From NCBI GenBank assembly GCA_963082975.1, contig OY720347.1, positions 16,691,187 to 16,755,186 of the forward strand: 64,000 bases of DNA. The letters are read 5' to 3'. The notes beneath the pieces are model-generated. The model saw only the letters and a list, made by a program, of their open reading frames with translations. It was not told where the DNA came from and did no database searches. The stretch comes from Labia minor (taxonomy: Eukaryota; Arthropoda; Insecta; Dermaptera; Spongiphoridae). Each line of letters opens with the position of its first letter. The first letter of the stretch is position 1. The position numbers and the translations under genes are program-made. Shown piece after piece: positions 1 through 64,000 of this stretch.

Positions 1-349
1 TTTCTTTATTCAAAATAAAATCTTGATTTATTTATATTTGAAATTCTTTATTATTTTTTTATTTTACATTTATTTTTTGATTTGATTAAAATAAAAAGAA
101 AAGGGTTTAAAGGAGCTTTGAAAGATCCCCTCCCCTCAGAATAAAAATAAAAATGTATCGTTTCAAAATTCAATTAATTTTAAAATTCTCACTTCTTAAA
201 GCAATTTCAATTACCTTATAATAACAATGAATCAATTTATGGGTGGATTTAACGATAAATTAATGAATTGTCATCAGGAATAAGTAAATGGGTTAAATTT
301 GAAATCATTCGATTGATTGGAAATTATAGTTCAAATTGGTTCTATGAAA
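1..349. other. AT-rich sequence, nothing recognised
   Basis: No reading frame, RNA gene or repeat boundary could be supported in this stretch. It is strongly AT-rich with short homopolymer runs. Confidence 0.5.
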
Positions 350-518
350 TAAATTATGTATTTAAGAATATTACTTCTCAATATTTGAATAAATTTTGTT
401 TTATAATTTTTTACTAACTCTGGCGAGTTAGTAAAAAATTATAAAACTAAATTATGTATTTAAGAATATTACTTCTCAATATTTGAATAAATTTTGTTTT
501 ATAATTTTTTACTAACTC
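350..518. repeat. 71-bp direct repeat separated by a 23-bp hairpin arm
   Basis: Bases 350-420 and 448-518 are identical by eye (71 bp). The 27 bases between them (421-447) hold TGGC followed by the reverse complement of the last 23 bases of the first copy. Positions 398-420 and 425-447 therefore form a perfect 23-bp hairpin with a TGGC loop. The unit joins directly to the CCAGAGATAG head of the Helitron-like repeat at 519. The arrangement copy, short inverted piece, copy is what template switching during replication would leave; the mechanism is inference. Confidence 0.8.
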
Positions 519-719
519 GCCAGAGATAGTATTGCGATTATGAAAATTTTCGATATCGAGATGTTGATGTTTTTATACGTTTTGAAGGTTCCTGATTCAT
601 TTTTACTAAGGTTGAAAAAAATGTCTCTCTGTGTGTGTGTATGTATGTATGAAGACAAGATTATGCAAAAACGGTTTGAGCTAGAATTATGAAATTTGGT
701 ATACGGGCATTATTCAAAT
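519..719 (+). mobile_element. Helitron-like repeat, head fragment (copy 1)
   Basis: This 200-bp segment is a diverged direct copy of the beginning of the repeat at 1021. Shared landmarks are CCAGAGATAGTATTGCGAT, a short TG microsatellite, and an AAAACGGTTTGAG block followed by GAAATTTG. It stops at about 719, where a truncated hAT MITE begins. No Rep/helicase coding sequence is present, so assignment to a rolling-circle element rests on the terminal features of copy 2. Confidence 0.45.
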
Positions 720-892
720 AATACCTTTTTTTTAGAACCAAATTGAAAAAATTTAGAAAAAAAGTCGGTAAATGTTTAAGAGCCTCTTTATATTTGTAAT
801 AATTTGGCTGCACATTTTGATAATCTCGCGGCACATTTTTCAAAATTTCGCGGCACACAATAGTGCCGAGGCACATAGGTTGAGAATCACTG
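720..892 (-). mobile_element. Truncated hAT MITE (CAGTGATTCTCAACC family)
   Basis: Read on the minus strand, the segment starts with CAGTGATTCTCAACC at 892, followed by GTGCCGCG-rich blocks typical of this kind of hAT MITE, and ends near 720 inside the Helitron-like repeat. The opposite terminus and an 8-bp duplication are not visible, so this copy is truncated. Around 729-777 it carries the AGAACCAAATTGAAAAAATT core that also appears in other MITEs of this window. Confidence 0.55.
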
Positions 893-1020
893 CTGAACAT
901 TAATATTACTAATAAACAAAAGTAACATATTTTGAGAGCGCCTAAGAAGTAGGCAACAGGTCACAAACATTTGAAAAAAGAATCCTGAATGGAACCATAA
1001 ATTGTTTTTTCTCGGTTTTA

Positions 1021-1633
1021 TCTCGCCAGAGATAGTATTGCGATCACGAAAATTTTCGATCTTGAGATTTTGATGTTTAAGATTCCTGAATCATTTTCAC
1101 TAAGGTTGAGAAAAATGTCTCTCTGTGTGTGTGTGTGTGTGTGTGTAGTATGTGTGTGTATGTGTGTATATATGTAGACAAGAATTCTCAAAAACGGTTT
1201 GAGTTAGAATCATGAAATTTGATAAACGGGCATTATTCAAAATTCGTAGTTTTCTATCAACTTTTGAGAAATGTAGCTCAACCGGAAGAGGGTCAATATC
1301 TACAACGTTTTGATTTTTTTCCTCTAAAGTGACCGTAAAAATAAAGATATATGTTTGATAGTTTTTCACATGATTAAAGATTTTATAAAACTGTTATATA
1401 TAAAATTTCAGCTTAATTGAATTGCTGAAAGTACTGGAATTAATTTTTTAACAATGCAAATAACGCGCCAACACGTGACGTGATTCCATCATCAAAGAGC
1501 CAAACATGCGTTGGTTTAATAAATATTATTTATTAATTTTAATTTATAATTCATAATTAATTTAATTTAAATATAATATATGTTATTTAATCCAATTCAA
1601 ATTGCTAGATAGTCGAGTGGAGACACTCCAGCT
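1021..1633 (+). mobile_element. Helitron-like non-autonomous repeat (copy 2)
   Basis: It begins with TCTCGCCAGAGATAGTATTG preceded by A (Helitrons start TC after A). It has a GT microsatellite at 1124-1145 and an AAAACGGTTTGAG block. It ends near 1633 just after a GAGTG-GAGA-CACTC hairpin followed by CAGCT. The 3' half (about 1345-1633) recurs inverted at 61727-62012. No protein is encoded. A 3' hairpin close to the end fits a rolling-circle element, but the CTRR terminus is not clean (CTTA here, CTAA in the inverted copy). A different repeat class is possible. Confidence 0.45.
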
Positions 1634-2153
1634 TATTTTAGAATATTTTCTAATATTTCTAAATCGATCAACTTAATTCATAATTTTTTATTCTATTCTT
1701 TTTATTTCACGCGATGATATTTACTTCATTACTCTAAGAACAATCAACTCTTAAAAAAATTGTTTACCCAATAATTTTTTTTTTAATATTATCCAATAAT
1801 TTATAATTTATGTTTAAAATCTATAGATTCTTTATTCTTTTATTTTTGTAAATTAATTTTTCTATTTTATAATATCTAATTTATATTTAAACTATTATTT
1901 GTTAGTTTCATAGTTCTTAAAAAAATTAAATTCAATATTAATATTATAAGATTTTAAAAAATTTTACTTTTAAATTACCAATGAGAGTTAATATAATTAA
2001 ATTCTTATTTCTTTATTTAAATTTTATATTAAATTTTATTTTATATATAGAAAATATATTATAAGTAATTCAAAGTATGTAGATAGTAGATTGTTTTTTT
2101 TTTATAAAATACATTATATTAAGATATCTCTTTTATTTAAATATACATATATG
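1634..2153. other. AT-rich sequence, nothing recognised
   Basis: Only AT-rich low-complexity sequence was seen; every frame is broken frequently. Confidence 0.5.
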
Positions 2154-2396
2154 CAGTGGCGTAGCGTGATCTATTATGTTGGGGGGGGGGGGTCCGGGGG
2201 TCTCCCCCAGAAAAAATTTTGACAAAATAAATTATTTATTTATTCATAACTTTTAGACTATACTTATACGTAATTTAAAGATGTTTTTTTTCTTTTGGGT
2301 TCTCAGTTACAAAACTAATCACTTTTAAATTTATTTTTTCACAATGTTTGGGGGAGGAGGCACAGGCCCCCCGTGCCCCCCGGCCCGACGCCAATA
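2154..2396 (+). mobile_element. Degenerate CAGTGGCG-type MITE
   Basis: The left end reads CAGTGGCGTAGCG and the right end CGACGCCAATA, an imperfect inverted pair. Flanks CATATATG (2146-2153) and CAAATATG (2397-2404) match at 7 of 8 bases, consistent with an old 8-bp target duplication. Internal G- and C-runs are typical of these elements. The TIR resembles that of the larger element at 52033. It is non-coding and probably hAT- or P-type. Confidence 0.55.
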
Positions 2397-2546
2397 CAAA
2401 TATGGATGGTTCTTTAATAAATTAAATTATATTTTAAAAATAGGTGAGTTTTATAAAAATAAATCATCGAGTTTTTTTTTCATTATAAAGACTTTATTAT
2501 TTCATTTAAAAAATAAATAAATAAATATATGAATTTGAATTTTCAA

Positions 2547-2552
2547 TTTATT
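2547..2552 (-). other. Polyadenylation signal of the cuticle protein gene
   Basis: AATAAA on the minus strand, about 36 bases after the stop codon at 2587-2589. It is at a normal distance for a short 3' UTR. Confidence 0.5.
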
Positions 2553-2586
2553 AAGATGGATAAAGTGTTTCTTTGTTTTTTGTCAT

Positions 2587-3115
2587 TTAGAGATGATTAT
2601 GAATGAATTGAGGTACAATTGGTAAGGGATGATGGTAATGGGTGACCGGATGGATTGCGTGTCCTGATTTTTTGACGACGGCGTTGAATCCGTTATGAGG
2701 ATCGGCTGTATACTCGACGGTCCTCACAGTGCCATCGGGTTCCACTAACGAGTATCCGCCCTTGACGACATCACCCTCCCTTACTTCCCATTGGTCCTTA
2801 ATATCACCTGTGTGCAGATCCCGTACCGCGTAGTTGAACGCGTATTTTGCTGGTGCCTAAAACATGAACATCATTCCATGGACAACAACATAAAAGAAAA
2901 TAAAAAAAGAAAGATTGTTCTACATTGAATGCTGATGTTGATGAAACTCACCGAGTAATCGATGTGGTCGTGGAGGTCATGGGTCAAAAGGACTGGAACC
3001 GCTTGGGATGCGACGACAAACCCCACCAACAACAGAAGGCCCTGCAGGCCAAATTGGATCAATCAGTCACCAGACAAAACTCAACAGAAATACTAATATT
3101 CTTCTTCTTTGACAT
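2587..3115 (-). CDS. RR-2 cuticular protein (chitin_bind_4), spliced
   Basis: Structural cuticle protein: the Rebers-Riddiford domain binds chitin in the extracellular cuticle. Two exons are well supported. Exon 3041-2952 gives a hydrophobic secretion segment ending VVASQA, then [12 protein letters not shown]; exon 2856-2590 (stop 2589-2587) gives the RR-2 domain. Introns use GTGAGT at 2951-2946 and TTTTAG before 2856, phase 0. The domain runs from KYAFNYAV through [15 protein letters not shown] to [13 protein letters not shown], matching the RR-2 pattern, and a His-rich tail follows. The 5' exon is uncertain: an in-frame TGA lies just upstream of the second exon, so a start must be spliced in. 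One candidate is ATG at 3115-3113 with ten codons (to 3086) and a 44-base intron to the CAG at 3044-3042, giving a basic n-region (MSKKKN). A distant short first exon, common in this family, is equally possible. Predicted length is about 120-130 residues. Confidence 0.88.
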
Positions 3116-3210
3116 TGAAGATTATTAGTTAAGAAAAAAGTAAAACTTTTTACTAAACTCTCTCTCCCTCTCTCAAAATCAGTTCAATATCATTCATCAT
3201 TCTTCATTCT

Positions 3211-3218
3211 CTTATATA
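3211..3218 (-). promoter_or_regulatory. Putative TATA box of the cuticle gene
   Basis: TATATAAG on the minus strand lies about 96 bases upstream of the candidate ATG at 3115. This is a suitable position for a TATA-driven cuticle gene. No clear initiator is visible about 30 bases downstream. The call depends on the first-exon model being right. Confidence 0.35.
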
Positions 3219-3219
3219 G

Positions 3220-3952
3220 AAATTTAATTAATTATAAAATTTATTCACACATCTATAGAAAAAATAAGTAGATATGAAAGTAATCATGATAAAATATATT
3301 TTATAATAGTTATAATATTAAATGTATATATTTCAGAAAGATTTATAAAAAAAATCACATAGTTTCATAATTTTTTTTTTCATACTCATAATATTATTAA
3401 AGTTATCCATTAATGTATTACAGACGGCGTTGTGGTGGATTTTAACTTTGAGAGGAATGGATTTTAATTTAATTTATTATTTATAGTAAATGTATGTTAT
3501 ATTACTTCATATTTTTTATATTTGAAATTTATAAAATAAATAGTTTTAATGTATATATGTACCATATATATTTATATTAATATGTATATAAGAAATTCAC
3601 AAAACATACATTAAGAATACAGATAAAAAAAAATATTTTTAAAATTTCAAATATGTTCTATTATTATTTTAGTATTATCATTATTCTAGCGAAAATTTCA
3701 TAAAATGAAATTAATATAAAAGGTTATTTGTATCTTAATAAGATATACTTAATATAGTTACTTATATTCTTTAAAGCAGTAAAATTTAATTTCAAAAATC
3801 AATTGCAATTTTTACAAAGAATATAACGTTGAAAAATATTGATGGCTAATGGCATGTTTAAACTACTTGTATAATTGTATCATCATTTGTGAAGAAGAGT
3901 CTAGGTTTTATTTTATAATTAACTTATATTATAGATATAGAATATATATATA
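3220..3952. other. AT-rich sequence, nothing recognised
   Basis: No coding or repeat signal could be supported here. If the cuticle gene has a distant first exon it could lie here or further right. Confidence 0.4.
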
Positions 3953-3960
3953 GGGTAAAG

Positions 3961-4227
3961 CAGAGGGGGGGGGGTTTCCAAATTTTTGCGGTATACGGCT
4001 CCCATAATTTTTTCCGCGGCTCCCTTAGTCCAGAAAACGTTTGACCTTTTTAGAGTCAAATTGAAAAAATTTAGAAAAAAAGTACGAAAAGATCAAAACC
4101 TTGGTCCAAAAAGCGGTTGAGCTTATTTTTTTTTTTAGAGACAAAAATTTTAAGTATTAGGAAATTGTTTGGCGGCTCCCATACGACGGCGTCGCGGCTC
4201 CCCAGGCTCACAGTTTGGGAATCACTG
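3961..4227 (+). mobile_element. hAT MITE with intact 8-bp target duplication
   Basis: Ends are CAGAGGGGGG..TTTCCAAA and TTTGGGAATCACTG. The duplication GGGTAAAG stands at 3953-3960 and 4228-4235. Internally it holds GCGGCTCCC repeats and the AAATTGAAAAAATTTAG core shared with other MITEs. Its target is exactly the first eight bases of the neighbouring GGGTAAAG MITE, so it landed on the terminus of another element. Confidence 0.85.
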
Positions 4228-4492
4228 GGGTAAAGCATAAAGCCGTTGGCCCCCTTAAGCAACTCTTAGCAGTCTTTAATGCATATCTGGGCAAATTGCG
4301 GAACAATCTGTCTCAAATTAGGTTTGCAGAACATAAATACTATGAGCATTTGAATGAATTAAAAAAATCATTTTCTCATGACATTTTCAATATGCACTTT
4401 AAAAAAAAATCCTAAAAAATACAGTTATTGGCCCCCTGTTATAGTTATTGGCTCCTAGATATTCTATAGTGATTATACAACCATACAACAAA
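4228..4492 (-). mobile_element. Partial GGGTAAAG/CGTTGGCCCC MITE
   Basis: This is a diverged copy, in opposite orientation, of the complete element at 13065-13404. Shared blocks include GTTGGCCCCCTTAAGCAACT and ATTCTATAGTGATTAT. It breaks off at about 4492, where LINE 3'-end sequence begins. Its outer terminus carries the inserted hAT MITE. Confidence 0.75.
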
Positions 4493-4645
4493 CGACCGCT
4501 TGGAAGACCAAGGACGAGATGGGGCGGATAATGTGGGAGAGGACGTGAGAGGGATGGAAGAGGATAGGGACTGGAGGGGTGTGGTTATTGCGGCCAAGAA
4601 CTTTCGAGTTCCGGTGAGCCACAGATATATATAATCCAAATAAGA
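4493..4645 (+). pseudogene. LINE reverse transcriptase C-terminus (RTE/CR1-like), relic a
   Basis: The plus strand reads RPLGRPRTRW, then after a one-base shift ADNVGEDVRGMEEDRDW and VVIAAKNFRVPVSHR before a stop. The signatures RPLGRPR-RW, DRD-W and AAKNFRVP mark the end of ORF2 in LINEs often annotated in arthropods as endonuclease-reverse transcriptase. It is 5'-truncated and frameshifted, and is followed by an AGATATATATA tail. Three related relics on the same strand lie at 31.4, 38.3 and 39.1 kb. Confidence 0.75.
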
Positions 4646-5420
4646 ATATAATTTTGATTTTATTTAATAATTCAAAATAATTTATTCTCATATATTGGTT
4701 TGTTTTTATTTAAAAAATGTATTAAATGTATAAATTTATTTATTTTTTATGGTACTCATGGAACAGATAAGAAATAAATTTCAGAACCCTTTGAGTGTTC
4801 CACTAAGTTGAAATCCGTATATTAGAGTGAACAATCATTTAACTAATCCTCTTTGTTGATGAAACAAGCCGATTATCAAATAATAATTATTATATACTCA
4901 GAATGAGTTAAAGATAAAAGCCAAAAAATCAACATAATATATTAATAGAAAATTGAATTTGATCAAATTTATTATTAGTCGACATTTTCAAAACTTTATT
5001 TATAATTTCATAAAAATTTTATTTTTTAACAATCTAAAAAATGGAAATTTACTTTTAATTGGTATTTATAATTTTATTTTATTTTATATTTATATCTTTA
5101 CGAAAAAAAGGAAGTATATTTTTGGTATTTTAATTGAAAATCCGATTATAAGTATAATAACAAATTAATGAACAAGATCAATTCACAAACTACAGATTTA
5201 TTGTTATGTAGGTTGATATATAAAATTAAAGTTATTTTCTCTCTACTTGACATGGAAATGTTTGTTGCATTAATGGAATAATAGAATTTTCTTTTGGATA
5301 GATAGACTCGGATGTCTATATATATTTACACCATCGCAATGTAATTACAAAATATCTGTATCGGTTGCCCTGTCAATCATTCAACCTTATTGATTTGCTT
5401 CTCAGATCGGACAATTGCAT
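4646..5420. other. AT-rich sequence, nothing recognised
   Basis: Low-complexity AT-rich DNA. Short open frames here have no recognisable motif. Confidence 0.5.
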
Positions 5421-5423
5421 ACC

Positions 5424-5583
5424 TATAAATACTTTTTACAAACCAGGAATAGAATTTCAATCACAATTCATATTCGTTTCTAGAAATACTTTCAAATTTA
5501 ATTACGAGTACTACTTACAAATCTTTTCTGTTAAAATGTTAATCAAATTAATATATTTTCCTTCTATTATACTTGTATTATAG
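5424..5583 (+). promoter_or_regulatory. Possible TATA promoter and first exon of a secreted protein
   Basis: TATAAATA at 5424-5431 is followed about 35 bases later by a TCAATCACA initiator-like site and, at 5536, by an ATG opening MLIKLIYFPSIILVL, a short hydrophobic peptide that ends at TAG 5581-5583. The base composition is less AT-rich than the surroundings. This is the layout of a first exon carrying a signal peptide, but no convincing donor or downstream exon was found. It could be chance. Confidence 0.22.
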
Positions 5584-7103
5584 TATTTCTAAATTAATTA
5601 TTTTAAAAACTAATCTATATTATTATCAATTACATAAAATCATTTTTTTTTTATGATTTTTAAATTTAAAATAAAAAAAAAACAGAAAATATGTAGTTTT
5701 TATTTATATTTATTTATAAAATATTTAACTTCTAAGGGGATGAGAGCTACTATTATTTTTATTCTTATGGTATAAAACTATAAATCATTTAATTTATGAC
5801 TATGATAAGCATCTGTATCGGTAGAGATGCGATTCCCGATTTCAACATTATAAATCAAATAACAAAGCGATTTGAAAAATTTTTCAATATACCAATTGAA
5901 TTATTGATATTAGTAATTTATAGAATAAGAATAAGAAAGAGAATTAATTAAATTATTTTTTATCTATAATAGAAAAATATAAACTTTACCTGAATTCCAA
6001 TCATTTTAACTGTTAGTCTTTAATGTTTTTTCACTTGAACTAAAACAAATTTGACTGATACCTTTTGGACACTTATCCAGTGTATTTATATATTCAACAA
6101 ACGGATTCATTTTTCTTTCATATCCTGACAAATTTTCGTAATGTTACAAAAATGATGATGCATGATTTACACATGAACAACTAAATTATAAATTCAAGGA
6201 CATTTATATCCCTATATATACTTTTTACTGTTATTAAATATTTATCAGAGTATTGATCTAAATATTTGAATTTTAAAATAATAAATAAGTTTAAATAGCA
6301 TGGCAATTTCGAAAAATACAAAATATTCCGACATTTGACCTACTTTTTTGTTTTGTTTTGTTTTTTGTTTTTTTTTGTTTGAAATTAGTTAATGTTTTTT
6401 AATTATTTGAAATACTTAAATACATTATATATTTTTATCATTATTATTAATCTAAAAAAAATGTGAAATTAAAAAATTATTTAATTTTTTCATTTTATTT
6501 TTTGACTGCACTTAAAATGTTGGTTTTTAAAAATTAAAATGGACGAAACCGGATGAATCGTTGTGAGTTGAATTTTTAAATTTCACATAAGAAAAAAAAA
6601 TATAGAAAATCAGATTATTCTGCCAATTAATTAATATTAAAGTCTTTTTAACTTGAATTATACCCTTGGCGAATAGCTAATTTGCAAATAGGCTCTTTTT
6701 TTAGGGTTATAAATAATAAAAGAGCCACAATGATGTGAAAAGAAATACTGAATCCATAATCCATTTTATCATGAGCTGCACTCTATAGAGAGGTCTTTCA
6801 TGATTTACTTGAATAACATACAATGTGAAAGATTGAAGGAAGGGAGGAGGGGGTAATGTCTCATGTCATTTTGTCCCTTTTCTGCTATTTTCTGCTTCAA
6901 GCCGACAGCATCAAAAAAAAATATTTAAATCCAAATTTAACAGTTTTAACATGTTTTCACTTTGAGATTACTTATTATTATATTAAATAAAATTATGATA
7001 ATAAATGAAATTATAAATATTTATTTGTTCTTAAATTTCAGTAAAAATTATGTGGGATTTTAATATCTTAATTTTTATAATGTTCAATTTGTTGGTGACG
7101 TGG
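5584..7103. other. AT-rich sequence, nothing recognised
   Basis: No gene or element boundary was recognised. There is a T-rich block near 6345-6375 and a G-rich patch near 6845, but neither has supporting structure. Confidence 0.45.
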
Positions 7104-7111
7104 TGATACGT

Positions 7112-7322
7112 TAGGGTGACCAAACGTCCCGTTTTTCCTGGATTGTCCCGTTTTTAGGTGCTCTGTCCCGGCGTCCCGAAAAATGTCTTCGGGGCAGCCT
7201 ATTGTCCCGTTTTTTAAACATTTAGAACATTTCCGAATTTTTTTCTAAATTTTTTCAATTTGGTTTAAAAAAGAAAAAGGTAAAATGTCCCGGTTTTGGG
7301 TTTTCAAAATATAGTCACCCTA
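7112..7322 (+). mobile_element. hAT MITE, TAGGGTGACC family
   Basis: Terminal repeats are TAGGGTGACCAAACGTCCCG and ATAGTCACCCTA, with the perfect 8-bp duplication TGATACGT at 7104-7111 and 7323-7330. The interior has repeated TGTCCCGTTTT blocks. It also has, inverted, the AATTGAAAAAATTTAG-type core seen in other MITEs here. It is non-coding. A truncated relative lies at 10156-10241. Confidence 0.9.
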
Positions 7323-7888
7323 TGATACGTGGGCATGGAAGTTTTGTATATATATATAATTGTTATAAATAAATTGTTTATATAAAATATTCGAAAGCCT
7401 AAGAAGAAATTCTTGTAGAAAAAATTATCTCTAGAAATTCCAACTTACTAAGTATATGTATTTAGTTTCTTAAATGAATACCTGAATGTTAATTATATAA
7501 TAATAGAAATCCGTGAATATTTTTTTTTCAATATGTAAAAATAAACAAATAAATTAAAACAAACATTTTAACCACTATTCTTATTAATTTTAAAATTTAA
7601 AACTAAAATGTTTCTTAAAATTTATTCATTTCCTACTACATATTAGTTCATACTCTTCTTATGTAGTAGGTATATATCTTTTTTAATTTGTACAAATTTT
7701 CTCTTATTAATAAAAATACTTTTTATTTATCGATTCAAATTCAAATACATTTTTCTTTTTAAATTTGTGTTGATGTTAAAACTGTTTTGTTTCGAATAGT
7801 AATTCAATAATTAAATTTAATTAATTATTTTTGGTTTTATTTAGAAGAAAAAATTTTTCTGATTTAAGATATTTAACAAAATTTTGTC

Positions 7889-7960
7889 TTTGTAGACTAA
7901 GCTGATAGAGCATCGGTTTAGAAACTATATGCATTGGGGTCGAAATCTCGTAGAAGCATA
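7889..7960 (+). repeat. tRNA-like segment, possible SINE head
   Basis: AAGCTGATAGAGCATCGG resembles an RNA polymerase III A box in a D arm, and GGGGTCGAAATCTCG resembles a B box, spaced as in a tRNA. The acceptor and anticodon stems do not pair well, so a functional tRNA gene is unlikely. A tRNA-derived SINE relic is the best reading. Confidence 0.35.
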
Positions 7961-8309
7961 AAATTTTTTATTTGATTTCCAAATCAATTTTAATACTTTA
8001 AATAGAGATTTAGCAAGTTTTTAAGTAGGAATTGATTTAATTTATTATTGTTATCAAGAAGGCAGAGAAAAACATTGTTTTACTCTTGTAAAGAAAGAAC
8101 TGGGGAGAACAATAAATGGTATTGGTTGTTGAGCTCACATTGTCCGCAACGCAGTCCAGACTGCAGTAGATAGCACATCTATGGAAAGCACTCCCATTAG
8201 AAAACTGTTTTGTTTTGTAAAAATATCATGTTTGTATACCATTATGAATAAAATAACAAAGATTATCTATTCTATATTTTAAGTGTTTTTTACATTATTA
8301 TTTTCATAA
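7961..8309. other. Sequence downstream of the tRNA-like segment
   Basis: This could be SINE body. It is less AT-rich around 8120-8200 but no motif was recognised. A polyC run stands at 8312-8325. Confidence 0.3.
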
Positions 8310-8402
8310 CACCCCCCCCCCCCCCGAAACCGACATCCCGAAACCTAAAGTAAAATAGACAGAACTGTCCCGGTTGGTCCGTGAAAAAATATGGCAACCC
8401 TA
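8310..8402 (-). mobile_element. hAT MITE end fragment
   Basis: On the minus strand this reads TAGGGTTGCCATATTTTTTC followed by a CCGGGACAG block, like the terminus of hAT MITEs of the TAGGGT type. The other terminus and a duplication were not found. Confidence 0.4.
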
Positions 8403-9600
8403 CATAAAAATATAATTTTAAATAAAATTTTTAAAAAGTATTGATTATTTAATTTATTAAATTAAAATTGTATTAGCAAGCTCTCTATGTAAACAATTTT
8501 TCAATTAATTCAAATCATACACAATTATTTATTTTAGAAATATCTCAAAAGGTTAACTACCCTCTTCTTTTGTATTTTTGGTCATTAAATTTTAAATATC
8601 ATATTAAAGTTAAACTCTATAATTTTTTTTTATAAAATATTAATTAAAAAACTCATTTGGTGGTTATTAAAGAAAAATCAATGAGAAAAAGTTAATGAAC
8701 TTAAAAGTCATAATCATCTAATATAATTATTCGGCCATCTCGAAACATCGCAAAATTAGTAAAATAATTGTTTTGTAATATTTATCTTAGATAATTTTCT
8801 CAAATAAATCAAATAATAATAATAAAATAATTCCTATAATAAAAAGTATATATTGTATAAATTAAAATAATAATTCAATTTTTTTTTCACTTTATAAAGG
8901 TAAAGGCAAATGTTGAATTTATGTATTCCATTGTAAGTTGAATAAAAAAAAACTTTATAAAGATAAAATATACCAGTGAATTTTCAATTTTTTTTCTTTT
9001 ATAAAACGGAAAAAAAGTTTACATTTACTAATCTCTAATATCGAAACAATTTGTAATATAATAAAAAAATAGAATGTACAAATTAAAATATAAGATAAAA
9101 ATATTTTTCAATATTATATGTTAGAAATATACTTCCCCACATAGATAGTTAAATTTACATACACATTGTAATATAAATAAAACTAAAGAAATTACCTAGC
9201 AGAGGATGAAATGAAAAAAAAATAATATGAAAATAAATTATCTCCAAACCCCCTCTCTTCTTAAAGAGAGGTTGGTTATTCAATTTATTTATTTATTTTA
9301 TATATATATAAATTTAGTATAGGAAATATTTTATATAAAATTTAATAAATATATAAGATATAAAGAAATATGGTAAAAGAACATATATTGAAACACAAGT
9401 CTGAAAAAAAGTAATTTATTTCCATTTTGTATTGATCAAAAATTTATTTCCTTTTTGATAATAATTTTACATTTTGTTACTTTTATTGGCTTCAATTCTA
9501 ATTTGGAAATCTCATTCCTTTCGTTATTTGATCAAATATTTTTGGACTATATCTTTAGTTTTTCTAAAGTTTTACCTTTTCAATCAATATTAAAGAATAA
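8403..9600. other. AT-rich sequence, nothing recognised
   Basis: No supported gene or element. An open frame at 9455-9706 has AT-driven composition and no motif. Confidence 0.45.
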
Positions 9601-9604
9601 TATT

Positions 9605-10032
9605 CAATATATATTATATTATATTAATATGTGTTTTACATCAGTGAAAAGTAGCTTTTTGTTTATTATTATGAAAATAATCTTCTCTATAGTTTTAGAA
9701 AAATGAGAGTGTCGAAAAACATTGTCATATTCGCCATATTATGCTCTACCACTTCGAGAAAAGATGGAAAGCAACAGAGTCAGTAATTTTGCGATCTTAA
9801 CGAACCTTTTTGATAAAAAACAATCAGCAAAAGACAATGTAAGGAGTGGTATGCCCGTTTCAAATCAGGTGATACCAGCTTGGAAGATAAGCCAGGAAGA
9901 GGTCGACCATCTGATTTCAGCGATCAGGCTCTTCTGGCAGCTGTGGAAGAGGACGAGAGCCTAACAACACTGAAGTGAAGTCATATATATATTATATTAA
10001 TATGTGTTTTACATCAGTGAAAAGTAGTAGAT
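9605..10032. repeat. Direct repeat flanking a mariner relic
   Basis: A segment of about 44 bases ending in AATATGTGTTTTACATCAGT GAAAAGTAG occurs at about 9612-9655 and again at about 9985-10029. It brackets the mariner relic. The copies are too long for a mariner target duplication (TA). They may be a local tandem duplication or ends of an enclosing element. Confidence 0.6.
9727..9973 (+). pseudogene. Mariner transposase N-terminal relic
   Basis: The plus strand reads HIRHIMLYHFEKRWKATES and, after frameshifts, KRQCKEWYARFKSGDTSLED followed by KPGRGRPSDFSDQ. These match the paired helix-turn-helix DNA-binding region and the linker GRP motif of mariner transposases. The catalytic DD34D region is absent. 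Several frame changes show it is dead. Confidence 0.8.
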
Positions 10033-10155
10033 TGAATTATATCAATAAATTCACGATCGATTGTCGCCTCATAAAGCTTGAAAAAGGGTGGAAATTCCCT
10101 GGATGGGATGGGTCCTCACGAGCTCTCCGACAACAACAAAGCCGATCGCGTTCGA

Positions 10156-10241
10156 ATTTTCACAGAGACATTTTTCGGGACGCCGGGACAGAGCACCTAA
10201 AGTCGCGACAATCCTGGAAACCGGGACGTTTAGTCACCCTA
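10156..10241 (-). mobile_element. Truncated hAT MITE (TAGGGTGAC family)
   Basis: Reading from 10241 on the minus strand: TAGGGTGACTAAACGTCCCG, then blocks matching the element at 7112 (AGGTGCTCTGTCCCGGCGTC). The inner end fades near 10156. No second terminus or duplication is present. Confidence 0.7.
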
Positions 10242-10249
10242 CTCAAGTA

Positions 10250-13062
10250 GGGAATATATTTTATTAAAATTACATTGTATATTCTAGGTTCAATATTAAA
10301 TATATTTTGTTTTTGTTGAATTACAACATACTACTTACAAATTAAGATTTAAATGTATTTTATTTTGTAACCATTCTCTAAATTATGAAAAGAAAATAAA
10401 TTAATCCTATTTTTTTATTTTCATGTGAAAAATTCCTATCATAGGAGGAGAGGCAGTCAAAAAAAATCTATATATATATTTATTATAGATAAACCATAAT
10501 GGAAATTTCATTAAAGAGAATTGGTTCCAAGCCAAAAGCTTTCTCTTAATAATAATAATATTAAAAAACTATATTTCTCTTATATGTCAATGAAGAATTT
10601 TATTACCCATTGGATGCATTATTATTTAAAAATTAAAATTTAATCATATTTATATAATATTTTCTTTAAATTCGAATAGGCTCTTTATTGACTACCAACT
10701 TTGCTCGTTCAAATAAGCCAAGTAGGTAGTTTGTAGCTGTTATACTTGGATTATTTGTATTTACTGTAGATAAACAAATATCCGAATATTTGTTTATAAC
10801 AGATAATACATAATAAATATTACATAATTAATTATTGAAAATAATTTGAAATGTGCAAGTAATCAATTCAATTCGATCTTATTTAATTTATATTGTATAA
10901 TTATAATTATAAATAATCTACTTTTTTCATAAAATTTATTTAATTTAATTACCTTAAATTAATATACCAATAGGCATAACTTAACAACGATAGGTTCTTG
11001 ATTAAACTTTTTGTAAATATCTGAATTGAATCTAATTGAATTAATTAGCAATTAGTTGGTGGATAAACACCTTTAATTTCTTCTCTACCCAATATTTTTT
11101 TACATCTTAAGCATAATAATTTATTTCAGAAAAGATTTTCAATTTGAAGCAAATTAAAAAACAAACTTACTCCCAATTAAATTTTAAACTATGACAAAAT
11201 TTATAAATTCATTTAAACAAAAAACTCATATTTATAATTAATTTTTTAAAATTCCAAAATCTATCACTAGATATAATAATAAAATTTATTATTTTAGCAT
11301 TCGTATTACTTAATTGTTTTCATAAAGTTGAAAACTTGAAATCTAAAAAAATAAAGAAAAAATAATAATAATAATCGATTAATAGAAAAAAATTCAACTC
11401 AATTGTAATAGATAATCACAATAAGGGAGAATGAATATTGAAGAATTACTTGATCTTTTTGTAAAAACATTCACAGATATAATGAGGATTTTAAAATCGA
11501 GGAGGTTCTGTTAATTGGGAGAATTGGCACGAATTGGTGAATAAATTTGTTTTATGAGAAAACCAATTGGAAAATGACCAGAAAATTAGATTATGAACAC
11601 CATGGCGATGATGGTCGAGGTAGAAAAGAAATGAGGAGAGGAGGAGGAGGAAACAAAATGAAAATTAATATGAGGAATTATAACATAGAAGTTGAATGAG
11701 AGTGGATTAAGATAAAGAAGGTTGTTAAAAAGGACTTATATCTGTTAAGAATTTTCGAGTTCAGTAATGGAATTTATTTAGAATTTTTTTGATAGAATAT
11801 TTACACGAAATTATAAGCATTCAATTATAAAATTGTTTTTTGCGTGCATCAATCATATAATCAAAAGTGAATAAAAAAATGGAAATAATTATATATTTAG
11901 TAAGATTTTCCCTTCCTCTGTATATTTGACTTTTATAATTAGCATTAAAAATTCATTTAAATCAAGTAACAACCTTAAGATTTTAGAATATAAAAATTAC
12001 ATAAAAATATAACACAAAGAAAAAATTTCCCTTTATTATTTGAAAGATCTCATACCATTTACTATGATGAGGTTAAATTGGTCTATCCATAGATAAATGT
12101 CCTATTCCATATCATCCTTTGGACTTGTCTCCATTTTTTCCATTTGTCGGTAATGTGTATTTCTATTTTTTGCATGTCAGTAAATGATCCAATTTATTAT
12201 AGTCTCTCACAAATTTGCAAAGAAATCAAAATAAAAAATCAAATCATTTAAATCAAATCAAGATAACAATATAGTAAATAACTACAGTAATAACTATGGC
12301 CTGGAGTGCAGAGAATTAGAAGTCTTCTCATTATAAGTTAAACTCACTGTAAACTTAATAATTAATATAGAATTTATAAAACTGAATTTAAAACAACTAA
12401 TAAGGTAAGACTTCATTTTGATTGTTTATAAGAAAGAAATCAAGTTCACTAGGTCAACTATTTAATATTAAAAATAATAATTTCCCATGTTTGACAAAAT
12501 GAAAAATAAAAATAAATAACCTTAAATAAATTATTTTGTTTTATTTGAATAAATAAAATCCAAGTTTTGTAGTTTTGTGAATTGTGGTATTATATATATT
12601 ATATTATAGGTTTCCCTATTTTGATAAAAATAAAACAAATTATATTTATTTTAACATTAAAATGCCAAATAAAATAGATATATATACAATAAATCGGAGA
12701 TATGTAATATATGCCTGATAAAAATTGTATAGATTTAATATAATATGTATGAATATTATATTTCTCTTGTAAAGAATTTATTTTCATTATATTTTTAAAT
12801 TATTTTATTATTTTATTTTATCAATAGTTTAAAAAATTACATTTTTAAAATTGTATATTGAAGATTGTAAAATATTGTAGGATGTATATATTTTTCATTG
12901 TATTATTGTAAGAATTGATGTAATTATGTATTGTAGATAAATAAAAATTTTTTCGTCTTGTACTCACAATTTTTAATAAATTATTATTATTAACATATTA
13001 TTTCTATTAAAAAAATAAATAAATATTATTATCGTTTTATTGTCATTTAACAAATATATATG
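10250..13062. other. AT-rich sequence, nothing recognised
   Basis: 2.8 kb without a supportable gene. All frames are interrupted by frequent stops. A purine-rich GAGGAGGAGG patch at 11635-11655 and tandem TA runs are the only texture. Confidence 0.45.
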
Positions 13063-13064
13063 TA

Positions 13065-13404
13065 GGGTAAAGTATACTGTCGTTGGCCCCGAGGCAGTCA
13101 TTGGCCCCCTATCATTAAAAGACAAGTAATAAGAGATTTTTATTTTAAAAATTGCACTATTAACTATGGTTATGTAATCGTTTGTTGTATGGTTGGATAA
13201 TCACTATAGAATACCTAGGCCAATAACTGTATTTTTTAGGATTTTTGCGTGCTTATTGAAAATGTGTCATGAGAAAAATGATTTTTTTTTATTCATCAAA
13301 ATGCTCATAGTATCTTTGACACAGATTGTTCCGCAATTTGCCCAGATATGCATTAAAGACTGCTAGGAGTTGCTTAAGGGGGCCAACGACTGTATGCTTT
13401 ACCC
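13065..13404. mobile_element. Complete TA-flanked MITE (GGGTAAAG termini)
   Basis: The element is bounded by TA at 13063-13064 and 13405-13406. Its terminal repeats are GGGTAAAGTATACTGTCGTT and the complement of AACGACTGTATGCTTTACCC, followed inward by GGCCCC. A TA duplication with TIRs fits a Tc1/mariner-superfamily MITE. It is non-coding. A diverged, truncated copy lies at 4228-4492. Confidence 0.85.
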
Positions 13405-13406
13405 TA

Positions 13407-13829
13407 TATATAAATATATTACTTAGGATAAAATTTATTAAAAAAGAACAAAATTAATTAAATTAAAGAGAATATTTGACTATACTCACACTCAAAAAAC
13501 TTATAAGCAAATATATATTATATATATATATATTAAATATTTAATTATAAAAATTCTTTTAATATATTTAAATGTATACTTTTGTGAATAAATAAATTAG
13601 GTTATATATATATATATATATATTACAATTTAAATCCTAATTTTCTATTAATGAATAATTCCTTTTCTCCTCTTCGTTAACCCATTTATTACTATAGAGA
13701 TATTTCTTGGATGATTAATATCGTTCGAATGATTAAATGCATATTTGATATCTTCCATTGTTCCAGCATCAGTTGTCTAATATCATTTACCGGGGGATAA
13801 TTAAACCACAAATTACATATTGTTTGTAT
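13407..13829. other. AT-rich sequence, nothing recognised
   Basis: TA-rich microsatellite-like runs (13502-13530, 13601-13622); no other structure was recognised. Confidence 0.45.
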
Positions 13830-14110
13830 TCCCTTTGTCGCGTTGAATAAATTTTCAAGCTCAAAAGCACTTTTTCTCGGTGTTTATTCGCTAACTCACT
13901 CAGACTGAACTGGTAACATTTATTCCATCCGATATCCTCCTGGATGACGTCTGTCTCTCATCGGCTCCGGCCTCTCCCAGCCATCATACACATCCATCCA
14001 TCTATTCATCCAAAGGGTTTGGTTTGAATTATAAAACAGCACCGATCCATTTGCTATTTCATTTCTCATCATCCTACGTCAGTTGGCTATTTTTCATCTT
14101 TACCTTAAAA
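13830..14110. other. GC-richer island, possible exon or promoter
   Basis: Composition rises well above the surroundings. On the plus strand a CTAAC branch-point-like motif precedes CTCACTCAG at about 13895-13909, like a 3' splice site. After it a frame stays open for over 80 codons (LTQTELVTFIPSDILLDD onward) to TAA near 14149. A TATAAAA at about 14031 and a minus-strand frame of 30 codons (MNRWMDVYDGWERPEPMRD onward) are alternatives. No family is recognised. Confidence 0.25.
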
Positions 14111-15342
14111 AAAAAATTGGAATTGAAAAAAATGAACAAATTCATATAATTCAATTTACTACATTTTTTATTAATTTTAATTATACTCTTTGTATGGCAT
14201 TTCAATGGTATAAAAAATAATTCGGTTAAAATAAAAATAGATTATTTCAAGTACAATGAAATATATTTGATTATTTTTATTTATATATCATACTAAAGAA
14301 ATTGACACAACTTTAATAAATTTAATATAAATAATATATTGTAACTTGGGATAACTGTCTGCTAATTATACATATTGTGATCTAATTAAAGATTATTATT
14401 TTTATTTTTATTTTATAAACAAATCTAATATAAAAGATTTTGATTACATCAAAATTTTACTGAATGAATCGGTCTAGAATATGCCTCTTAATTTTATTTT
14501 TATTTTTTTTATTTTTTGGTTATTATACGTCTGGTTGGAAGTCTAAAATAACTCTTCTATTGACTTTTAAAAAGTTAAGTTACTTTTAAAAAACAACTTG
14601 ACTTTTGTTATTCTAATTGATTTTCTCTTTAGACAAAACTAACTCAATAACAAACTTCTCAATTCAGTGATGTATATACACCTGAGAATATAATTTTCAT
14701 TTGCTCATCCCTTAACTTTTCGCATCTTATAATAACCAGTGAAATGTATAAACTCCAAGTAAACAATTGAATTGTATTCTTTTCAAGATATCTTTATTTT
14801 ATAATGCTTCTCGTTTTTCAACTACAAATGTTTTAACTTTATAAAACTTAATGATTAACTTCAAATTGAATATTTGAAACTAAAATTATAGAATTTTGAT
14901 TAGAAGATCAAGTGATTAATTATATAAAATCAAATACTCAATTCTTGAAAAATACTGAAAACAATTTATTTTTATTATTTCAAATTGTCTGAATTTTGAA
15001 TGGGAATTATAATTTGTTCAAATATTAATTATTAGTAAATTGTTCAAAAGATTTAATTTAAGTATCTATCTATATGAACAAATTCATATACCAATAATAA
15101 AAATTTTCATACAAATTTTCATACATATTTATTTATATTATTTAAAATTATTATTAGTCTTTGCTGGATGAATGAAATGAAAGTATAATATTATGTTTTA
15201 TGATATTTATATTCCTATCCGATTTAAATCGCCTTGGAATTTTTACAATAATAATAAATGTTCTAAAACAAAAATAAAAATCAGGTTATTTCTTTCTAAA
15301 TATAATTACTTTTAAAATATTATATATATATATATATATATA
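14111..15342. other. AT-rich sequence, nothing recognised
   Basis: No supportable gene. It ends in a TA microsatellite (15321-15342) that was the target of the Ginger-like element. Confidence 0.45.
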
Positions 15343-16093
15343 TGTTACGGTAAATGTACACTCTTGGGAAATGTACACATTTACCGGAAAAGTAAACTGA
15401 ATATAATGTATATGTACATTTCCCGGCAAATGTGTACACCTGCCTTTACGTTTTGGTAAATGTATACTCTTACCTTCGTATTTTAAGGAAAGGTGGAATA
15501 CAAGTAAATTAAAAATGTTGTTGCAGTAAAAAAAATTTTATTTAAATAAACATAATACAAAAAGCTTTAATAACGAAAATTATTTTAATTCAAAAATGTG
15601 AATGAGAAACAAAACATACTTATTACATATAATATATCGTAGCTTATGATCCCAATATTCATAAATACTATTTTCGTCCTAATTTTTTAGGACCAATACG
15701 ATGGGAATCAAATAAATAATTATAATATTAAAATACTTTTTTTTATTATAACAGTTAAATTTTATAAAATTATAAAGGAACATATAGAAATTTCATAATG
15801 AAATAAGTTGACCTGTGGCCAGGTCCGAACCGACCGACGGTTTGAAATAAATTAATTTCCAGCTACAGAAACAATTTCAAATAATTTTAATATATCTATT
15901 AATGTAATAAAAAACAGATATGGATATAACATAAATATTTTTAATTTTATTTTATTTATAATATATAGCTGAAGTAGCCGGGGTTGCCGGTGTTACCCGA
16001 GGCTGTGACGTCATGAAGGGCTGGGTGACGTCATATAATTTTAAATTAAGAAAAACATAATGAAGATGATTTTTCCCGAGGATAAAACCAATA

Positions 16094-16470
16094 CATTCGT
16101 GGTGATATGTAAAAAAATCTCCTTATGTGAAATTTGGTGCGAAAATAACCCTTCCCTTCTTATCGTCGATCGCTAATACTACCACTTCCGGTTTCCGGAT
16201 TTGCACCAAAAGTTGATCAATTCATCCCACTGATGCATTAAGTAAATATACCAAATTTCATCAAAATCGGTTGAGCCGTTCAGGCTGTACACATCTATAC
16301 GGACGGACAGACGGACAGACGGACGGACAGACGGACAGACGGACGGACAGACATCATGCTAAAAATACTTTTTTCTGTTTAGAAAATGCATGATTCGTGG
16401 AGATATGTAAAAATCTCCACGTGTGAAATTTGGTGTGAAAACAATACCTCCCTTACTATCGTCGGTCGGT
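16094..16470. repeat. GGACGGACAGAC array between two 82-bp direct repeats
   Basis: A tandem array of ACGG/ACAG tetramers spans about 16296-16352. Before and after it stand two diverged direct copies (about 16094-16175 and 16389-16470) that share GAGATATGTAAAAATCTCC-type and TATCGTCG blocks. Just before the array is CAAATTTCATCAAAATCGGT, a phrase common near 3' ends of arthropod interspersed repeats. It appears to be a separate repeat lodged in the Ginger-like element; the class is not determined. Confidence 0.6.
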
Positions 16471-16478
16471 AAAAAGTG

Positions 16479-16871
16479 CTATTTATTTGAGCAAGAATTG
16501 CTATTGTGGCACTTGGAATTACATAATATTCCAGCATTTTTACAACTGCATTTTTTTGAGGAACATGTTCCTTTACAGATGCATCTTTTAAAACCTTGGC
16601 CACCAGTAAGGGACTGCATTCCTATAATTTCTCTTACCGATATCTCAACATCTTGAGGAACATCTTCGTATGATATAAACTTTTGTTCACAAATGGCGAA
16701 TTCATGCCTAGAATAAGACTGTTTTAAAATTCCCTGTTTAGTTCCTAATTTATATAAATTTTTATCGTCATCTCTAGACAAAACAACGCAAATCAAATTT
16801 TTGGGATCCGTTTTACCACGTATGCTCACATTTGCCAAAACGACATGGTCATTGTGAATTCAATGTACATT
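16479..16871 (-). pseudogene. Ginger/KRBA2-type integrase C-terminal fragment
   Basis: The minus-strand frame opens just after a TGA near 16870 and reads DHVVLANVSIRGKTDPKNL, then YKLGTKQGILKQSYSRHEF, and ends with a cysteine-rich tail CICKGTCSSKKCSCKNAG .. LCNSKCHNSNSCSNK before the stop at 16479. This tail, after a GGQGF motif, is typical of the C-terminus of Ginger transposases and domesticated relatives such as KRBA2. No ATG begins the frame, and the integrase core (zinc finger and DDE) is missing, so it is a remnant. Confidence 0.75.
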
Positions 16872-16988
16872 TCCCTTATTTGAAATTGTAAATGTTAGTT
16901 GAATGCACATTTCCCAAATGAGGAGGCTAATGTGCACATTTACCGGAAAATGTGTACATTTGCCACAATATCTACTTTTACCGTAACA

Positions 16989-18598
16989 TATATATATAAC
17001 CATAAAATTATCTAAAAATTGTATTTACAAAATTTTTGAATTCTTTATTTTTAATTTTTTAGAAAGTTAATTAATTTAAAGATTTCAGAGTTTAAGAGAA
17101 TAACAAAAACAATAATTAAATATAATTAAGTTAAATCTCCTTTCCAACTTTACTCTTTACTCTTCAATTTACTCTCCATTTAAAGTATTTCTTTGAATAT
17201 TATGAACTTTTCTTTATATTATAGTTAAAAAAATTGTTTTATAAAATTATCATTTAGAATATTGATTTTTTATAATTCAAATATTTATGTTAAAAACAAT
17301 TCAAGACACATAACCTCCACGATTTTATTTGTATACAATAATATATTTGGTAGATAAAGCATATTTTTTATCTTTATTTAATTTACCTAAATTATACTTG
17401 TTTTTTAATTAAAACATTTGTACGTATATAAACCTTATGTCGAATTCAATTTGTTGTGAGCAATGCTTGAATTTGATTTCAAGTAATTATCGTGTGGCTT
17501 AAAGAAATTTAAATCCTCTTCATTAAAATTTTCATTCTATCCAATGAACACGTTCATTATTCATAAATATTCTTTGCTGTTGAAGGAATCTCTATTTATG
17601 TTTATTTACAAACCCTTCAGGGAGTTCATTAGATCTCCATTTCGTCAAATAATTAAAAAAATAAACAAATAAATAAATAAAATGAAATCAAAATCTTTTT
17701 ATTTTTTTATAATGATAGATCTATTGTATCATTTTTGATTTCATCTTTTTCTTTCTAATTAAAAGCAAGAAAAACGAACACGTTTTGTTTGAAAATAAAT
17801 AGATATCTTCAAAAGAAAAAAATAATAAAAATGGAATATTTTTTCTTTTTCATAGCACAGTTTCATTTTCAATCAAAATAGAATTAATTTCAATACCTGT
17901 CTCCTTAGAGAATAATAAATTCTTATTTAGACATTTCAATTAAGATTTTCTTTTTTCAATTCAATGAATGAATCTTGATAATCGAATTGATAAAGTTGGA
18001 ATCTTTTTTAAATTCAATGAAATGATAAATATACGTAAACGTTGGTATGTTTAAATTGTATATACTTTTACCATTCATATATATATATAAATTGAATTTG
18101 TATCCATCATAAATGTCTAGAACATTTTTTTTATCTTATTTAGTTTATTTTAATTTTATCATTTATTTCTTACTTAATTTAACTTTTTTTTATTTATTAT
18201 GATTTATTAAACAAATAGAAATATATGTTTTAGACATGACAAAATTTATAGTATAAAAAATCATTCATTATAGAATTAATTGCGAAAATATAATACTGAG
18301 TATAGTTAGTTTTTCTTTTGGTATTCTATGTTGGATGAGCACACAGTGAGGTTATTTGCCGGCGCTAATAGAAAAATTAGCCAACCGAGAATCTCATTAA
18401 TTCTTTTGCATAAATGGTCAGGACACCAACGGAAATGAAGACTCACTTTCAACATCGCTTGTACGCCTATTTAGTCACATTAAGTAAACTCTTTGGTTGG
18501 AAATACACTTTCATTTTTAATCAAATTCATTTTTTTATATTAACACAAGATATTAATTAGATTATATTATAATTTATGTATATATATATATATATATA
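16989..18598. other. AT-rich sequence, nothing recognised
   Basis: No supportable gene. The TA microsatellite at 18576-18598 supplied the target for the BEL element. Confidence 0.45.
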
Positions 18599-19279
18599 TG
18601 TTTAAGCCAAAAGATTAGATTTTTCTTATCCAAACTATGAAGTAACCGTGTTTTTAATCTCCGAAGAAGTCAGTCCCGTTTGACTGGTATTGGTATTTGA
18701 AATAACAAAAGATTCACGTTAGAATTTAGAAATTATGTAATACAAAAAGAAAGAAAAGAAATTATATTTTAAATCAATTTAATTTATTTATTGAACAAAG
18801 ATGATAGAATTAAATAAAACTAAATACATTCGTTGTCTTCTCTTGAGTCACACTTTTGTATTAGAAATTTACAATTATCTTAAAATTTAAATAAAAAACA
18901 ATTACAAAACAAGTAAAATAAAATTATACTTAAATTAACTTTAATGATGAGGTGCAGAGACTCGTCGTGGAATAGCTGGTGCTTTCTGTTGACCAAGTCA
19001 ACGTATATTCAATTACTCAACCAAGTTGAGAGAATCGGACAAAATGGCTAACCAAGTCAGCTATGAACAAACCCAAGGTTTGCAAGATGTTTCCTATTCG
19101 ATGTCCCGAAGAGAAGAGAGAGAGAATTTTCTCGATAGAGTAAAACAGTAGAAAAAAGGAAGGAACAAAGAGTGCGTTCCAAAAGTTATTAACTTCTCGA
19201 GGAGCACAACTCTGGCTTCCACCCATAGAACCTAAGCGCCAATTATAAAAAGTTTCAATAAAGCAAATTGGCTTTGACA
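18599..19279 (-). repeat. BEL/Pao 3' LTR
   Basis: 681 bp, beginning TGTTTAAGCC and ending GGCTTTGACA on the plus strand (TG..CA). It is identical by eye to the LTR at 24790-25470. Confidence 0.95.
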
Positions 19280-19293
19280 TACCCCCGCTCTTG
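19280..19293 (-). other. Polypurine tract of the BEL element
   Basis: On the minus strand AAGAGCGGGGGTA abuts the 3' LTR. This purine run is the expected plus-strand primer position. Confidence 0.7.
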
Positions 19294-19326
19294 GCGTAAT
19301 TAAGAAACGCCAACATCTTTCTTATT

Positions 19327-22300
19327 TTAAACTACTTCATCCATAGAGTCACTTGTCTCAATAGGCAAGGGAACTAACTTGTTCACTGGCCTTTTAATGT
19401 CTCCATTCATGGTTTTTAAAGTAACTACTCTCACAACATTATCATTGCCTGGATGTAGGCCAATGATTCTACCCAGAATCCATTGATTAGTTAGAATTTT
19501 TTTATCATTAACTAAGACGATTTGATTTAATTTGACATTCATTTGAGACCTATTGTTTTTATATCTAGTTTGAAGAGAATTGAGATATGCATTAGACCAT
19601 TTATTCCAAAATTGATTCTGCAATTCTTGTATATATTTAAACCGAGTATTTAGGTTGGTTCGATAATTATCCGTAAAATTCATGAAGGGAAGTTGTATTA
19701 GTGGTGTTCCAATTAAAAAATGTCCAGGAGTCAGGTAATCGAGACTGTCTGGATCAGAAGTTAAAGGAGTAAGTGGCCTCGAGTTTAGTATAGCTTCAAC
19801 TTGACAAAGTAATGAGCTGAACTCTTCTATTGTGAGTAAAGAGTTGCCAACTACCCTTTTCAAATGGAACTTCGCGGACTTCACACACGACTCCCAGAGG
19901 CCCCCGAAATTGGGACTATATGGAGGTATGAAGGACCACTTTACACCTTGATTCATTAAAAAATCTTTTATGAATTTTGATTCGGCATTTTTAATAAGTT
20001 GATTTAAATCTAAGCGAATTTCTTTTGAGGCAGTTATGAATGTAGTGCCATTGTCAGAAAAGATGTGTGTGGGCACACCTCGACGAGAAATAAATCTTTT
20101 CAAACAATTTAAAAAGGTTTCAGTGTGCAAGTCCATACAAACTTCAAAATGACAGGCTTTTGTTATGAAACAAACAAATACAGCAACATATATTTTTCTT
20201 GGTTTCGAGCCTCTAGATCTGATCAAATGACAATAAAATGGACCAAAGAAGTCTATACCGGTCCTTAAGAAAGGACGCCCTACTGTAGTGCGAGCTTCGG
20301 GTAAATTACCCATAAAGGGTTTTAAGCCCTTAGCAGAAAACTTTGAGCATGTAATACATTTTCTACAAGTCTGTCTAAATAAGCTTCGACCATGAACGAC
20401 CCAAAATTTTGAATTTACTACAGCAGATAAAGTATGTGGGCCACAATGAAGGAATTTTTTATGATAAAATAAAACTATACTTTTGGTTATACTACATTCC
20501 TTAGAAAGTATATAAGGATGTTTCTGACTATTTGAAATTGAAGAATTATCTAGCCTACCTCCAACACATAAAATACTTTTTTCATTTAAAAAGGGGGATA
20601 AACTAATTAATTTGCTAGTTCTATTCAACTCTTTATTTTTTATTAATGCTCCAATGTCTGAATTAAAATATCTCTTCTGCGACCACTTGACCAAATTTAA
20701 GGTAGCATTTTCAATATCATTCGCAGATATATAAACAAATGATTTAAATTTATTTTTGTACGAATTCGGGTATACTTTTTTGAGTTTTAAATAAGTTATA
20801 AATTTCAATAAAATAGCAAGATGTAACGTGAGTCTTTCAAAAGACGAATAATAATAAATAAATTTTTCTATAAAAGTATAAAAACTAGTCAATTGAGATA
20901 AATTAAAATTTAATTTTTTATTTTCAATTTCAGGGAGTATTGTTTTTTGACAATAAACAAAAGGTTCAGGTAATTTGATAAAATATTCTATTGGACCTGT
21001 TTTCCAAATATGTAAGTTAATAAAATCTTTTATTGCAATTCCCCTTGTACCATAATCGGCTGGATTATCTTTTGTACGGACATGGCTCCATGCATGTGGC
21101 CTTTTAAAATTTTGAATTAAACTGACCCTGTTGGCTACAAAAGGTTTAAATCTAAAGGAAGGAGAATTTACCCAATTCAATACAATAGTTGAATCCGTGA
21201 ATAAATGGATAAATTTGATTTTTACATCTAATGAATCAATGATAAAATTTAATGATTTGATCATAATACAAGCTCCAACTAATTCTAATCGAGGTAATGA
21301 AATTACTTTCAATGGTGCCACTTTAAAACGTGCAAATAATAAATGAGATTGAATAAAATTATCTCTTTCGTCATAACTAACTAAATAGGCAACAAATCCA
21401 TATGCTTTCTCGCTTGCATCTGAGAATGAATATATCTTATAATAACTTGCTTTTTCATTATAAAATGTTCTGAATAAAGTGAATTTTGAAATTAAATGAA
21501 TTTCCTCTCTAAATTTTTCCCAAATAAGTTGATACTTATGTGGAACTATCTCATCCCAATCTAACTTCAATTTCCATAGCTCCTGAAAAATAATTTTAAA
21601 TGTAATTATACATGGTGAGATCCAGCCCAAAGGATCAAATACCTTTGCTAGATCGGAAAGTATGGATCGTTTTGTCATTTTAACGTTAGAAAATTCAGAA
21701 ATTTTAAAATAAAAATAATCGTTTGTAGGGTCCCATTGAACACCAAGTACCGTTGTATGATCTCCTAATTGTATAATTTTCGATTCATTATTTAAAATAT
21801 TTTGTTTACTTAATATGTTAATTACTTCGGATGAATTACTGGACCATTTGTCTAATTTGAAATTGAATCTTTTTAACAATTCATTTAATTCTATAACTAA
21901 CGAAATTAAATTTGTCATTGAATTAGATCCTAACAAAAAGTCGTCTAAATATGTATTATTTTTAATAAGCTTTATTACATCTGGAAAAAGTGATTCATTT
22001 TTCTGAGCAATCCAATACAGTGTTCTAATAGCTAAATAAGCTGACGGACCTAAACCAAAAGGTACTACGCAAAATCTATAAATATTAATTTCATCTGTAT
22101 CGGGTTCTTTCCATAATAATCTCAAATAATCTCTATGTTCGGGAACAACCGAAATTTGTAAATACATTTTCACAATATCTGTACATAATACATATTTATA
22201 ATTCCTAAACCTAGTTAAAACACCTCTAAGGTCATTTTGGAGTACATCTCCTGTTTCCAGTAAATCATTTAAAGAGAAACCGTTGCTCGATGGAGAGGAT

Positions 22301-23922
22301 CCATGTAAAACAATCCGAATTGATGATTCGTTTTTAACTACTGCAAAATGAGGCAAATAAAATTGTTTGCTATTTTCAGTTTCATTGTGGTTAGATATTG
22401 GACCGACCAATTCTATAAAATTTGCAGACTTAAGATTATTAAAATATTCGATGTATAAATTTTTGAAATTATCGTTTTTTAAAAATAAATAATTTTGCCT
22501 TTTTAACATTTTATATGCCTTATTAAAAGAATTACCTAAACTAGGTGGATCTAATCTGAAAGGTAGTGCTACTTGCATTTGCCCATTTGGCAATTCTCTA
22601 ATCGAATTTTCAAATTGAATCTCTGCATGTGAAATATTTTCTAAATTATTATTATTTATTTCCTCTAAGTCCCATAATTTCTCTAAATTTGTTTTAATAT
22701 TTTCCCTTAATTCCTTTCGAATTAGACCACTGTCACAATTCTCAACATTTAAATTAAGACATGAAGCATTTAAGGGAGTTGCTTGACCCATGAGGATATA
22801 GCCTAATTCTGTATCTTGTGCCATTAAGGTACCATCTTTACTTTTTCTAATATCTTGTTTAATTAATTTGGTATATAATTTGACCCCTATAAGAATTTCA
22901 ATCTTATTAGGTGTATGAAAATCTAGATCAGAGATTGGAAGGTCATTTATAAATTCAAATTGTTCTATTTCCAGAGGCAAAGAGGGTAATTCAAATTTAA
23001 GATTATCTACAACATTAAAAAGTGAAGTAATTTTTAAGCCAGGGTTAATTGGTGAACTAAACGTCAAATTTACTATATGTTTCGAATTAGCTAACATTTG
23101 ATTTTTTAATCCTTTTATGATAACATTTGAACTTTCTCTTTTAAGGCCTAATAATTCAACTAAATTCGAAGAAATTAATGAAATTTCAGAACCAATATCT
23201 ATAAAAGCTTTAAGTCTATGAGGTTTACCTAATTGATCTTTAACAACAATTACTGCTCTCCCTAGCAAAGATGTAGTATTATCCTCTTCATGAAAGTTCA
23301 CTGTTTTATAGGACTTTATCGAGTGAGTAGAAGAAGTACAAGATTCCTTAAGTGAATGCTGTGGGCTCTTGCGACCCGAATTACTTTTCACAGACGTGTG
23401 TCTCGGCATCTCATCTTTAACATTTTGTACATGATTTGTTTGAGCAGATTCACTGAAAAAATGCAAAAATTTGTTATGAGATTTATCACAATATTGACAA
23501 TTAGACCACTTGCACATATCACAACTATGTTTATTGGAAAAACATTTAAAACAAAGTTTATTTGATCTTACAAATTCCCATTTATCTTTAGTGGATTTAG
23601 ATATAAATTTATCACATTTGTTTAACCAATGAGTCTCCTTACATAAAGAACATTTAACAATTTTTTCATTTGTAGTTATTTTATATATTTTGTGATGTTT
23701 CATGCTATTTTGTCTTATATTATTTTTAAAATTGTTTACTTTGTTAGAATTATTTGATATACATTGAAAAGATAAAGAATCTCCAAGGGAGTCTGCAAGT
23801 TTATTAATAAAATTTAATACATTTTCTAATGTGGGTATTTTATCATCTGATAATGAGAATAACCATCTATGCTGAGCATCTGCATCTAACTTTATAGTAA
23901 CTAATCTAACAAGAAAATGATT
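19327..23922 (-). CDS. BEL/Pao Pol polyprotein (protease, RT, RNase H, integrase)
   Basis: The frame is open from just after the TGA at 23923-23925; the first ATG in it is at 23703. Counting from that ATG (1458 codons): zinc-knuckle-like cysteines at about 19-80 (CSLCKETHWLNKCDKF, CQYCDKSH); retropepsin-like segment with FIDIGSEISLISS near 165; RT with DIVKMYLQI and the YLDD catalytic motif near 585-590; RNase H region with FSDASEKAYGF, LPRLELVGA and FTDSTIVLNW; integrase with an HC..CRKCITCSKF zinc site, then the catalytic triad in GIDFFGP, FSDNGTTF and GGLWESCVK; and a C-terminal BEL domain containing HFLIGTPLIQLP and WILGRIIGLHPG. This order is diagnostic of BEL/Pao. All catalytic motifs are present. 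The protease has D-I-G where D-T/S-G is usual. Upstream gag lies in the same frame. Confidence 0.93.
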   Translation of the reverse strand, partial: NHFLVRLVTIKLDADAQHRWLFSLSDDKIPTLENVLNFINKLADSLGDSLSFQCISNNSNKVNNFKNNIRQNSMKHHKIYKITTNEKIVKCSLCKETHWLNKCDKFISKSTKDKWEFVRSNKLCFKCFSNKHSCDMCKWSNCQYCDKSHNKFLHFFSESAQTNHVQNVKDEMPRHTSVKSNSGRKSPQHSLKESCTSSTHSIKSYKTVNFHEEDNTTSLLGRAVIVVKDQLGKPHRLKAFIDIGSEISLISSNLVELLGLKRESSNVIIKGLKNQMLANSKHIVNLTFSSPINPGLKITSLFNVVDNLKFELPSLPLEIEQFEFINDLPISDLDFHTPNKIEILIGVKLYTKLIKQDIRKSKDGTLMAQDTELGYILMGQATPLNASCLNLNVENCDSGLIRKELRENIKTNLEKLWDLEEINNNNLENISHAEIQFENSIRELPNGQMQVALPFRLDPPSLGNSFNKAYKMLKRQNYLFLKNDNFKNLYIEYFNNLKSANFIELVGPISNHNETENSKQFYLPHFAVVKNESSIRIVLHGSSPSSNGFSLNDLLETGDVLQNDLRGVLTRFRNYKYVLCTDIVKMYLQISVVPEHRDYLRLLWKEPDTDEINIYRFCVVPFGLGPSAYLAIRTLYWIAQKNESLFPDVIKLIKNNTYLDDFLLGSNSMTNLISLVIELNELLKRFNFKLDKWSSNSSEVINILSKQNILNNESKIIQLGDHTTVLGVQWDPTNDYFYFKISEFSNVKMTKRSILSDLAKVFDPLGWISPCIITFKIIFQELWKLKLDWDEIVPHKYQLIWEKFREEIHLISKFTLFRTFYNEKASYYKIYSFSDASEKAYGFVAYLVSYDERDNFIQSHLLFARFKVAPLKVISLPRLELVGACIMIKSLNFIIDSLDVKIKFIHLFTDSTIVLNWVNSPSFRFKPFVANRVSLIQNFKRPHAWSHVRTKDNPADYGTRGIAIKDFINLHIWKTGPIEYFIKLPEPFVYCQKTILPEIENKKLNFNLSQLTSFYTFIEKFIYYYSSFERLTLHLAILLKFITYLKLKKVYPNSYKNKFKSFVYISANDIENATLNLVKWSQKRYFNSDIGALIKNKELNRTSKLISLSPFLNEKSILCVGGRLDNSSISNSQKHPYILSKECSITKSIVLFYHKKFLHCGPHTLSAVVNSKFWVVHGRSLFRQTCRKCITCSKFSAKGLKPFMGNLPEARTTVGRPFLRTGIDFFGPFYCHLIRSRGSKPRKIYVAVFVCFITKACHFEVCMDLHTETFLNCLKRFISRRGVPTHIFSDNGTTFITASKEIRLDLNQLIKNAESKFIKDFLMNQGVKWSFIPPYSPNFGGLWESCVKSAKFHLKRVVGNSLLTIEEFSSLLCQVEAILNSRPLTPLTSDPDSLDYLTPGHFLIGTPLIQLPFMNFTDNYRTNLNTRFKYIQELQNQFWNKWSNAYLNSLQTRYKNNRSQMNVKLNQIVLVNDKKILTNQWILGRIIGLHPGNDNVVRVVTLKTMNGDIKRPVNKLVPLPIETSDSMDEVV

Positions 23923-24654
23923 TCATGCACTTGTTTCAATTTCTAAGTTTTTTAATTGTAATAAAGCTTCTTTTACTGTAGAAGTTAAATTATTATATTC
24001 ATAAGCATTTGGCTTTTCAATAGATTTTAAATTAAACAATTGATCAATTAAGTTAAAAACAATTTTTCTATAATTGTAATACTTATCTTTTAATAAAGAA
24101 ATGGCTATTTTAAAGTTATCATCTGTGGTGGTTAAATGTTGAAGCAGATTGAATGGCTCGTCGACTAAATATGATTTTAAATATTGTAATTTCTGTGCGT
24201 CGCTTAACATTTTATTTGACGTCACTGCAGCATCGAATTGGTTCATAAAGGCCATGTATTCTGTGTGTTTACCATTGAAGGTTGGAAGATTCAGTTTTGG
24301 AAGATTCACTAAATTTGAATTAAATGGATTATTAATATTAGCATAATTATTTATAGATTCTGATGTTTCCGTTTTAATATACAATTCATTTGGCAATGAA
24401 ATAGATAACTTTTTTAACATCAACATTTCACTATTAGAAATATCTAATATTTCTTGTATACAAGTATTTTCATCATCATTCAATTCATAAATAGATTCAT
24501 GCAATAGTTTAATATTATCTATTAATTCATCAATTTCATCAATTAATCTAGAATGATTAAATGGTCCCAAGGACTTTGATTCTGCAAATAGTTTTTGAAT
24601 ATTTTTAATAGGTAAATTAAGTTTTTTCCAATTTAATTTTATTTTTTCAGCCAT
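23923..24654 (-). CDS. BEL/Pao Gag N-terminal part, ended by in-frame TGA
   Basis: It starts at ATG 24654 in a good context (AAAATGG). 243 codons include the DUF1759-type gag segment (LPKLNLPTFNGKHTEYMAF, then LKSYLVDEPFNLLQHL and NAYEYNNLTSTVKEAL). It stops at TGA 23925-23923, yet the same frame continues without another stop to 19327. That makes one 1776-codon frame with one interruption. A single substitution is the simplest explanation for the TGA; programmed readthrough is not a known feature of this group. The protein would assemble the particle. Confidence 0.88.
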   Translation of the reverse strand: MAEKIKLNWKKLNLPIKNIQKLFAESKSLGPFNHSRLIDEIDELIDNIKLLHESIYELNDDENTCIQEILDISNSEMLMLKKLSISLPNELYIKTETSESINNYANINNPFNSNLVNLPKLNLPTFNGKHTEYMAFMNQFDAAVTSNKMLSDAQKLQYLKSYLVDEPFNLLQHLTTTDDNFKIAISLLKDKYYNYRKIVFNLIDQLFNLKSIEKPNAYEYNNLTSTVKEALLQLKNLEIETSA

Positions 24655-24756
24655 TTTAAATTAATATTAACTAAATATAGAAAATACAAATCTTTGTTCA
24701 ATAAAATATTTGGTCGCCACTAAGTGGATCCCTTGTATAAAATTCAAATCCAAATG

Positions 24757-24773
24757 TCCTGTCACGGTCGCCA
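24757..24773 (-). other. Primer-binding site (tRNA-Arg type)
   Basis: On the minus strand TGGCGACCGTGACAGGA lies 16 bases inside the 5' LTR. It is complementary to the 3' end of an insect-type arginine tRNA (..TCCTGTCACGGTCG plus CCA). The same site is common in BEL/Pao elements. Confidence 0.8.
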
Positions 24774-24789
24774 ATAAATTTTTTAATTA

Positions 24790-25470
24790 TGTTTAAGCCA
24801 AAAGATTAGATTTTTCTTATCCAAACTATGAAGTAACCGTGTTTTTAATCTCCGAAGAAGTCAGTCCCGTTTGACTGGTATTGGTATTTGAAATAACAAA
24901 AGATTCACGTTAGAATTTAGAAATTATGTAATACAAAAAGAAAGAAAAGAAATTATATTTTAAATCAATTTAATTTATTTATTGAACAAAGATGATAGAA
25001 TTAAATAAAACTAAATACATTCGTTGTCTTCTCTTGAGTCACACTTTTGTATTAGAAATTTACAATTATCTTAAAATTTAAATAAAAAACAATTACAAAA
25101 CAAGTAAAATAAAATTATACTTAAATTAACTTTAATGATGAGGTGCAGAGACTCGTCGTGGAATAGCTGGTGCTTTCTGTTGACCAAGTCAACGTATATT
25201 CAATTACTCAACCAAGTTGAGAGAATCGGACAAAATGGCTAACCAAGTCAGCTATGAACAAACCCAAGGTTTGCAAGATGTTTCCTATTCGATGTCCCGA
25301 AGAGAAGAGAGAGAGAATTTTCTCGATAGAGTAAAACAGTAGAAAAAAGGAAGGAACAAAGAGTGCGTTCCAAAAGTTATTAACTTCTCGAGGAGCACAA
25401 CTCTGGCTTCCACCCATAGAACCTAAGCGCCAATTATAAAAAGTTTCAATAAAGCAAATTGGCTTTGACA
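24790..25470 (-). repeat. BEL/Pao 5' LTR
   Basis: 681 bp, identical by eye to the LTR at 18599-19279. On the minus strand it contains a TATAATT box downstream of its start, a plausible core promoter. Confidence 0.95.
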
Positions 25471-25475
25471 ATATA

Positions 25476-26209
25476 TATATATATAAGAGAAGCTATGTTC
25501 CTTTATTAATTTTAATCCTTTCTTCCCTTAAACATTTGAATTGTTTTATTAATTAAAATCTATAGGGTATCAATTGTGGAATAGACATGGCATTTCTTGT
25601 TACTTTATTAATTGAAATCTAATCACTCAGATAGACCACTGTTCCAAGTTTCATCACTGATTGTGGAGAGAGAATATTTATCCATCTAAAACATATGCGA
25701 CTTGAATCCAATCATTATTAAATTATATTATTGTATATTATAAAGCACATTTCATTATAAATATAAAAATAATATATTCAAAAATTTTCAAATTATTTAG
25801 TGAATTAATTTGATTATAAATAAATTTTAAATATATTTTTTTTACTTTTATTTATAGCTGTTAAAGGTATTAAAGGAATAAAATACAGTGGCAAACTTCC
25901 TAATCCTTTTGCGCTGAATTTTATTTACCATTTAATTAATAAATATTTAGATGAATTAAATTTTTGTAGATTAGTTATTTCACACATTATAATTCTAGTA
26001 AACTCTTGACTCCCTATCTATTCAAAATTATTATCTAATTACTTATTAGTTCTGATTTTATGGATCTGGATTTGATTAACATATTATAAACAATGTGGAT
26101 AATTTTATAAATAGGTATATTCATTTATAAATTTAAAATTTTTTTTCTTTAATTTATATTCTTGTATGGAGAAATTAAATTCATTGAGTGGTTTAATTTC
26201 ATTACAAGA
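25476..26209. other. AT-rich sequence, nothing recognised
   Basis: No supportable feature between the BEL element and the Tigger-like element. Confidence 0.45.
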
Positions 26210-26211
26210 TA

Positions 26212-27078
26212 CACCTATCCCCCGATTTACACGGTACTTGTTTTACACGTTTTCGCTTTTACACGGTTTTCCAAATAAATTTTTTTTTTGTTTTTACCGC
26301 ACTCTACTAAATGCTACTGTGTTTGAACACGTGCGCTGTGTACACATCTCACGGGGAATCCCGAGCTTATGTGCTGACTTGGTTCACATGCACACTGTGT
26401 CTGTATTTCTTCGCATAAAATTAAAGTTTTATCTACGGAAAATTGTATTTGAGTGAAAGTTTCACAGTTTCAGAAAGATTTAATTTTCCATATTCGTAAA
26501 TTACAAGTGAGTCGAAATTTTGGATCGCTAACGAAAGAGGGAGATAGTAGTAGATGTTGCAAAATCATATAGCATGAACGAAGCTACAATAAGAACTATT
26601 AGAACAAATGAAAACACAATTAGAAAGAGTGTTGCAGGTGGCAATACCACGAGTATGGGCACAATTGTTATTAACCGATTTTATTACCACCTCTCAGAAT
26701 GTAAATATTTCTGCTTCAAACATCGAATCGGCACAAATAACTTCGAGTGATGAAAGTGAATTCCAACCTTCGATTCCGAAAAAAAGAATGAGAGTAATTT
26801 CTGATAGTGATGAAGGATAATAAAACACCTTTGGTTTTATTTTTTGTTCTTCTGCTTAATGTATTGTAATATATTACATATTTTAACCTGTCAATGCATT
26901 TTATTTTTATTTCTGTGTACACCTAAAAATATTGAAAAAAATCACAACTGTTAAATAGCAAAATTATGCATTTTCTGCAAGCTTTTCGATTTACACGGTT
27001 TTGACTTGAAAATTTTTAATTTTCGATTTACACGTTTTTCTCAGGAACGTATCTACCGTGTAAATCGGGGGATAGGTG
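26212..27078 (+). mobile_element. Tigger/pogo-like transposon, internally deleted
   Basis: It is bounded by TA at 26210-26211 and 27079-27080. Terminal repeats CACCTATCCCCCGATTTACA and its complement at the right end are nearly perfect for at least 25 bases. Sub-terminal TTTACACG blocks repeat near both ends. At 867 bp it is about one third of a full element. It encodes only remnants of a CENP-B-like transposase. Confidence 0.88.
26541..26820 (+). pseudogene. Tigger-like transposase remnant
   Basis: In one frame VVDVAKSYSMNEATIRTIRT and NENTIRKSVAGGN match the first CENP-B-type helix-turn-helix of pogo/Tigger transposases. Near 26650 the coding moves to the next frame, which ends in an acidic, serine-rich tail SSDESEFQPSIPKKRMRV then ISDSDEG and stop at 26820. 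The DDE core is missing. The arrangement shows an internal deletion joining N-terminal and C-terminal parts. Confidence 0.7.
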
Positions 27079-27080
27079 TA

Positions 27081-30000
27081 CTAATAATTGTATAAAAGGA
27101 AATGAAACAAAAGATTTACAAAATCTCCTTGTAATTTTAATATCCTTATTTTTTTAAATAGTATTTATTGAAATGATAAAACAAATGGACAATTTCCATG
27201 AATTTTAAAATGTTTAAAATATTGTTTTAAATGAAAATAATTATATGTTTACATTACCGACCAAGTTTCGTTTAACGGACGACTACCTGAAGAATAATTA
27301 ATTACTCAGTAAAGGAAAGTTAACAAAAACTCTTTAGAAAACGAAACTGCCCTTTCAATATCGATATTGGAGCAATGATTTATTTGCTGAATGCCAAATG
27401 AAAGGAATGCTATAGTTGTTCAGTTTCCCGAGGGTTGGAAACTAAATGAACAACCCAAGGTCAGAGAGATTTTTATTATATTTTTAATGTTATTGAAATT
27501 CAATTTTAAAGTCAAATTTAGTTATTTCTCATATAGAAGCTAATAAACATCATTAGAATTAACAGAGAATCATTGGAGATGGGCCAAATGGTGCTAGAAA
27601 GTAAATCAGATAAATAAATAAATAAATGAGATGATTGACGGCCATTAAATTAAAATGAACACAATTTATAGCTTTAACAACTTGAAATGTAACATAAATT
27701 CTTTTATTTTAGAAAAATAACAAAAAAAAAATGAATGAAAGTTTTTCATGATGCCAATTTTCGAAATTGAAGGAAAAATATTAATATAAATTAATTTTTT
27801 TTTATTCCATTAAATCCTCTAAATAAGTAACACTCACTATCCATATTCTCCTTGATACAAAGGTATAAGTGGGCAAAAATGCCCAAAAAGAATGTAAAAG
27901 TATGCAATTAGCAGGAAAGGTTCCTGTGCCTGTTTGAATACAATTTTTTAATGGAAGTGGTAAGAGCGCCGATAGTAGCTCAGGTGATTTCTTTGTTGCC
28001 GTAACTTCTTCATCTCTTATAAACTATTAAAAGTAAAAAAGGTTTCTGTTTATGTTGTCTGGATCTTAATTTCTCGGTTAGAAGCGTTAGAAGTCACTTT
28101 AAGAAATTGTAAAAATTGTAAATCTTATAAAAACAAAGATAATATAAATTAGACTAGCAACTGTCAAATTATGGACTTTCCAATTTGTTGTCCTAAAGAG
28201 GGTGCTTTGTTTCTTAGATTTGAAATTTGATTAATTAAAAATATAAATTGTACATGTATAAATAAAAATACGAGAAATAATAGTTTTAAAAATTAACAAA
28301 ATAATATATAGATGAATAATTATTTTATAATATAATTACATAATATTATTTATTTAATTAAAATTAAATATTTAATATATATACAATATAACAAATATAA
28401 TATATATTTTAATAATATTTAATAGTCATTTAATATAATAATCTTATATCATATAAATATAAATTTTCCTTAAGTAAATTGATGTTTTTTCAATATTATT
28501 AAGGGATCCCCGAGCGTATTTTCAATAAAATGTCAAACAAGTTGAAAATATTTCAATATTATTAAGTTATTAAATATTATATTAATTACTCTTATATATA
28601 TATTCTTCTTCTTTATAATAGGTATTCAATTATATATACTATATAATAGATTATTTTTTATTTTTAATAAAAATAGCAAATATTGTGAAAGTTATTTGTT
28701 TTAAAATATAAAATATATGATGTTAAAGTTTGGATTAGAAGAATTCGGCGAATGATTTGCAATTTTGTTCCAATATTCACTTAATGATTAAGATATTAAA
28801 ATTCAGGTAAGATATTATTTAGGAGGACATTTTATTCAAATAATGATATATATTTTTATAAATATAAGTATTTTACATGATTATAAAAGCAAACTAAAAT
28901 TAAGCATTTATTTGTTTTAGTATAAAAGTATGGATCCCACTCTCAGAAATTATTTTTCTCTGTTATTTTTAAGTGGAAAGATTACCAATACTTTTCTTCT
29001 CATGTCAACATCTCATGAAAACTTTTTTTCAAATTAGAAATTATAATTTTAATTATTTATATTTTTTTTTTATTTAACTTCCAATGAAATACATGAATTC
29101 CACATCTGCCTTATTTGAGGCAATAGAAGAACATTTACAGGTAGAATTATTTATATAATAAAGAATGTGAAACTTTAAATTAAATTGAGAAAAAATAAGT
29201 TAACAAATCATTTAACAATCTAATCAATTAGTACATTATTTGTATTATCTTATAATATATATATATATTTATAAATATAGGTATTTAGATGTTGAGAAGA
29301 GACAAGATAATTCCACATTTATAACACAAAAATCTGTTTTAATTTAAAATAACAGAAAAAATCATCAATCAGATTCTTCTCGATTTATTTTCAAGAAATA
29401 TAATCTTAATAATATTTGGCTTAATTTTCAAAATCCAACTTGAATTGTTTCATTTCTCATATATAAACTTATATATTGAATTAATAATAAATACATATAT
29501 TTAGGTCATTTTGTTTGTCTAGAATTTAATTGTTTTTAATTTGTTGCTTTCTTTTAGTTTTGCTAACTAATTCTAGAGGATTGGTTTATGAATGATTGAT
29601 ATGATCTGAACAATGTGTCATGTAATGACAAAAAATATTATAACACATCCAGAAATTATTCTTACTACAATTTATCAGAAAGTTAATTTAAATTTTATTC
29701 AATATTAATAAAATTTTAAACAAATATCTACATAATTGCATAATACTTGTCTAATATTTTTCTTAACTACAATATTTTTTATTAAAATGAAAATAAAACT
29801 TCTGAGACTAGGTTTGAATTAGATGAAATAATGTTGCTATTTATGAAAATTATTACTAATTTTATAACTATATAATAATAATAGTATTTCAATTACATAT
29901 ATTTTTTTTATGAAATTCATCAAAATTATATTGCTCACAATAAATTTACTTAAACAACTTTTTTTCTTTGGAACTTAAGTATATAGATGAACAAACAAAT

Positions 30001-31438
30001 CATAAGTACCAACCAATTTCAAAAATATTAATTCTAAATATTTTACTTTAGATATATTCTTATTAAAAATTTGAAGCTTCAAACCCTTCCTAGAGAAAAA
30101 TGAAAATTCTCGATTGAAGTGCTTGAATCATACTCTTAGGTATCTATATCTATACATCTATTATATTTAAATTTATCATATATCATTTTAAAATTTTTTA
30201 AAATTTTTTTTTTAAGATTAAAAAAATCCAAATACACAAAAAAAAGTATAAAAAATCGTCATGGAGAAAATTCCAAGTTAGAAAAATATTTTATAATTAT
30301 TAATTGATTAGATTAGTTTATTCATTGTTTAATTACGTTATATTGATATTGGACTATTATTCAATTATTAATTAAATTTTAGAATCCTATAACTTAATTG
30401 TCTTTTTATTTAAGGAATTTCACAAATAATTTTGATATGTTAAAAAATTATAATTTATTTTCTTAAATGACTTGTTCTTTTAATAATTATGACACAATAT
30501 GGTAAATAATATATAATTATATTTAATATGAAATAAAAAAAAATAATAAAATAATTAATAAACTAACTCTATTCTGTTTAGTGAAAATCAAATAAAATAC
30601 TTATATTTATCAATTTATTAAATAAAAATTAACTACTGAAATTCCACTCAAATAAATAATGTCACATACTAAAAAGTGGACCTATCTGTAAGTATGTATA
30701 AAACTAGTGAATGTAAGTCCTGCTATGTTTTTACAACTTACAAAAACAACAGAAATCATTTTTACAAAAATAATTATTATATGCTTGAAGTAATAAGAAA
30801 CCTAAACAACTTTATTAGAGTATGTATACCTTTACAATACAATACATTTCTATCAATAATAATTTAAATAAGCAACTGTATTAAACCTGAAAATATCTTT
30901 ATTTTCAATTTAATTTAATTTTTTTTAAATATCTTAATTTTTTATTTATAATTTAAGTATGCAATAATTTCTTACAGATCTATATCAAAGAACTTTTTAA
31001 ATTTTAGATTGGAACTCTACCTTCGAATAAATATTATTAGGAAATTTTTTGATCATTATTATTACTATTCAAAATGTATGTAAATAATTTTAGTTTTTGT
31101 TATTCATATCTTGCCAAACTCCTTTCTATTAATAATAACTTGAATATACAATGAAGGGTCATTTGTAATGTTTAATGACAATTATATTAACCACAAGCCA
31201 ACAAGTGATTTGTGATTATTGTCCAAGACTAATTAGTCAATTAAATATCGTTAAATTATATATAAAAAATACCATAATAATATGAATTGAATTATCAAAT
31301 TAAAACAGTTATGTTAGTATTATTCTAATCATTAATTTATTATTAATAAACACATATTGAAATAAAGAAAAAGAAAAGATGTTATGTAATATTTAGGTAT
31401 AGAAATCGAAATTGACATTCTATAAAAATATTGTTAGT
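27081..31438. other. Long AT-rich stretch without a supportable gene
   Basis: Nothing was recognised over 4.3 kb. One segment, about 27800-28035 minus strand, stays free of stops for roughly 75 codons (it includes IQTGTGTFPANCILLHSF) in less AT-rich sequence. It has no ATG near its start and no known motif, so it is noted only as a weak exon candidate. Confidence 0.35.
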
Positions 31439-31439
31439 C

Positions 31440-31615
31440 TAAGGATGCTGTGGGTGGACATTGTAGGAAGGGACGTGAGTGAGATGGGGGAGGGTAGGTG
31501 TTGGATGGTTGTGGCTCAGAGACACTTGGAAAAATATGGTTCTTGCAGCCAAGAACTTTCTAGTTGCGTAAAGCCACAGAGATAGATAAATATATATAGA
31601 TATAAAAATATTATA
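31440..31615 (+). pseudogene. LINE RT C-terminus (RTE/CR1-like), relic b
   Basis: The plus strand reads RMLWVDIVGRDVSEMGEGR and, after shifts, LAAKNFLVA before CCACAGAGATAGATAAATA, matching relics a, c and d. It is 5'-truncated with a GATA/TATA tail and is dead. Confidence 0.6.
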
Positions 31616-31619
31616 AACA

Positions 31620-32605
31620 TTCATAATTTAAATGTTTTATGAAAAACATACTGATATTTTAATTTAATTTTGCTTTAAAAATCTTTTAATATTAGTTTGT
31701 TTGTATTTTTTAATTTTTAAAATGATTTTCAATATTTAATTTATATTAGTATTCATTATTCTACACCTAAAATGATAAATAAATAAAAAATTCATTTAGA
31801 AAGGAGAAATTCTAAGACACTAATTAAATTATAATATTAATGTGTGTTTTTAATATTTTATTGTTTTTTTAAATAAGGTCTATATTATTGAGGTTGATAT
31901 ATATAATATAATTTGTTTATTAATATTATTCATTTAATTTATGCAAACCCTAAAGAAGAGTGTATCATGACTTATATTGTATTCAAGAGTCGTTATAATT
32001 TTATTAAAAATTCATAGAACACAATATATACAAATTCCAATTAAGTCAATACTATAAAATTACAAGACTATTAAATAATTGATATATATATATATATCAA
32101 TCCATAACAAGTTTTTCAGGTTATATTTTTAATTTGTCAACAGTTTTATTTGAATAGATATCTATTATATTAGATAGGTTAAATATAATGAATAAATAAA
32201 ATGTTAATCTATTTTTATCTAAAATAATGAATATATTAAGAATTTAGTACTACTTGGATAATAAGAAAATTATTTTTAAAAAATTTAATAAATACTTAGA
32301 TAACTTAAATGATAAATTAATATTAATAAAGGATAAGGTAAAAATAAATATAAATGCATATAATTGATTTTTTTTATAAAACTAAATACCTATTTCTGAA
32401 TCTTAATTACACAATTTTTTAAATTATTTAATGATAAATTTTAATTTCATTCTTTACAAAGATGAATGCAATAGAATATAAATTATTATTTTTATTTATA
32501 AAATAGAACATTATACTAAAATTAATATAATTTTTTAATTTATTTGTAATAATTTCAGAAGAGCGCCAACTTTTTATCTTCTATTCTATCCATATAATTA
32601 TAATA
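31620..32605. other. AT-rich sequence, nothing recognised
   Basis: No supportable feature. Confidence 0.45.
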
Positions 32606-33001
32606 AATCTTATCTTATTATGCTAGCTAAAATTGTATATATGTATTTATCTATATATATTGGTTCTCAAAAACCGCTCTAACGATTTTTTTCAAATTCA
32701 CACTAGATATAGTATTTATAAAGAAAAATTAAGTTTTATTGATGATATCTCTTGAAACATGCAGCTTCATTATTAATTTCTTAATTGAAAATTATATATG
32801 GAAAACGTCAAAATTTTTAATACTGCCTGCTAAGACAGTAAAAAAATGACAATTTTTTATCTAAATACATATAGTCCAGCGGTTGGACTGATGTTTTAAC
32901 GAGTGGATTTCGTCGGTTCGAAACTCGCCGGGTGAATCGTTATTTAAAAATGAAAATAATGATTTTGTTATTTTTTTTTCTTTTTATCTATTGTTTACTT
33001 T
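32606..33001 (+). mobile_element. Diverged partial Helitron-like unit next to the left arm
   Basis: It begins with the same head as the inverted-repeat arms (TCTTATTATGCTAGCTAAAA, preceded by A) and follows arm sequence through CTCAAAAACCGCTCTAACGA. It then skips about 125 bases present in the arms, continues with GCCTGCTAAGACAGTAAAAA and a tRNA-like segment at about 32872-32940, and runs straight into the arm at 33002. It differs from the arms at scattered bases, so it is an older relative rather than part of the recent duplication. Confidence 0.75.
32872..32940 (+). repeat. tRNA-like segment with B box
   Basis: TAGTCCAGCGGTTGGACTGA resembles an A-box region and GTCGGTTCGAAACTCGCC contains a near-consensus pol III B box (GGTTCGAAACTC). 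Stem pairing is poor, so this is a SINE-like or tRNA-derived module within the Helitron-like unit, also present in each large arm. Confidence 0.45.
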
Positions 33002-33287
33002 TTAATCTTATCTTATTATGCTAGCTAAAATTGTATATATCTATCTATCTATATATATTGGTTCTCAAAAACCGCTCTAACGATTTTTTTCAAATTCACA
33101 CTAGATATAGTATTTATAAAGAAAAATTAAGTTTTATTGATGATATCTCTTGAAACATTCAGCTTCATTATTAATTTCTTAATTGAAAATTATATATGGA
33201 AAACGTCAAAATTGGCCTCCATTTTTATTTGTATTAATATTTTTTTTTATTTAAAATATTTTAAAATTTATTATTTAACCCCTTAAC

Positions 33288-33405
33288 GTGCACGCTCGAA
33301 TATACTCGAGCGCATCAAACTGGCCTAAATGTGCACACTCGAGTTAACTCGAGCGTCAGCGCATTTTATTCTACCTTAATGTTTACACTCGAATATATTC
33401 GAGGA
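33288..33405. repeat. Three palindromic repeats in the piggyBac 5' subterminal region
   Basis: CGCTCGAATATACTCGAGCG (about 33293-33313), CACTCGAGTTAACTCGAGCG (about 33335-33356) and CACTCGAATATATTCGAG (about 33386-33403) share the palindrome CTCGA-R-TWWAY-TCGAG at roughly 45-50-base spacing. The right end lacks an obvious match. They could be transposase binding sites; that role is inference. Confidence 0.7.
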
Positions 33406-33945
33406 TTGAAATTAATTATATAAAAACTGGGATACAAGTCTGTTTTTTTAACATAAGTCATATATCGGTCCACATTGTAATCTCTAAAACTTTTTTTTAA
33501 GAATTAAATATAGCCTTTGAAAATATCCCGACATTTGGTAGAATATAATTTACTAAAATAAAATGTAAAATAAAATAGTAAATATCTATTATTTTTTACC
33601 TACTTAACACTCTTTATGTCGGCACTTTTATGATCCTTTTATTGACTAATTTATGCCGCCACTTGTCTACTTGTTGTTTACTAAATTTTTATACACGTGG
33701 TTTCCAATATAGAAACAGAAATATTTGAGTCAGTCTTGAAAACAGTGGACGTTATCAAAGTAAATTTATACAAAGACAATTGTTTGTTATCTTTTATAGA
33801 TATTATTAGTGGTAAAATATATAAAGATATAATATAATTGATATTTACTGTAAAAAAGGGTACGTTTCTTACTGTTCAAATAAAAATTACTATTTTATTT
33901 TAGATTTTATTTTACATTTTATTTTAGTAAAATATATAACGAAAA

Positions 33946-35586
33946 ATGACGGATTCCGAATCTGAATATGAATACGCAAATTTGTCAGAAAGTGGTTCAG
34001 AAGATTCTGATATTTATTCCAGTGATTCTGAAGATAGTTCAGATGAAGATATCGCTGTTGATTGGAAGCAGATAAGCGATAGCCAACCAAATCCACCTCC
34101 ACCAAGATTTCAATTTGTTGCCACTCCAGGTACAACTTTTCTTTTTGAAGATAATTTTGATGTACTGGAGTATTTCAAATTATTTTTTGATGATTCTCTG
34201 TTGGATATTATTGTATTGGAGACGAATAGATATGCTGAACAACATCCTGGTAGATCTACCATTCAATGGAAAAATGTCGACAAAAATGAAATAATGATAT
34301 TTTTTGCCATCTGTATACTTCAGGGGCTTATCAAAAAACCAGAAGAAAGAATGTATTGGTCAAGTAATGAAATGTGGAGTACTCCTATTTTTCCAAAATT
34401 GATGAACCTAAGAAGATATATTAGTATAAAAAGGAACTTACATTTTAGTAACAATGAAACATTTGACATAAATACACATCCCAATCCAAAGCTTTGTAAA
34501 ATTTGGCCCATTTATGAAATAATAAATAATAAATGTTCTAGTTTATATATACCAGAAAGGGATATAACAATTGATGAAAGCCTAATGCTTTACAAAGGTC
34601 GATTAGGATGGATGCAGTATATTCCACTAAAAAGAGCGAGATTTGGAATAAAATTGTATTATTTGTGTGAATCTAAAAGTGGCTATCTTTTTTCTTTTAT
34701 TATATACACAGGGAAAGGCACAATAATAGATGAGAAATATAAAGATATGCCGGTTACATCTCAAATCGTCGTATCGTTACTAGAACCCCTTATGAACCAG
34801 GGCTACTGCCTCACCACTGACAATTATTATACTTCACCACAATTGGCAGATTTTTTAGTAAATCATAAGACGGACACATATGGGACTGTTAGAAAAAATA
34901 GAAAAGATATACCAAAATCTATTCAAACAAAAAAATTAAAAAAGGGTGAGATAGTAGCTGCTCAACGAGGAAAAGTAATGGTAATGAAGTGGCAAGACTA
35001 AAGAGACATTTGTTTGTTATCTACAGTTCACAGTACGGAAAAAGGAACAACAAATAAAACAGATAAAGATGGCAATGTTATATTTAAGCCAAAACTAGTT
35101 ATAGATTATAACGAAACGATGGGAGGCGTTGATCGTCTAGATCAACATTTACACGATTATCCGATTATTAGAAAGAGGGGCAAAAAATATTATAAGAAAT
35201 TATTTTTTCATTTGTTAGACATATGTATTTGGAACGCTTTTGTTTTGTACAAGAAAAATGGAGGTGAAAAATCTAATTTAGATTTTAGAAGCAAACTGGT
35301 AGAGAGACTTATTCAAAATTACCATAGTGAAATAAATATAAAAAAATCAGGTAGACCAAAATCTTCTGGAATCTTACGACTAACAGAACGTCATTTTCCC
35401 AGTTTTGTTCCACCAACGCCAAAAAAAGAAGCGCCCACAAGATATTGTGCTGTGTGCTGTTCCAAAACAGATAATAAGGGAAAAAGAAAAAGAAAAGAAA
35501 GCCGTTATATGTGCAATACTTGCAATGTTGGGCTATGTGCTGCACCTTGCTTTGAAATCTACCACATGAAAGAAAATTTTGAATAA
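33946..35586 (+). pseudogene. piggyBac transposase with one in-frame TAA
   Basis: ATG 33946 opens a 547-codon frame that is uninterrupted except for TAA at codon 352 (34999-35001); the frame continues to the stop at 35584-35586. The N-terminus is acidic and serine-rich (SESEYEYANLSESGSEDSD). The DDD catalytic residues are in ITIDESLMLYKGR (D210), CLTTDNYYTS (D292) and MGGVDRLDQ (D396), spaced as in known piggyBac transposases. The end carries the cysteine-rich cross-brace domain (CAVCCSKTDNKG, CNTCNVGLCAAPC). Role: cut-and-paste transposition at TTAA sites in the nucleus. The stop falls before the third catalytic aspartate, so this copy cannot make a complete enzyme. Confidence 0.95.
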
Positions 35587-36068
35587 TTTGTTGTAATTTT
35601 ATTATTTTTTGTTGAAAATGTAGGTACAAATAAAAATTGTCGTTGTTAAAAAGATGTTTTTTTTTCAAAATAGTATAAATTTATACCTGTAAAAGAAAAA
35701 TAATAGTAAACTTATGGGTAAAACTACAACATTCGATCTGCAATGCGAATCAAAATACATTGAAATTAATTATTCACTATTATTATTAAATTTTGAATGA
35801 TTTTTTATTTTTTTTTTAATTTTCAGCCAAAATAATGTTCAAATATGTATTTTCTGAAATAAAAAAAAATGATTTTTTTTGGCTGTTTTTTTTCAAAAAA
35901 AGTGTGCGTTAAGGGGTTAATTTCGAAATAAAATTAAAAATATTTATTTTTAATAAAATATATATAGATATTTATTAATCTCTCTCAAAAAAAAAAATAA
36001 AATAAAAAACATCAAATCTGCCTGCTAAGACAGTAAAAAAATGACAATTTTTTATCTAAATACATTTA

Positions 36069-36134
36069 GTCCAGATGGTAAAGTGATGTTTTAACGAGTG
36101 GATTTCGTCGGTTCGAAACTCTCCGGGTGAATCG
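36069..36134 (+). repeat. tRNA-like segment in the left arm
   Basis: TAGTCCAGATGGTAAAGTGA (A-box-like) and GTCGGTTCGAAACTCTCCGG (B box) lie about 35 bases apart. The corresponding inverted copy in the right arm spans about 43192-43261 on the minus strand. Stems are imperfect; probably a tRNA-derived SINE-like module. Confidence 0.45.
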
Positions 36135-37232
36135 TTATTTAAAAATGAAAATGAAAATGAAAATAATGAATTTGTTATTTTTTTTCTTTTTATCTATTGT
36201 TTACATTTTAATAAATTACTATTTTATATTTATTTATTCATTGTTCTTTTATTAAATTTAATATTTATTAATATTATTTATTATTAATTTATATATTGAT
36301 GACATCACAAATGACATTTATATTGAAATTTGACTCCCGCCTTTTTTTAAAGAATATTGTATTAATATTTTTTTTATATTTAAAATATTTTAAAATTTTT
36401 TATTTAATTTCGAAATAAAATTAAAAATATATATTTTTTTTATATTTAAAATATTTTAAAATTTTTTATTTAATTTCGAAATAAAATTAAAAATATATAT
36501 TTTAATAATATTTTATAATTATAAATTACGATATATATTTATCAATAATAATGAATTTTTTTTTTTTAACTTAATTACAGAGCCGAGGCTCGGGGTCCCG
36601 GTATGATCTTAATATATTGTGAGAATTAGATAAATAATGTAGAGAGAAAAAAATATTTAAAAATAGATATTTATTTAAATGAAATAAAATTATTTAATTT
36701 ACAGAATGAAAATGTCTATAATAATGTCTAAACATTTTTTCTTTATAATTTTACATTATAATAATACTAATTACAGTAGTTATAATATATGGGGAATTTT
36801 CAACTTTGACTGCCGATTTGACCATGTTCCCAAACGAATTTTAAAAAAACCAAGACCACTCTACATTTATTTACACATTTTAAGCTCTAATCGAATCCAA
36901 AATCAAAATTTAAAAAATCGAAAAACAAACTCACAGATATATAGATTTTATAAATGAACATTTATACAATTTATTTTAATTAATTTGAAACATTTTAGGA
37001 AACAAATTTTTAATGGGTCATTTTTAGAAATCCCATTTAACAATTATAATAAATAATTAAAAAATTGTAAAATTTTTAAAGTATATAAAAATAAATTGTA
37101 TAAATTGGTTAAAGGGTCGAGTGATAGTTCGGTGTCCCAGGTATATATTTTATATTAACACGCCTACTTTTCTGTATAATAAAGATATAAAGAATCATAT
37201 TTTAATTTTTATATAACCAAGAAATCATTTTT

Positions 37233-37352
37233 TCACTTAAAATATAGTTGTAAAGCCCAAATCTCCGATCCATATAACATCATCGACTGGGCCGCTACCA
37301 AAAGGAGTCTTCTCTTGCTCTGACTAGGGCCACCGGTATTTGCCATTAGTCT
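37233..37352 (-). pseudogene. R1-type LINE RT fragment (left arm)
   Basis: The minus strand encodes RLMANTGGPSQSKRRLLLVA followed by AQSMMLYGSEIWA and a stop. The NxGGP-S-KRRLL and LLYG-IWA signatures are typical of the RT thumb region of R1/LOA-clade LINEs. Only 39 codons remain. Confidence 0.75.
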
Positions 37353-37876
37353 CGAAAAAATAATATTAAATTTTATATAAATTTATAAATTAGAATATTT
37401 GAATTTGTTTAAATTTTAACACATGTAATCAATCATATGCATAAAGAATAGAAAATTTTGAAAATCAACTTGGTATTAAATTCAGAAAAAAAAAATACTC
37501 ATATATAGAATATATAGACTATTCGAATATAATTGAAACTCTTTCTCTCCCTCTATTTTAAATTTGAAAAAACGGAGTGTTAAGAAATTAAGATTCCTTA
37601 TACAACATGGATGGTTAAATGAATTGGGCTCCCTACCTCCCTGAGAAATTCACATTAAAAATGTTTATAATATTTTAGTTTATTAAATCAAACTATTATT
37701 TTTTTATTTCAATATTTTTAATGTTAATACAATAATTTTTATTTTATAATCTATAAAATAATTTAATTATTTTTAAAAACAACGGTCTTCAATTACAATT
37801 TTTTTACTCTCTACTGACTGTTCATTTCATAACTGAAAATAGTGTCGAATAGAAATAGACGATATTACTTGGATTA

Positions 37877-38042
37877 ATCTTATTATGCTAGCTAAAATTG
37901 TTTGTTTGTATTATTGAGGACCCCAGTTCAATTCATTTTAATCAGATTGATGCAATGATGCAACATTTAATAATTGTAATAAATAATTAATTGTAGATTA
38001 ATATTTTTTAAAGGGTCGAGCGACAGCTCGGTGTCCCAGGTA
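37877..38042 (+). mobile_element. Short Helitron-like unit (166 bp)
   Basis: Head TCTTATTATGCTAGCTAAAA at 37877 (preceded by A) and hairpin tail ending GTCCCAGGTA at 38042 (followed by T) bound a compact non-coding unit. It is the shortest head-to-tail pair in the arm and so the best candidate for a minimal mobile unit. The inverted copy lies at about 41286-41451. Confidence 0.5.
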
Positions 38043-38331
38043 TTAATATTACCAGCCAAACCCAATAATAATGAATCATTTTTTTTAACTTAAGTACCGA
38101 GCCGAGGCTCGGGGTCCCGGTACTATATATTATATTTAAAATATATAGTTAATCTTATTAAAAAGCTTATAATATAATAAAATCGATTTTAAAATTATTT
38201 TGTTATAAGAAAGGAAGGAAAAAAAATTTAAATTTAAAATTCATTATTTATATTTATTTTTGTTTTGTGTTTTTTGTTTTGTCTAGAAACTAGCAGTAGT
38301 AAGTACAATTTTAAAATGTGATTATAGGAGC

Positions 38332-38680
38332 TGAAAGTAAATTTAGAGTATTTGAAAATAGGGTTCTTTGCAGCATTTATGGGCCAAAGAAAGATGAAGG
38401 GACTGCCGGAGACTGCATAATAAGGAATTGCATGACTTCTATGCATCCCCAGAAATAGTTAGGTTTATAAAATCGATGGGCAGGGCACATGGCTAGAATG
38501 GGTGATGATAGAATATCCAAGGTGGGCAGATAATGTTGTAAAGGACGGAGGAGAGATGGAAGAAAATTGGAATTGGAGCTGTAGCTCAGAATAGAGACAC
38601 TTAGAGAAACGTGGTTGCTCCAATCAAAAACTTTCGAGTTCCGTAGAACCACAGAGATAAATATGTAGGGTCGTTTCATA
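38332..38680 (+). pseudogene. LINE RT C-terminus (RTE/CR1-like), relic c
   Basis: The plus strand reads FRVFENRVLCSIYGPKKDEG, then NRWAGHMARMGDDRISKVGR after two stops, and later VVAPIKNF-like codons ending with CCACAGAGATAAATATG. The FENRVL-IYGPK and RWAGHMARMG motifs are characteristic of the ORF2 C-terminal region. This is the longest of the four relics. It is broken by stops and frameshifts. Confidence 0.8.
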
Positions 38681-38783
38681 AATAAAAGATATAGATGCGC
38701 GTATTAATAAAATTCATCAAAAGGAACAAAAAAAATATAAATAATTAAATCTTGAAATATATTGATGGATATCTTAAACAGGT

Positions 38784-39069
38784 TGTTCGTTTGGCTTTAA
38801 CTGATTAATCTTGAATCATACTAACTGACTAATACACTATTAACACACTAATTTCTGGAGATAGTACGCTGATATTTATACGCGCTGTTCCGTCGTCGCA
38901 TTCTCGATGACGTCAGCGGTGTCAACTCCAGCGATTAAACAGAATGGGGCGTGTCTTTTGGGGGTAAATAGCAGGCGCGAGAGACGATATAAAGATTTTG
39001 GAGGGGGAAACGAAGCTGCCAGTCATACAGGTTGAATAGGAGATGAACTTAAGGAAATAAATAACAACA
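38784..39069 (-). mobile_element. LTR-like segment (probable solo LTR fragment)
   Basis: On the minus strand the segment starts TGTTGTTATTTATTTCC directly after a purine tract AAAAGGCGGTA, includes a GCGTATAAATATCAG promoter-like box and a CRE-like TGACGTCATCG, and ends GCCAAACGAACA. TG..CA ends and a purine tract fit a 286-bp 3' LTR with a little internal sequence. A second LTR is not seen. Confidence 0.4.
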
Positions 39070-39084
39070 TACCGCCTTTTAATT

Positions 39085-39205
39085 CCTACAACTTGGTCCT
39101 CCTGAATTTAGGAGTTGGATGGGTGTAGCTCAGAATAGGGACATTTAGAGAAATGTGATTGCTGCGGCCAAGAAATTTCGAGTTGCTTAGAGCCATGCAC
39201 ATTTG
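39085..39205 (+). pseudogene. LINE RT C-terminus (RTE/CR1-like), relic d
   Basis: GTTGGATGGGTGTAGCTCAG AATAGGGACATTTAGAGAAA followed by GCGGCCAAGAAATTTCGAGT repeats the 3' coding end seen in relics a-c (VAQNRD, AAKKFRV). It is very short and truncated. Confidence 0.55.
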
Positions 39206-39240
39206 ACACAATAAACAGACTGAATATATAAATATATATA

Positions 39241-39415
39241 TATTATTATCAGATTTATCCGGGATATATCGACTCTTGGTCACACAGACTAAGACCCAGA
39301 ATCCCAAAAATATTTCCGCCTAAATAACCTCTTGAAAATGGCGCTAAAATGTGTGCCGAAACGTCGAGAAAATAATTTCACAAAAATACGTGATTATATA
39401 AATCTGATAATAATA
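39241..39415 (+). ncRNA. Hammerhead-ribozyme-like core between 18-bp inverted repeats
   Basis: Positions 39241-39258 and 39398-39415 are perfect inverted repeats. Inside, at 39329-39368, the parts stand in type-I hammerhead order: CTC (stem I), TTGAAAAT (in place of CUGANGA), GGCGC-TAAAATGT-GTGCC (5-bp stem II with loop), GAAA, C, GTC (cleavage triplet) and GAG (stem I). The CUGANGA box differs at two bases (C to T, G to A), so self-cleavage is doubtful now. Minimal hammerheads with almost no stem III are known from Penelope-like elements and retrozymes, where the phrase CCGAAACGTCG recurs. I read this as a relic of such an element. Confidence 0.4.
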
Positions 39416-39425
39416 ATAATAATAA

Positions 39426-39660
39426 TAACATTCACGGAAATCTAAATCAACATATATATAGATAGATAGATAGATTTTGTGGATTGCTTAGGAATACAAT
39501 TTTCTCCAAATGCAGCACCTGTGGCAAACACCATCCTTCTGGTTCGCTGAACCCCTACCGCACCAGGTAGCATCCACTTTGAGAATCAATGGTGTAGACC
39601 AAGACTTGAGTATTCCGGTCCCTTTTATTAGGAAGTATTATAATATATAAAATGTGTAGA
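39426..39660. other. Mixed repeat debris, possible MITE end
   Basis: A GATA microsatellite (39458-39474) is followed by less AT-rich sequence ending ACTTTGAGAATCAATGG near 39576-39592, which resembles a degenerate hAT MITE right end. No left end or duplication could be matched. Confidence 0.3.
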
Positions 39661-39717
39661 TCAAAAGAAGATTAAATTGTTTTTTTAAAAACAGTTTCGT
39701 CAATTTCGAAACCTTAA

Positions 39718-39719
<2 letters not shown>

Positions 39720-39756
<37 letters not shown>
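39720..39756. repeat. (TA)n microsatellite
   Basis: About 18 uninterrupted TA units, the longest in the window. Confidence 0.95.
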
Positions 39757-39760
<4 letters not shown>

Positions 39761-41200
39761 TATTGTAATATATAGTCATAAAAATACCCTTTATTAAAGA
39801 AAAATAGTGAAAAACGGCAATATATTCTAAGGGGAAGTATTTTCATTCGAGTTTTCAAAGCAAATACACGTTTTAAGGAATTCTGTGTACAAAATAATAA
39901 TAATAATATATATATATATATACATATAAAGTATGAACGATATTGATAAGAATTTAAAGTGAAAAATGAAATATGTTTTGTTAAAATTGTGTGATTATAT
40001 CGCATTAGCTATTTTTAATAGGTTTTCTTCTGCTCACATTCTATGACTTTCTTGAGGACCTTTCATTAAAATATTTTCTCTCACTTTTGAATGTGCTTAA
40101 AAATGATAAAATTTTCTCTAAGCTTTTTTATTGACAAAACGTTAATTAATAAAAATAAATTTATTAAAACTAAATATTGTTTTTTAAAAAAATTAAATTT
40201 TCCTTAATTAAAATAAATAGAAAAAATAATAAATCATTTGAAAATAAAACTAATGTTTAATTAAATTTTATTAAATAAATAGTAAAAAATAATTCTCTTC
40301 AAACAGAACTCAACCTTTCGTTTTATTCACATTTTTAAAAACGGACTAAATATATATTATAGAAAAATTAAAAGTTAAATTTAACAATACAATACAATTA
40401 TATTACGCATAATGTGAAGTTTGTAAGATACCCTCTGATTTACCTGTTATTATAATCTTTCATTTTCATTCATTGATGACTTTTTTAAAGTAAAAAAAAA
40501 CAATTATGATTGTGTATTGATAATTCAGCTAATCCCCTATTTCCTAAATAAGATAAGGTTTATTTTATTTTTAAATATCAATACTTATATACCTGCTAGA
40601 TTCAAATATGTATATAAAACTTAAATTTAATATAGCCAGAAGACGACAATAATTTAGAATTAATATTAATATTAATAAAATATATGAAATTAAAAAAGAT
40701 AATTTAGGACCGAAACACATAACCCTAACGTCATCATCGCTTGGATGACCCTGAAAATTTCCTCTCAAAGGAAAACCAACCAAAGTATTAATTTGATAAA
40801 CATATATGTTTCTGACACTGTTTAACTATAATATATTATATTATGATTAATTTTATCTCAAAATAGTTAAATGTTTTTTTAATTTGTATTTCTTATTTAA
40901 TGATTATTTAATATTTAATACATAATAATACAATAATTAGGTGTTCAACAAATAGTTATAATTAAACTATTTAATATAGTAATTTATTATTCAATTGGCA
41001 GTTTTCAATTTTAAAACATTAAATTAGATTTTATCATAATTATAAATATATGTATATCGGTTTCATATGTTAAAAATTATATAATTAATATTCATGTAAT
41101 ATAATAGTGGTGTTTTATTAGTAAGATATGATCGAGATATTTTTACTCTACACAATATTATAATAAATTAACCCCGTTTTCTTTTATTCTTATTACTTAT
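39757..41200. other. AT-rich spacer of the inverted repeat, nothing recognised
   Basis: The right half of the palindrome spacer has no supportable gene. Confidence 0.4.
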
Positions 41201-43683
41201 TAGTACCGGGACCCCGAGCCTCGGCTCGGTACTTAAGTTAAAAAAAATGATTCATTATTATTGGGTTTGGCTGGTAATATTAATACCTGGGACACCGAGC
41301 TGTCGCTCGACCCTTTAAAAAATATTAATCTACAATTAATTATTTATTACAATTATTAAATGTTGCATCATTGCATCAATCTGATTAAAATGAATTGAAC
41401 TGGGGTCCTCAATAATACAAACAAACAATTTTAGCTAGCATAATAAGATTAATCCAAGTAATATCGTCTATTTCTATTCGACACTATTTTCAGTTATGAA
41501 ATGAACAGTCAGTAGAGAGTAAAAAAATTGTAATTGAAGACCGTTGTTTTTAAAAATAATTAAATTATTTTATAGATTATAAAATAAAAATTATTGTATT
41601 AACATTAAAAATATTGAAATAAAAAAATAATAGTTTGATTTAATAAACTAAAATATTATAAACATTTTTAATGTGAATTTCTCAGGGAGGTAGGGAGCCC
41701 AATTCATTTAACCATCCATGTTGTATAAGGAATCTTAATTTCTTAACACTCCGTTTTTTCAAATTTAAAATAGAGGGAGAGAAAGAGTTTCAATTATATT
41801 CGAATAGTCTATATATTCTATATATGAGTATTTTTTTTTTCTGAATTTAATACCAAGTTGATTTTCAAAATTTTCTATTCTTTATGCATATGATTGATTA
41901 CATGTGTTAAAATTTAAACAAATTCAAATATTCTAATTTATAAATTTATATAAAATTTAATATTATTTTTTCGAGACTAATGGCAAATACCGGTGGCCCT
42001 AGTCAGAGCAAGAGAAGACTCCTTTTGGTAGCGGCCCAGTCGATGATGTTATATGGATCGGAGATTTGGGCTTTACAACTATATTTTAAGTGAAAAAATG
42101 ATTTCTTGGTTATATAAAAATTAAAATATGATTCTTTATATCTTTATTATACAGAAAAGTAGGCGTGTTAATATAAAATATATACCTGGGACACCGAACT
42201 ATCACTCGACCCTTTAACCAATTTATACAATTTATTTTTATATACTTTAAAAATTTTACAATTTTTTAATTATTTATTATAATTGTTAAATGGGATTTCT
42301 AAAAATGACCCATTAAAAATTTGTTTCCTAAAATGTTTCAAATTAATTAAAATAAATTGTATAAATGTTCATTTATAAAATCTATATATCTGTGAGTTTG
42401 TTTTTCGATTTTTTAAATTTTGATTTTGGATTCGATTAGAGCTTAAAATGTGTAAATAAATGTAGAGTGGTCTTGGTTTTTTTAAAATTCGTTTGGGAAC
42501 ATGGTCAAATCGGCAGTCAAAGTTGAAAATTCCCCATATATTATAACTACTGTAATTAGTATTATTATAATGTAAAATTATAAAGAAAAAATGTTTAGAC
42601 ATTATTATAGACATTTTCATTCTGTAAATTAAATAATTTTATTTCATTTAAATAAATATCTATTTTTAAATATTTTTTTCTCTCTACATTATTTATCTAA
42701 TTCTCACAATATATTAAGATCATACCGGGACCCCGAGCCTCGGCTCTGTAATTAAGTTAAAAAAAAAAAATTCATTATTATTGATAAATATATATCGTAA
42801 TTTATAATTATAAAATATTATTAAAATATATATTTTTAATTTTATTTCGAAATTAAATAAAAAATTTTAAAATATTTTAAATATAAAAAAAATATATATT
42901 TTTAATTTTATTTCGAAATTAAATAAAAAATTTTAAAATATTTTAAATATAAAAAAAATATTAATACAATATTCTTTAAAAAAAGGCGGGAGTCAAATTT
43001 CAATATAAATGTCATTTGTGATGTCATCAATATATAAATTAATAATAAATAATATTAATAAATATTAAATTTAATAAAAGAACAATGAATAAATAAATAT
43101 AAAATAGTAATTTATTAAAATGTAAACAATAGATAAAAAGAAAAAAAATAACAAATTCATTATTTTCATTTTCATTTTCATTTTTAAATAACGATTCACC
43201 CGGAGAGTTTCGAACCGACGAAATCCACTCGTTAAAACATCACTTTACCATCTGGACTAAATGTATTTAGATAAAAAATTGTCATTTTTTTACTGTCTTA
43301 GCAGGCAGATTTGATGTTTTTTATTTTATTTTTTTTTTTTGAGAGAGATTAATAAATATCTATATATATTTTATTAAAAATAAATATTTTTAATTTTATT
43401 TCGAAATTAAATAATAAATTTTAAAATATTTTAAATAAAAAAAAATATTAATACAAATAAAAATGGAGGCCAATTTTGACGTTTTCCATATATAATTTTC
43501 AATTAAGAAATTAATAATGAAGCTGAATGTTTCAAGAGATATCATCAATAAAACTTAATTTTTCTTTATAAATACTATATCTAGTGTGAATTTGAAAAAA
43601 ATCGTTAGAGCGGTTTTTGAGAACCAATATATATAGATAGATAGATATATACAATTTTAGCTAGCATAATAAGATAAGATTAA
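41201..43683 (-). repeat. Right arm of the large inverted repeat
   Basis: 2483 bp, the reverse complement of 33002-38125 without the piggyBac. It keeps the uninterrupted TTAA target (near 43400), the mirrored hairpin tails, the tRNA-like segment and the R1 fragment. Sequence diverges immediately outside both ends. Confidence 0.92.
41974..42093 (+). pseudogene. R1-type LINE RT fragment (right arm)
   Basis: This is the inverted copy of 37233-37352 with the same 39 codons and stop; it is part of the duplicated arm. Confidence 0.75.
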
Positions 43684-44242
43684 GTAAAATTAATCATTAA
43701 TAATTTATTGGAATATTCAAATTCTAAATAATTATAAATAAATAAAAAATATTAAAATATATGTATATCTAAATTATATAAATATAATACTGATCATCAT
43801 AAGTGGTGACACTAATCATTATATCTATGCAATTAAATTTTATAATAAGTCATAATTCAGAAATTCAATGTATAATATATACATAGGTATATATATATTA
43901 AAGTATGACTATATATATAGTATGGATAGAACGTTATGAATTTACTCTCTCGCTCTTACTCTTCCTCTATGTCGTAGAATTATAATACATGGTCCTCGTT
44001 CATTATTGGCAATATTCCCAAATGTTTATGAATTAAGAGTAGTACAAATGAAAAAAAAAACAAATAGCACATTTGCCTGCGCCAAATTTCAAATAAACAT
44101 AAATTTTATTGCATAAAAAAAGAACATAAACTTTGTATAAATATTGATTTAAAAAAAAAAAGATTCAAAATCATTTTTCGATTATAAATTATGTTTTAGA
44201 AATAGCAAATTAATTCGAAAAAAGCTAAGTAGAAGCCTAGAT
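43684..44242. other. AT-rich sequence, nothing recognised
   Basis: No supportable feature. Confidence 0.45.
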
Positions 44243-44545
44243 CAGGGGTGAGCAATCCGCGGTTCGTCGAACAGATTTGTACGGCCCGTCAAGTCTAATT
44301 GTACAATATAATTTATAATTTTATTGGTATCCTCAACTTATGATTTCTGTTAAGTTAAATTTATATTATAAAAATCGCTACAATAATGCAACCATTTTTC
44401 TATATCTTGAAAGAGACATGTATTATGTGTATTATGTGAATTGTTCATTAAATATTTAAGGTTTAATAGTTTTTTTTGTCTGCGGCCCGCCAAGAAATGT
44501 CAAACCTTCGCTTGGCCCGTTGATAAAAAATGTTGTTCACCCCTG
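44243..44545 (+). mobile_element. hAT MITE, CAGGGGTGAGCAA termini
   Basis: The left end is CAGGGGTGAGCAATCCGCGG and the right end TGTTGTTCACCCCTG. Flanks GCCTAGAT and GATTAGAT match at 6 of 8 bases, an eroded target duplication. The interior has GCGGCCCG blocks. It is non-coding. Confidence 0.8.
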
Positions 44546-45512
44546 GATTAGATAGATTTCTTATTATTTATTTTTTTTTATTTATCTTATGCAGAATTGA
44601 AATAATATGATATTTATACATGTTTTTTCAATTCAATTACTTTAACCAATTTAGTCAATTCTTTGTTATATCAATTTATATAATCTGGATATTATAGTTT
44701 TAAGTTAATACATATATATTAAAGGTAAATGTTTTTATTGTAGCCCTTTTCAAGGACTGATTACTAATCTCGTAAATGTAATTATTGATTTTAATTACTT
44801 TTGTTTTTCTTTCTAATAAAATATATATGGATTCTTTTTTAAATTTTGACATTTGTTAAAATAGGTCATGAAGATAGCAAATATAAATTCAAAAGGTTAT
44901 TAATTATTATTGCCATATTATTTTTATATATAAATTTCCTAAAATATGTTTATTAAATATATCTTAATTAACAGTTTATTATATTAATAATATAAATTAA
45001 CAATTGCATATAAGTTGTAAATTCCGAAAAATATTGAAATATAATAATTTAATATATTATTATATTTATTATATAAAATTATATAAACTAATATATTTTA
45101 CATTTGAATAATTACAATTTTTCAAATTCCTCAATCAACTATTCTAATTTCACTTATATTTTTTTTTTATTTCAGTCATTTATTTAAAATATATTTTTAA
45201 TAAACGAGCAATATATAATATTTATCTAAAATGAAATTTATTGAACATTAGTTGATTTAGAATATATTAATGGAGGGTGGAGGGAACGAAAAGATTGGAT
45301 CCTAACATGTATTAAAATAAAGAATTTTATTTTAAATTATAATTATTTATAATAAACCAAAAATATAATTTTCCGAAATTAAAATTGTATTATTGTATTT
45401 AGTGAATGACTTTGATGTAAGTATGTGATGTATAATTAACCAAATTTTTTTTTATACTATTCATAAAACCTCAAGATGAAACAGAGGCTGTCGGAATGGT
45501 GTCAATGGAGAA
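44546..45512. other. AT-rich sequence, nothing recognised
   Basis: No supportable feature. If the exon at 45517 is real, this holds its 3' flank, including AATAAA-like signals. Confidence 0.4.
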
Positions 45513-45516
45513 CCGA

Positions 45517-45605
45517 TTAATGATCTAAGGCGGTATCAACACGACATCCGGTCTCATTGAATGGCACTGTGATCCTGAAGTCGGTTTGAAATCGGTCCCA
45601 GAGGT
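45517..45605 (-). CDS. Candidate terminal coding exon, protein not recognised
   Basis: On the minus strand an acceptor-like CCTTCTCATATATTGAAG is followed by a frame reading LWDRFQTDFRITVPFNETGC then RVDTALDH and TAA (45519-45517). C-rich third positions (TTC, ACC, GAC, GGA) contrast with the AT-rich surroundings, as expected for a conserved exon. The exon starts with two bases of a split codon. About 29 codons are too few to name a family, and no upstream exon was found. It could be a 3' exon of a gene lying to the right on the minus strand. Confidence 0.45.
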
Positions 45606-45958
45606 CTTCAATATATGAGAAGGAAAAACATTACCCTTAAAATAAAAGACTCAATATAAAAAGCAAAATAAAAAACTTTCTATGTAATTGCTTAAGATAA
45701 AATTTACTTTATTTTAGATATAAATATATTCGTATTCATAATAGTTGAAGACTGCTTCTTTTATTCTTATGAATTGAAACTTGAATTTAGAAAATTGACC
45801 TTTAAGGTCTTTTCCTTTAAATTTTATTTAATGAGTTGAAATATAACATATTGTTAATATAGGTAATTGTTTTATTATATTTAATATTAATTTGATTTCG
45901 TTTAAATGTTTAATTCTTCTAGACATTTATTTATTTCCAATATATATATATATATATA
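45606..45958. other. AT-rich sequence, nothing recognised
   Basis: It would be intronic if the exon at 45517 belongs to a gene on the minus strand. It ends in a TA microsatellite. Confidence 0.35.
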
Positions 45959-46427
45959 TGTTACGGTAAATGTACACTCTTGGGAAATGTACACATTTTC
46001 CGGTAAATGTGTACATTTCCCAAAAAGTTAGGTATATGTGAACTGAATATAATGTATATGTACATATACAATATTTTTGTTTTTTGTGATACAATCTGTT
46101 CTAGTTGGTTTTTAAATTTTTCTTTTTGTTCCATTGTTTTTCAAAAATTCTAACTAAAAAATAATTTTTTGTAGAAAAATTAAAATTTTAACTTACCTGA
46201 GTCTTATTTCTCTAAATATCTTAAATTATATCAGTATACTATGGCATTAATTAGTAATCTATGCTCACATTTACCAAAACGACATGGTCATTGTGAATTC
46301 AATGTACATTTCCCTTATTTGAAATTGTAAATGTTAGTTGAATGCACATTACCCAAATGAGGAGGCTAATGTGCACATTTACCGGAAAATGTGTACATTT
46401 GCCACAATATCTACTTTTACCGTAACA
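45959..46427 (-). mobile_element. Ginger-like MITE, short derivative of the 15.3-kb element
   Basis: 469 bp with the same termini (TGTTACGGTAAATGTACACT and CTACTTTTACCGTAACA) and the same right subterminal block (ATGCTCACATTTACCAAAAC, GACATGGTCATTGTGAATTC). Nearly all coding sequence is gone. It sits in TA repeats with TATA on both sides, as does the longer copy. Confidence 0.85.
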
Positions 46428-46441
46428 TATATAAGATAATA

Positions 46442-46530
46442 CAGTCAAACCTCGATATAGCGGATCTCTATTTAACGGAATTCGGATATAATGCAAAAAA
46501 AAATATTAATATTATAATTCTAATATAATG
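46442..46530 (+). mobile_element. Pogo/Tigger-type terminal fragment
   Basis: After TA at 46440-46441 comes CAGTCAAACCTCGATATAGC, then GGATCTCTATTTAACGGA, a typical terminus of pogo-like elements. No matching opposite end was found within the next kilobase, so only the left end is claimed. Confidence 0.55.
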
Positions 46531-47905
46531 CATGTTACATCTCACATCAGATATTTTAAAAAAAATTTTTTGTACCTACAGTTAGAAAATTTCAATAGAA
46601 GAAACTGAAAATACCGCCTTGAAAAGATGTTTATTGATTACATTCTGGAGGACAATACTTAATGCTGCAGCAATACAAAAGAAGTACTAGGAAAAAATGA
46701 AACTCATATATTTAGATTAATACTTGGTTCAGCCAACTGGTAATAGTATAAATGGTATTGCAACCATGTAGAATATTTCAAACTCGCAATCATCTCTCGC
46801 ATGTAAATCCCATCATTATTAATTTATTACTTATTTATATCTTTTAAATATAAAACTATTATTGAAATTTTATATTTATAACTATTTATATTGTTATATG
46901 TTTGTTTATATTATATATAATAATATATGTTAGCTTATAACAATATAGTATACAATCCTCCATTAAAGTATATATAAATATATAATAAATAAATAGGTGA
47001 CAATAAAGCAGGAAAAAATATTAGATAGATTAAGCTTTTCTAAATTTTAACAAATGCGGATTCCAATTTATTAAACCTTTATGCATATTAAAACAATCTG
47101 AAATTCCAATATCCATGTTAATATGGTCTGTATCTCATCCTCTTTTGGTATCCTCCATTTACGATCATTAAACTTTAAAAAAAGGGACATGGCCACTCTC
47201 ACCGATAGATACAATAGGATTATATGAAAATTGTGACTTTTGTGACCGTGATTTCACAAAGACCAACCAGCGGGTTGGAATCAGTAATTAAGTTACCAAC
47301 CTATTTTCTATGGTAAAACCTTATTTCAATTTTATTTGACTAGAAATTTAGTTTCAATTTATAAAATAACTTATTAAAATATTTTAAATTTACATTTTAT
47401 AAATATGTTTTAATTTTAGCAATAGAATATCTTTAAATTATTATTAAAAATTAATATTATTTATTTATTTATATTTATAATTTGCTATATTATATATTTT
47501 AGATGGTTGTATAGAGGAACCGATGAACAACTAAAAATAAAAAAATATATAATCATTGTTTCTAAATTTTTATTTAACTACTAAAACTAAAGTATATGTA
47601 TTGTATATGTGAGTAAAATATTCAAAATTTATGTAAAAGTGAGTAAGTGGGTGACGTGTTGAGCTGTGAGCCTGTATATGAAGTCAAAATTTTACAATAA
47701 TTACTAATTACATTTTAAAACAATTTTAATATCTATTTTTGTAAAATTTTGATTTTTATCATTCTTAAAAAAATTGAACAAGCCTAATAATGCTATATTA
47801 AAATCACTAAGCAAATTTTGAAAAGTTGAGCAAGATTGCATACTAAAAAACATAAATTAAGATTTAGCTAATTTTAACTTTTGCGAAGTGTTTTATTATT
47901 GAAAT
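46531..47905. other. AT-rich sequence, nothing recognised
   Basis: No supportable gene. A less AT-rich patch at 47150-47290 has no recognisable coding content. Confidence 0.4.
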
Positions 47906-47909
47906 TCGA

Positions 47910-48341
47910 GGTCTGTTCAAAAGAAAAGGTGAATTTTGAATTTTCTCGGGCTGTGTACATTTGATTATTGAGAATTTTTTTGTTATGTTGGTACATATAT
48001 GTTTCTCATATGTTGACATTATCAGTAATTTTGAATTAGTAATTTGTTTTTGACAACTAGTCACGTTTTTGTGTGTTCTTCGATTTTTTACTTAAAAATA
48101 ATGGATCAAAGAATCTGTATTAATTTTTTTTTTTGGCCAAAAACAACGTAATCATGCCTAAACCACCGTATTCTCCAGATTTAGCTCCATTTTTTCTATT
48201 CCCAAAACTGAATAGACCAATGAAAGGAAATCGTTTCGCCACAATTGATGAGATAAATTTGGAATCAAAGAACGAGCTGATGATGAATAAATAAATACTT
48301 TTTGAAATAATTCAACATTCACCTTTTCTTTTGAACAAACC
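47910..48341 (+). mobile_element. Mariner deletion derivative with intact TIRs
   Basis: The 31-base terminal repeats (GGTCTGTTCAAAAGAAAAGG.. and its complement at 48311-48341) match at 29 positions. TA follows on the right; the left dinucleotide is GA. At 432 bp it is about a third of full length and keeps the two ends of the transposase gene. Confidence 0.9.
48101..48294 (+). pseudogene. Internally deleted mariner transposase
   Basis: ATG 48101 opens MDQRICIN, the known start of one mariner lineage. After a deletion with frame loss, KPPYSPDLAPFFLFPKL and GNRFATIDEI follow, the region with the last catalytic aspartate (SPDLAP) and the C-terminal part. The DNA-binding and first catalytic segments are gone. 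Confidence 0.8.
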
Positions 48342-48343
48342 TA

Positions 48344-50315
48344 GTTTTTCTAAATTTTAATAAAATAGAATATATATTCTTCCTTTATGATAAAATTTTA
48401 AAATAAAAAATTAATATCATTTACATATTTTTATGGCAATTCTCAATTAATTTAATTATTAATTAATGTTAATTACTTTGCTATTTTTATCATATTATTT
48501 TAACATTAATCTAATCACAAATAGTTAATAGAATATGAATGCTAAAGAATATTCATTAATGTTTTCTAATATGATTAGTGGGGAATAAATATTTATCCCG
48601 TTGTTGGGTGTATTAATTATAAAATTTATATCCACTTGGTGAAATCCGATCTCTTAACTTATAGTAAACTCTTCGAAAAGATCGGATAACTCTAATCCTT
48701 CTTAAAACTTTCCCGGGGAGTCGTATATTATCTTCTATTCATCGTAAATCCAGTTGAATTAAATGGTTTATATGTGTTTATATATTGTTGATTCTTCTAT
48801 CTTGCTCTTTGCTCGAGCCTGGCATGAATTGTTTGAAAGGTTACTCCATTTTTCATTAGAGACAGAAAAGATCGAGATTGAGTTTCTAATATAAATGGAT
48901 TTAGTGGCTTCTTCTTTGTTCTGATGTTTTTTATGAAGCTCAACTCTATTAATATAATGATAAGAGAAAACGAAGCAGTGATTCTCAGAGAGTGAGACTT
49001 TAACATTGTGGTTCCTCATCTGTGAAAGATTTAAGATGACTCTGTCAAAAACTTGAAGTAAACAGTCTTTTTCGTGATTCCAGAAACATTTCTCAAAATG
49101 ATCATTACCTACATTTTGAAAACTTCTATTTATATCAACTAAAATATGTCAAAATTCTACACCTGTCTTAATAAAATTTATGTTACTAGTAATAAATTAT
49201 CATTTTTCTAAAATTAATCTAAAAACAAATTGTATTTATTAAATTGCTCCAAAATAATTTCATCTTAGAATCCAACCAAAGATGCGATATTGACAAATTT
49301 CATCATCATTTATCATCATAAAAACCACTTTTGTCAATTTAATAAATCACAATTTACAAAGACTATTTTCAAAACCGTTTTCATTATTTGCCAAATAAAA
49401 TAGCTAAAAATATTAGGTAATTATATGATTCCTATTATATTAATTTATTCATTTTTAAATAATAAGAAATAACTACTAAAAGAATAAATGATTATTATTA
49501 TCGAAAATTTCTCAACGAGATATTACAGATATCTCTTGATTAATTAAACATTTAATAAATGTTCTCAAATATATTATTAAATAAATATATTCTATTCCAA
49601 TATTTAAATTCTTTTATTTAATTTATATTAAAAATTGTTGGTGGAATTGTTTTGGCCATATTCTATGCAACATTATTTTTAGTTTAGTATTTTTCGTATG
49701 AATATCAGTTTTTGTAAAAAATAATATTTCATTTTAGAGGTGATTCTCATATATATTCTAACTTGTGAGATATCATGATTGGGATTCTGAGAGCTGAGAG
49801 CTAATGATAATATTTAAAGAATTTTAGAGAAATACTTATGTAGGTACATATTTATTTAATGACTATATATAATATATTGTTTAAATTGTCATCTAAGACC
49901 ATTTCTATAATCAAATTTAATTATTAATTACATATGTTCTTATGATTTTTTTAAATTTGTAAATTTGATGAGATTTAAACTTTTGCTTGTTGAATCCCGT
50001 AGGCATAATAAATGACTATTGATAATCCGAATTTAAAATCGTAGATACTCTAAATGAAAAATATATAATTTATGAGATACATTTATTTTACTGATGCTCA
50101 TGTTTCTGCCTGAGTTCTTTATAAAATTATTACCTTTATTTTTTTTTGTCTTAGGAAACGCCTAGGTTTGCCATTTGAATGTATATTACATATAGTCTAG
50201 AGGTCTAGACGCTTATCTTATGAAATAATATTCCTAATGGCGCCACACTAAATTTAATAAAATAATTAAAAATGCAAAAGCGTCGTGTAGGATAGGTAAG
50301 AGAAATTTCATCTTT
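48344..50315. other. AT-rich sequence, nothing recognised
   Basis: No supportable gene. Overlapping minus-strand frames at 48768-49019 have no motif. An imperfect inverted repeat (TCCGATCT and AGATCGGA) lies near 48647-48687. Confidence 0.4.
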
Positions 50316-50323
50316 CTATATAC

Positions 50324-50634
50324 CAGTGGTTTCCAAACTTATTTGGCCAAACGCCCCCCTTACTAGAAAAAAATTTACTCAGCGCCCCCTTGGAAATTAT
50401 TTTTTTTTATTTTAATAACAATTAAACAGAAAAATAAATGTACCAATTTGCAAAGTATTATTATAAATAAAGGTGTAGATTAGAAACATTAAATTTATGT
50501 ATCTATTTATTGATCTCAGAATAGAAAAGTAATATACAAGTAATTTTCCCTAAATGCGCATGTGGCCATCACCGCCCCCCTGGATCGCTCCAGCGCCCAC
50601 GAGGGGGCGGTAGCGCCCACTTTGGGAATCACTG
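50324..50634 (+). mobile_element. hAT MITE with 8-bp duplication CTATATAC
   Basis: Ends are CAGTGGTTTCCAAACTT and CTTTGGGAATCACTG. CTATATAC stands at 50316-50323 and 50635-50642 and fits the hAT target pattern nTnnnnAn. The interior repeats GCGCCCCC/GCGCCCAC blocks. It is non-coding. Confidence 0.92.
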
Positions 50635-50642
50635 CTATATAC

Positions 50643-52024
50643 TATCGATTTATTTCGCTTCCGTAGTTGTAGTAGATATGATTAAAGTCAATCCCAAACG
50701 CTAAATCGTGTTAGAAGAAATGAAATTAAGATAATAAATAGAAAATTATAAATAAAGGTAGCTGAAAAAATTAATATTTGTTACATAGAAAATATAAGTA
50801 TTGTAAAACAATTAAAATTTCATAATTATTTAGTTATTTGACAAATTAGTTATTAAGGTAAACAGAATAATTTATCTTAAAATAAGATAATACCCAGTCT
50901 TTTTATAAATCTCGCAAGTCTTTTGAATGCAAATGAAAAAATCAAAATTCTATATATTTAATGATGTTCTTATAATATAGTAATAAAATCCCTGAAATAT
51001 CAATAGCTGTTTGGTAATTGCATCAAAATAAGTCAACAACATCTCTCCAATTCTTGAATTATTTGTCCTGAACTCATTATAATAAATGAAATAATGAAAT
51101 TGCTATTCGATAAAAGAGATGGAACATGAATATAAAATATATAATAATTATATTAATAATAATATATAAATCAATATTTCACATTTATAACTTATAATAT
51201 ATCTATCTTCTATCTATTTATATAAAAAAATATAGGATAATGTAGAAAAGTGTTTGTAACTAAATATCATAAACTTTTTAATCAGACAATTTATGTGGGA
51301 TATTTTAAAGAAATTTCAAACATTCTTTTATTAGGACAATTATGTTATTATATTTTTTCTATTAATTAAATATAATATATTTTACAATTAATAGTTTAAA
51401 TGAATATTTATTTCATAAATTTTATTTAAAAGCATTAGAATTTATCATTCAAACATATGATTATTTATCTATAAATAAAATAAATAAATATCTCATAAAT
51501 TAATTTATTAAATATTGAAATATAATATTTTGAATAATAGATATTGAAGAAATATAAAATTTTTATAAATATATATATTAAATATAAAATTTTAATTTTA
51601 AAATTTATTAAATATTTCAAATCTTATCTACGATTGTGACTAAATTCAAATTCATTGAAAAATTAAAATAAATTAATCGAAATTAAGATATTATAAATTA
51701 AATAATTTAAAAATAAAAATACAAATACACATTTATACATTTTAATTATTCTGATTGCAAATATAATTTTGGTTAGAATTGATATTGAAAACTTCCGTGT
51801 AGAATTGGCAACTTAAACAAAAATACCATCAGTGATTCCAGTGATTTCTTCTTCTTATTTCAGGAATCTATTCCCAAGTTTTGTGTTAAATTAATTATCT
51901 ATTTGAGAGATTTGAAACAGGTTTCATACATTTTTTTAAGCGGTAAAACTAATCAGATAAAATAAACAAAGAAAGTAAAAATTTAAAATTCTTTTTAAAA
52001 ATATTTATATTTAAAATTCTTAAT
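50643..52024. other. AT-rich sequence, nothing recognised
   Basis: No supportable feature. Confidence 0.45.
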
Positions 52025-52239
52025 ACTTGATGCAGTGGCGCAACCAGGGGGGGGTTAAACCCCCCCCCAGGAGAGAAAAAAATATAAATTGCTGTGTATT
52101 ATGTACAATAATAAGTAAGTTATTTGATTTTAAAAAAATTTTAACAAAAATAAAAATTGCTTATTTTTTCGTACAGAATTAAATATAAGAAATAAAAAAT
52201 TATTTTATTATTTCTCCTAAATCATAAAAAACAAAAGAC

Positions 52240-52422
52240 TTAACTTAACTTCTTGATAATATCCGTCGTTGCTGGGCGGCCAGCTCTAAATTTCTTAAAC
52301 CAATTGCGGACAGTCCTAATAGTCGAACCACCACTCCCGTAAACAGTGCAAATCTCTTCTGCAGTATCCTTTGTACTATTGCCTTTTTTAACATGCCGCA
52401 AATGCTTCTTTTGGCTCTCCAT
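52240..52422 (-). pseudogene. Mariner transposase N-terminal relic
   Basis: The minus-strand frame from ATG 52422 reads MESQKKHLRHVKKGNSTKDT, then EEICTVYGSGGSTIRTVRNW and FKKFRAGRPATTD before a stop. It matches the N-terminal helix-turn-helix region of a mariner transposase. Compared with the usual pattern it lacks several residues after RHV and about a dozen between FRAG and RPATTD. No catalytic region remains. Confidence 0.85.
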
Positions 52423-52584
52423 AGTAGATAAAATTTTAAAAGAGACTTTGTCACCAAAGAAACGTACTCTGAAAAAGCTCTGGGATGATCAAATAAGATG
52501 CCATAAACGGCTAAGAGATAAGCCTGCATGTTTATATATATATATATATGTAGGGTTGGTGGCTTCGATAGTGAAGCAGATGTA

Positions 52585-52735
52585 TTAAAAAATATCGTTT
52601 TTGAAGAAAAAGGTAGCAAAAATAATATCGTTTTTGATGAAAAGTATTAGCAAAAAATATATCGTTTTTATTGAAAAGTGTAGCAAAAAATATAAGGTTT
52701 TTGTTTAGAAATATTAGCAAAAAATATATACACAG
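52585..52735. repeat. Minisatellite, four units of about 38-40 bp
   Basis: Each unit has the form ATATCGTTTTTGAAGAAAA, a short variable part, then GTAGCAAAAA or TTAGCAAAAA. Four successive units diverge by a few bases each. They lie between the mariner relic and the LTR-like promoter. Confidence 0.85.
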
Positions 52736-52739
52736 ATAA

Positions 52740-53013
52740 AAATAAACGTCTTGGAAATCTTCGGTTCTTCGTTCTTCGTTCTTCGTATATGTTCTTCTTA
52801 ACGTCTTGAATCACAACTGCTACTGGCAAGCTAGCCTGCTTCACGGCTTTTTATACCCGGCTGGCGACATCTAAGTGGAGTGGTGAGGACTCTCGACAAC
52901 CAATAGCGTGCTAGGCGCTGAACGAAGAGCCAATAGATGGCCAGCTTATTATAGCCAATCGTAAGCTTCTAAGAGGGGGTAGCGAGGTTTTAAATATATG
53001 TCCCGGCGCAACA
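52740..53013 (-). mobile_element. LTR-like promoter segment
   Basis: On the minus strand it starts TGTTGCGCCGGGACATAT and has three CCAAT-type boxes (GATTGGCTATAA, CTATTGGCTC, CTATTGGTTG). Then comes a TATA box GGGTATAAAAAGCCG with GC-richer sequence, and GAAGAACGAAGAACG repeats toward the end. This is the usual architecture of a gypsy-type LTR. The inner end and a partner LTR were not identified; the start could also be at TGTTCTCGGAGCG (53040). Confidence 0.4.
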
Positions 53014-53865
53014 TGAATTTGCTTAGTCGCTCCGAGAACATCTTCATGGGAAAATAATAAAATAAAATAAATTTCATTTTTTCAGATCCTATATATATAT
53101 AAACATAGGCAGTTAGATTCATTCATAGCGTGTTGCGGAAAAAACTTATGGGACAACCTAAAAGTTTTTTTATAAATAACTCCTTTATTATTAAGTTTAG
53201 GTAAAAATGAATATAATGAAACTTTTAGTAAATTCGATTACCTATAAATTTAATACGATAGTATGATAATTCTTATAAAAATCGGTATTTATTGAGAAAA
53301 TCAATAAAATGTGCTTTGACAAATCTTTAAACTACCCTTACTTATGGTCCGATCTTGTTCAAAAATAATCCAATCCCCGCCCATCATTCCCAAAAAAAAC
53401 ATCTAAATTTCAAATTTCAAGACAATATCTCATTTTGTTTAGACGTAATCTCGATAACGAGCCGGTTCAAAAAATTTTTTTTGTAGTTTTGGATTCAGAA
53501 CCGTTTGAAAATTGAAAATCTCGAAGAATCTCGGAGCAAAAATTTTCAAAATTTTCCGATCATCGTATAAGCTATCCTTATTTCATGAGGAAAGCTAAAA
53601 TAATTTACTTATAGCTGGAAAAAAATATTTTCTTTCTAAAACTGTAAATACGAGTAAATAAAATACAAAATTAAATTTTTTTACCAGATTTTGTAAAATT
53701 AGTGTTTCATTTACAAAACTTTTTTAAATATTTAATATAAAAAAAAAATCTTAATGAAAATTTGTCTTTGAGAGAGCCCCGGGGGGGGGGGGGGGCAATA
53801 GGAAGGTGGAGCGGCTAGTCAAACCCCCCCCAGGATCAAATCCTGGTTGCGCCACTGACTTGATG

Positions 53866-56009
53866 GTTGGAATGAAAGGAAAGAGTTTTTATTCGGGATC
53901 TTTGATTAGAAATTACTACTGATTTCTGTATAGAAAGAGCAATTTCAGCCAACATATTAAATATGCAAGAGAGAAGTGGACGTTCATAATTTTAATTATT
54001 TCCTCATGCCTGATCATGATCAGTTCTCTGTTACCAAGTCATTACTTTTAACTAATACTCAAACTTCGATCCTCGGGTCTGGTTAGGAAAATTAAATAAT
54101 TAATAATTTCTCTTTCTGGGATTTGGAGGTTCAACCAGTCTGTTTAATCAAATTTGGGAAGCTACTTGAAATAATTTTAAAAAAATCATATGTATTTTTT
54201 ACTTACTATTATATTTTAGAAGATTTAAAAATGGAGTTATAAAATGTACTTCATAATTTTTTTATTTCTCTATTATACAATTAAATAAACAAAAGTACAA
54301 AGACTAGACTAAAACTAAACTTAGTATTATATATCGAAGATAGATTTTGTCAAGATTTTTATAAAGGAACCAAGTTGTTGGTTTGTGAAGGGTGTGATGG
54401 GTCAAATCATTAAATGGTTCTCGAAAATAATTACTTACTACTTATTATTAAAGTAGGTAGAACAATTCAAAAGTAGATTGTAAATGAATAAGAAAAATTA
54501 ATGTTGATCATTCCAGAGTTAAGTTTGTCTACCCATATTGTAGAATAATTAAATCTTAAAGGCATTAAAAAAAAAATTAAAGCGGAATTTCGGAAATGAC
54601 ACCAGCAGAGGTTCTAGGTGAAGGAGATATATTAAAGATCAATGTCTAAATTAAATTCACACCATTAGTGAATAATATTCTTTCCACATTTCATTTTATA
54701 AAACAATAAAAACATTTTTTTCTAAAGTTTTGAATTAATTAAATTATAATTTCTAAGCAGAGGTAAATAATTTCATAAAATTCAGATATTTTGCGTTTAT
54801 ATTATATATTGATATTTAATAATAATAATATTTTAAACTTTGTTTGAATGTCACAAATAAAATTTTGTATTTTATGTTTTTTATAAGCACACGTTTGAAG
54901 GAAAGAAAAAAAACCAAATGGGGAATAAGTGAGCATAATAATGGGGGTTGAACCTTGCGGCTCCCATGGGATCGCGACGGAGTGGTTCAGACAAAAGTTA
55001 ATCTTTTATTTACAAGATAAACATAATCTAATTAGTTTGTTTACAGAATTTAAGTTTATTTACCAAAATACCCCAAAGCATGATACAGTTAATCTCAAAT
55101 ATTCTCATTCCACAATCTTTTTACATAATTTTTTTCTAATTTAATGGTGATAACTGTTAAATTTCATTATGCTATAAAAACAAAGATATAATTAAGTAGT
55201 AATTTGGGTATATATAAAAGCAATGGCATTTATTTTATTAGTTTTTATTGAAAAAGGAGACAGAAAATTGAGAATGTTTGAAAAAATGTATCATGAATTA
55301 TAAGTTTTATATTTAGAAAAATAATTCAAAATACCATTCAATTATAAAATTTCATTCAATGTATTTAAGTTGATCAATTTTACATCAATAAAATTTTTAG
55401 AAAGATAAGTTGATTTTAAGGGTTTCGTCATTATGAAATAATAAAATTTATGAATTGAATGAATTAATATTTATACTTCTTGTTATTGTTATGTCAATAT
55501 TGCTATATTCTTTACAATATTTTGAATATTACTATTTGAATAATATAAAAGTTTCTATATCTATGTTTAAGTTTATATTATAAAGTTTTAGTTTAATTGA
55601 AAACTTTTTTAATATTTAGAAAAATGTAGATTATTTTGAAACATAATTATTTTTATTCTAAATATCATTAATCAATAAATCAAATATTTATATTTTATTT
55701 TAGATCAATTAATTTATGATGACAATTCAAGAAATATTTGCTTTCTTTAAGTTAAATAACTAAGTTAAACCAATAAATTAATAATATTTATGAAACTATG
55801 AATCTCATTAAAATTAAAGGAACTAAAAATTTCTTAACCGCATTATACAACCGTCCTTGATGACTTAATTAATAACTATATATTTATACTATTTAATACT
55901 TATAAATTCCTTAGGAAGCTAGAATCAAATATACAGTAGTTAGAGAATCAATACCTTATATATTATTATTCGATTTCTAAGATACAGATATAAATTCTAA
56001 GATATATTC
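53866..56009. other. AT-rich sequence, nothing recognised
   Basis: No supportable gene. A short GCGGCTCCCATGG patch at 54959-54971 resembles MITE interior sequence but has no boundaries. Confidence 0.4.
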
Positions 56010-56011
56010 TA

Positions 56012-56466
56012 AGTGTGTGACTTTTTGAATTTACCGTCTCTCAAATGAAATGGCAACACAGCCCCTAACAACAAACAACTATCAGCTGACTCCTGTCGAA
56101 ATTTGAACCAGCTGGGTCTTTTAGGTTTTGTTTGACATCCATACCAGACTACCTCGTGATTTGAGAATAGTGAATTTCGTATGCTCATTAAGCATTATGA
56201 CATTGGTGTTGTTTATCCTCAATATGGACAAGTTGATGAAACATGGATCCACCACTACACAACAGAGACCAAATAGCAGTCAAAACAGTGAGTTCTTCCA
56301 AGTGGATCGGCACAAATACCTATTTTGAAGTCCTCGACAAATCTTATTTTTTGGATGGGATAAAAAAATTGAAGAAACTTTGGGCGAAGTGTATAGAGCT
56401 CAAAGGAGACTACGTAAAATATTTTTTTATCCAAAATCCTGAGTTTCATTCAAAAAGTCACGGACT
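56012..56466 (+). mobile_element. Mariner deletion derivative, 455 bp
   Basis: Terminal repeats AGTGTGTGACTTTTTGAAT and the complement of ATTCAAAAAGTCACGGACT, with TA on both sides (56010-56011, 56467-56468). It contains parts of the transposase gene. Confidence 0.85.
56235..56465 (+). pseudogene. Mariner transposase relic (catalytic and C-terminal parts)
   Basis: DETWIHHYTTETK, containing the second catalytic aspartate of mariner, is followed by a stop and frameshift. Another frame continues TYFEVLDKSYFLDGIKKLKK and LWAKCIELKGDYV, the conserved C-terminal region. The third catalytic aspartate region is deleted. Confidence 0.85.
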
Positions 56467-56486
56467 TATTGATCTGCTCTCGTAGA

Positions 56487-57728
56487 TTTATTTATTTTTA
56501 TAACAAAAACTTACTAAAATTCCATTAAAGCTAAGAAAAATTAATTAATAAGCATAGCAATGAATAATAACATTAATAATTCAAGTAGAGTAAATAAATA
56601 TATCTTTAAAATAATCTTTGTTAACAGTGCATGTTTCATAAAATAATAGAGAAATTGAACCAAACACATTATTCTTGATTATTTTCAAAAAGAGAATAAT
56701 TACAAATTATCAAAATTTCCTATAATAATAAATAAAACCTAACCACAGATTATTTATATTTTTATTTTCTCTCTCATTAATTAATGAAACTCATTTAAAA
56801 TTTAAATGTAATTTTATTTAATTAAATCAACTGATTGATATTAAGTCGACTTTAAAGCAACGTTGTTGTTAATGTTGATTTTTTTGATTTTAATTAAATC
56901 GATTGGTATTTTTGTTTAATGACTTATTCATTGAAATTTTATTACAAAATAAATTACAAAAACATTAAAACGATATCCAAGTTAATAGTAACGACTAAAA
57001 AAATTGATGTGTTATCTCTTTCTCAACAATTTTCCTTTCACGGTAATTCTCTTCTTTCTCTCTCTCTCTCTCTTTTTCTCCCTCTCTTTGTCTCTCTTAG
57101 TAGCAAAAATATTATTCATAAAGTGAGGTCTCTCATTCGTCACCTCAAATAAAACCGAAATAAAACCCGCTTGTTTCTTCCATCTCTCATTCAATTTTAG
57201 ATAACGATTCAAGTGTACAGCAATTTAAAAAAGCCAATACAATTGTATATAATGAATTTCAAAAATATTAAACAAAAAAAAAATATGAAGCCAAAGGGTG
57301 AAAATATTGGAATTAAAATTAAACATCATAAAAAAAAATTAATTAAATATTTCTTTTGTATATAAATATAATTGAATAGTTATATATATATATATATATA
57401 TTAAATAAACGTGATTGAAATTATTTTATTATGATTTGGAATTTAAAGTTTATTTAATTTCTTTTTTTGTGAGTTTCCACCTCGTTTGGTATATTTGGAT
57501 AATCAATAGTTGTAGCGGTTTGTGAGGGTGGGTAATTGCTGCTTTACATCTTATCTCGTAATCAAAATACACGACGTTAAACCAATAGGATTAGGGTGCA
57601 ATGATAAAGAATAAATAAGGCAACTTGTCACATTTTATCATATTTATAAATGCATAAAATTTCATTTCTAAATAAAAATTCTCATTTATTTTAGATTTGC
57701 TAGATCTTAGTTAGATCTTTAAAACATT
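56487..57728. other. AT-rich sequence with CT microsatellite
   Basis: A CT-rich run lies at 57050-57100 and a TA run at 57380-57401. No gene recognised. Confidence 0.45.
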
Positions 57729-57736
57729 GTTTAGAG

Positions 57737-58017
57737 CAGCGGTCGCCAAACTTTTTGACCTCACGGACCAGTTAATTCATAATTTAAATCCCGCGGACCA
57801 CTAATAGGATTTTTAAGTGTTAAATATATTTATAAATAAAAATTGTGATCAAAGAACACATAAACATTGAGTTTTTATAACTTATCACGTATAGTTATGA
57901 ATTGAATCATGTTTTAATGCATCTTAAAACATAACTTAACATGATGAGTAAGTATATTCCTCATTTTTCTGCGGACCAGCGAAATTTTCTCGCGGACCAC
58001 CACTTTGGCAACCTCTG
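57737..58017 (+). mobile_element. hAT MITE 1 of a three-element chain
   Basis: Ends are CAGCGGTCGCCAAACTTTTT and CCACTTTGGCAACCTCTG. Flanked by GTTTAGAG at 57729-57736 and 58018-58025. The interior repeats GCGGACCA. It is non-coding. Confidence 0.9.
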
Positions 58018-58025
58018 GTTTAGAG

Positions 58026-58416
58026 CATGGGTGTCTAAACTATGACCATTCGAGGGCCACATTGAAAAAAAAATATGCTGGATAAATATTTTTTTAACAA
58101 ATGGAAATCAAATTAACTACAGTAAAACCTTTCTATAAGGACACGTCTAATAGTTACTTCATTCATTTTAATTCACAATAAACATTGTTTTTAACAGTGT
58201 TTTGAGAATGTCATTTTAGAGAGGTTTTAATGTATATATAGTTTTATTAAAATAAAATAACTTATTTTTATTATATTTTTTTTATTTGAATTAAATAGAT
58301 GAACAAATTATAAATGAACATGAGAAATATTACAAACATTAATTTTTTTTTAGTAGAAATGAGCAAATTTAAATATTTTCATAATTTGCGTTTGGGCCGC
58401 ACTTTAGACAAGCATG
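58026..58416 (+). mobile_element. hAT MITE 2 of the chain
   Basis: Ends are CATGGGTGTCTAAACTATGA and CACTTTAGACAAGCATG. Flanked by GTTTAGAG at 58018-58025 and 58417-58424, so it shares its left duplication with MITE 1. It carries a small Tc1/mariner-type MITE at 58120-58232. Confidence 0.85.
58120..58232 (+). mobile_element. Small TA-flanked MITE nested in hAT MITE 2
   Basis: 113 bp between TA dinucleotides (58118-58119, 58233-58234). Terminal repeats CAGTAAAACCTTTCTATAAG and CATTAAAACCTCTCTAAAAT (complement of right end) agree at most positions. This terminus is typical of pogo/Tc1-type MITEs. Confidence 0.7.
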
Positions 58417-58424
58417 GTTTAGAG

Positions 58425-58612
58425 CAGTGATTCTCAACCTTTTTTTTTTACCGCGGCACACTTTTATCGGTTTAAAAATGTGGCGGCACACAAAGAAAAA
58501 GATAAGTGTAAAAGTTTACCATATTGAAAAAAAGTGGTCCGAAAAACGGTTTACCTTTTTTTAGAACCAAATTGAAAAAATTTAGAAAAAAAGTCGGAAA
58601 TGTTTAAGTTTG
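58425..58612 (+). mobile_element. hAT MITE 3 of the chain, right end lost
   Basis: It begins CAGTGATTCTCAACCTTTTT right after the third GTTTAGAG (58417-58424), has GCGGCACAC blocks and the shared AGAACCAAATTGAAAAAATT core (58562-58604), then fades. No right terminus or fourth GTTTAGAG was found. Same family as 720-892. Confidence 0.75.
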
Positions 58613-61600
58613 GTGAATAAGTTATTGCAGATACAATCATTTTTACTTTTTTCACATTACTCATATAAGATAAAAATGAATATATATATATATATATATA
58701 TATTATATAAATACAACTAATATTTATTTTAAGGTTTTTTATATAAGTTTTATGAGAAAATAATTTAACAAAGCTTATATAAAATAAAATTATGTTAAAT
58801 TCTTTTTATGCGCTTTTTATTAATTTCACTTTTCTGTCTGTCTGTAATGTTAATAATTTGTTATTGGATTTTAACCCACTTATAGTACAGCGGTTTCGTT
58901 CAAATTTGAAACGTATATTGGAAGTCGGTGACACTGCAATAATCAAAAATAAATATTTTGAATTTTTAAAATTTGTGAATTTAAAATTTAAATGATTGAT
59001 GTTAAAACAATGTTATATTTATATTTATATTTACAATTTTTTTATATTTTTTATTTTCTATACAATGTGCTTGTGTTCTGTGATTCCGAAAATAACTCAG
59101 TGCCGCATAGTACACGGCAGTATGCCGATGGCATAATCAATGTCATCTAGAAAAGGCCTAGAAACTTCGCGAAGAATCTAATATATGTTCGAGAATAACA
59201 AATTTAAATAGTAGTCAATAGTGCAATGTTTTATATCTGGCAATCAACAAAAAAATATTCAAAAAAATAAAAATATAAAAAAATATAAAACTTGAAAATA
59301 AATTAATGAAAAATAACTTTTTACACACTTTTTAATAAAAAATGCCATAAAAAATAGAAAATAAAATATTAATTAAACCTTGAATATTATTCTTTACATA
59401 GGTATAACAAAAAAAAATGTGGGACGCATATAATAATATTAATTTCTTTACCTACTACTTATGTTCAGATGTTTTTTTGTTGGGCATATGTAAAGGAAAA
59501 TATTAAAGGTTTAAATGATATTTTATTTTCTATATTTTAGGGCATTTTTGATTAAAAGGCGTGTATATTGAAAAGTTTTTTTATTAATTTATTTATAATA
59601 ATGTGATTAAATTTGGATATAAATTCTAATGATGCAAATTCAAAGAGATTCGAAAATTTTAATTAATTTAATTGGTATCTAAAGAGCAGATTTCCCGTTT
59701 AAATCTTTGAAAATTAGCTTCTGGATCCAAAACATTCACATCATTTTATAAAAATATATTTATATGAAAATGAAATATTATTTTTATTTAATTAAATAAA
59801 CAATTCTTTACTGTAATTCCCACTAAATAATTTTTTTTTTTAATTTTCTATTTCTATATTATTGTATCTCGCACATTGAAATAATAAAATAACAAAATAA
59901 ATACTAAATAAATATATGTATATATATATTTAGCCAAGTATTTCATTTTTAATATTTAAAAACTGCCTATAATCTTTCCAAAGAGAATGTATCTAAACCG
60001 TCTGTGAATTTAATAATTATTCCTTTTTTTTATTTTAATCTTGAAAGGGAAATTAACGTAATTTTCGTTAGCAGATGATAGGGATACTTAAAAAGAGACA
60101 AAAGAGATTGTTAATTCAACTGTTTAAAAAAAAATGTTCATAATTTTCTTAAGCCTTTTGAAAGGAAACCTTTTCTCTGGAGAAGGCTCGTAAAAAGTCG
60201 AGAAGTCTCCCTACTATTTCTTTCCCATCCCGCAGCTCACCTCTAGCCAAGGGCTTTGACATACCGCACACAGTGGAGATAAATCATAATTTATGCTGAA
60301 CAACAAATCTTTTTTTTTTATGCATTGCATTTCTCGGGTATGGTAATGCATCCACAATTTCCAAAGGCAGATCTCTCATTCCACTCTGTATGGAAATATG
60401 GCGAATATTGCTGAACGCTCAAATGAAAGAGAATGAAAGAATTCCATCACAACGTTCCTTAGGATTTCACACTCAACGAATTTAATTAATAATGCAATTT
60501 CCTTGTGTTATGTTCATTGATTCTTTTTTTCTTATGACTGATAAAACAAATTTAGCTTTAATTATTTAAAGTTAAAGAAAAATGTGAATACAAAAAGCAT
60601 AATAATAATACAATTTCTGTTTATTTTTCAAAAGAAAAGATATTTTAATATCATTTTAGATATATTATATTATTAATCATAATAAAATTATATATATATT
60701 CTACCTTTGAAAGTGAAATGATAAAGAAAAATGAAAATAAAATTAAAACTAGCACTAATACTCAAATTAATATTTGAAAATAAATGAACTTTTAAAAAGC
60801 TTTAGAGAACAGAATATGATAATAATTTTTTTTCTTAATTTAATCAGAATGAAATAAGAAAATTATAAAAGCTCAAGTTTTTAGATTAGGCTTCAGAAGA
60901 ATTGAGATTAAATTAAAAAAGACTAAAGAATAAAGAATTTTCAATTCTTCACCAGTCTTTTATAATATTTACATAACAACTCTATTCAAAGGAGATAGAC
61001 CGGTTGCATAGACTAACGGCGAAACGCATATTTCAATGACTCTTTGTTTTCATGAAATAATAATAATTTTCTTTAGATACAATTATTGAAATCATAGTAA
61101 AAGATCAAATTCAAAATGTGATCATCTATAAAAGAGTCAATTTTGTTAGATAATAAAAAAAACTTGATTAATTTAATATTAATTAAAGAACTAAAGAATG
61201 ATTAGAAAACACCAAAGATATAGCAAATAATTGTATAGTGTGCTTAAATTTTGTTTTTTATTCCAAAATTGTATGTTATGTTATTTTAAAATACAATAAA
61301 CAATTAAATGTTTTTTTAAGAAAAAAAAATATTCAAATTTTTAGTTTATTTCATTAAAATAAAAAAACAAATATTTTTATTTCTAAATAATGAAGTTACT
61401 TGAATTAGCAAAAACTTTTAAAACCTTTAAAACAAGAGTTAAGTAAAATCTGTTAACTTAGATCAAGATCGATGTTCATTTGTCAATATTTATCCTTTTT
61501 TTGAAGTGAAACTTCTTTAGCGGCGTCCTGACATTTGGTTGAGAATGGAGAGTGAATTGAAAAATTGAAATTTCGTAACGCAAGAGAGAAAGAAGATATA

Positions 61601-61690
61601 GGTATAACGAGTGAGAATGAGATAGCCTCTATCTGCGTCTCCCTTTTGTGCTGTCTTTCGTTCTAATCCCCACTCTAGGTCCAAAGTCCA
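58613..61690. other. AT-rich stretch without a supportable gene
   Basis: A 67-codon frame at 58792-58995 (MLNSFYALFINFTFLSVCNV..) has no motif. Less AT-rich patches at 59070-59190 and 60160-60480 were examined without a convincing gene; 60250-60265 repeats GGCTTTGACATACC, the BEL LTR/PPT junction, but no LTR accompanies it. Confidence 0.4.
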
Positions 61691-61693
61691 TGA

Positions 61694-61706
61694 CGCGCAT
61701 GCGCGC
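61694..61706. promoter_or_regulatory. NRF-1-like palindrome in a GC-richer patch
   Basis: CGCGCATGCGCGC matches the YGCGCAYGCGCR pattern of NRF-1/EWG sites, which are found in animal promoters. It lies in a GC-richer stretch (61510-61710). No transcript start or gene can be tied to it, so it may be chance. Confidence 0.22.
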
Positions 61707-61726
61707 TAGTTAAGTCATATATAATT

Positions 61727-62012
61727 AGCTGGAGTGTCTCCACTCGACTATCTCGCAATTTGAATTGGATTAAATAACATAATATATTATATTTAAATTA
61801 AATTTAATTAATTATAAATTATAAATAATAAATATTAAACCAGCGCATGTTTGGCTTTTTGTTGATGGCACCACGTTACGTGTTGGCGCGTGAGATTTGC
61901 AGTGTTAAAAAATTAATTCTGGTAATTTTAGCGAATCAATCAAGCTGAAATTCTATATATAGCAGTTTTATACAATTATTAATCATGTGAAAAATTATCA
62001 AACATATTGTAA
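61727..62012 (-). mobile_element. Helitron-like repeat, inverted 3' part (copy 3)
   Basis: On the minus strand this follows 1345-1633 with moderate divergence. Shared blocks include CACATGATTAA, GTGTTGGCGCG (complement GCGCCAACACGT), CAAACATGCG and the terminal AGATAGTCGAGTGGAGACAC hairpin followed by TCCAGCTAA. CTAA before T would be a normal Helitron 3' end. The 5' half is absent. Confidence 0.6.
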
Positions 62013-62091
62013 TATATAATCATAAAAAATACATTTTTTATGTATATAAGGGTTCGAAAGCTAGAACTTTCATTTTTGAACACGTGCTAAA

Positions 62092-62394
62092 TTGAAGAAA
62101 AAGACGATTGGTCATGGGACATGTGTCTGCACATGTACAGAGACCCATCCATGTGTTCAAGGTGGGGGAAGGAACGAAGTTTTCCTTATTAGTGAAAATG
62201 AATATTTAGTTAGTCTTGATCAAGGTTTGAGAGAAGTGAGACATTTTTCCTGGCAGGAAGGACATCCGCGGCCAACCCCTTTTGTTGAGAGATGCCGTTG
62301 CATACGAGGTGTTCCAGCTAAATCCGCAGGAAGACAATCAAGACTCAAAGTCTCCAATGAACTCTCCATTCCTTTCTTTCATGCTAAGTGTTAA
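62092..62394 (+). other. GC-richer open segment, not recognised
   Basis: A plus-strand frame stays open for 100 codons to TAA 62394 (including VRHFSWQEGHPRPTPFVERC and RGVPAKSAGRQSRLKV) but has no ATG; it begins after TGA. The complementary strand also has an open stretch (LDCLPADLAGTPRMQRHLST). Composition is clearly higher in GC than the flanks. It may be a coding exon or part of an unrecognised repeat; strand and function are undecided. Confidence 0.25.
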
Positions 62395-63141
62395 CACTTT
62401 TATACTTAACAATTAATTAATTAACATTGCAATTGCTTAAATATAAATTAAAGTTCTTTTAATTTATATTTATATTTTTTTTTACGGTACCATTCAATTA
62501 TTCTATTTCATCTTAATTTCTTTTGTTATCAATTGGAACCTAAATTCTTATAGTTTTATTAAATAAATAATTTTAGTTGTAATTTTATATAAGCATTTTT
62601 CATATTGAACCTATTCAATTTTATATTTCCCATATCAACCTACGCGGATTCAAGAACCCTTTTAATTATACAAAATTCGATCCAGAGTGCTACCAATTAA
62701 TTAAACTAATTTTATAATCCATTTTTCTTATAAAATACCAACCCCCTTATATTTTATATACGACATGGAGGTCTTCCACCTCGAATTGAATTAAAACTGG
62801 AAATGGTTGATTTGGCAAAGTAAAATTGGATATGTTCAGTTTACATATTGATAGTCATACTTTAAAAAATAAATTTTTTTTATTGTTTGGTTGATAAATT
62901 TAATTAAATACAAATTGTTGATTATTTTGAAATTTGTGTACTTTCGATTGAATTTTTGTCGGATTTATTTGATTTTGACTTCTTATATTAATTGATTTTG
63001 CGGGATTCTATTTCTAAAAAATTAAAAGCAAATTGCCTAGTGTTTATAATATTCAATTTTTGTCGCAGTAAAAAATTGATATAATTTTTCATGCCTTTCT
63101 GATTATTAATGAATAAAAGTAATAATAATAATAATAATAAA
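62395..63141. other. Upstream region of the open frame at 63142
   Basis: AT-rich with a mixed patch at 62636-62700. It ends in an (AAT)n run at 63119-63140 immediately before the ATG. No clear promoter motif. Confidence 0.4.
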
Positions 63142-64000
63142 ATGGAAACGGTTAATGATCTTAGTGCAAAGGAAATGCTCCAACAAATTCTGGACCTAAT
63201 GTATCCAAACGTAGAAGCGGGTAAACAGAGAGATATAGCATGTATGCATAAACAGGATGATAATTTAAACCGAACAGGGGAGGCAAGCGCAAATAGGCAA
63301 AATTTAAAAAAAAATAACCATCAGCAAATCGAAAAAATAGAGGGTCAAAATGTAAATGTATCATTGTTAGACAATATACCGACAGATGAAATTAAAAATA
63401 TAGAAACAATAGGGGAGGGACCAGAGTTGAGAAAATTGAAAGAAAAAATTGACACATGCATGAAAATAATTCCCAGTGTCCCGATAAAAGAATTTACAAA
63501 GAAAAAGATGCCAGTTGAGCCATTAAAGATAATTTCCATTGAGCCAGCACAGGTAAGCCATTGGAAAGATATGCCTATTGTTATTGTAGGAGTAGTATCC
63601 AGCAAAGATATACAAAAGAAACTAAAAATAAAAAGTGCAAATAAGGCAATTGATAAAGTAAAAACCCACACCCCCCTTAGGCCCATTCTTATAAGGGTAA
63701 ATAATAACTATAATTCCATAGTAATAAAAATAAATAATAAAAACAAGACTTCGCACAGTTCGAGACGTTCGAAGCAATGCACACCTCCCAAATTTTTTTA
63801 TATAAATAAATTAGAATACAAATACAAAATTAAATATCATATTATTTTGGATTATATTAGATCATGGCAAATGGCCCCGTCACTTTCTCCACACATTAAT
63901 AAGACAAGGAGAAAGATATCAAAGAAATGGAAATATCATTTAAGACGGGCGTGGACAAAATTTAAATTTAAATTGTATAAATTTGTTTTATTTCGGCATA
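63142..64000 (+). CDS. Uninterrupted 286-codon frame running off the window, function unknown
   Basis: ATG 63142, in a good context (AAAATGG) and directly after an AAT microsatellite, opens a frame with no stop up to base 64000. Such length is improbable by chance in this AT-rich sequence. The product starts METVNDLSAKEMLQQILDLM, is lysine/asparagine-rich, has a middle segment with MPIVIVGVVSSKDIQKKL and RPILIRVNNN, and ends strongly basic (KTRRKISKKWKYHLRRAW). No zinc knuckle, signal peptide or membrane span is evident. The hydrophobic VIVGV patch followed by a RPILIRV strand loosely recalls the RRM-like part of LINE ORF1 proteins, but this is only a suggestion; a host gene exon is also possible. 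The 3' end lies beyond the window. Minus-strand frames here are its shadows. Confidence 0.6.
   Translation, partial: METVNDLSAKEMLQQILDLMYPNVEAGKQRDIACMHKQDDNLNRTGEASANRQNLKKNNHQQIEKIEGQNVNVSLLDNIPTDEIKNIETIGEGPELRKLKEKIDTCMKIIPSVPIKEFTKKKMPVEPLKIISIEPAQVSHWKDMPIVIVGVVSSKDIQKKLKIKSANKAIDKVKTHTPLRPILIRVNNNYNSIVIKINNKNKTSHSSRRSKQCTPPKFFYINKLEYKYKIKYHIILDYIRSWQMAPSLSPHINKTRRKISKKWKYHLRRAWTKFKFKLYKFVLFRH

Follow-up and report, generated by a model that had tools for sequence, protein, structure and literature searches.

A near-perfect 2.48-kb inverted repeat in the genome of Labia minor, probably formed by two recent and opposite copies of one mobile element

A long, near-perfect inverted repeat was confirmed in a 64,000-nucleotide stretch of DNA (the window; 25% GC) from contig OY720347.1 of the Labia minor assembly GCA_963082975.1, and all positions given here are counted from the first letter of that window. 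The palindrome probably represents a 2.48-kb composite, non-coding element present in two recent copies, placed 3.07 kb apart in opposite orientation, and as such it documents recent mobile-element activity in the AT-rich genome of an insect. This simplest explanation, two opposite copies of a mobile element of which one was later hit by another, is ordinary for such a genome, and the palindrome needs no function of its own. Inversions can arise between identical inverted pairs of this kind, and the structure would gain greater weight only if the element makes local inverted pairs more often than chance genome-wide.

Structure of the inverted repeat

The left arm, with an inserted piggyBac element removed (2482 nt), was aligned globally with the reversed right arm (2483 nt). 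The alignment contained no substitutions and one 1-nt indel, the lone difference being an extra A within an A-run. Self-BLAST paired 35917-38129 with 43410-41198 (99.9%, 0 mismatches, 2 gap openings) and 33002-33278 with 43683-43407 (100%), and a search for inverted repeats returned 35987-38125 with 41201-43339 (2139 nt, 100%, 3075 nt between) and 33002-33278 with 43407-43683 (277 nt, 100%). A preliminary description of this DNA had reported a near-perfect 2.48-kb inverted repeat with ends that break off sharply on both sides of a 3075-bp spacer. Its coordinates proved to be exact, 2482 of 2483 positions align, and the substitution count of zero leaves no substantial divergence between the arms; inspection of the junctions placed the breaks in identity at 33002/43683 (outer) and 38125/41201 (inner). 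Single motifs of 17 to 24 bases from the arms, counted individually and not as a whole arm, are expected on average 0.00 to 0.02 times when the window is shuffled, and a chance origin of the repeat can therefore be discounted. The parts of the structure are as follows.

33002..33278, plus strand: left arm, outer part, running from the 5' end of the element (unit A) as far as the piggyBac insertion; 100% identical to 43683-43407 reversed
35917..38125, plus strand: remainder of the left arm, closing with the GC-rich 3'-type end H1b (self-BLAST and alignment)
38126..41200, no strand assigned: spacer of 3075 bp with old, diverged repeats (Pfam scan and repeat comparison)
41201..43683, minus strand: right arm, the second copy of the 2.48-kb element, in opposite orientation and without piggyBac (self-BLAST and alignment)

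Other repeat pairs recorded in the window are a direct pair of 174 bp (98.9% identical, 16821-16994 and 46260-46433) and inverted pairs of about 290 bp (86% identical, 1349-1640 and 61720-62007) and about 200 bp (82% identical, 4228-4433 and 13218-13404).

The piggyBac insertion

The left arm is interrupted by a transposon of 2646 bp, both TTAA copies counted, and at the corresponding place the right arm has an empty site with a single TTAA.

33275..35920, plus strand: piggyBac element with TTAA on both sides, 14-bp matching ends (TTAACCCCTTAACG) and a transposase frame with one in-frame stop (Pfam and alignment)

The transposase was recognised as DDE_Tnp_1_7 in two pieces (E 3.5e-72 and 2.5e-14) with the in-frame stop between them, and a zf-Tnp_2 match (E 1.1e-08) was also present in the insert. 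The first piece matches the piggyBat transposase (PDB 9c0f, E 9.8e-40); against a collection of viral contigs it gave two pattern matches and no confirmed relative. The insert at 33275-35920 thus carries the features of a piggyBac element, namely the TTAA target duplication, inverted ends and a DDE transposase. It is incidental to the palindrome.

The insertion does bear on whether the palindrome could have been produced during assembly. The sole difference between the arms, one base in an A-run, is of a kind that sequencing errors commonly produce, and this would suit an artefact. However, a spacer separates the arms, their outer flanks differ, and only one of them contains piggyBac, with clean TTAA ends, so that we regard an artefact as extremely unlikely. 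The one-sided piggyBac and the unique spacer had already been put forward in the preliminary description as arguments against a simple fold-back artefact, and they do count against it.

Organization of the arm

From outside to inside, the arm consists of unit A, AT-rich repeats, unit B, and the GC-rich 3'-type ends H1a, H2a, H2b and H1b. The element starts with unit A (an A followed by TCTTATC...) and ends just past H1b (...GGTCCCGGTACTA). The following units and unit ends were located in the left arm and immediately beside it.

32606..32815, plus strand: A', a stand-alone copy of the initial 210 bp of the element, from arm position 3, with 3 differences in 210 (alignment)
32819..33006, plus strand: B', a copy of arm positions 373-570, with 10 substitutions, 176 identical positions and 14 gap columns (alignment)
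36580..36603, plus strand: H1a, an internal GC-rich 3'-type end; mirror at 42723-42746; fold no better than shuffles
37114..37143, plus strand: H2a, a GC-rich end of the 3' type inside the arm; its 17-base core is mirrored at 42183-42199, and its fold does not surpass that of shuffles
37874..37901, plus strand: A'', a second 5'-end-like motif; mirror of its 23-base core at 41425-41447 on the minus strand (motif search)
38013..38042, plus strand: H2b, a GC-rich end of the 3' type inside the arm, with a clear hairpin that 2 of 200 shuffles equal; its core is mirrored at 41284-41300
38099..38122, plus strand: H1b, the GC-rich 3'-type end with which the left arm closes on its inner side; mirror at 41204-41227; its fold is equalled by 19 of 200 shuffles

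H1 and H2 have a common core that ends CTCGG-(G/T)-GTCCC-(A)-GGTA, with one base differing in H2a. Within the arm, both 5'-type ends and all four GC-rich 3'-type ends have the same polarity. A'' can be aligned to A from arm position 9 onward only. When the 23-base 5'-end motif was searched for in the window, all five matches fell inside 11.1 kb.

At the outer end of the arm, the match to A' begins at arm base 3 and runs for 210 bp, which indicates that the outer break is the start of a unit. At the inner end, H1a and H1b resemble each other closely as far as GGTA, 3 nt short of the end of the arm, indicating that this is the end of a unit. Both edges are soft to a small degree: the alignment of A' continues, with reduced identity (221 bp, 97.3%), for 9 nt outside the right arm's outer end, and H1a and H1b align loosely over some 15 AT-rich positions past GGTA (by BLAST to 38136). 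B' adjoins the left arm head to tail, with an overlap of 5 bp, and presumably resembles a piece of a tRNA-derived SINE. A and A' differ at 3 of 210 aligned bases and B and B' at 10 of 186 (Fisher p = 0.044); given this unequal divergence, the A and B parts may differ in history.

Because a Helitron has a hairpin about 11 nt before its 3' end, the four 3'-type ends were folded as DNA and each was compared with 200 shuffles, of which 128 (H1a), 67 (H2a), 2 (H2b) and 19 (H1b) folded at least as well. These counts support a hairpin clearly at H2b and weakly at H1b, and leave less evidence for hairpins than the folds had suggested before this control. Folded as RNA, the same ends gave -7.1 to -13.3 kcal/mol, values that carry no shuffle control. 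No functional RNA or tRNA was found in the window at Rfam gathering scores or by ARAGORN, and no relatives were found by DNA motif in collections of prokaryote genomes and viral contigs, a comparison that says little about insects.

Spacer and flanking DNA

Stop-free stretches of at least 30 aa were scanned against Pfam, and none of the 79 (49 from the spacer and 30 from the right arm) matched a transposase or RepHel family. The scan yielded 10 families, one stretch each, at E values of 0.0013 to 0.09; the best was AAA_lid_8 (0.0013), and two helicase-named families appeared at 0.064 and 0.09. With 79 stretches scanned, these weak matches, the helicase-named ones included, were taken as chance. 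Three short peptides, one in the arm (41944-42090) and two in the spacer (38398-38493 and 38315-38455), have no Pfam match; they may resemble reverse-transcriptase ends, a putative likeness to LINEs. At the far end of the window, an open frame of 299 aa (63103-63999) that runs off the window also lacks a Pfam match.

An old repeat family, with members 70-85% alike and in the same orientation, is represented in the spacer at 38522-38663 and 39109-39195 and outside it at 31450-31588 and 4522-4633. Comparison of the flanks (30000-33001 and 43684-46700) with the spacer gave just two matches (71 and 87 bp long, 77-79% identical), both between the left flank and the spacer. No direct repeat longer than 3 bp surrounds the whole structure within about 19-20 bp of each outer end. 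When the arms were considered singly, words of up to 5 bp were shared between the flanks (about 20 bp each side), and none of these was placed at both junctions.

Origin of the palindrome

The arms are identical, and both of their ends coincide with repeat-unit ends that occur at other places in the window. Together with the absence of a target-site duplication and with a spacer of ordinary old repeats in which no transposase could be recognised, these observations argue for two copies of one element. The palindrome had previously been treated as one structure; because the arm ends coincide with repeat-unit ends, two separate copies are simpler than one structure.

The shape of the locus, with long terminal inverted repeats around a central part, is nevertheless that of a single transposon of the Foldback or Galileo type, which would measure 10.7 kb (8 kb without piggyBac) and consist of terminal inverted repeats of 2.48 kb on either side of the spacer. 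In PMC4168063, one Galileo copy is described with inverted repeats of 4246 and 4680 bp, and about 89% of the D. willistoni copies with preserved ends have a target-site duplication of 7 or 8 bp. No such 7-8-bp duplication is present at 33002/43683, where the longest shared word is 3 bp within about 19 bp of the outer ends. None of the 49 spacer stretches matches a transposase, the THAP type included, which non-autonomous Foldback/Galileo copies also lack. In addition, the spacer repeats recur outside the structure, at 31450-31588 and 4522-4633, and the 5' end of the arm occurs alone, as A'. A Foldback/Galileo element was ruled out on the missing target-site duplication and a spacer that is not element-like, and we consider this origin very improbable.

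A single event of another kind would be a local inverted duplication of a resident element, by break repair or template switching, with the second arm made from the first. Identical arms would be expected from this, and so would the clustering of ends of the same family within 11.1 kb. Both breakpoints, however, lie no more than 3 bp from repeat-unit ends, which a random local duplication or a fold-back should not respect on both sides, and no recognisable flanking DNA was carried along. An inverted duplication therefore seems distinctly unlikely.

If the palindrome does consist of two copies, the element would owe its copying to a rolling-circle transposase of the Helitron type, provided by another part of the genome. 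Its composite build, with two 5'-type and four GC-rich 3'-type ends in one polarity, could have arisen through reading past earlier 3' ends, and piggyBac would have jumped at a later step into a TTAA of the left copy only. What counts against two insertions is that A'B' adjoins the left arm exactly and that the 5'-end motifs are clustered within 11.1 kb. Such clustering is unexpected from independent insertions of a rare element, and suggests something local. The cluster of a head-to-tail 5'-end copy and two identical facing copies in 11 kb might then reflect local re-insertion of a rolling-circle element that leaves inverted pairs beside its parent. This would be unlike the behaviour of Helraiser, which showed no local hopping (PMC4778049), and we view it as a long shot.

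Age of the arms and gene conversion

Zero substitutions in 2482 sites correspond to a 95% upper bound on divergence of 0.0012 per site. With an insect-like mutation rate of 2.8e-9 per site and generation, this bound allows the arms an age of up to about 216,000 generations. A BEL/Pao LTR retrotransposon is also present in the window (18597-25470, minus strand), with gag-like (DUF1759) and pol (Peptidase_A17, RVT_1, rve) frames and one stop between them. Its LTRs, at 18597-19279 and 24788-25470, are identical (683/683 bp). The youth of the arms is therefore unremarkable, and their identity does not call for gene conversion, since recency alone suffices, as the undiverged LTRs in the same window illustrate.

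Alternatively, the pair could be older, its arms having been homogenised through gene conversion or template switching with each other. The edges of conversion tracts are often diverged, whereas the identity of the arms extends to the unit ends on both sides, and recency by itself explains that identity, as in the case of the LTRs. In favour of conversion, there are no substitutions over 2482 bp, the unequal divergence of A/A' and B/B' could be the result of patchy conversion, and template switching is described as homogenising the arms of short inverted repeats (PMC8604942). We judge this alternative to be unlikely, and recent copying remains the preferred account of the identical arms.

It had been proposed in the preliminary description that inverted copies of this length and similarity are unstable, so that recent formation or ongoing gene conversion is implied. 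Recency is borne out by the absence of substitutions; the inference from instability is overdrawn, in view of the undiverged BEL/Pao LTRs and of spacer data from yeast. For Alu inverted repeats in wild-type yeast, PMC10164571 gives a rate of rearrangement that is down 31-fold with a 1.5-kb spacer and 47-fold with a 20-kb spacer, relative to a 12-bp spacer. With a 30-kb spacer the drop is 71-fold, yet the rate is still above the spontaneous level, and spacing no longer matters when the inverted repeats lie within single-stranded DNA (PMC10164571). As these rates fall with spacer length, the argument from instability is weak for a spacer of 3 kb.

Comparison with known transposable elements

The insert in the left arm resembles the piggyBac superfamily in its TTAA target, matching ends, DDE_Tnp_1_7 domain and zinc finger, and differs in that its reading frame is broken by a stop. 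The palindrome as a whole is like Foldback/Galileo elements (PMC4168063) in that two long and almost identical inverted arms enclose a central part. It is unlike them in lacking a target-site duplication and a transposase match, and in that the spacer repeats are also found outside.

Among rolling-circle elements, the Helentron/HINE/DINE-1 group, as characterised in PMC4067079, shares several features with the arm, which is non-coding and AT-rich and has a GC-rich palindromic 3' end and a T-rich left edge. The first palindromic 5' motif of the arm, unlike that of the group, has no inverted copy near the 3' end, either as a 23-mer (up to 3 mismatches) or as a 13-mer (up to 2 mismatches). As for the 12-15-bp subterminal inverted repeats of Helentrons and HINEs, the one motif tried, of 13 bases (GCTAGCTAAAATT), had no inverted match in either arm at up to 2 mismatches. 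Helentron/HINE was set aside because the 5' motif does not recur in inverted form close to the 3' end.

Canonical Helitrons begin with 5' TC, end with 3' CTRR, have a hairpin near the 3' end and insert at A/T without duplication (PMC4067079 and PMC6544945). All four 5'-type ends in the window (left, right, A' and A'') read TC after an A, and no target-site duplication was seen within about 20 bp on each side. In place of CTRR, the four GC-rich ends of each arm all read GGTA, and the arm edges read GGTACTA followed by T and GGTACTA followed by A. A RepHel gene was not matched in the 79 stretches of the spacer and right arm. The arms had been described as built from Helitron-like units, and this is weakly supported: the TC after A and the lack of a target-site duplication agree with it, the CTRR end and a RepHel match are missing, and one of the four 3' folds clearly beats its shuffles.

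The closest parallels are with non-autonomous Helitrons that have shifted 3' ends, namely the read-through products of Helraiser (PMC4778049) and the insect Hel1 families (PMC6544945). The arm is like them in its TC after A, its GC-rich 3'-type ends, its lack of a target-site duplication, its several 3'-type ends that follow a single 5' end, and in that no coding capacity was found. It is unlike them in a 3' end of GGTA or GGTACTA rather than CTRR, a clear hairpin at only one of four ends, and no RepHel partner seen, the likeness being one of features. That the arm element is a Helitron is not established. In the bat Helitron Helraiser, transposition can read past the 3' hairpin and end further downstream (PMC4778049); a 5' end followed by more than one 3'-type end would be in keeping with such read-through, and it is a reasonable guess that the arm element works like a non-autonomous Helitron.
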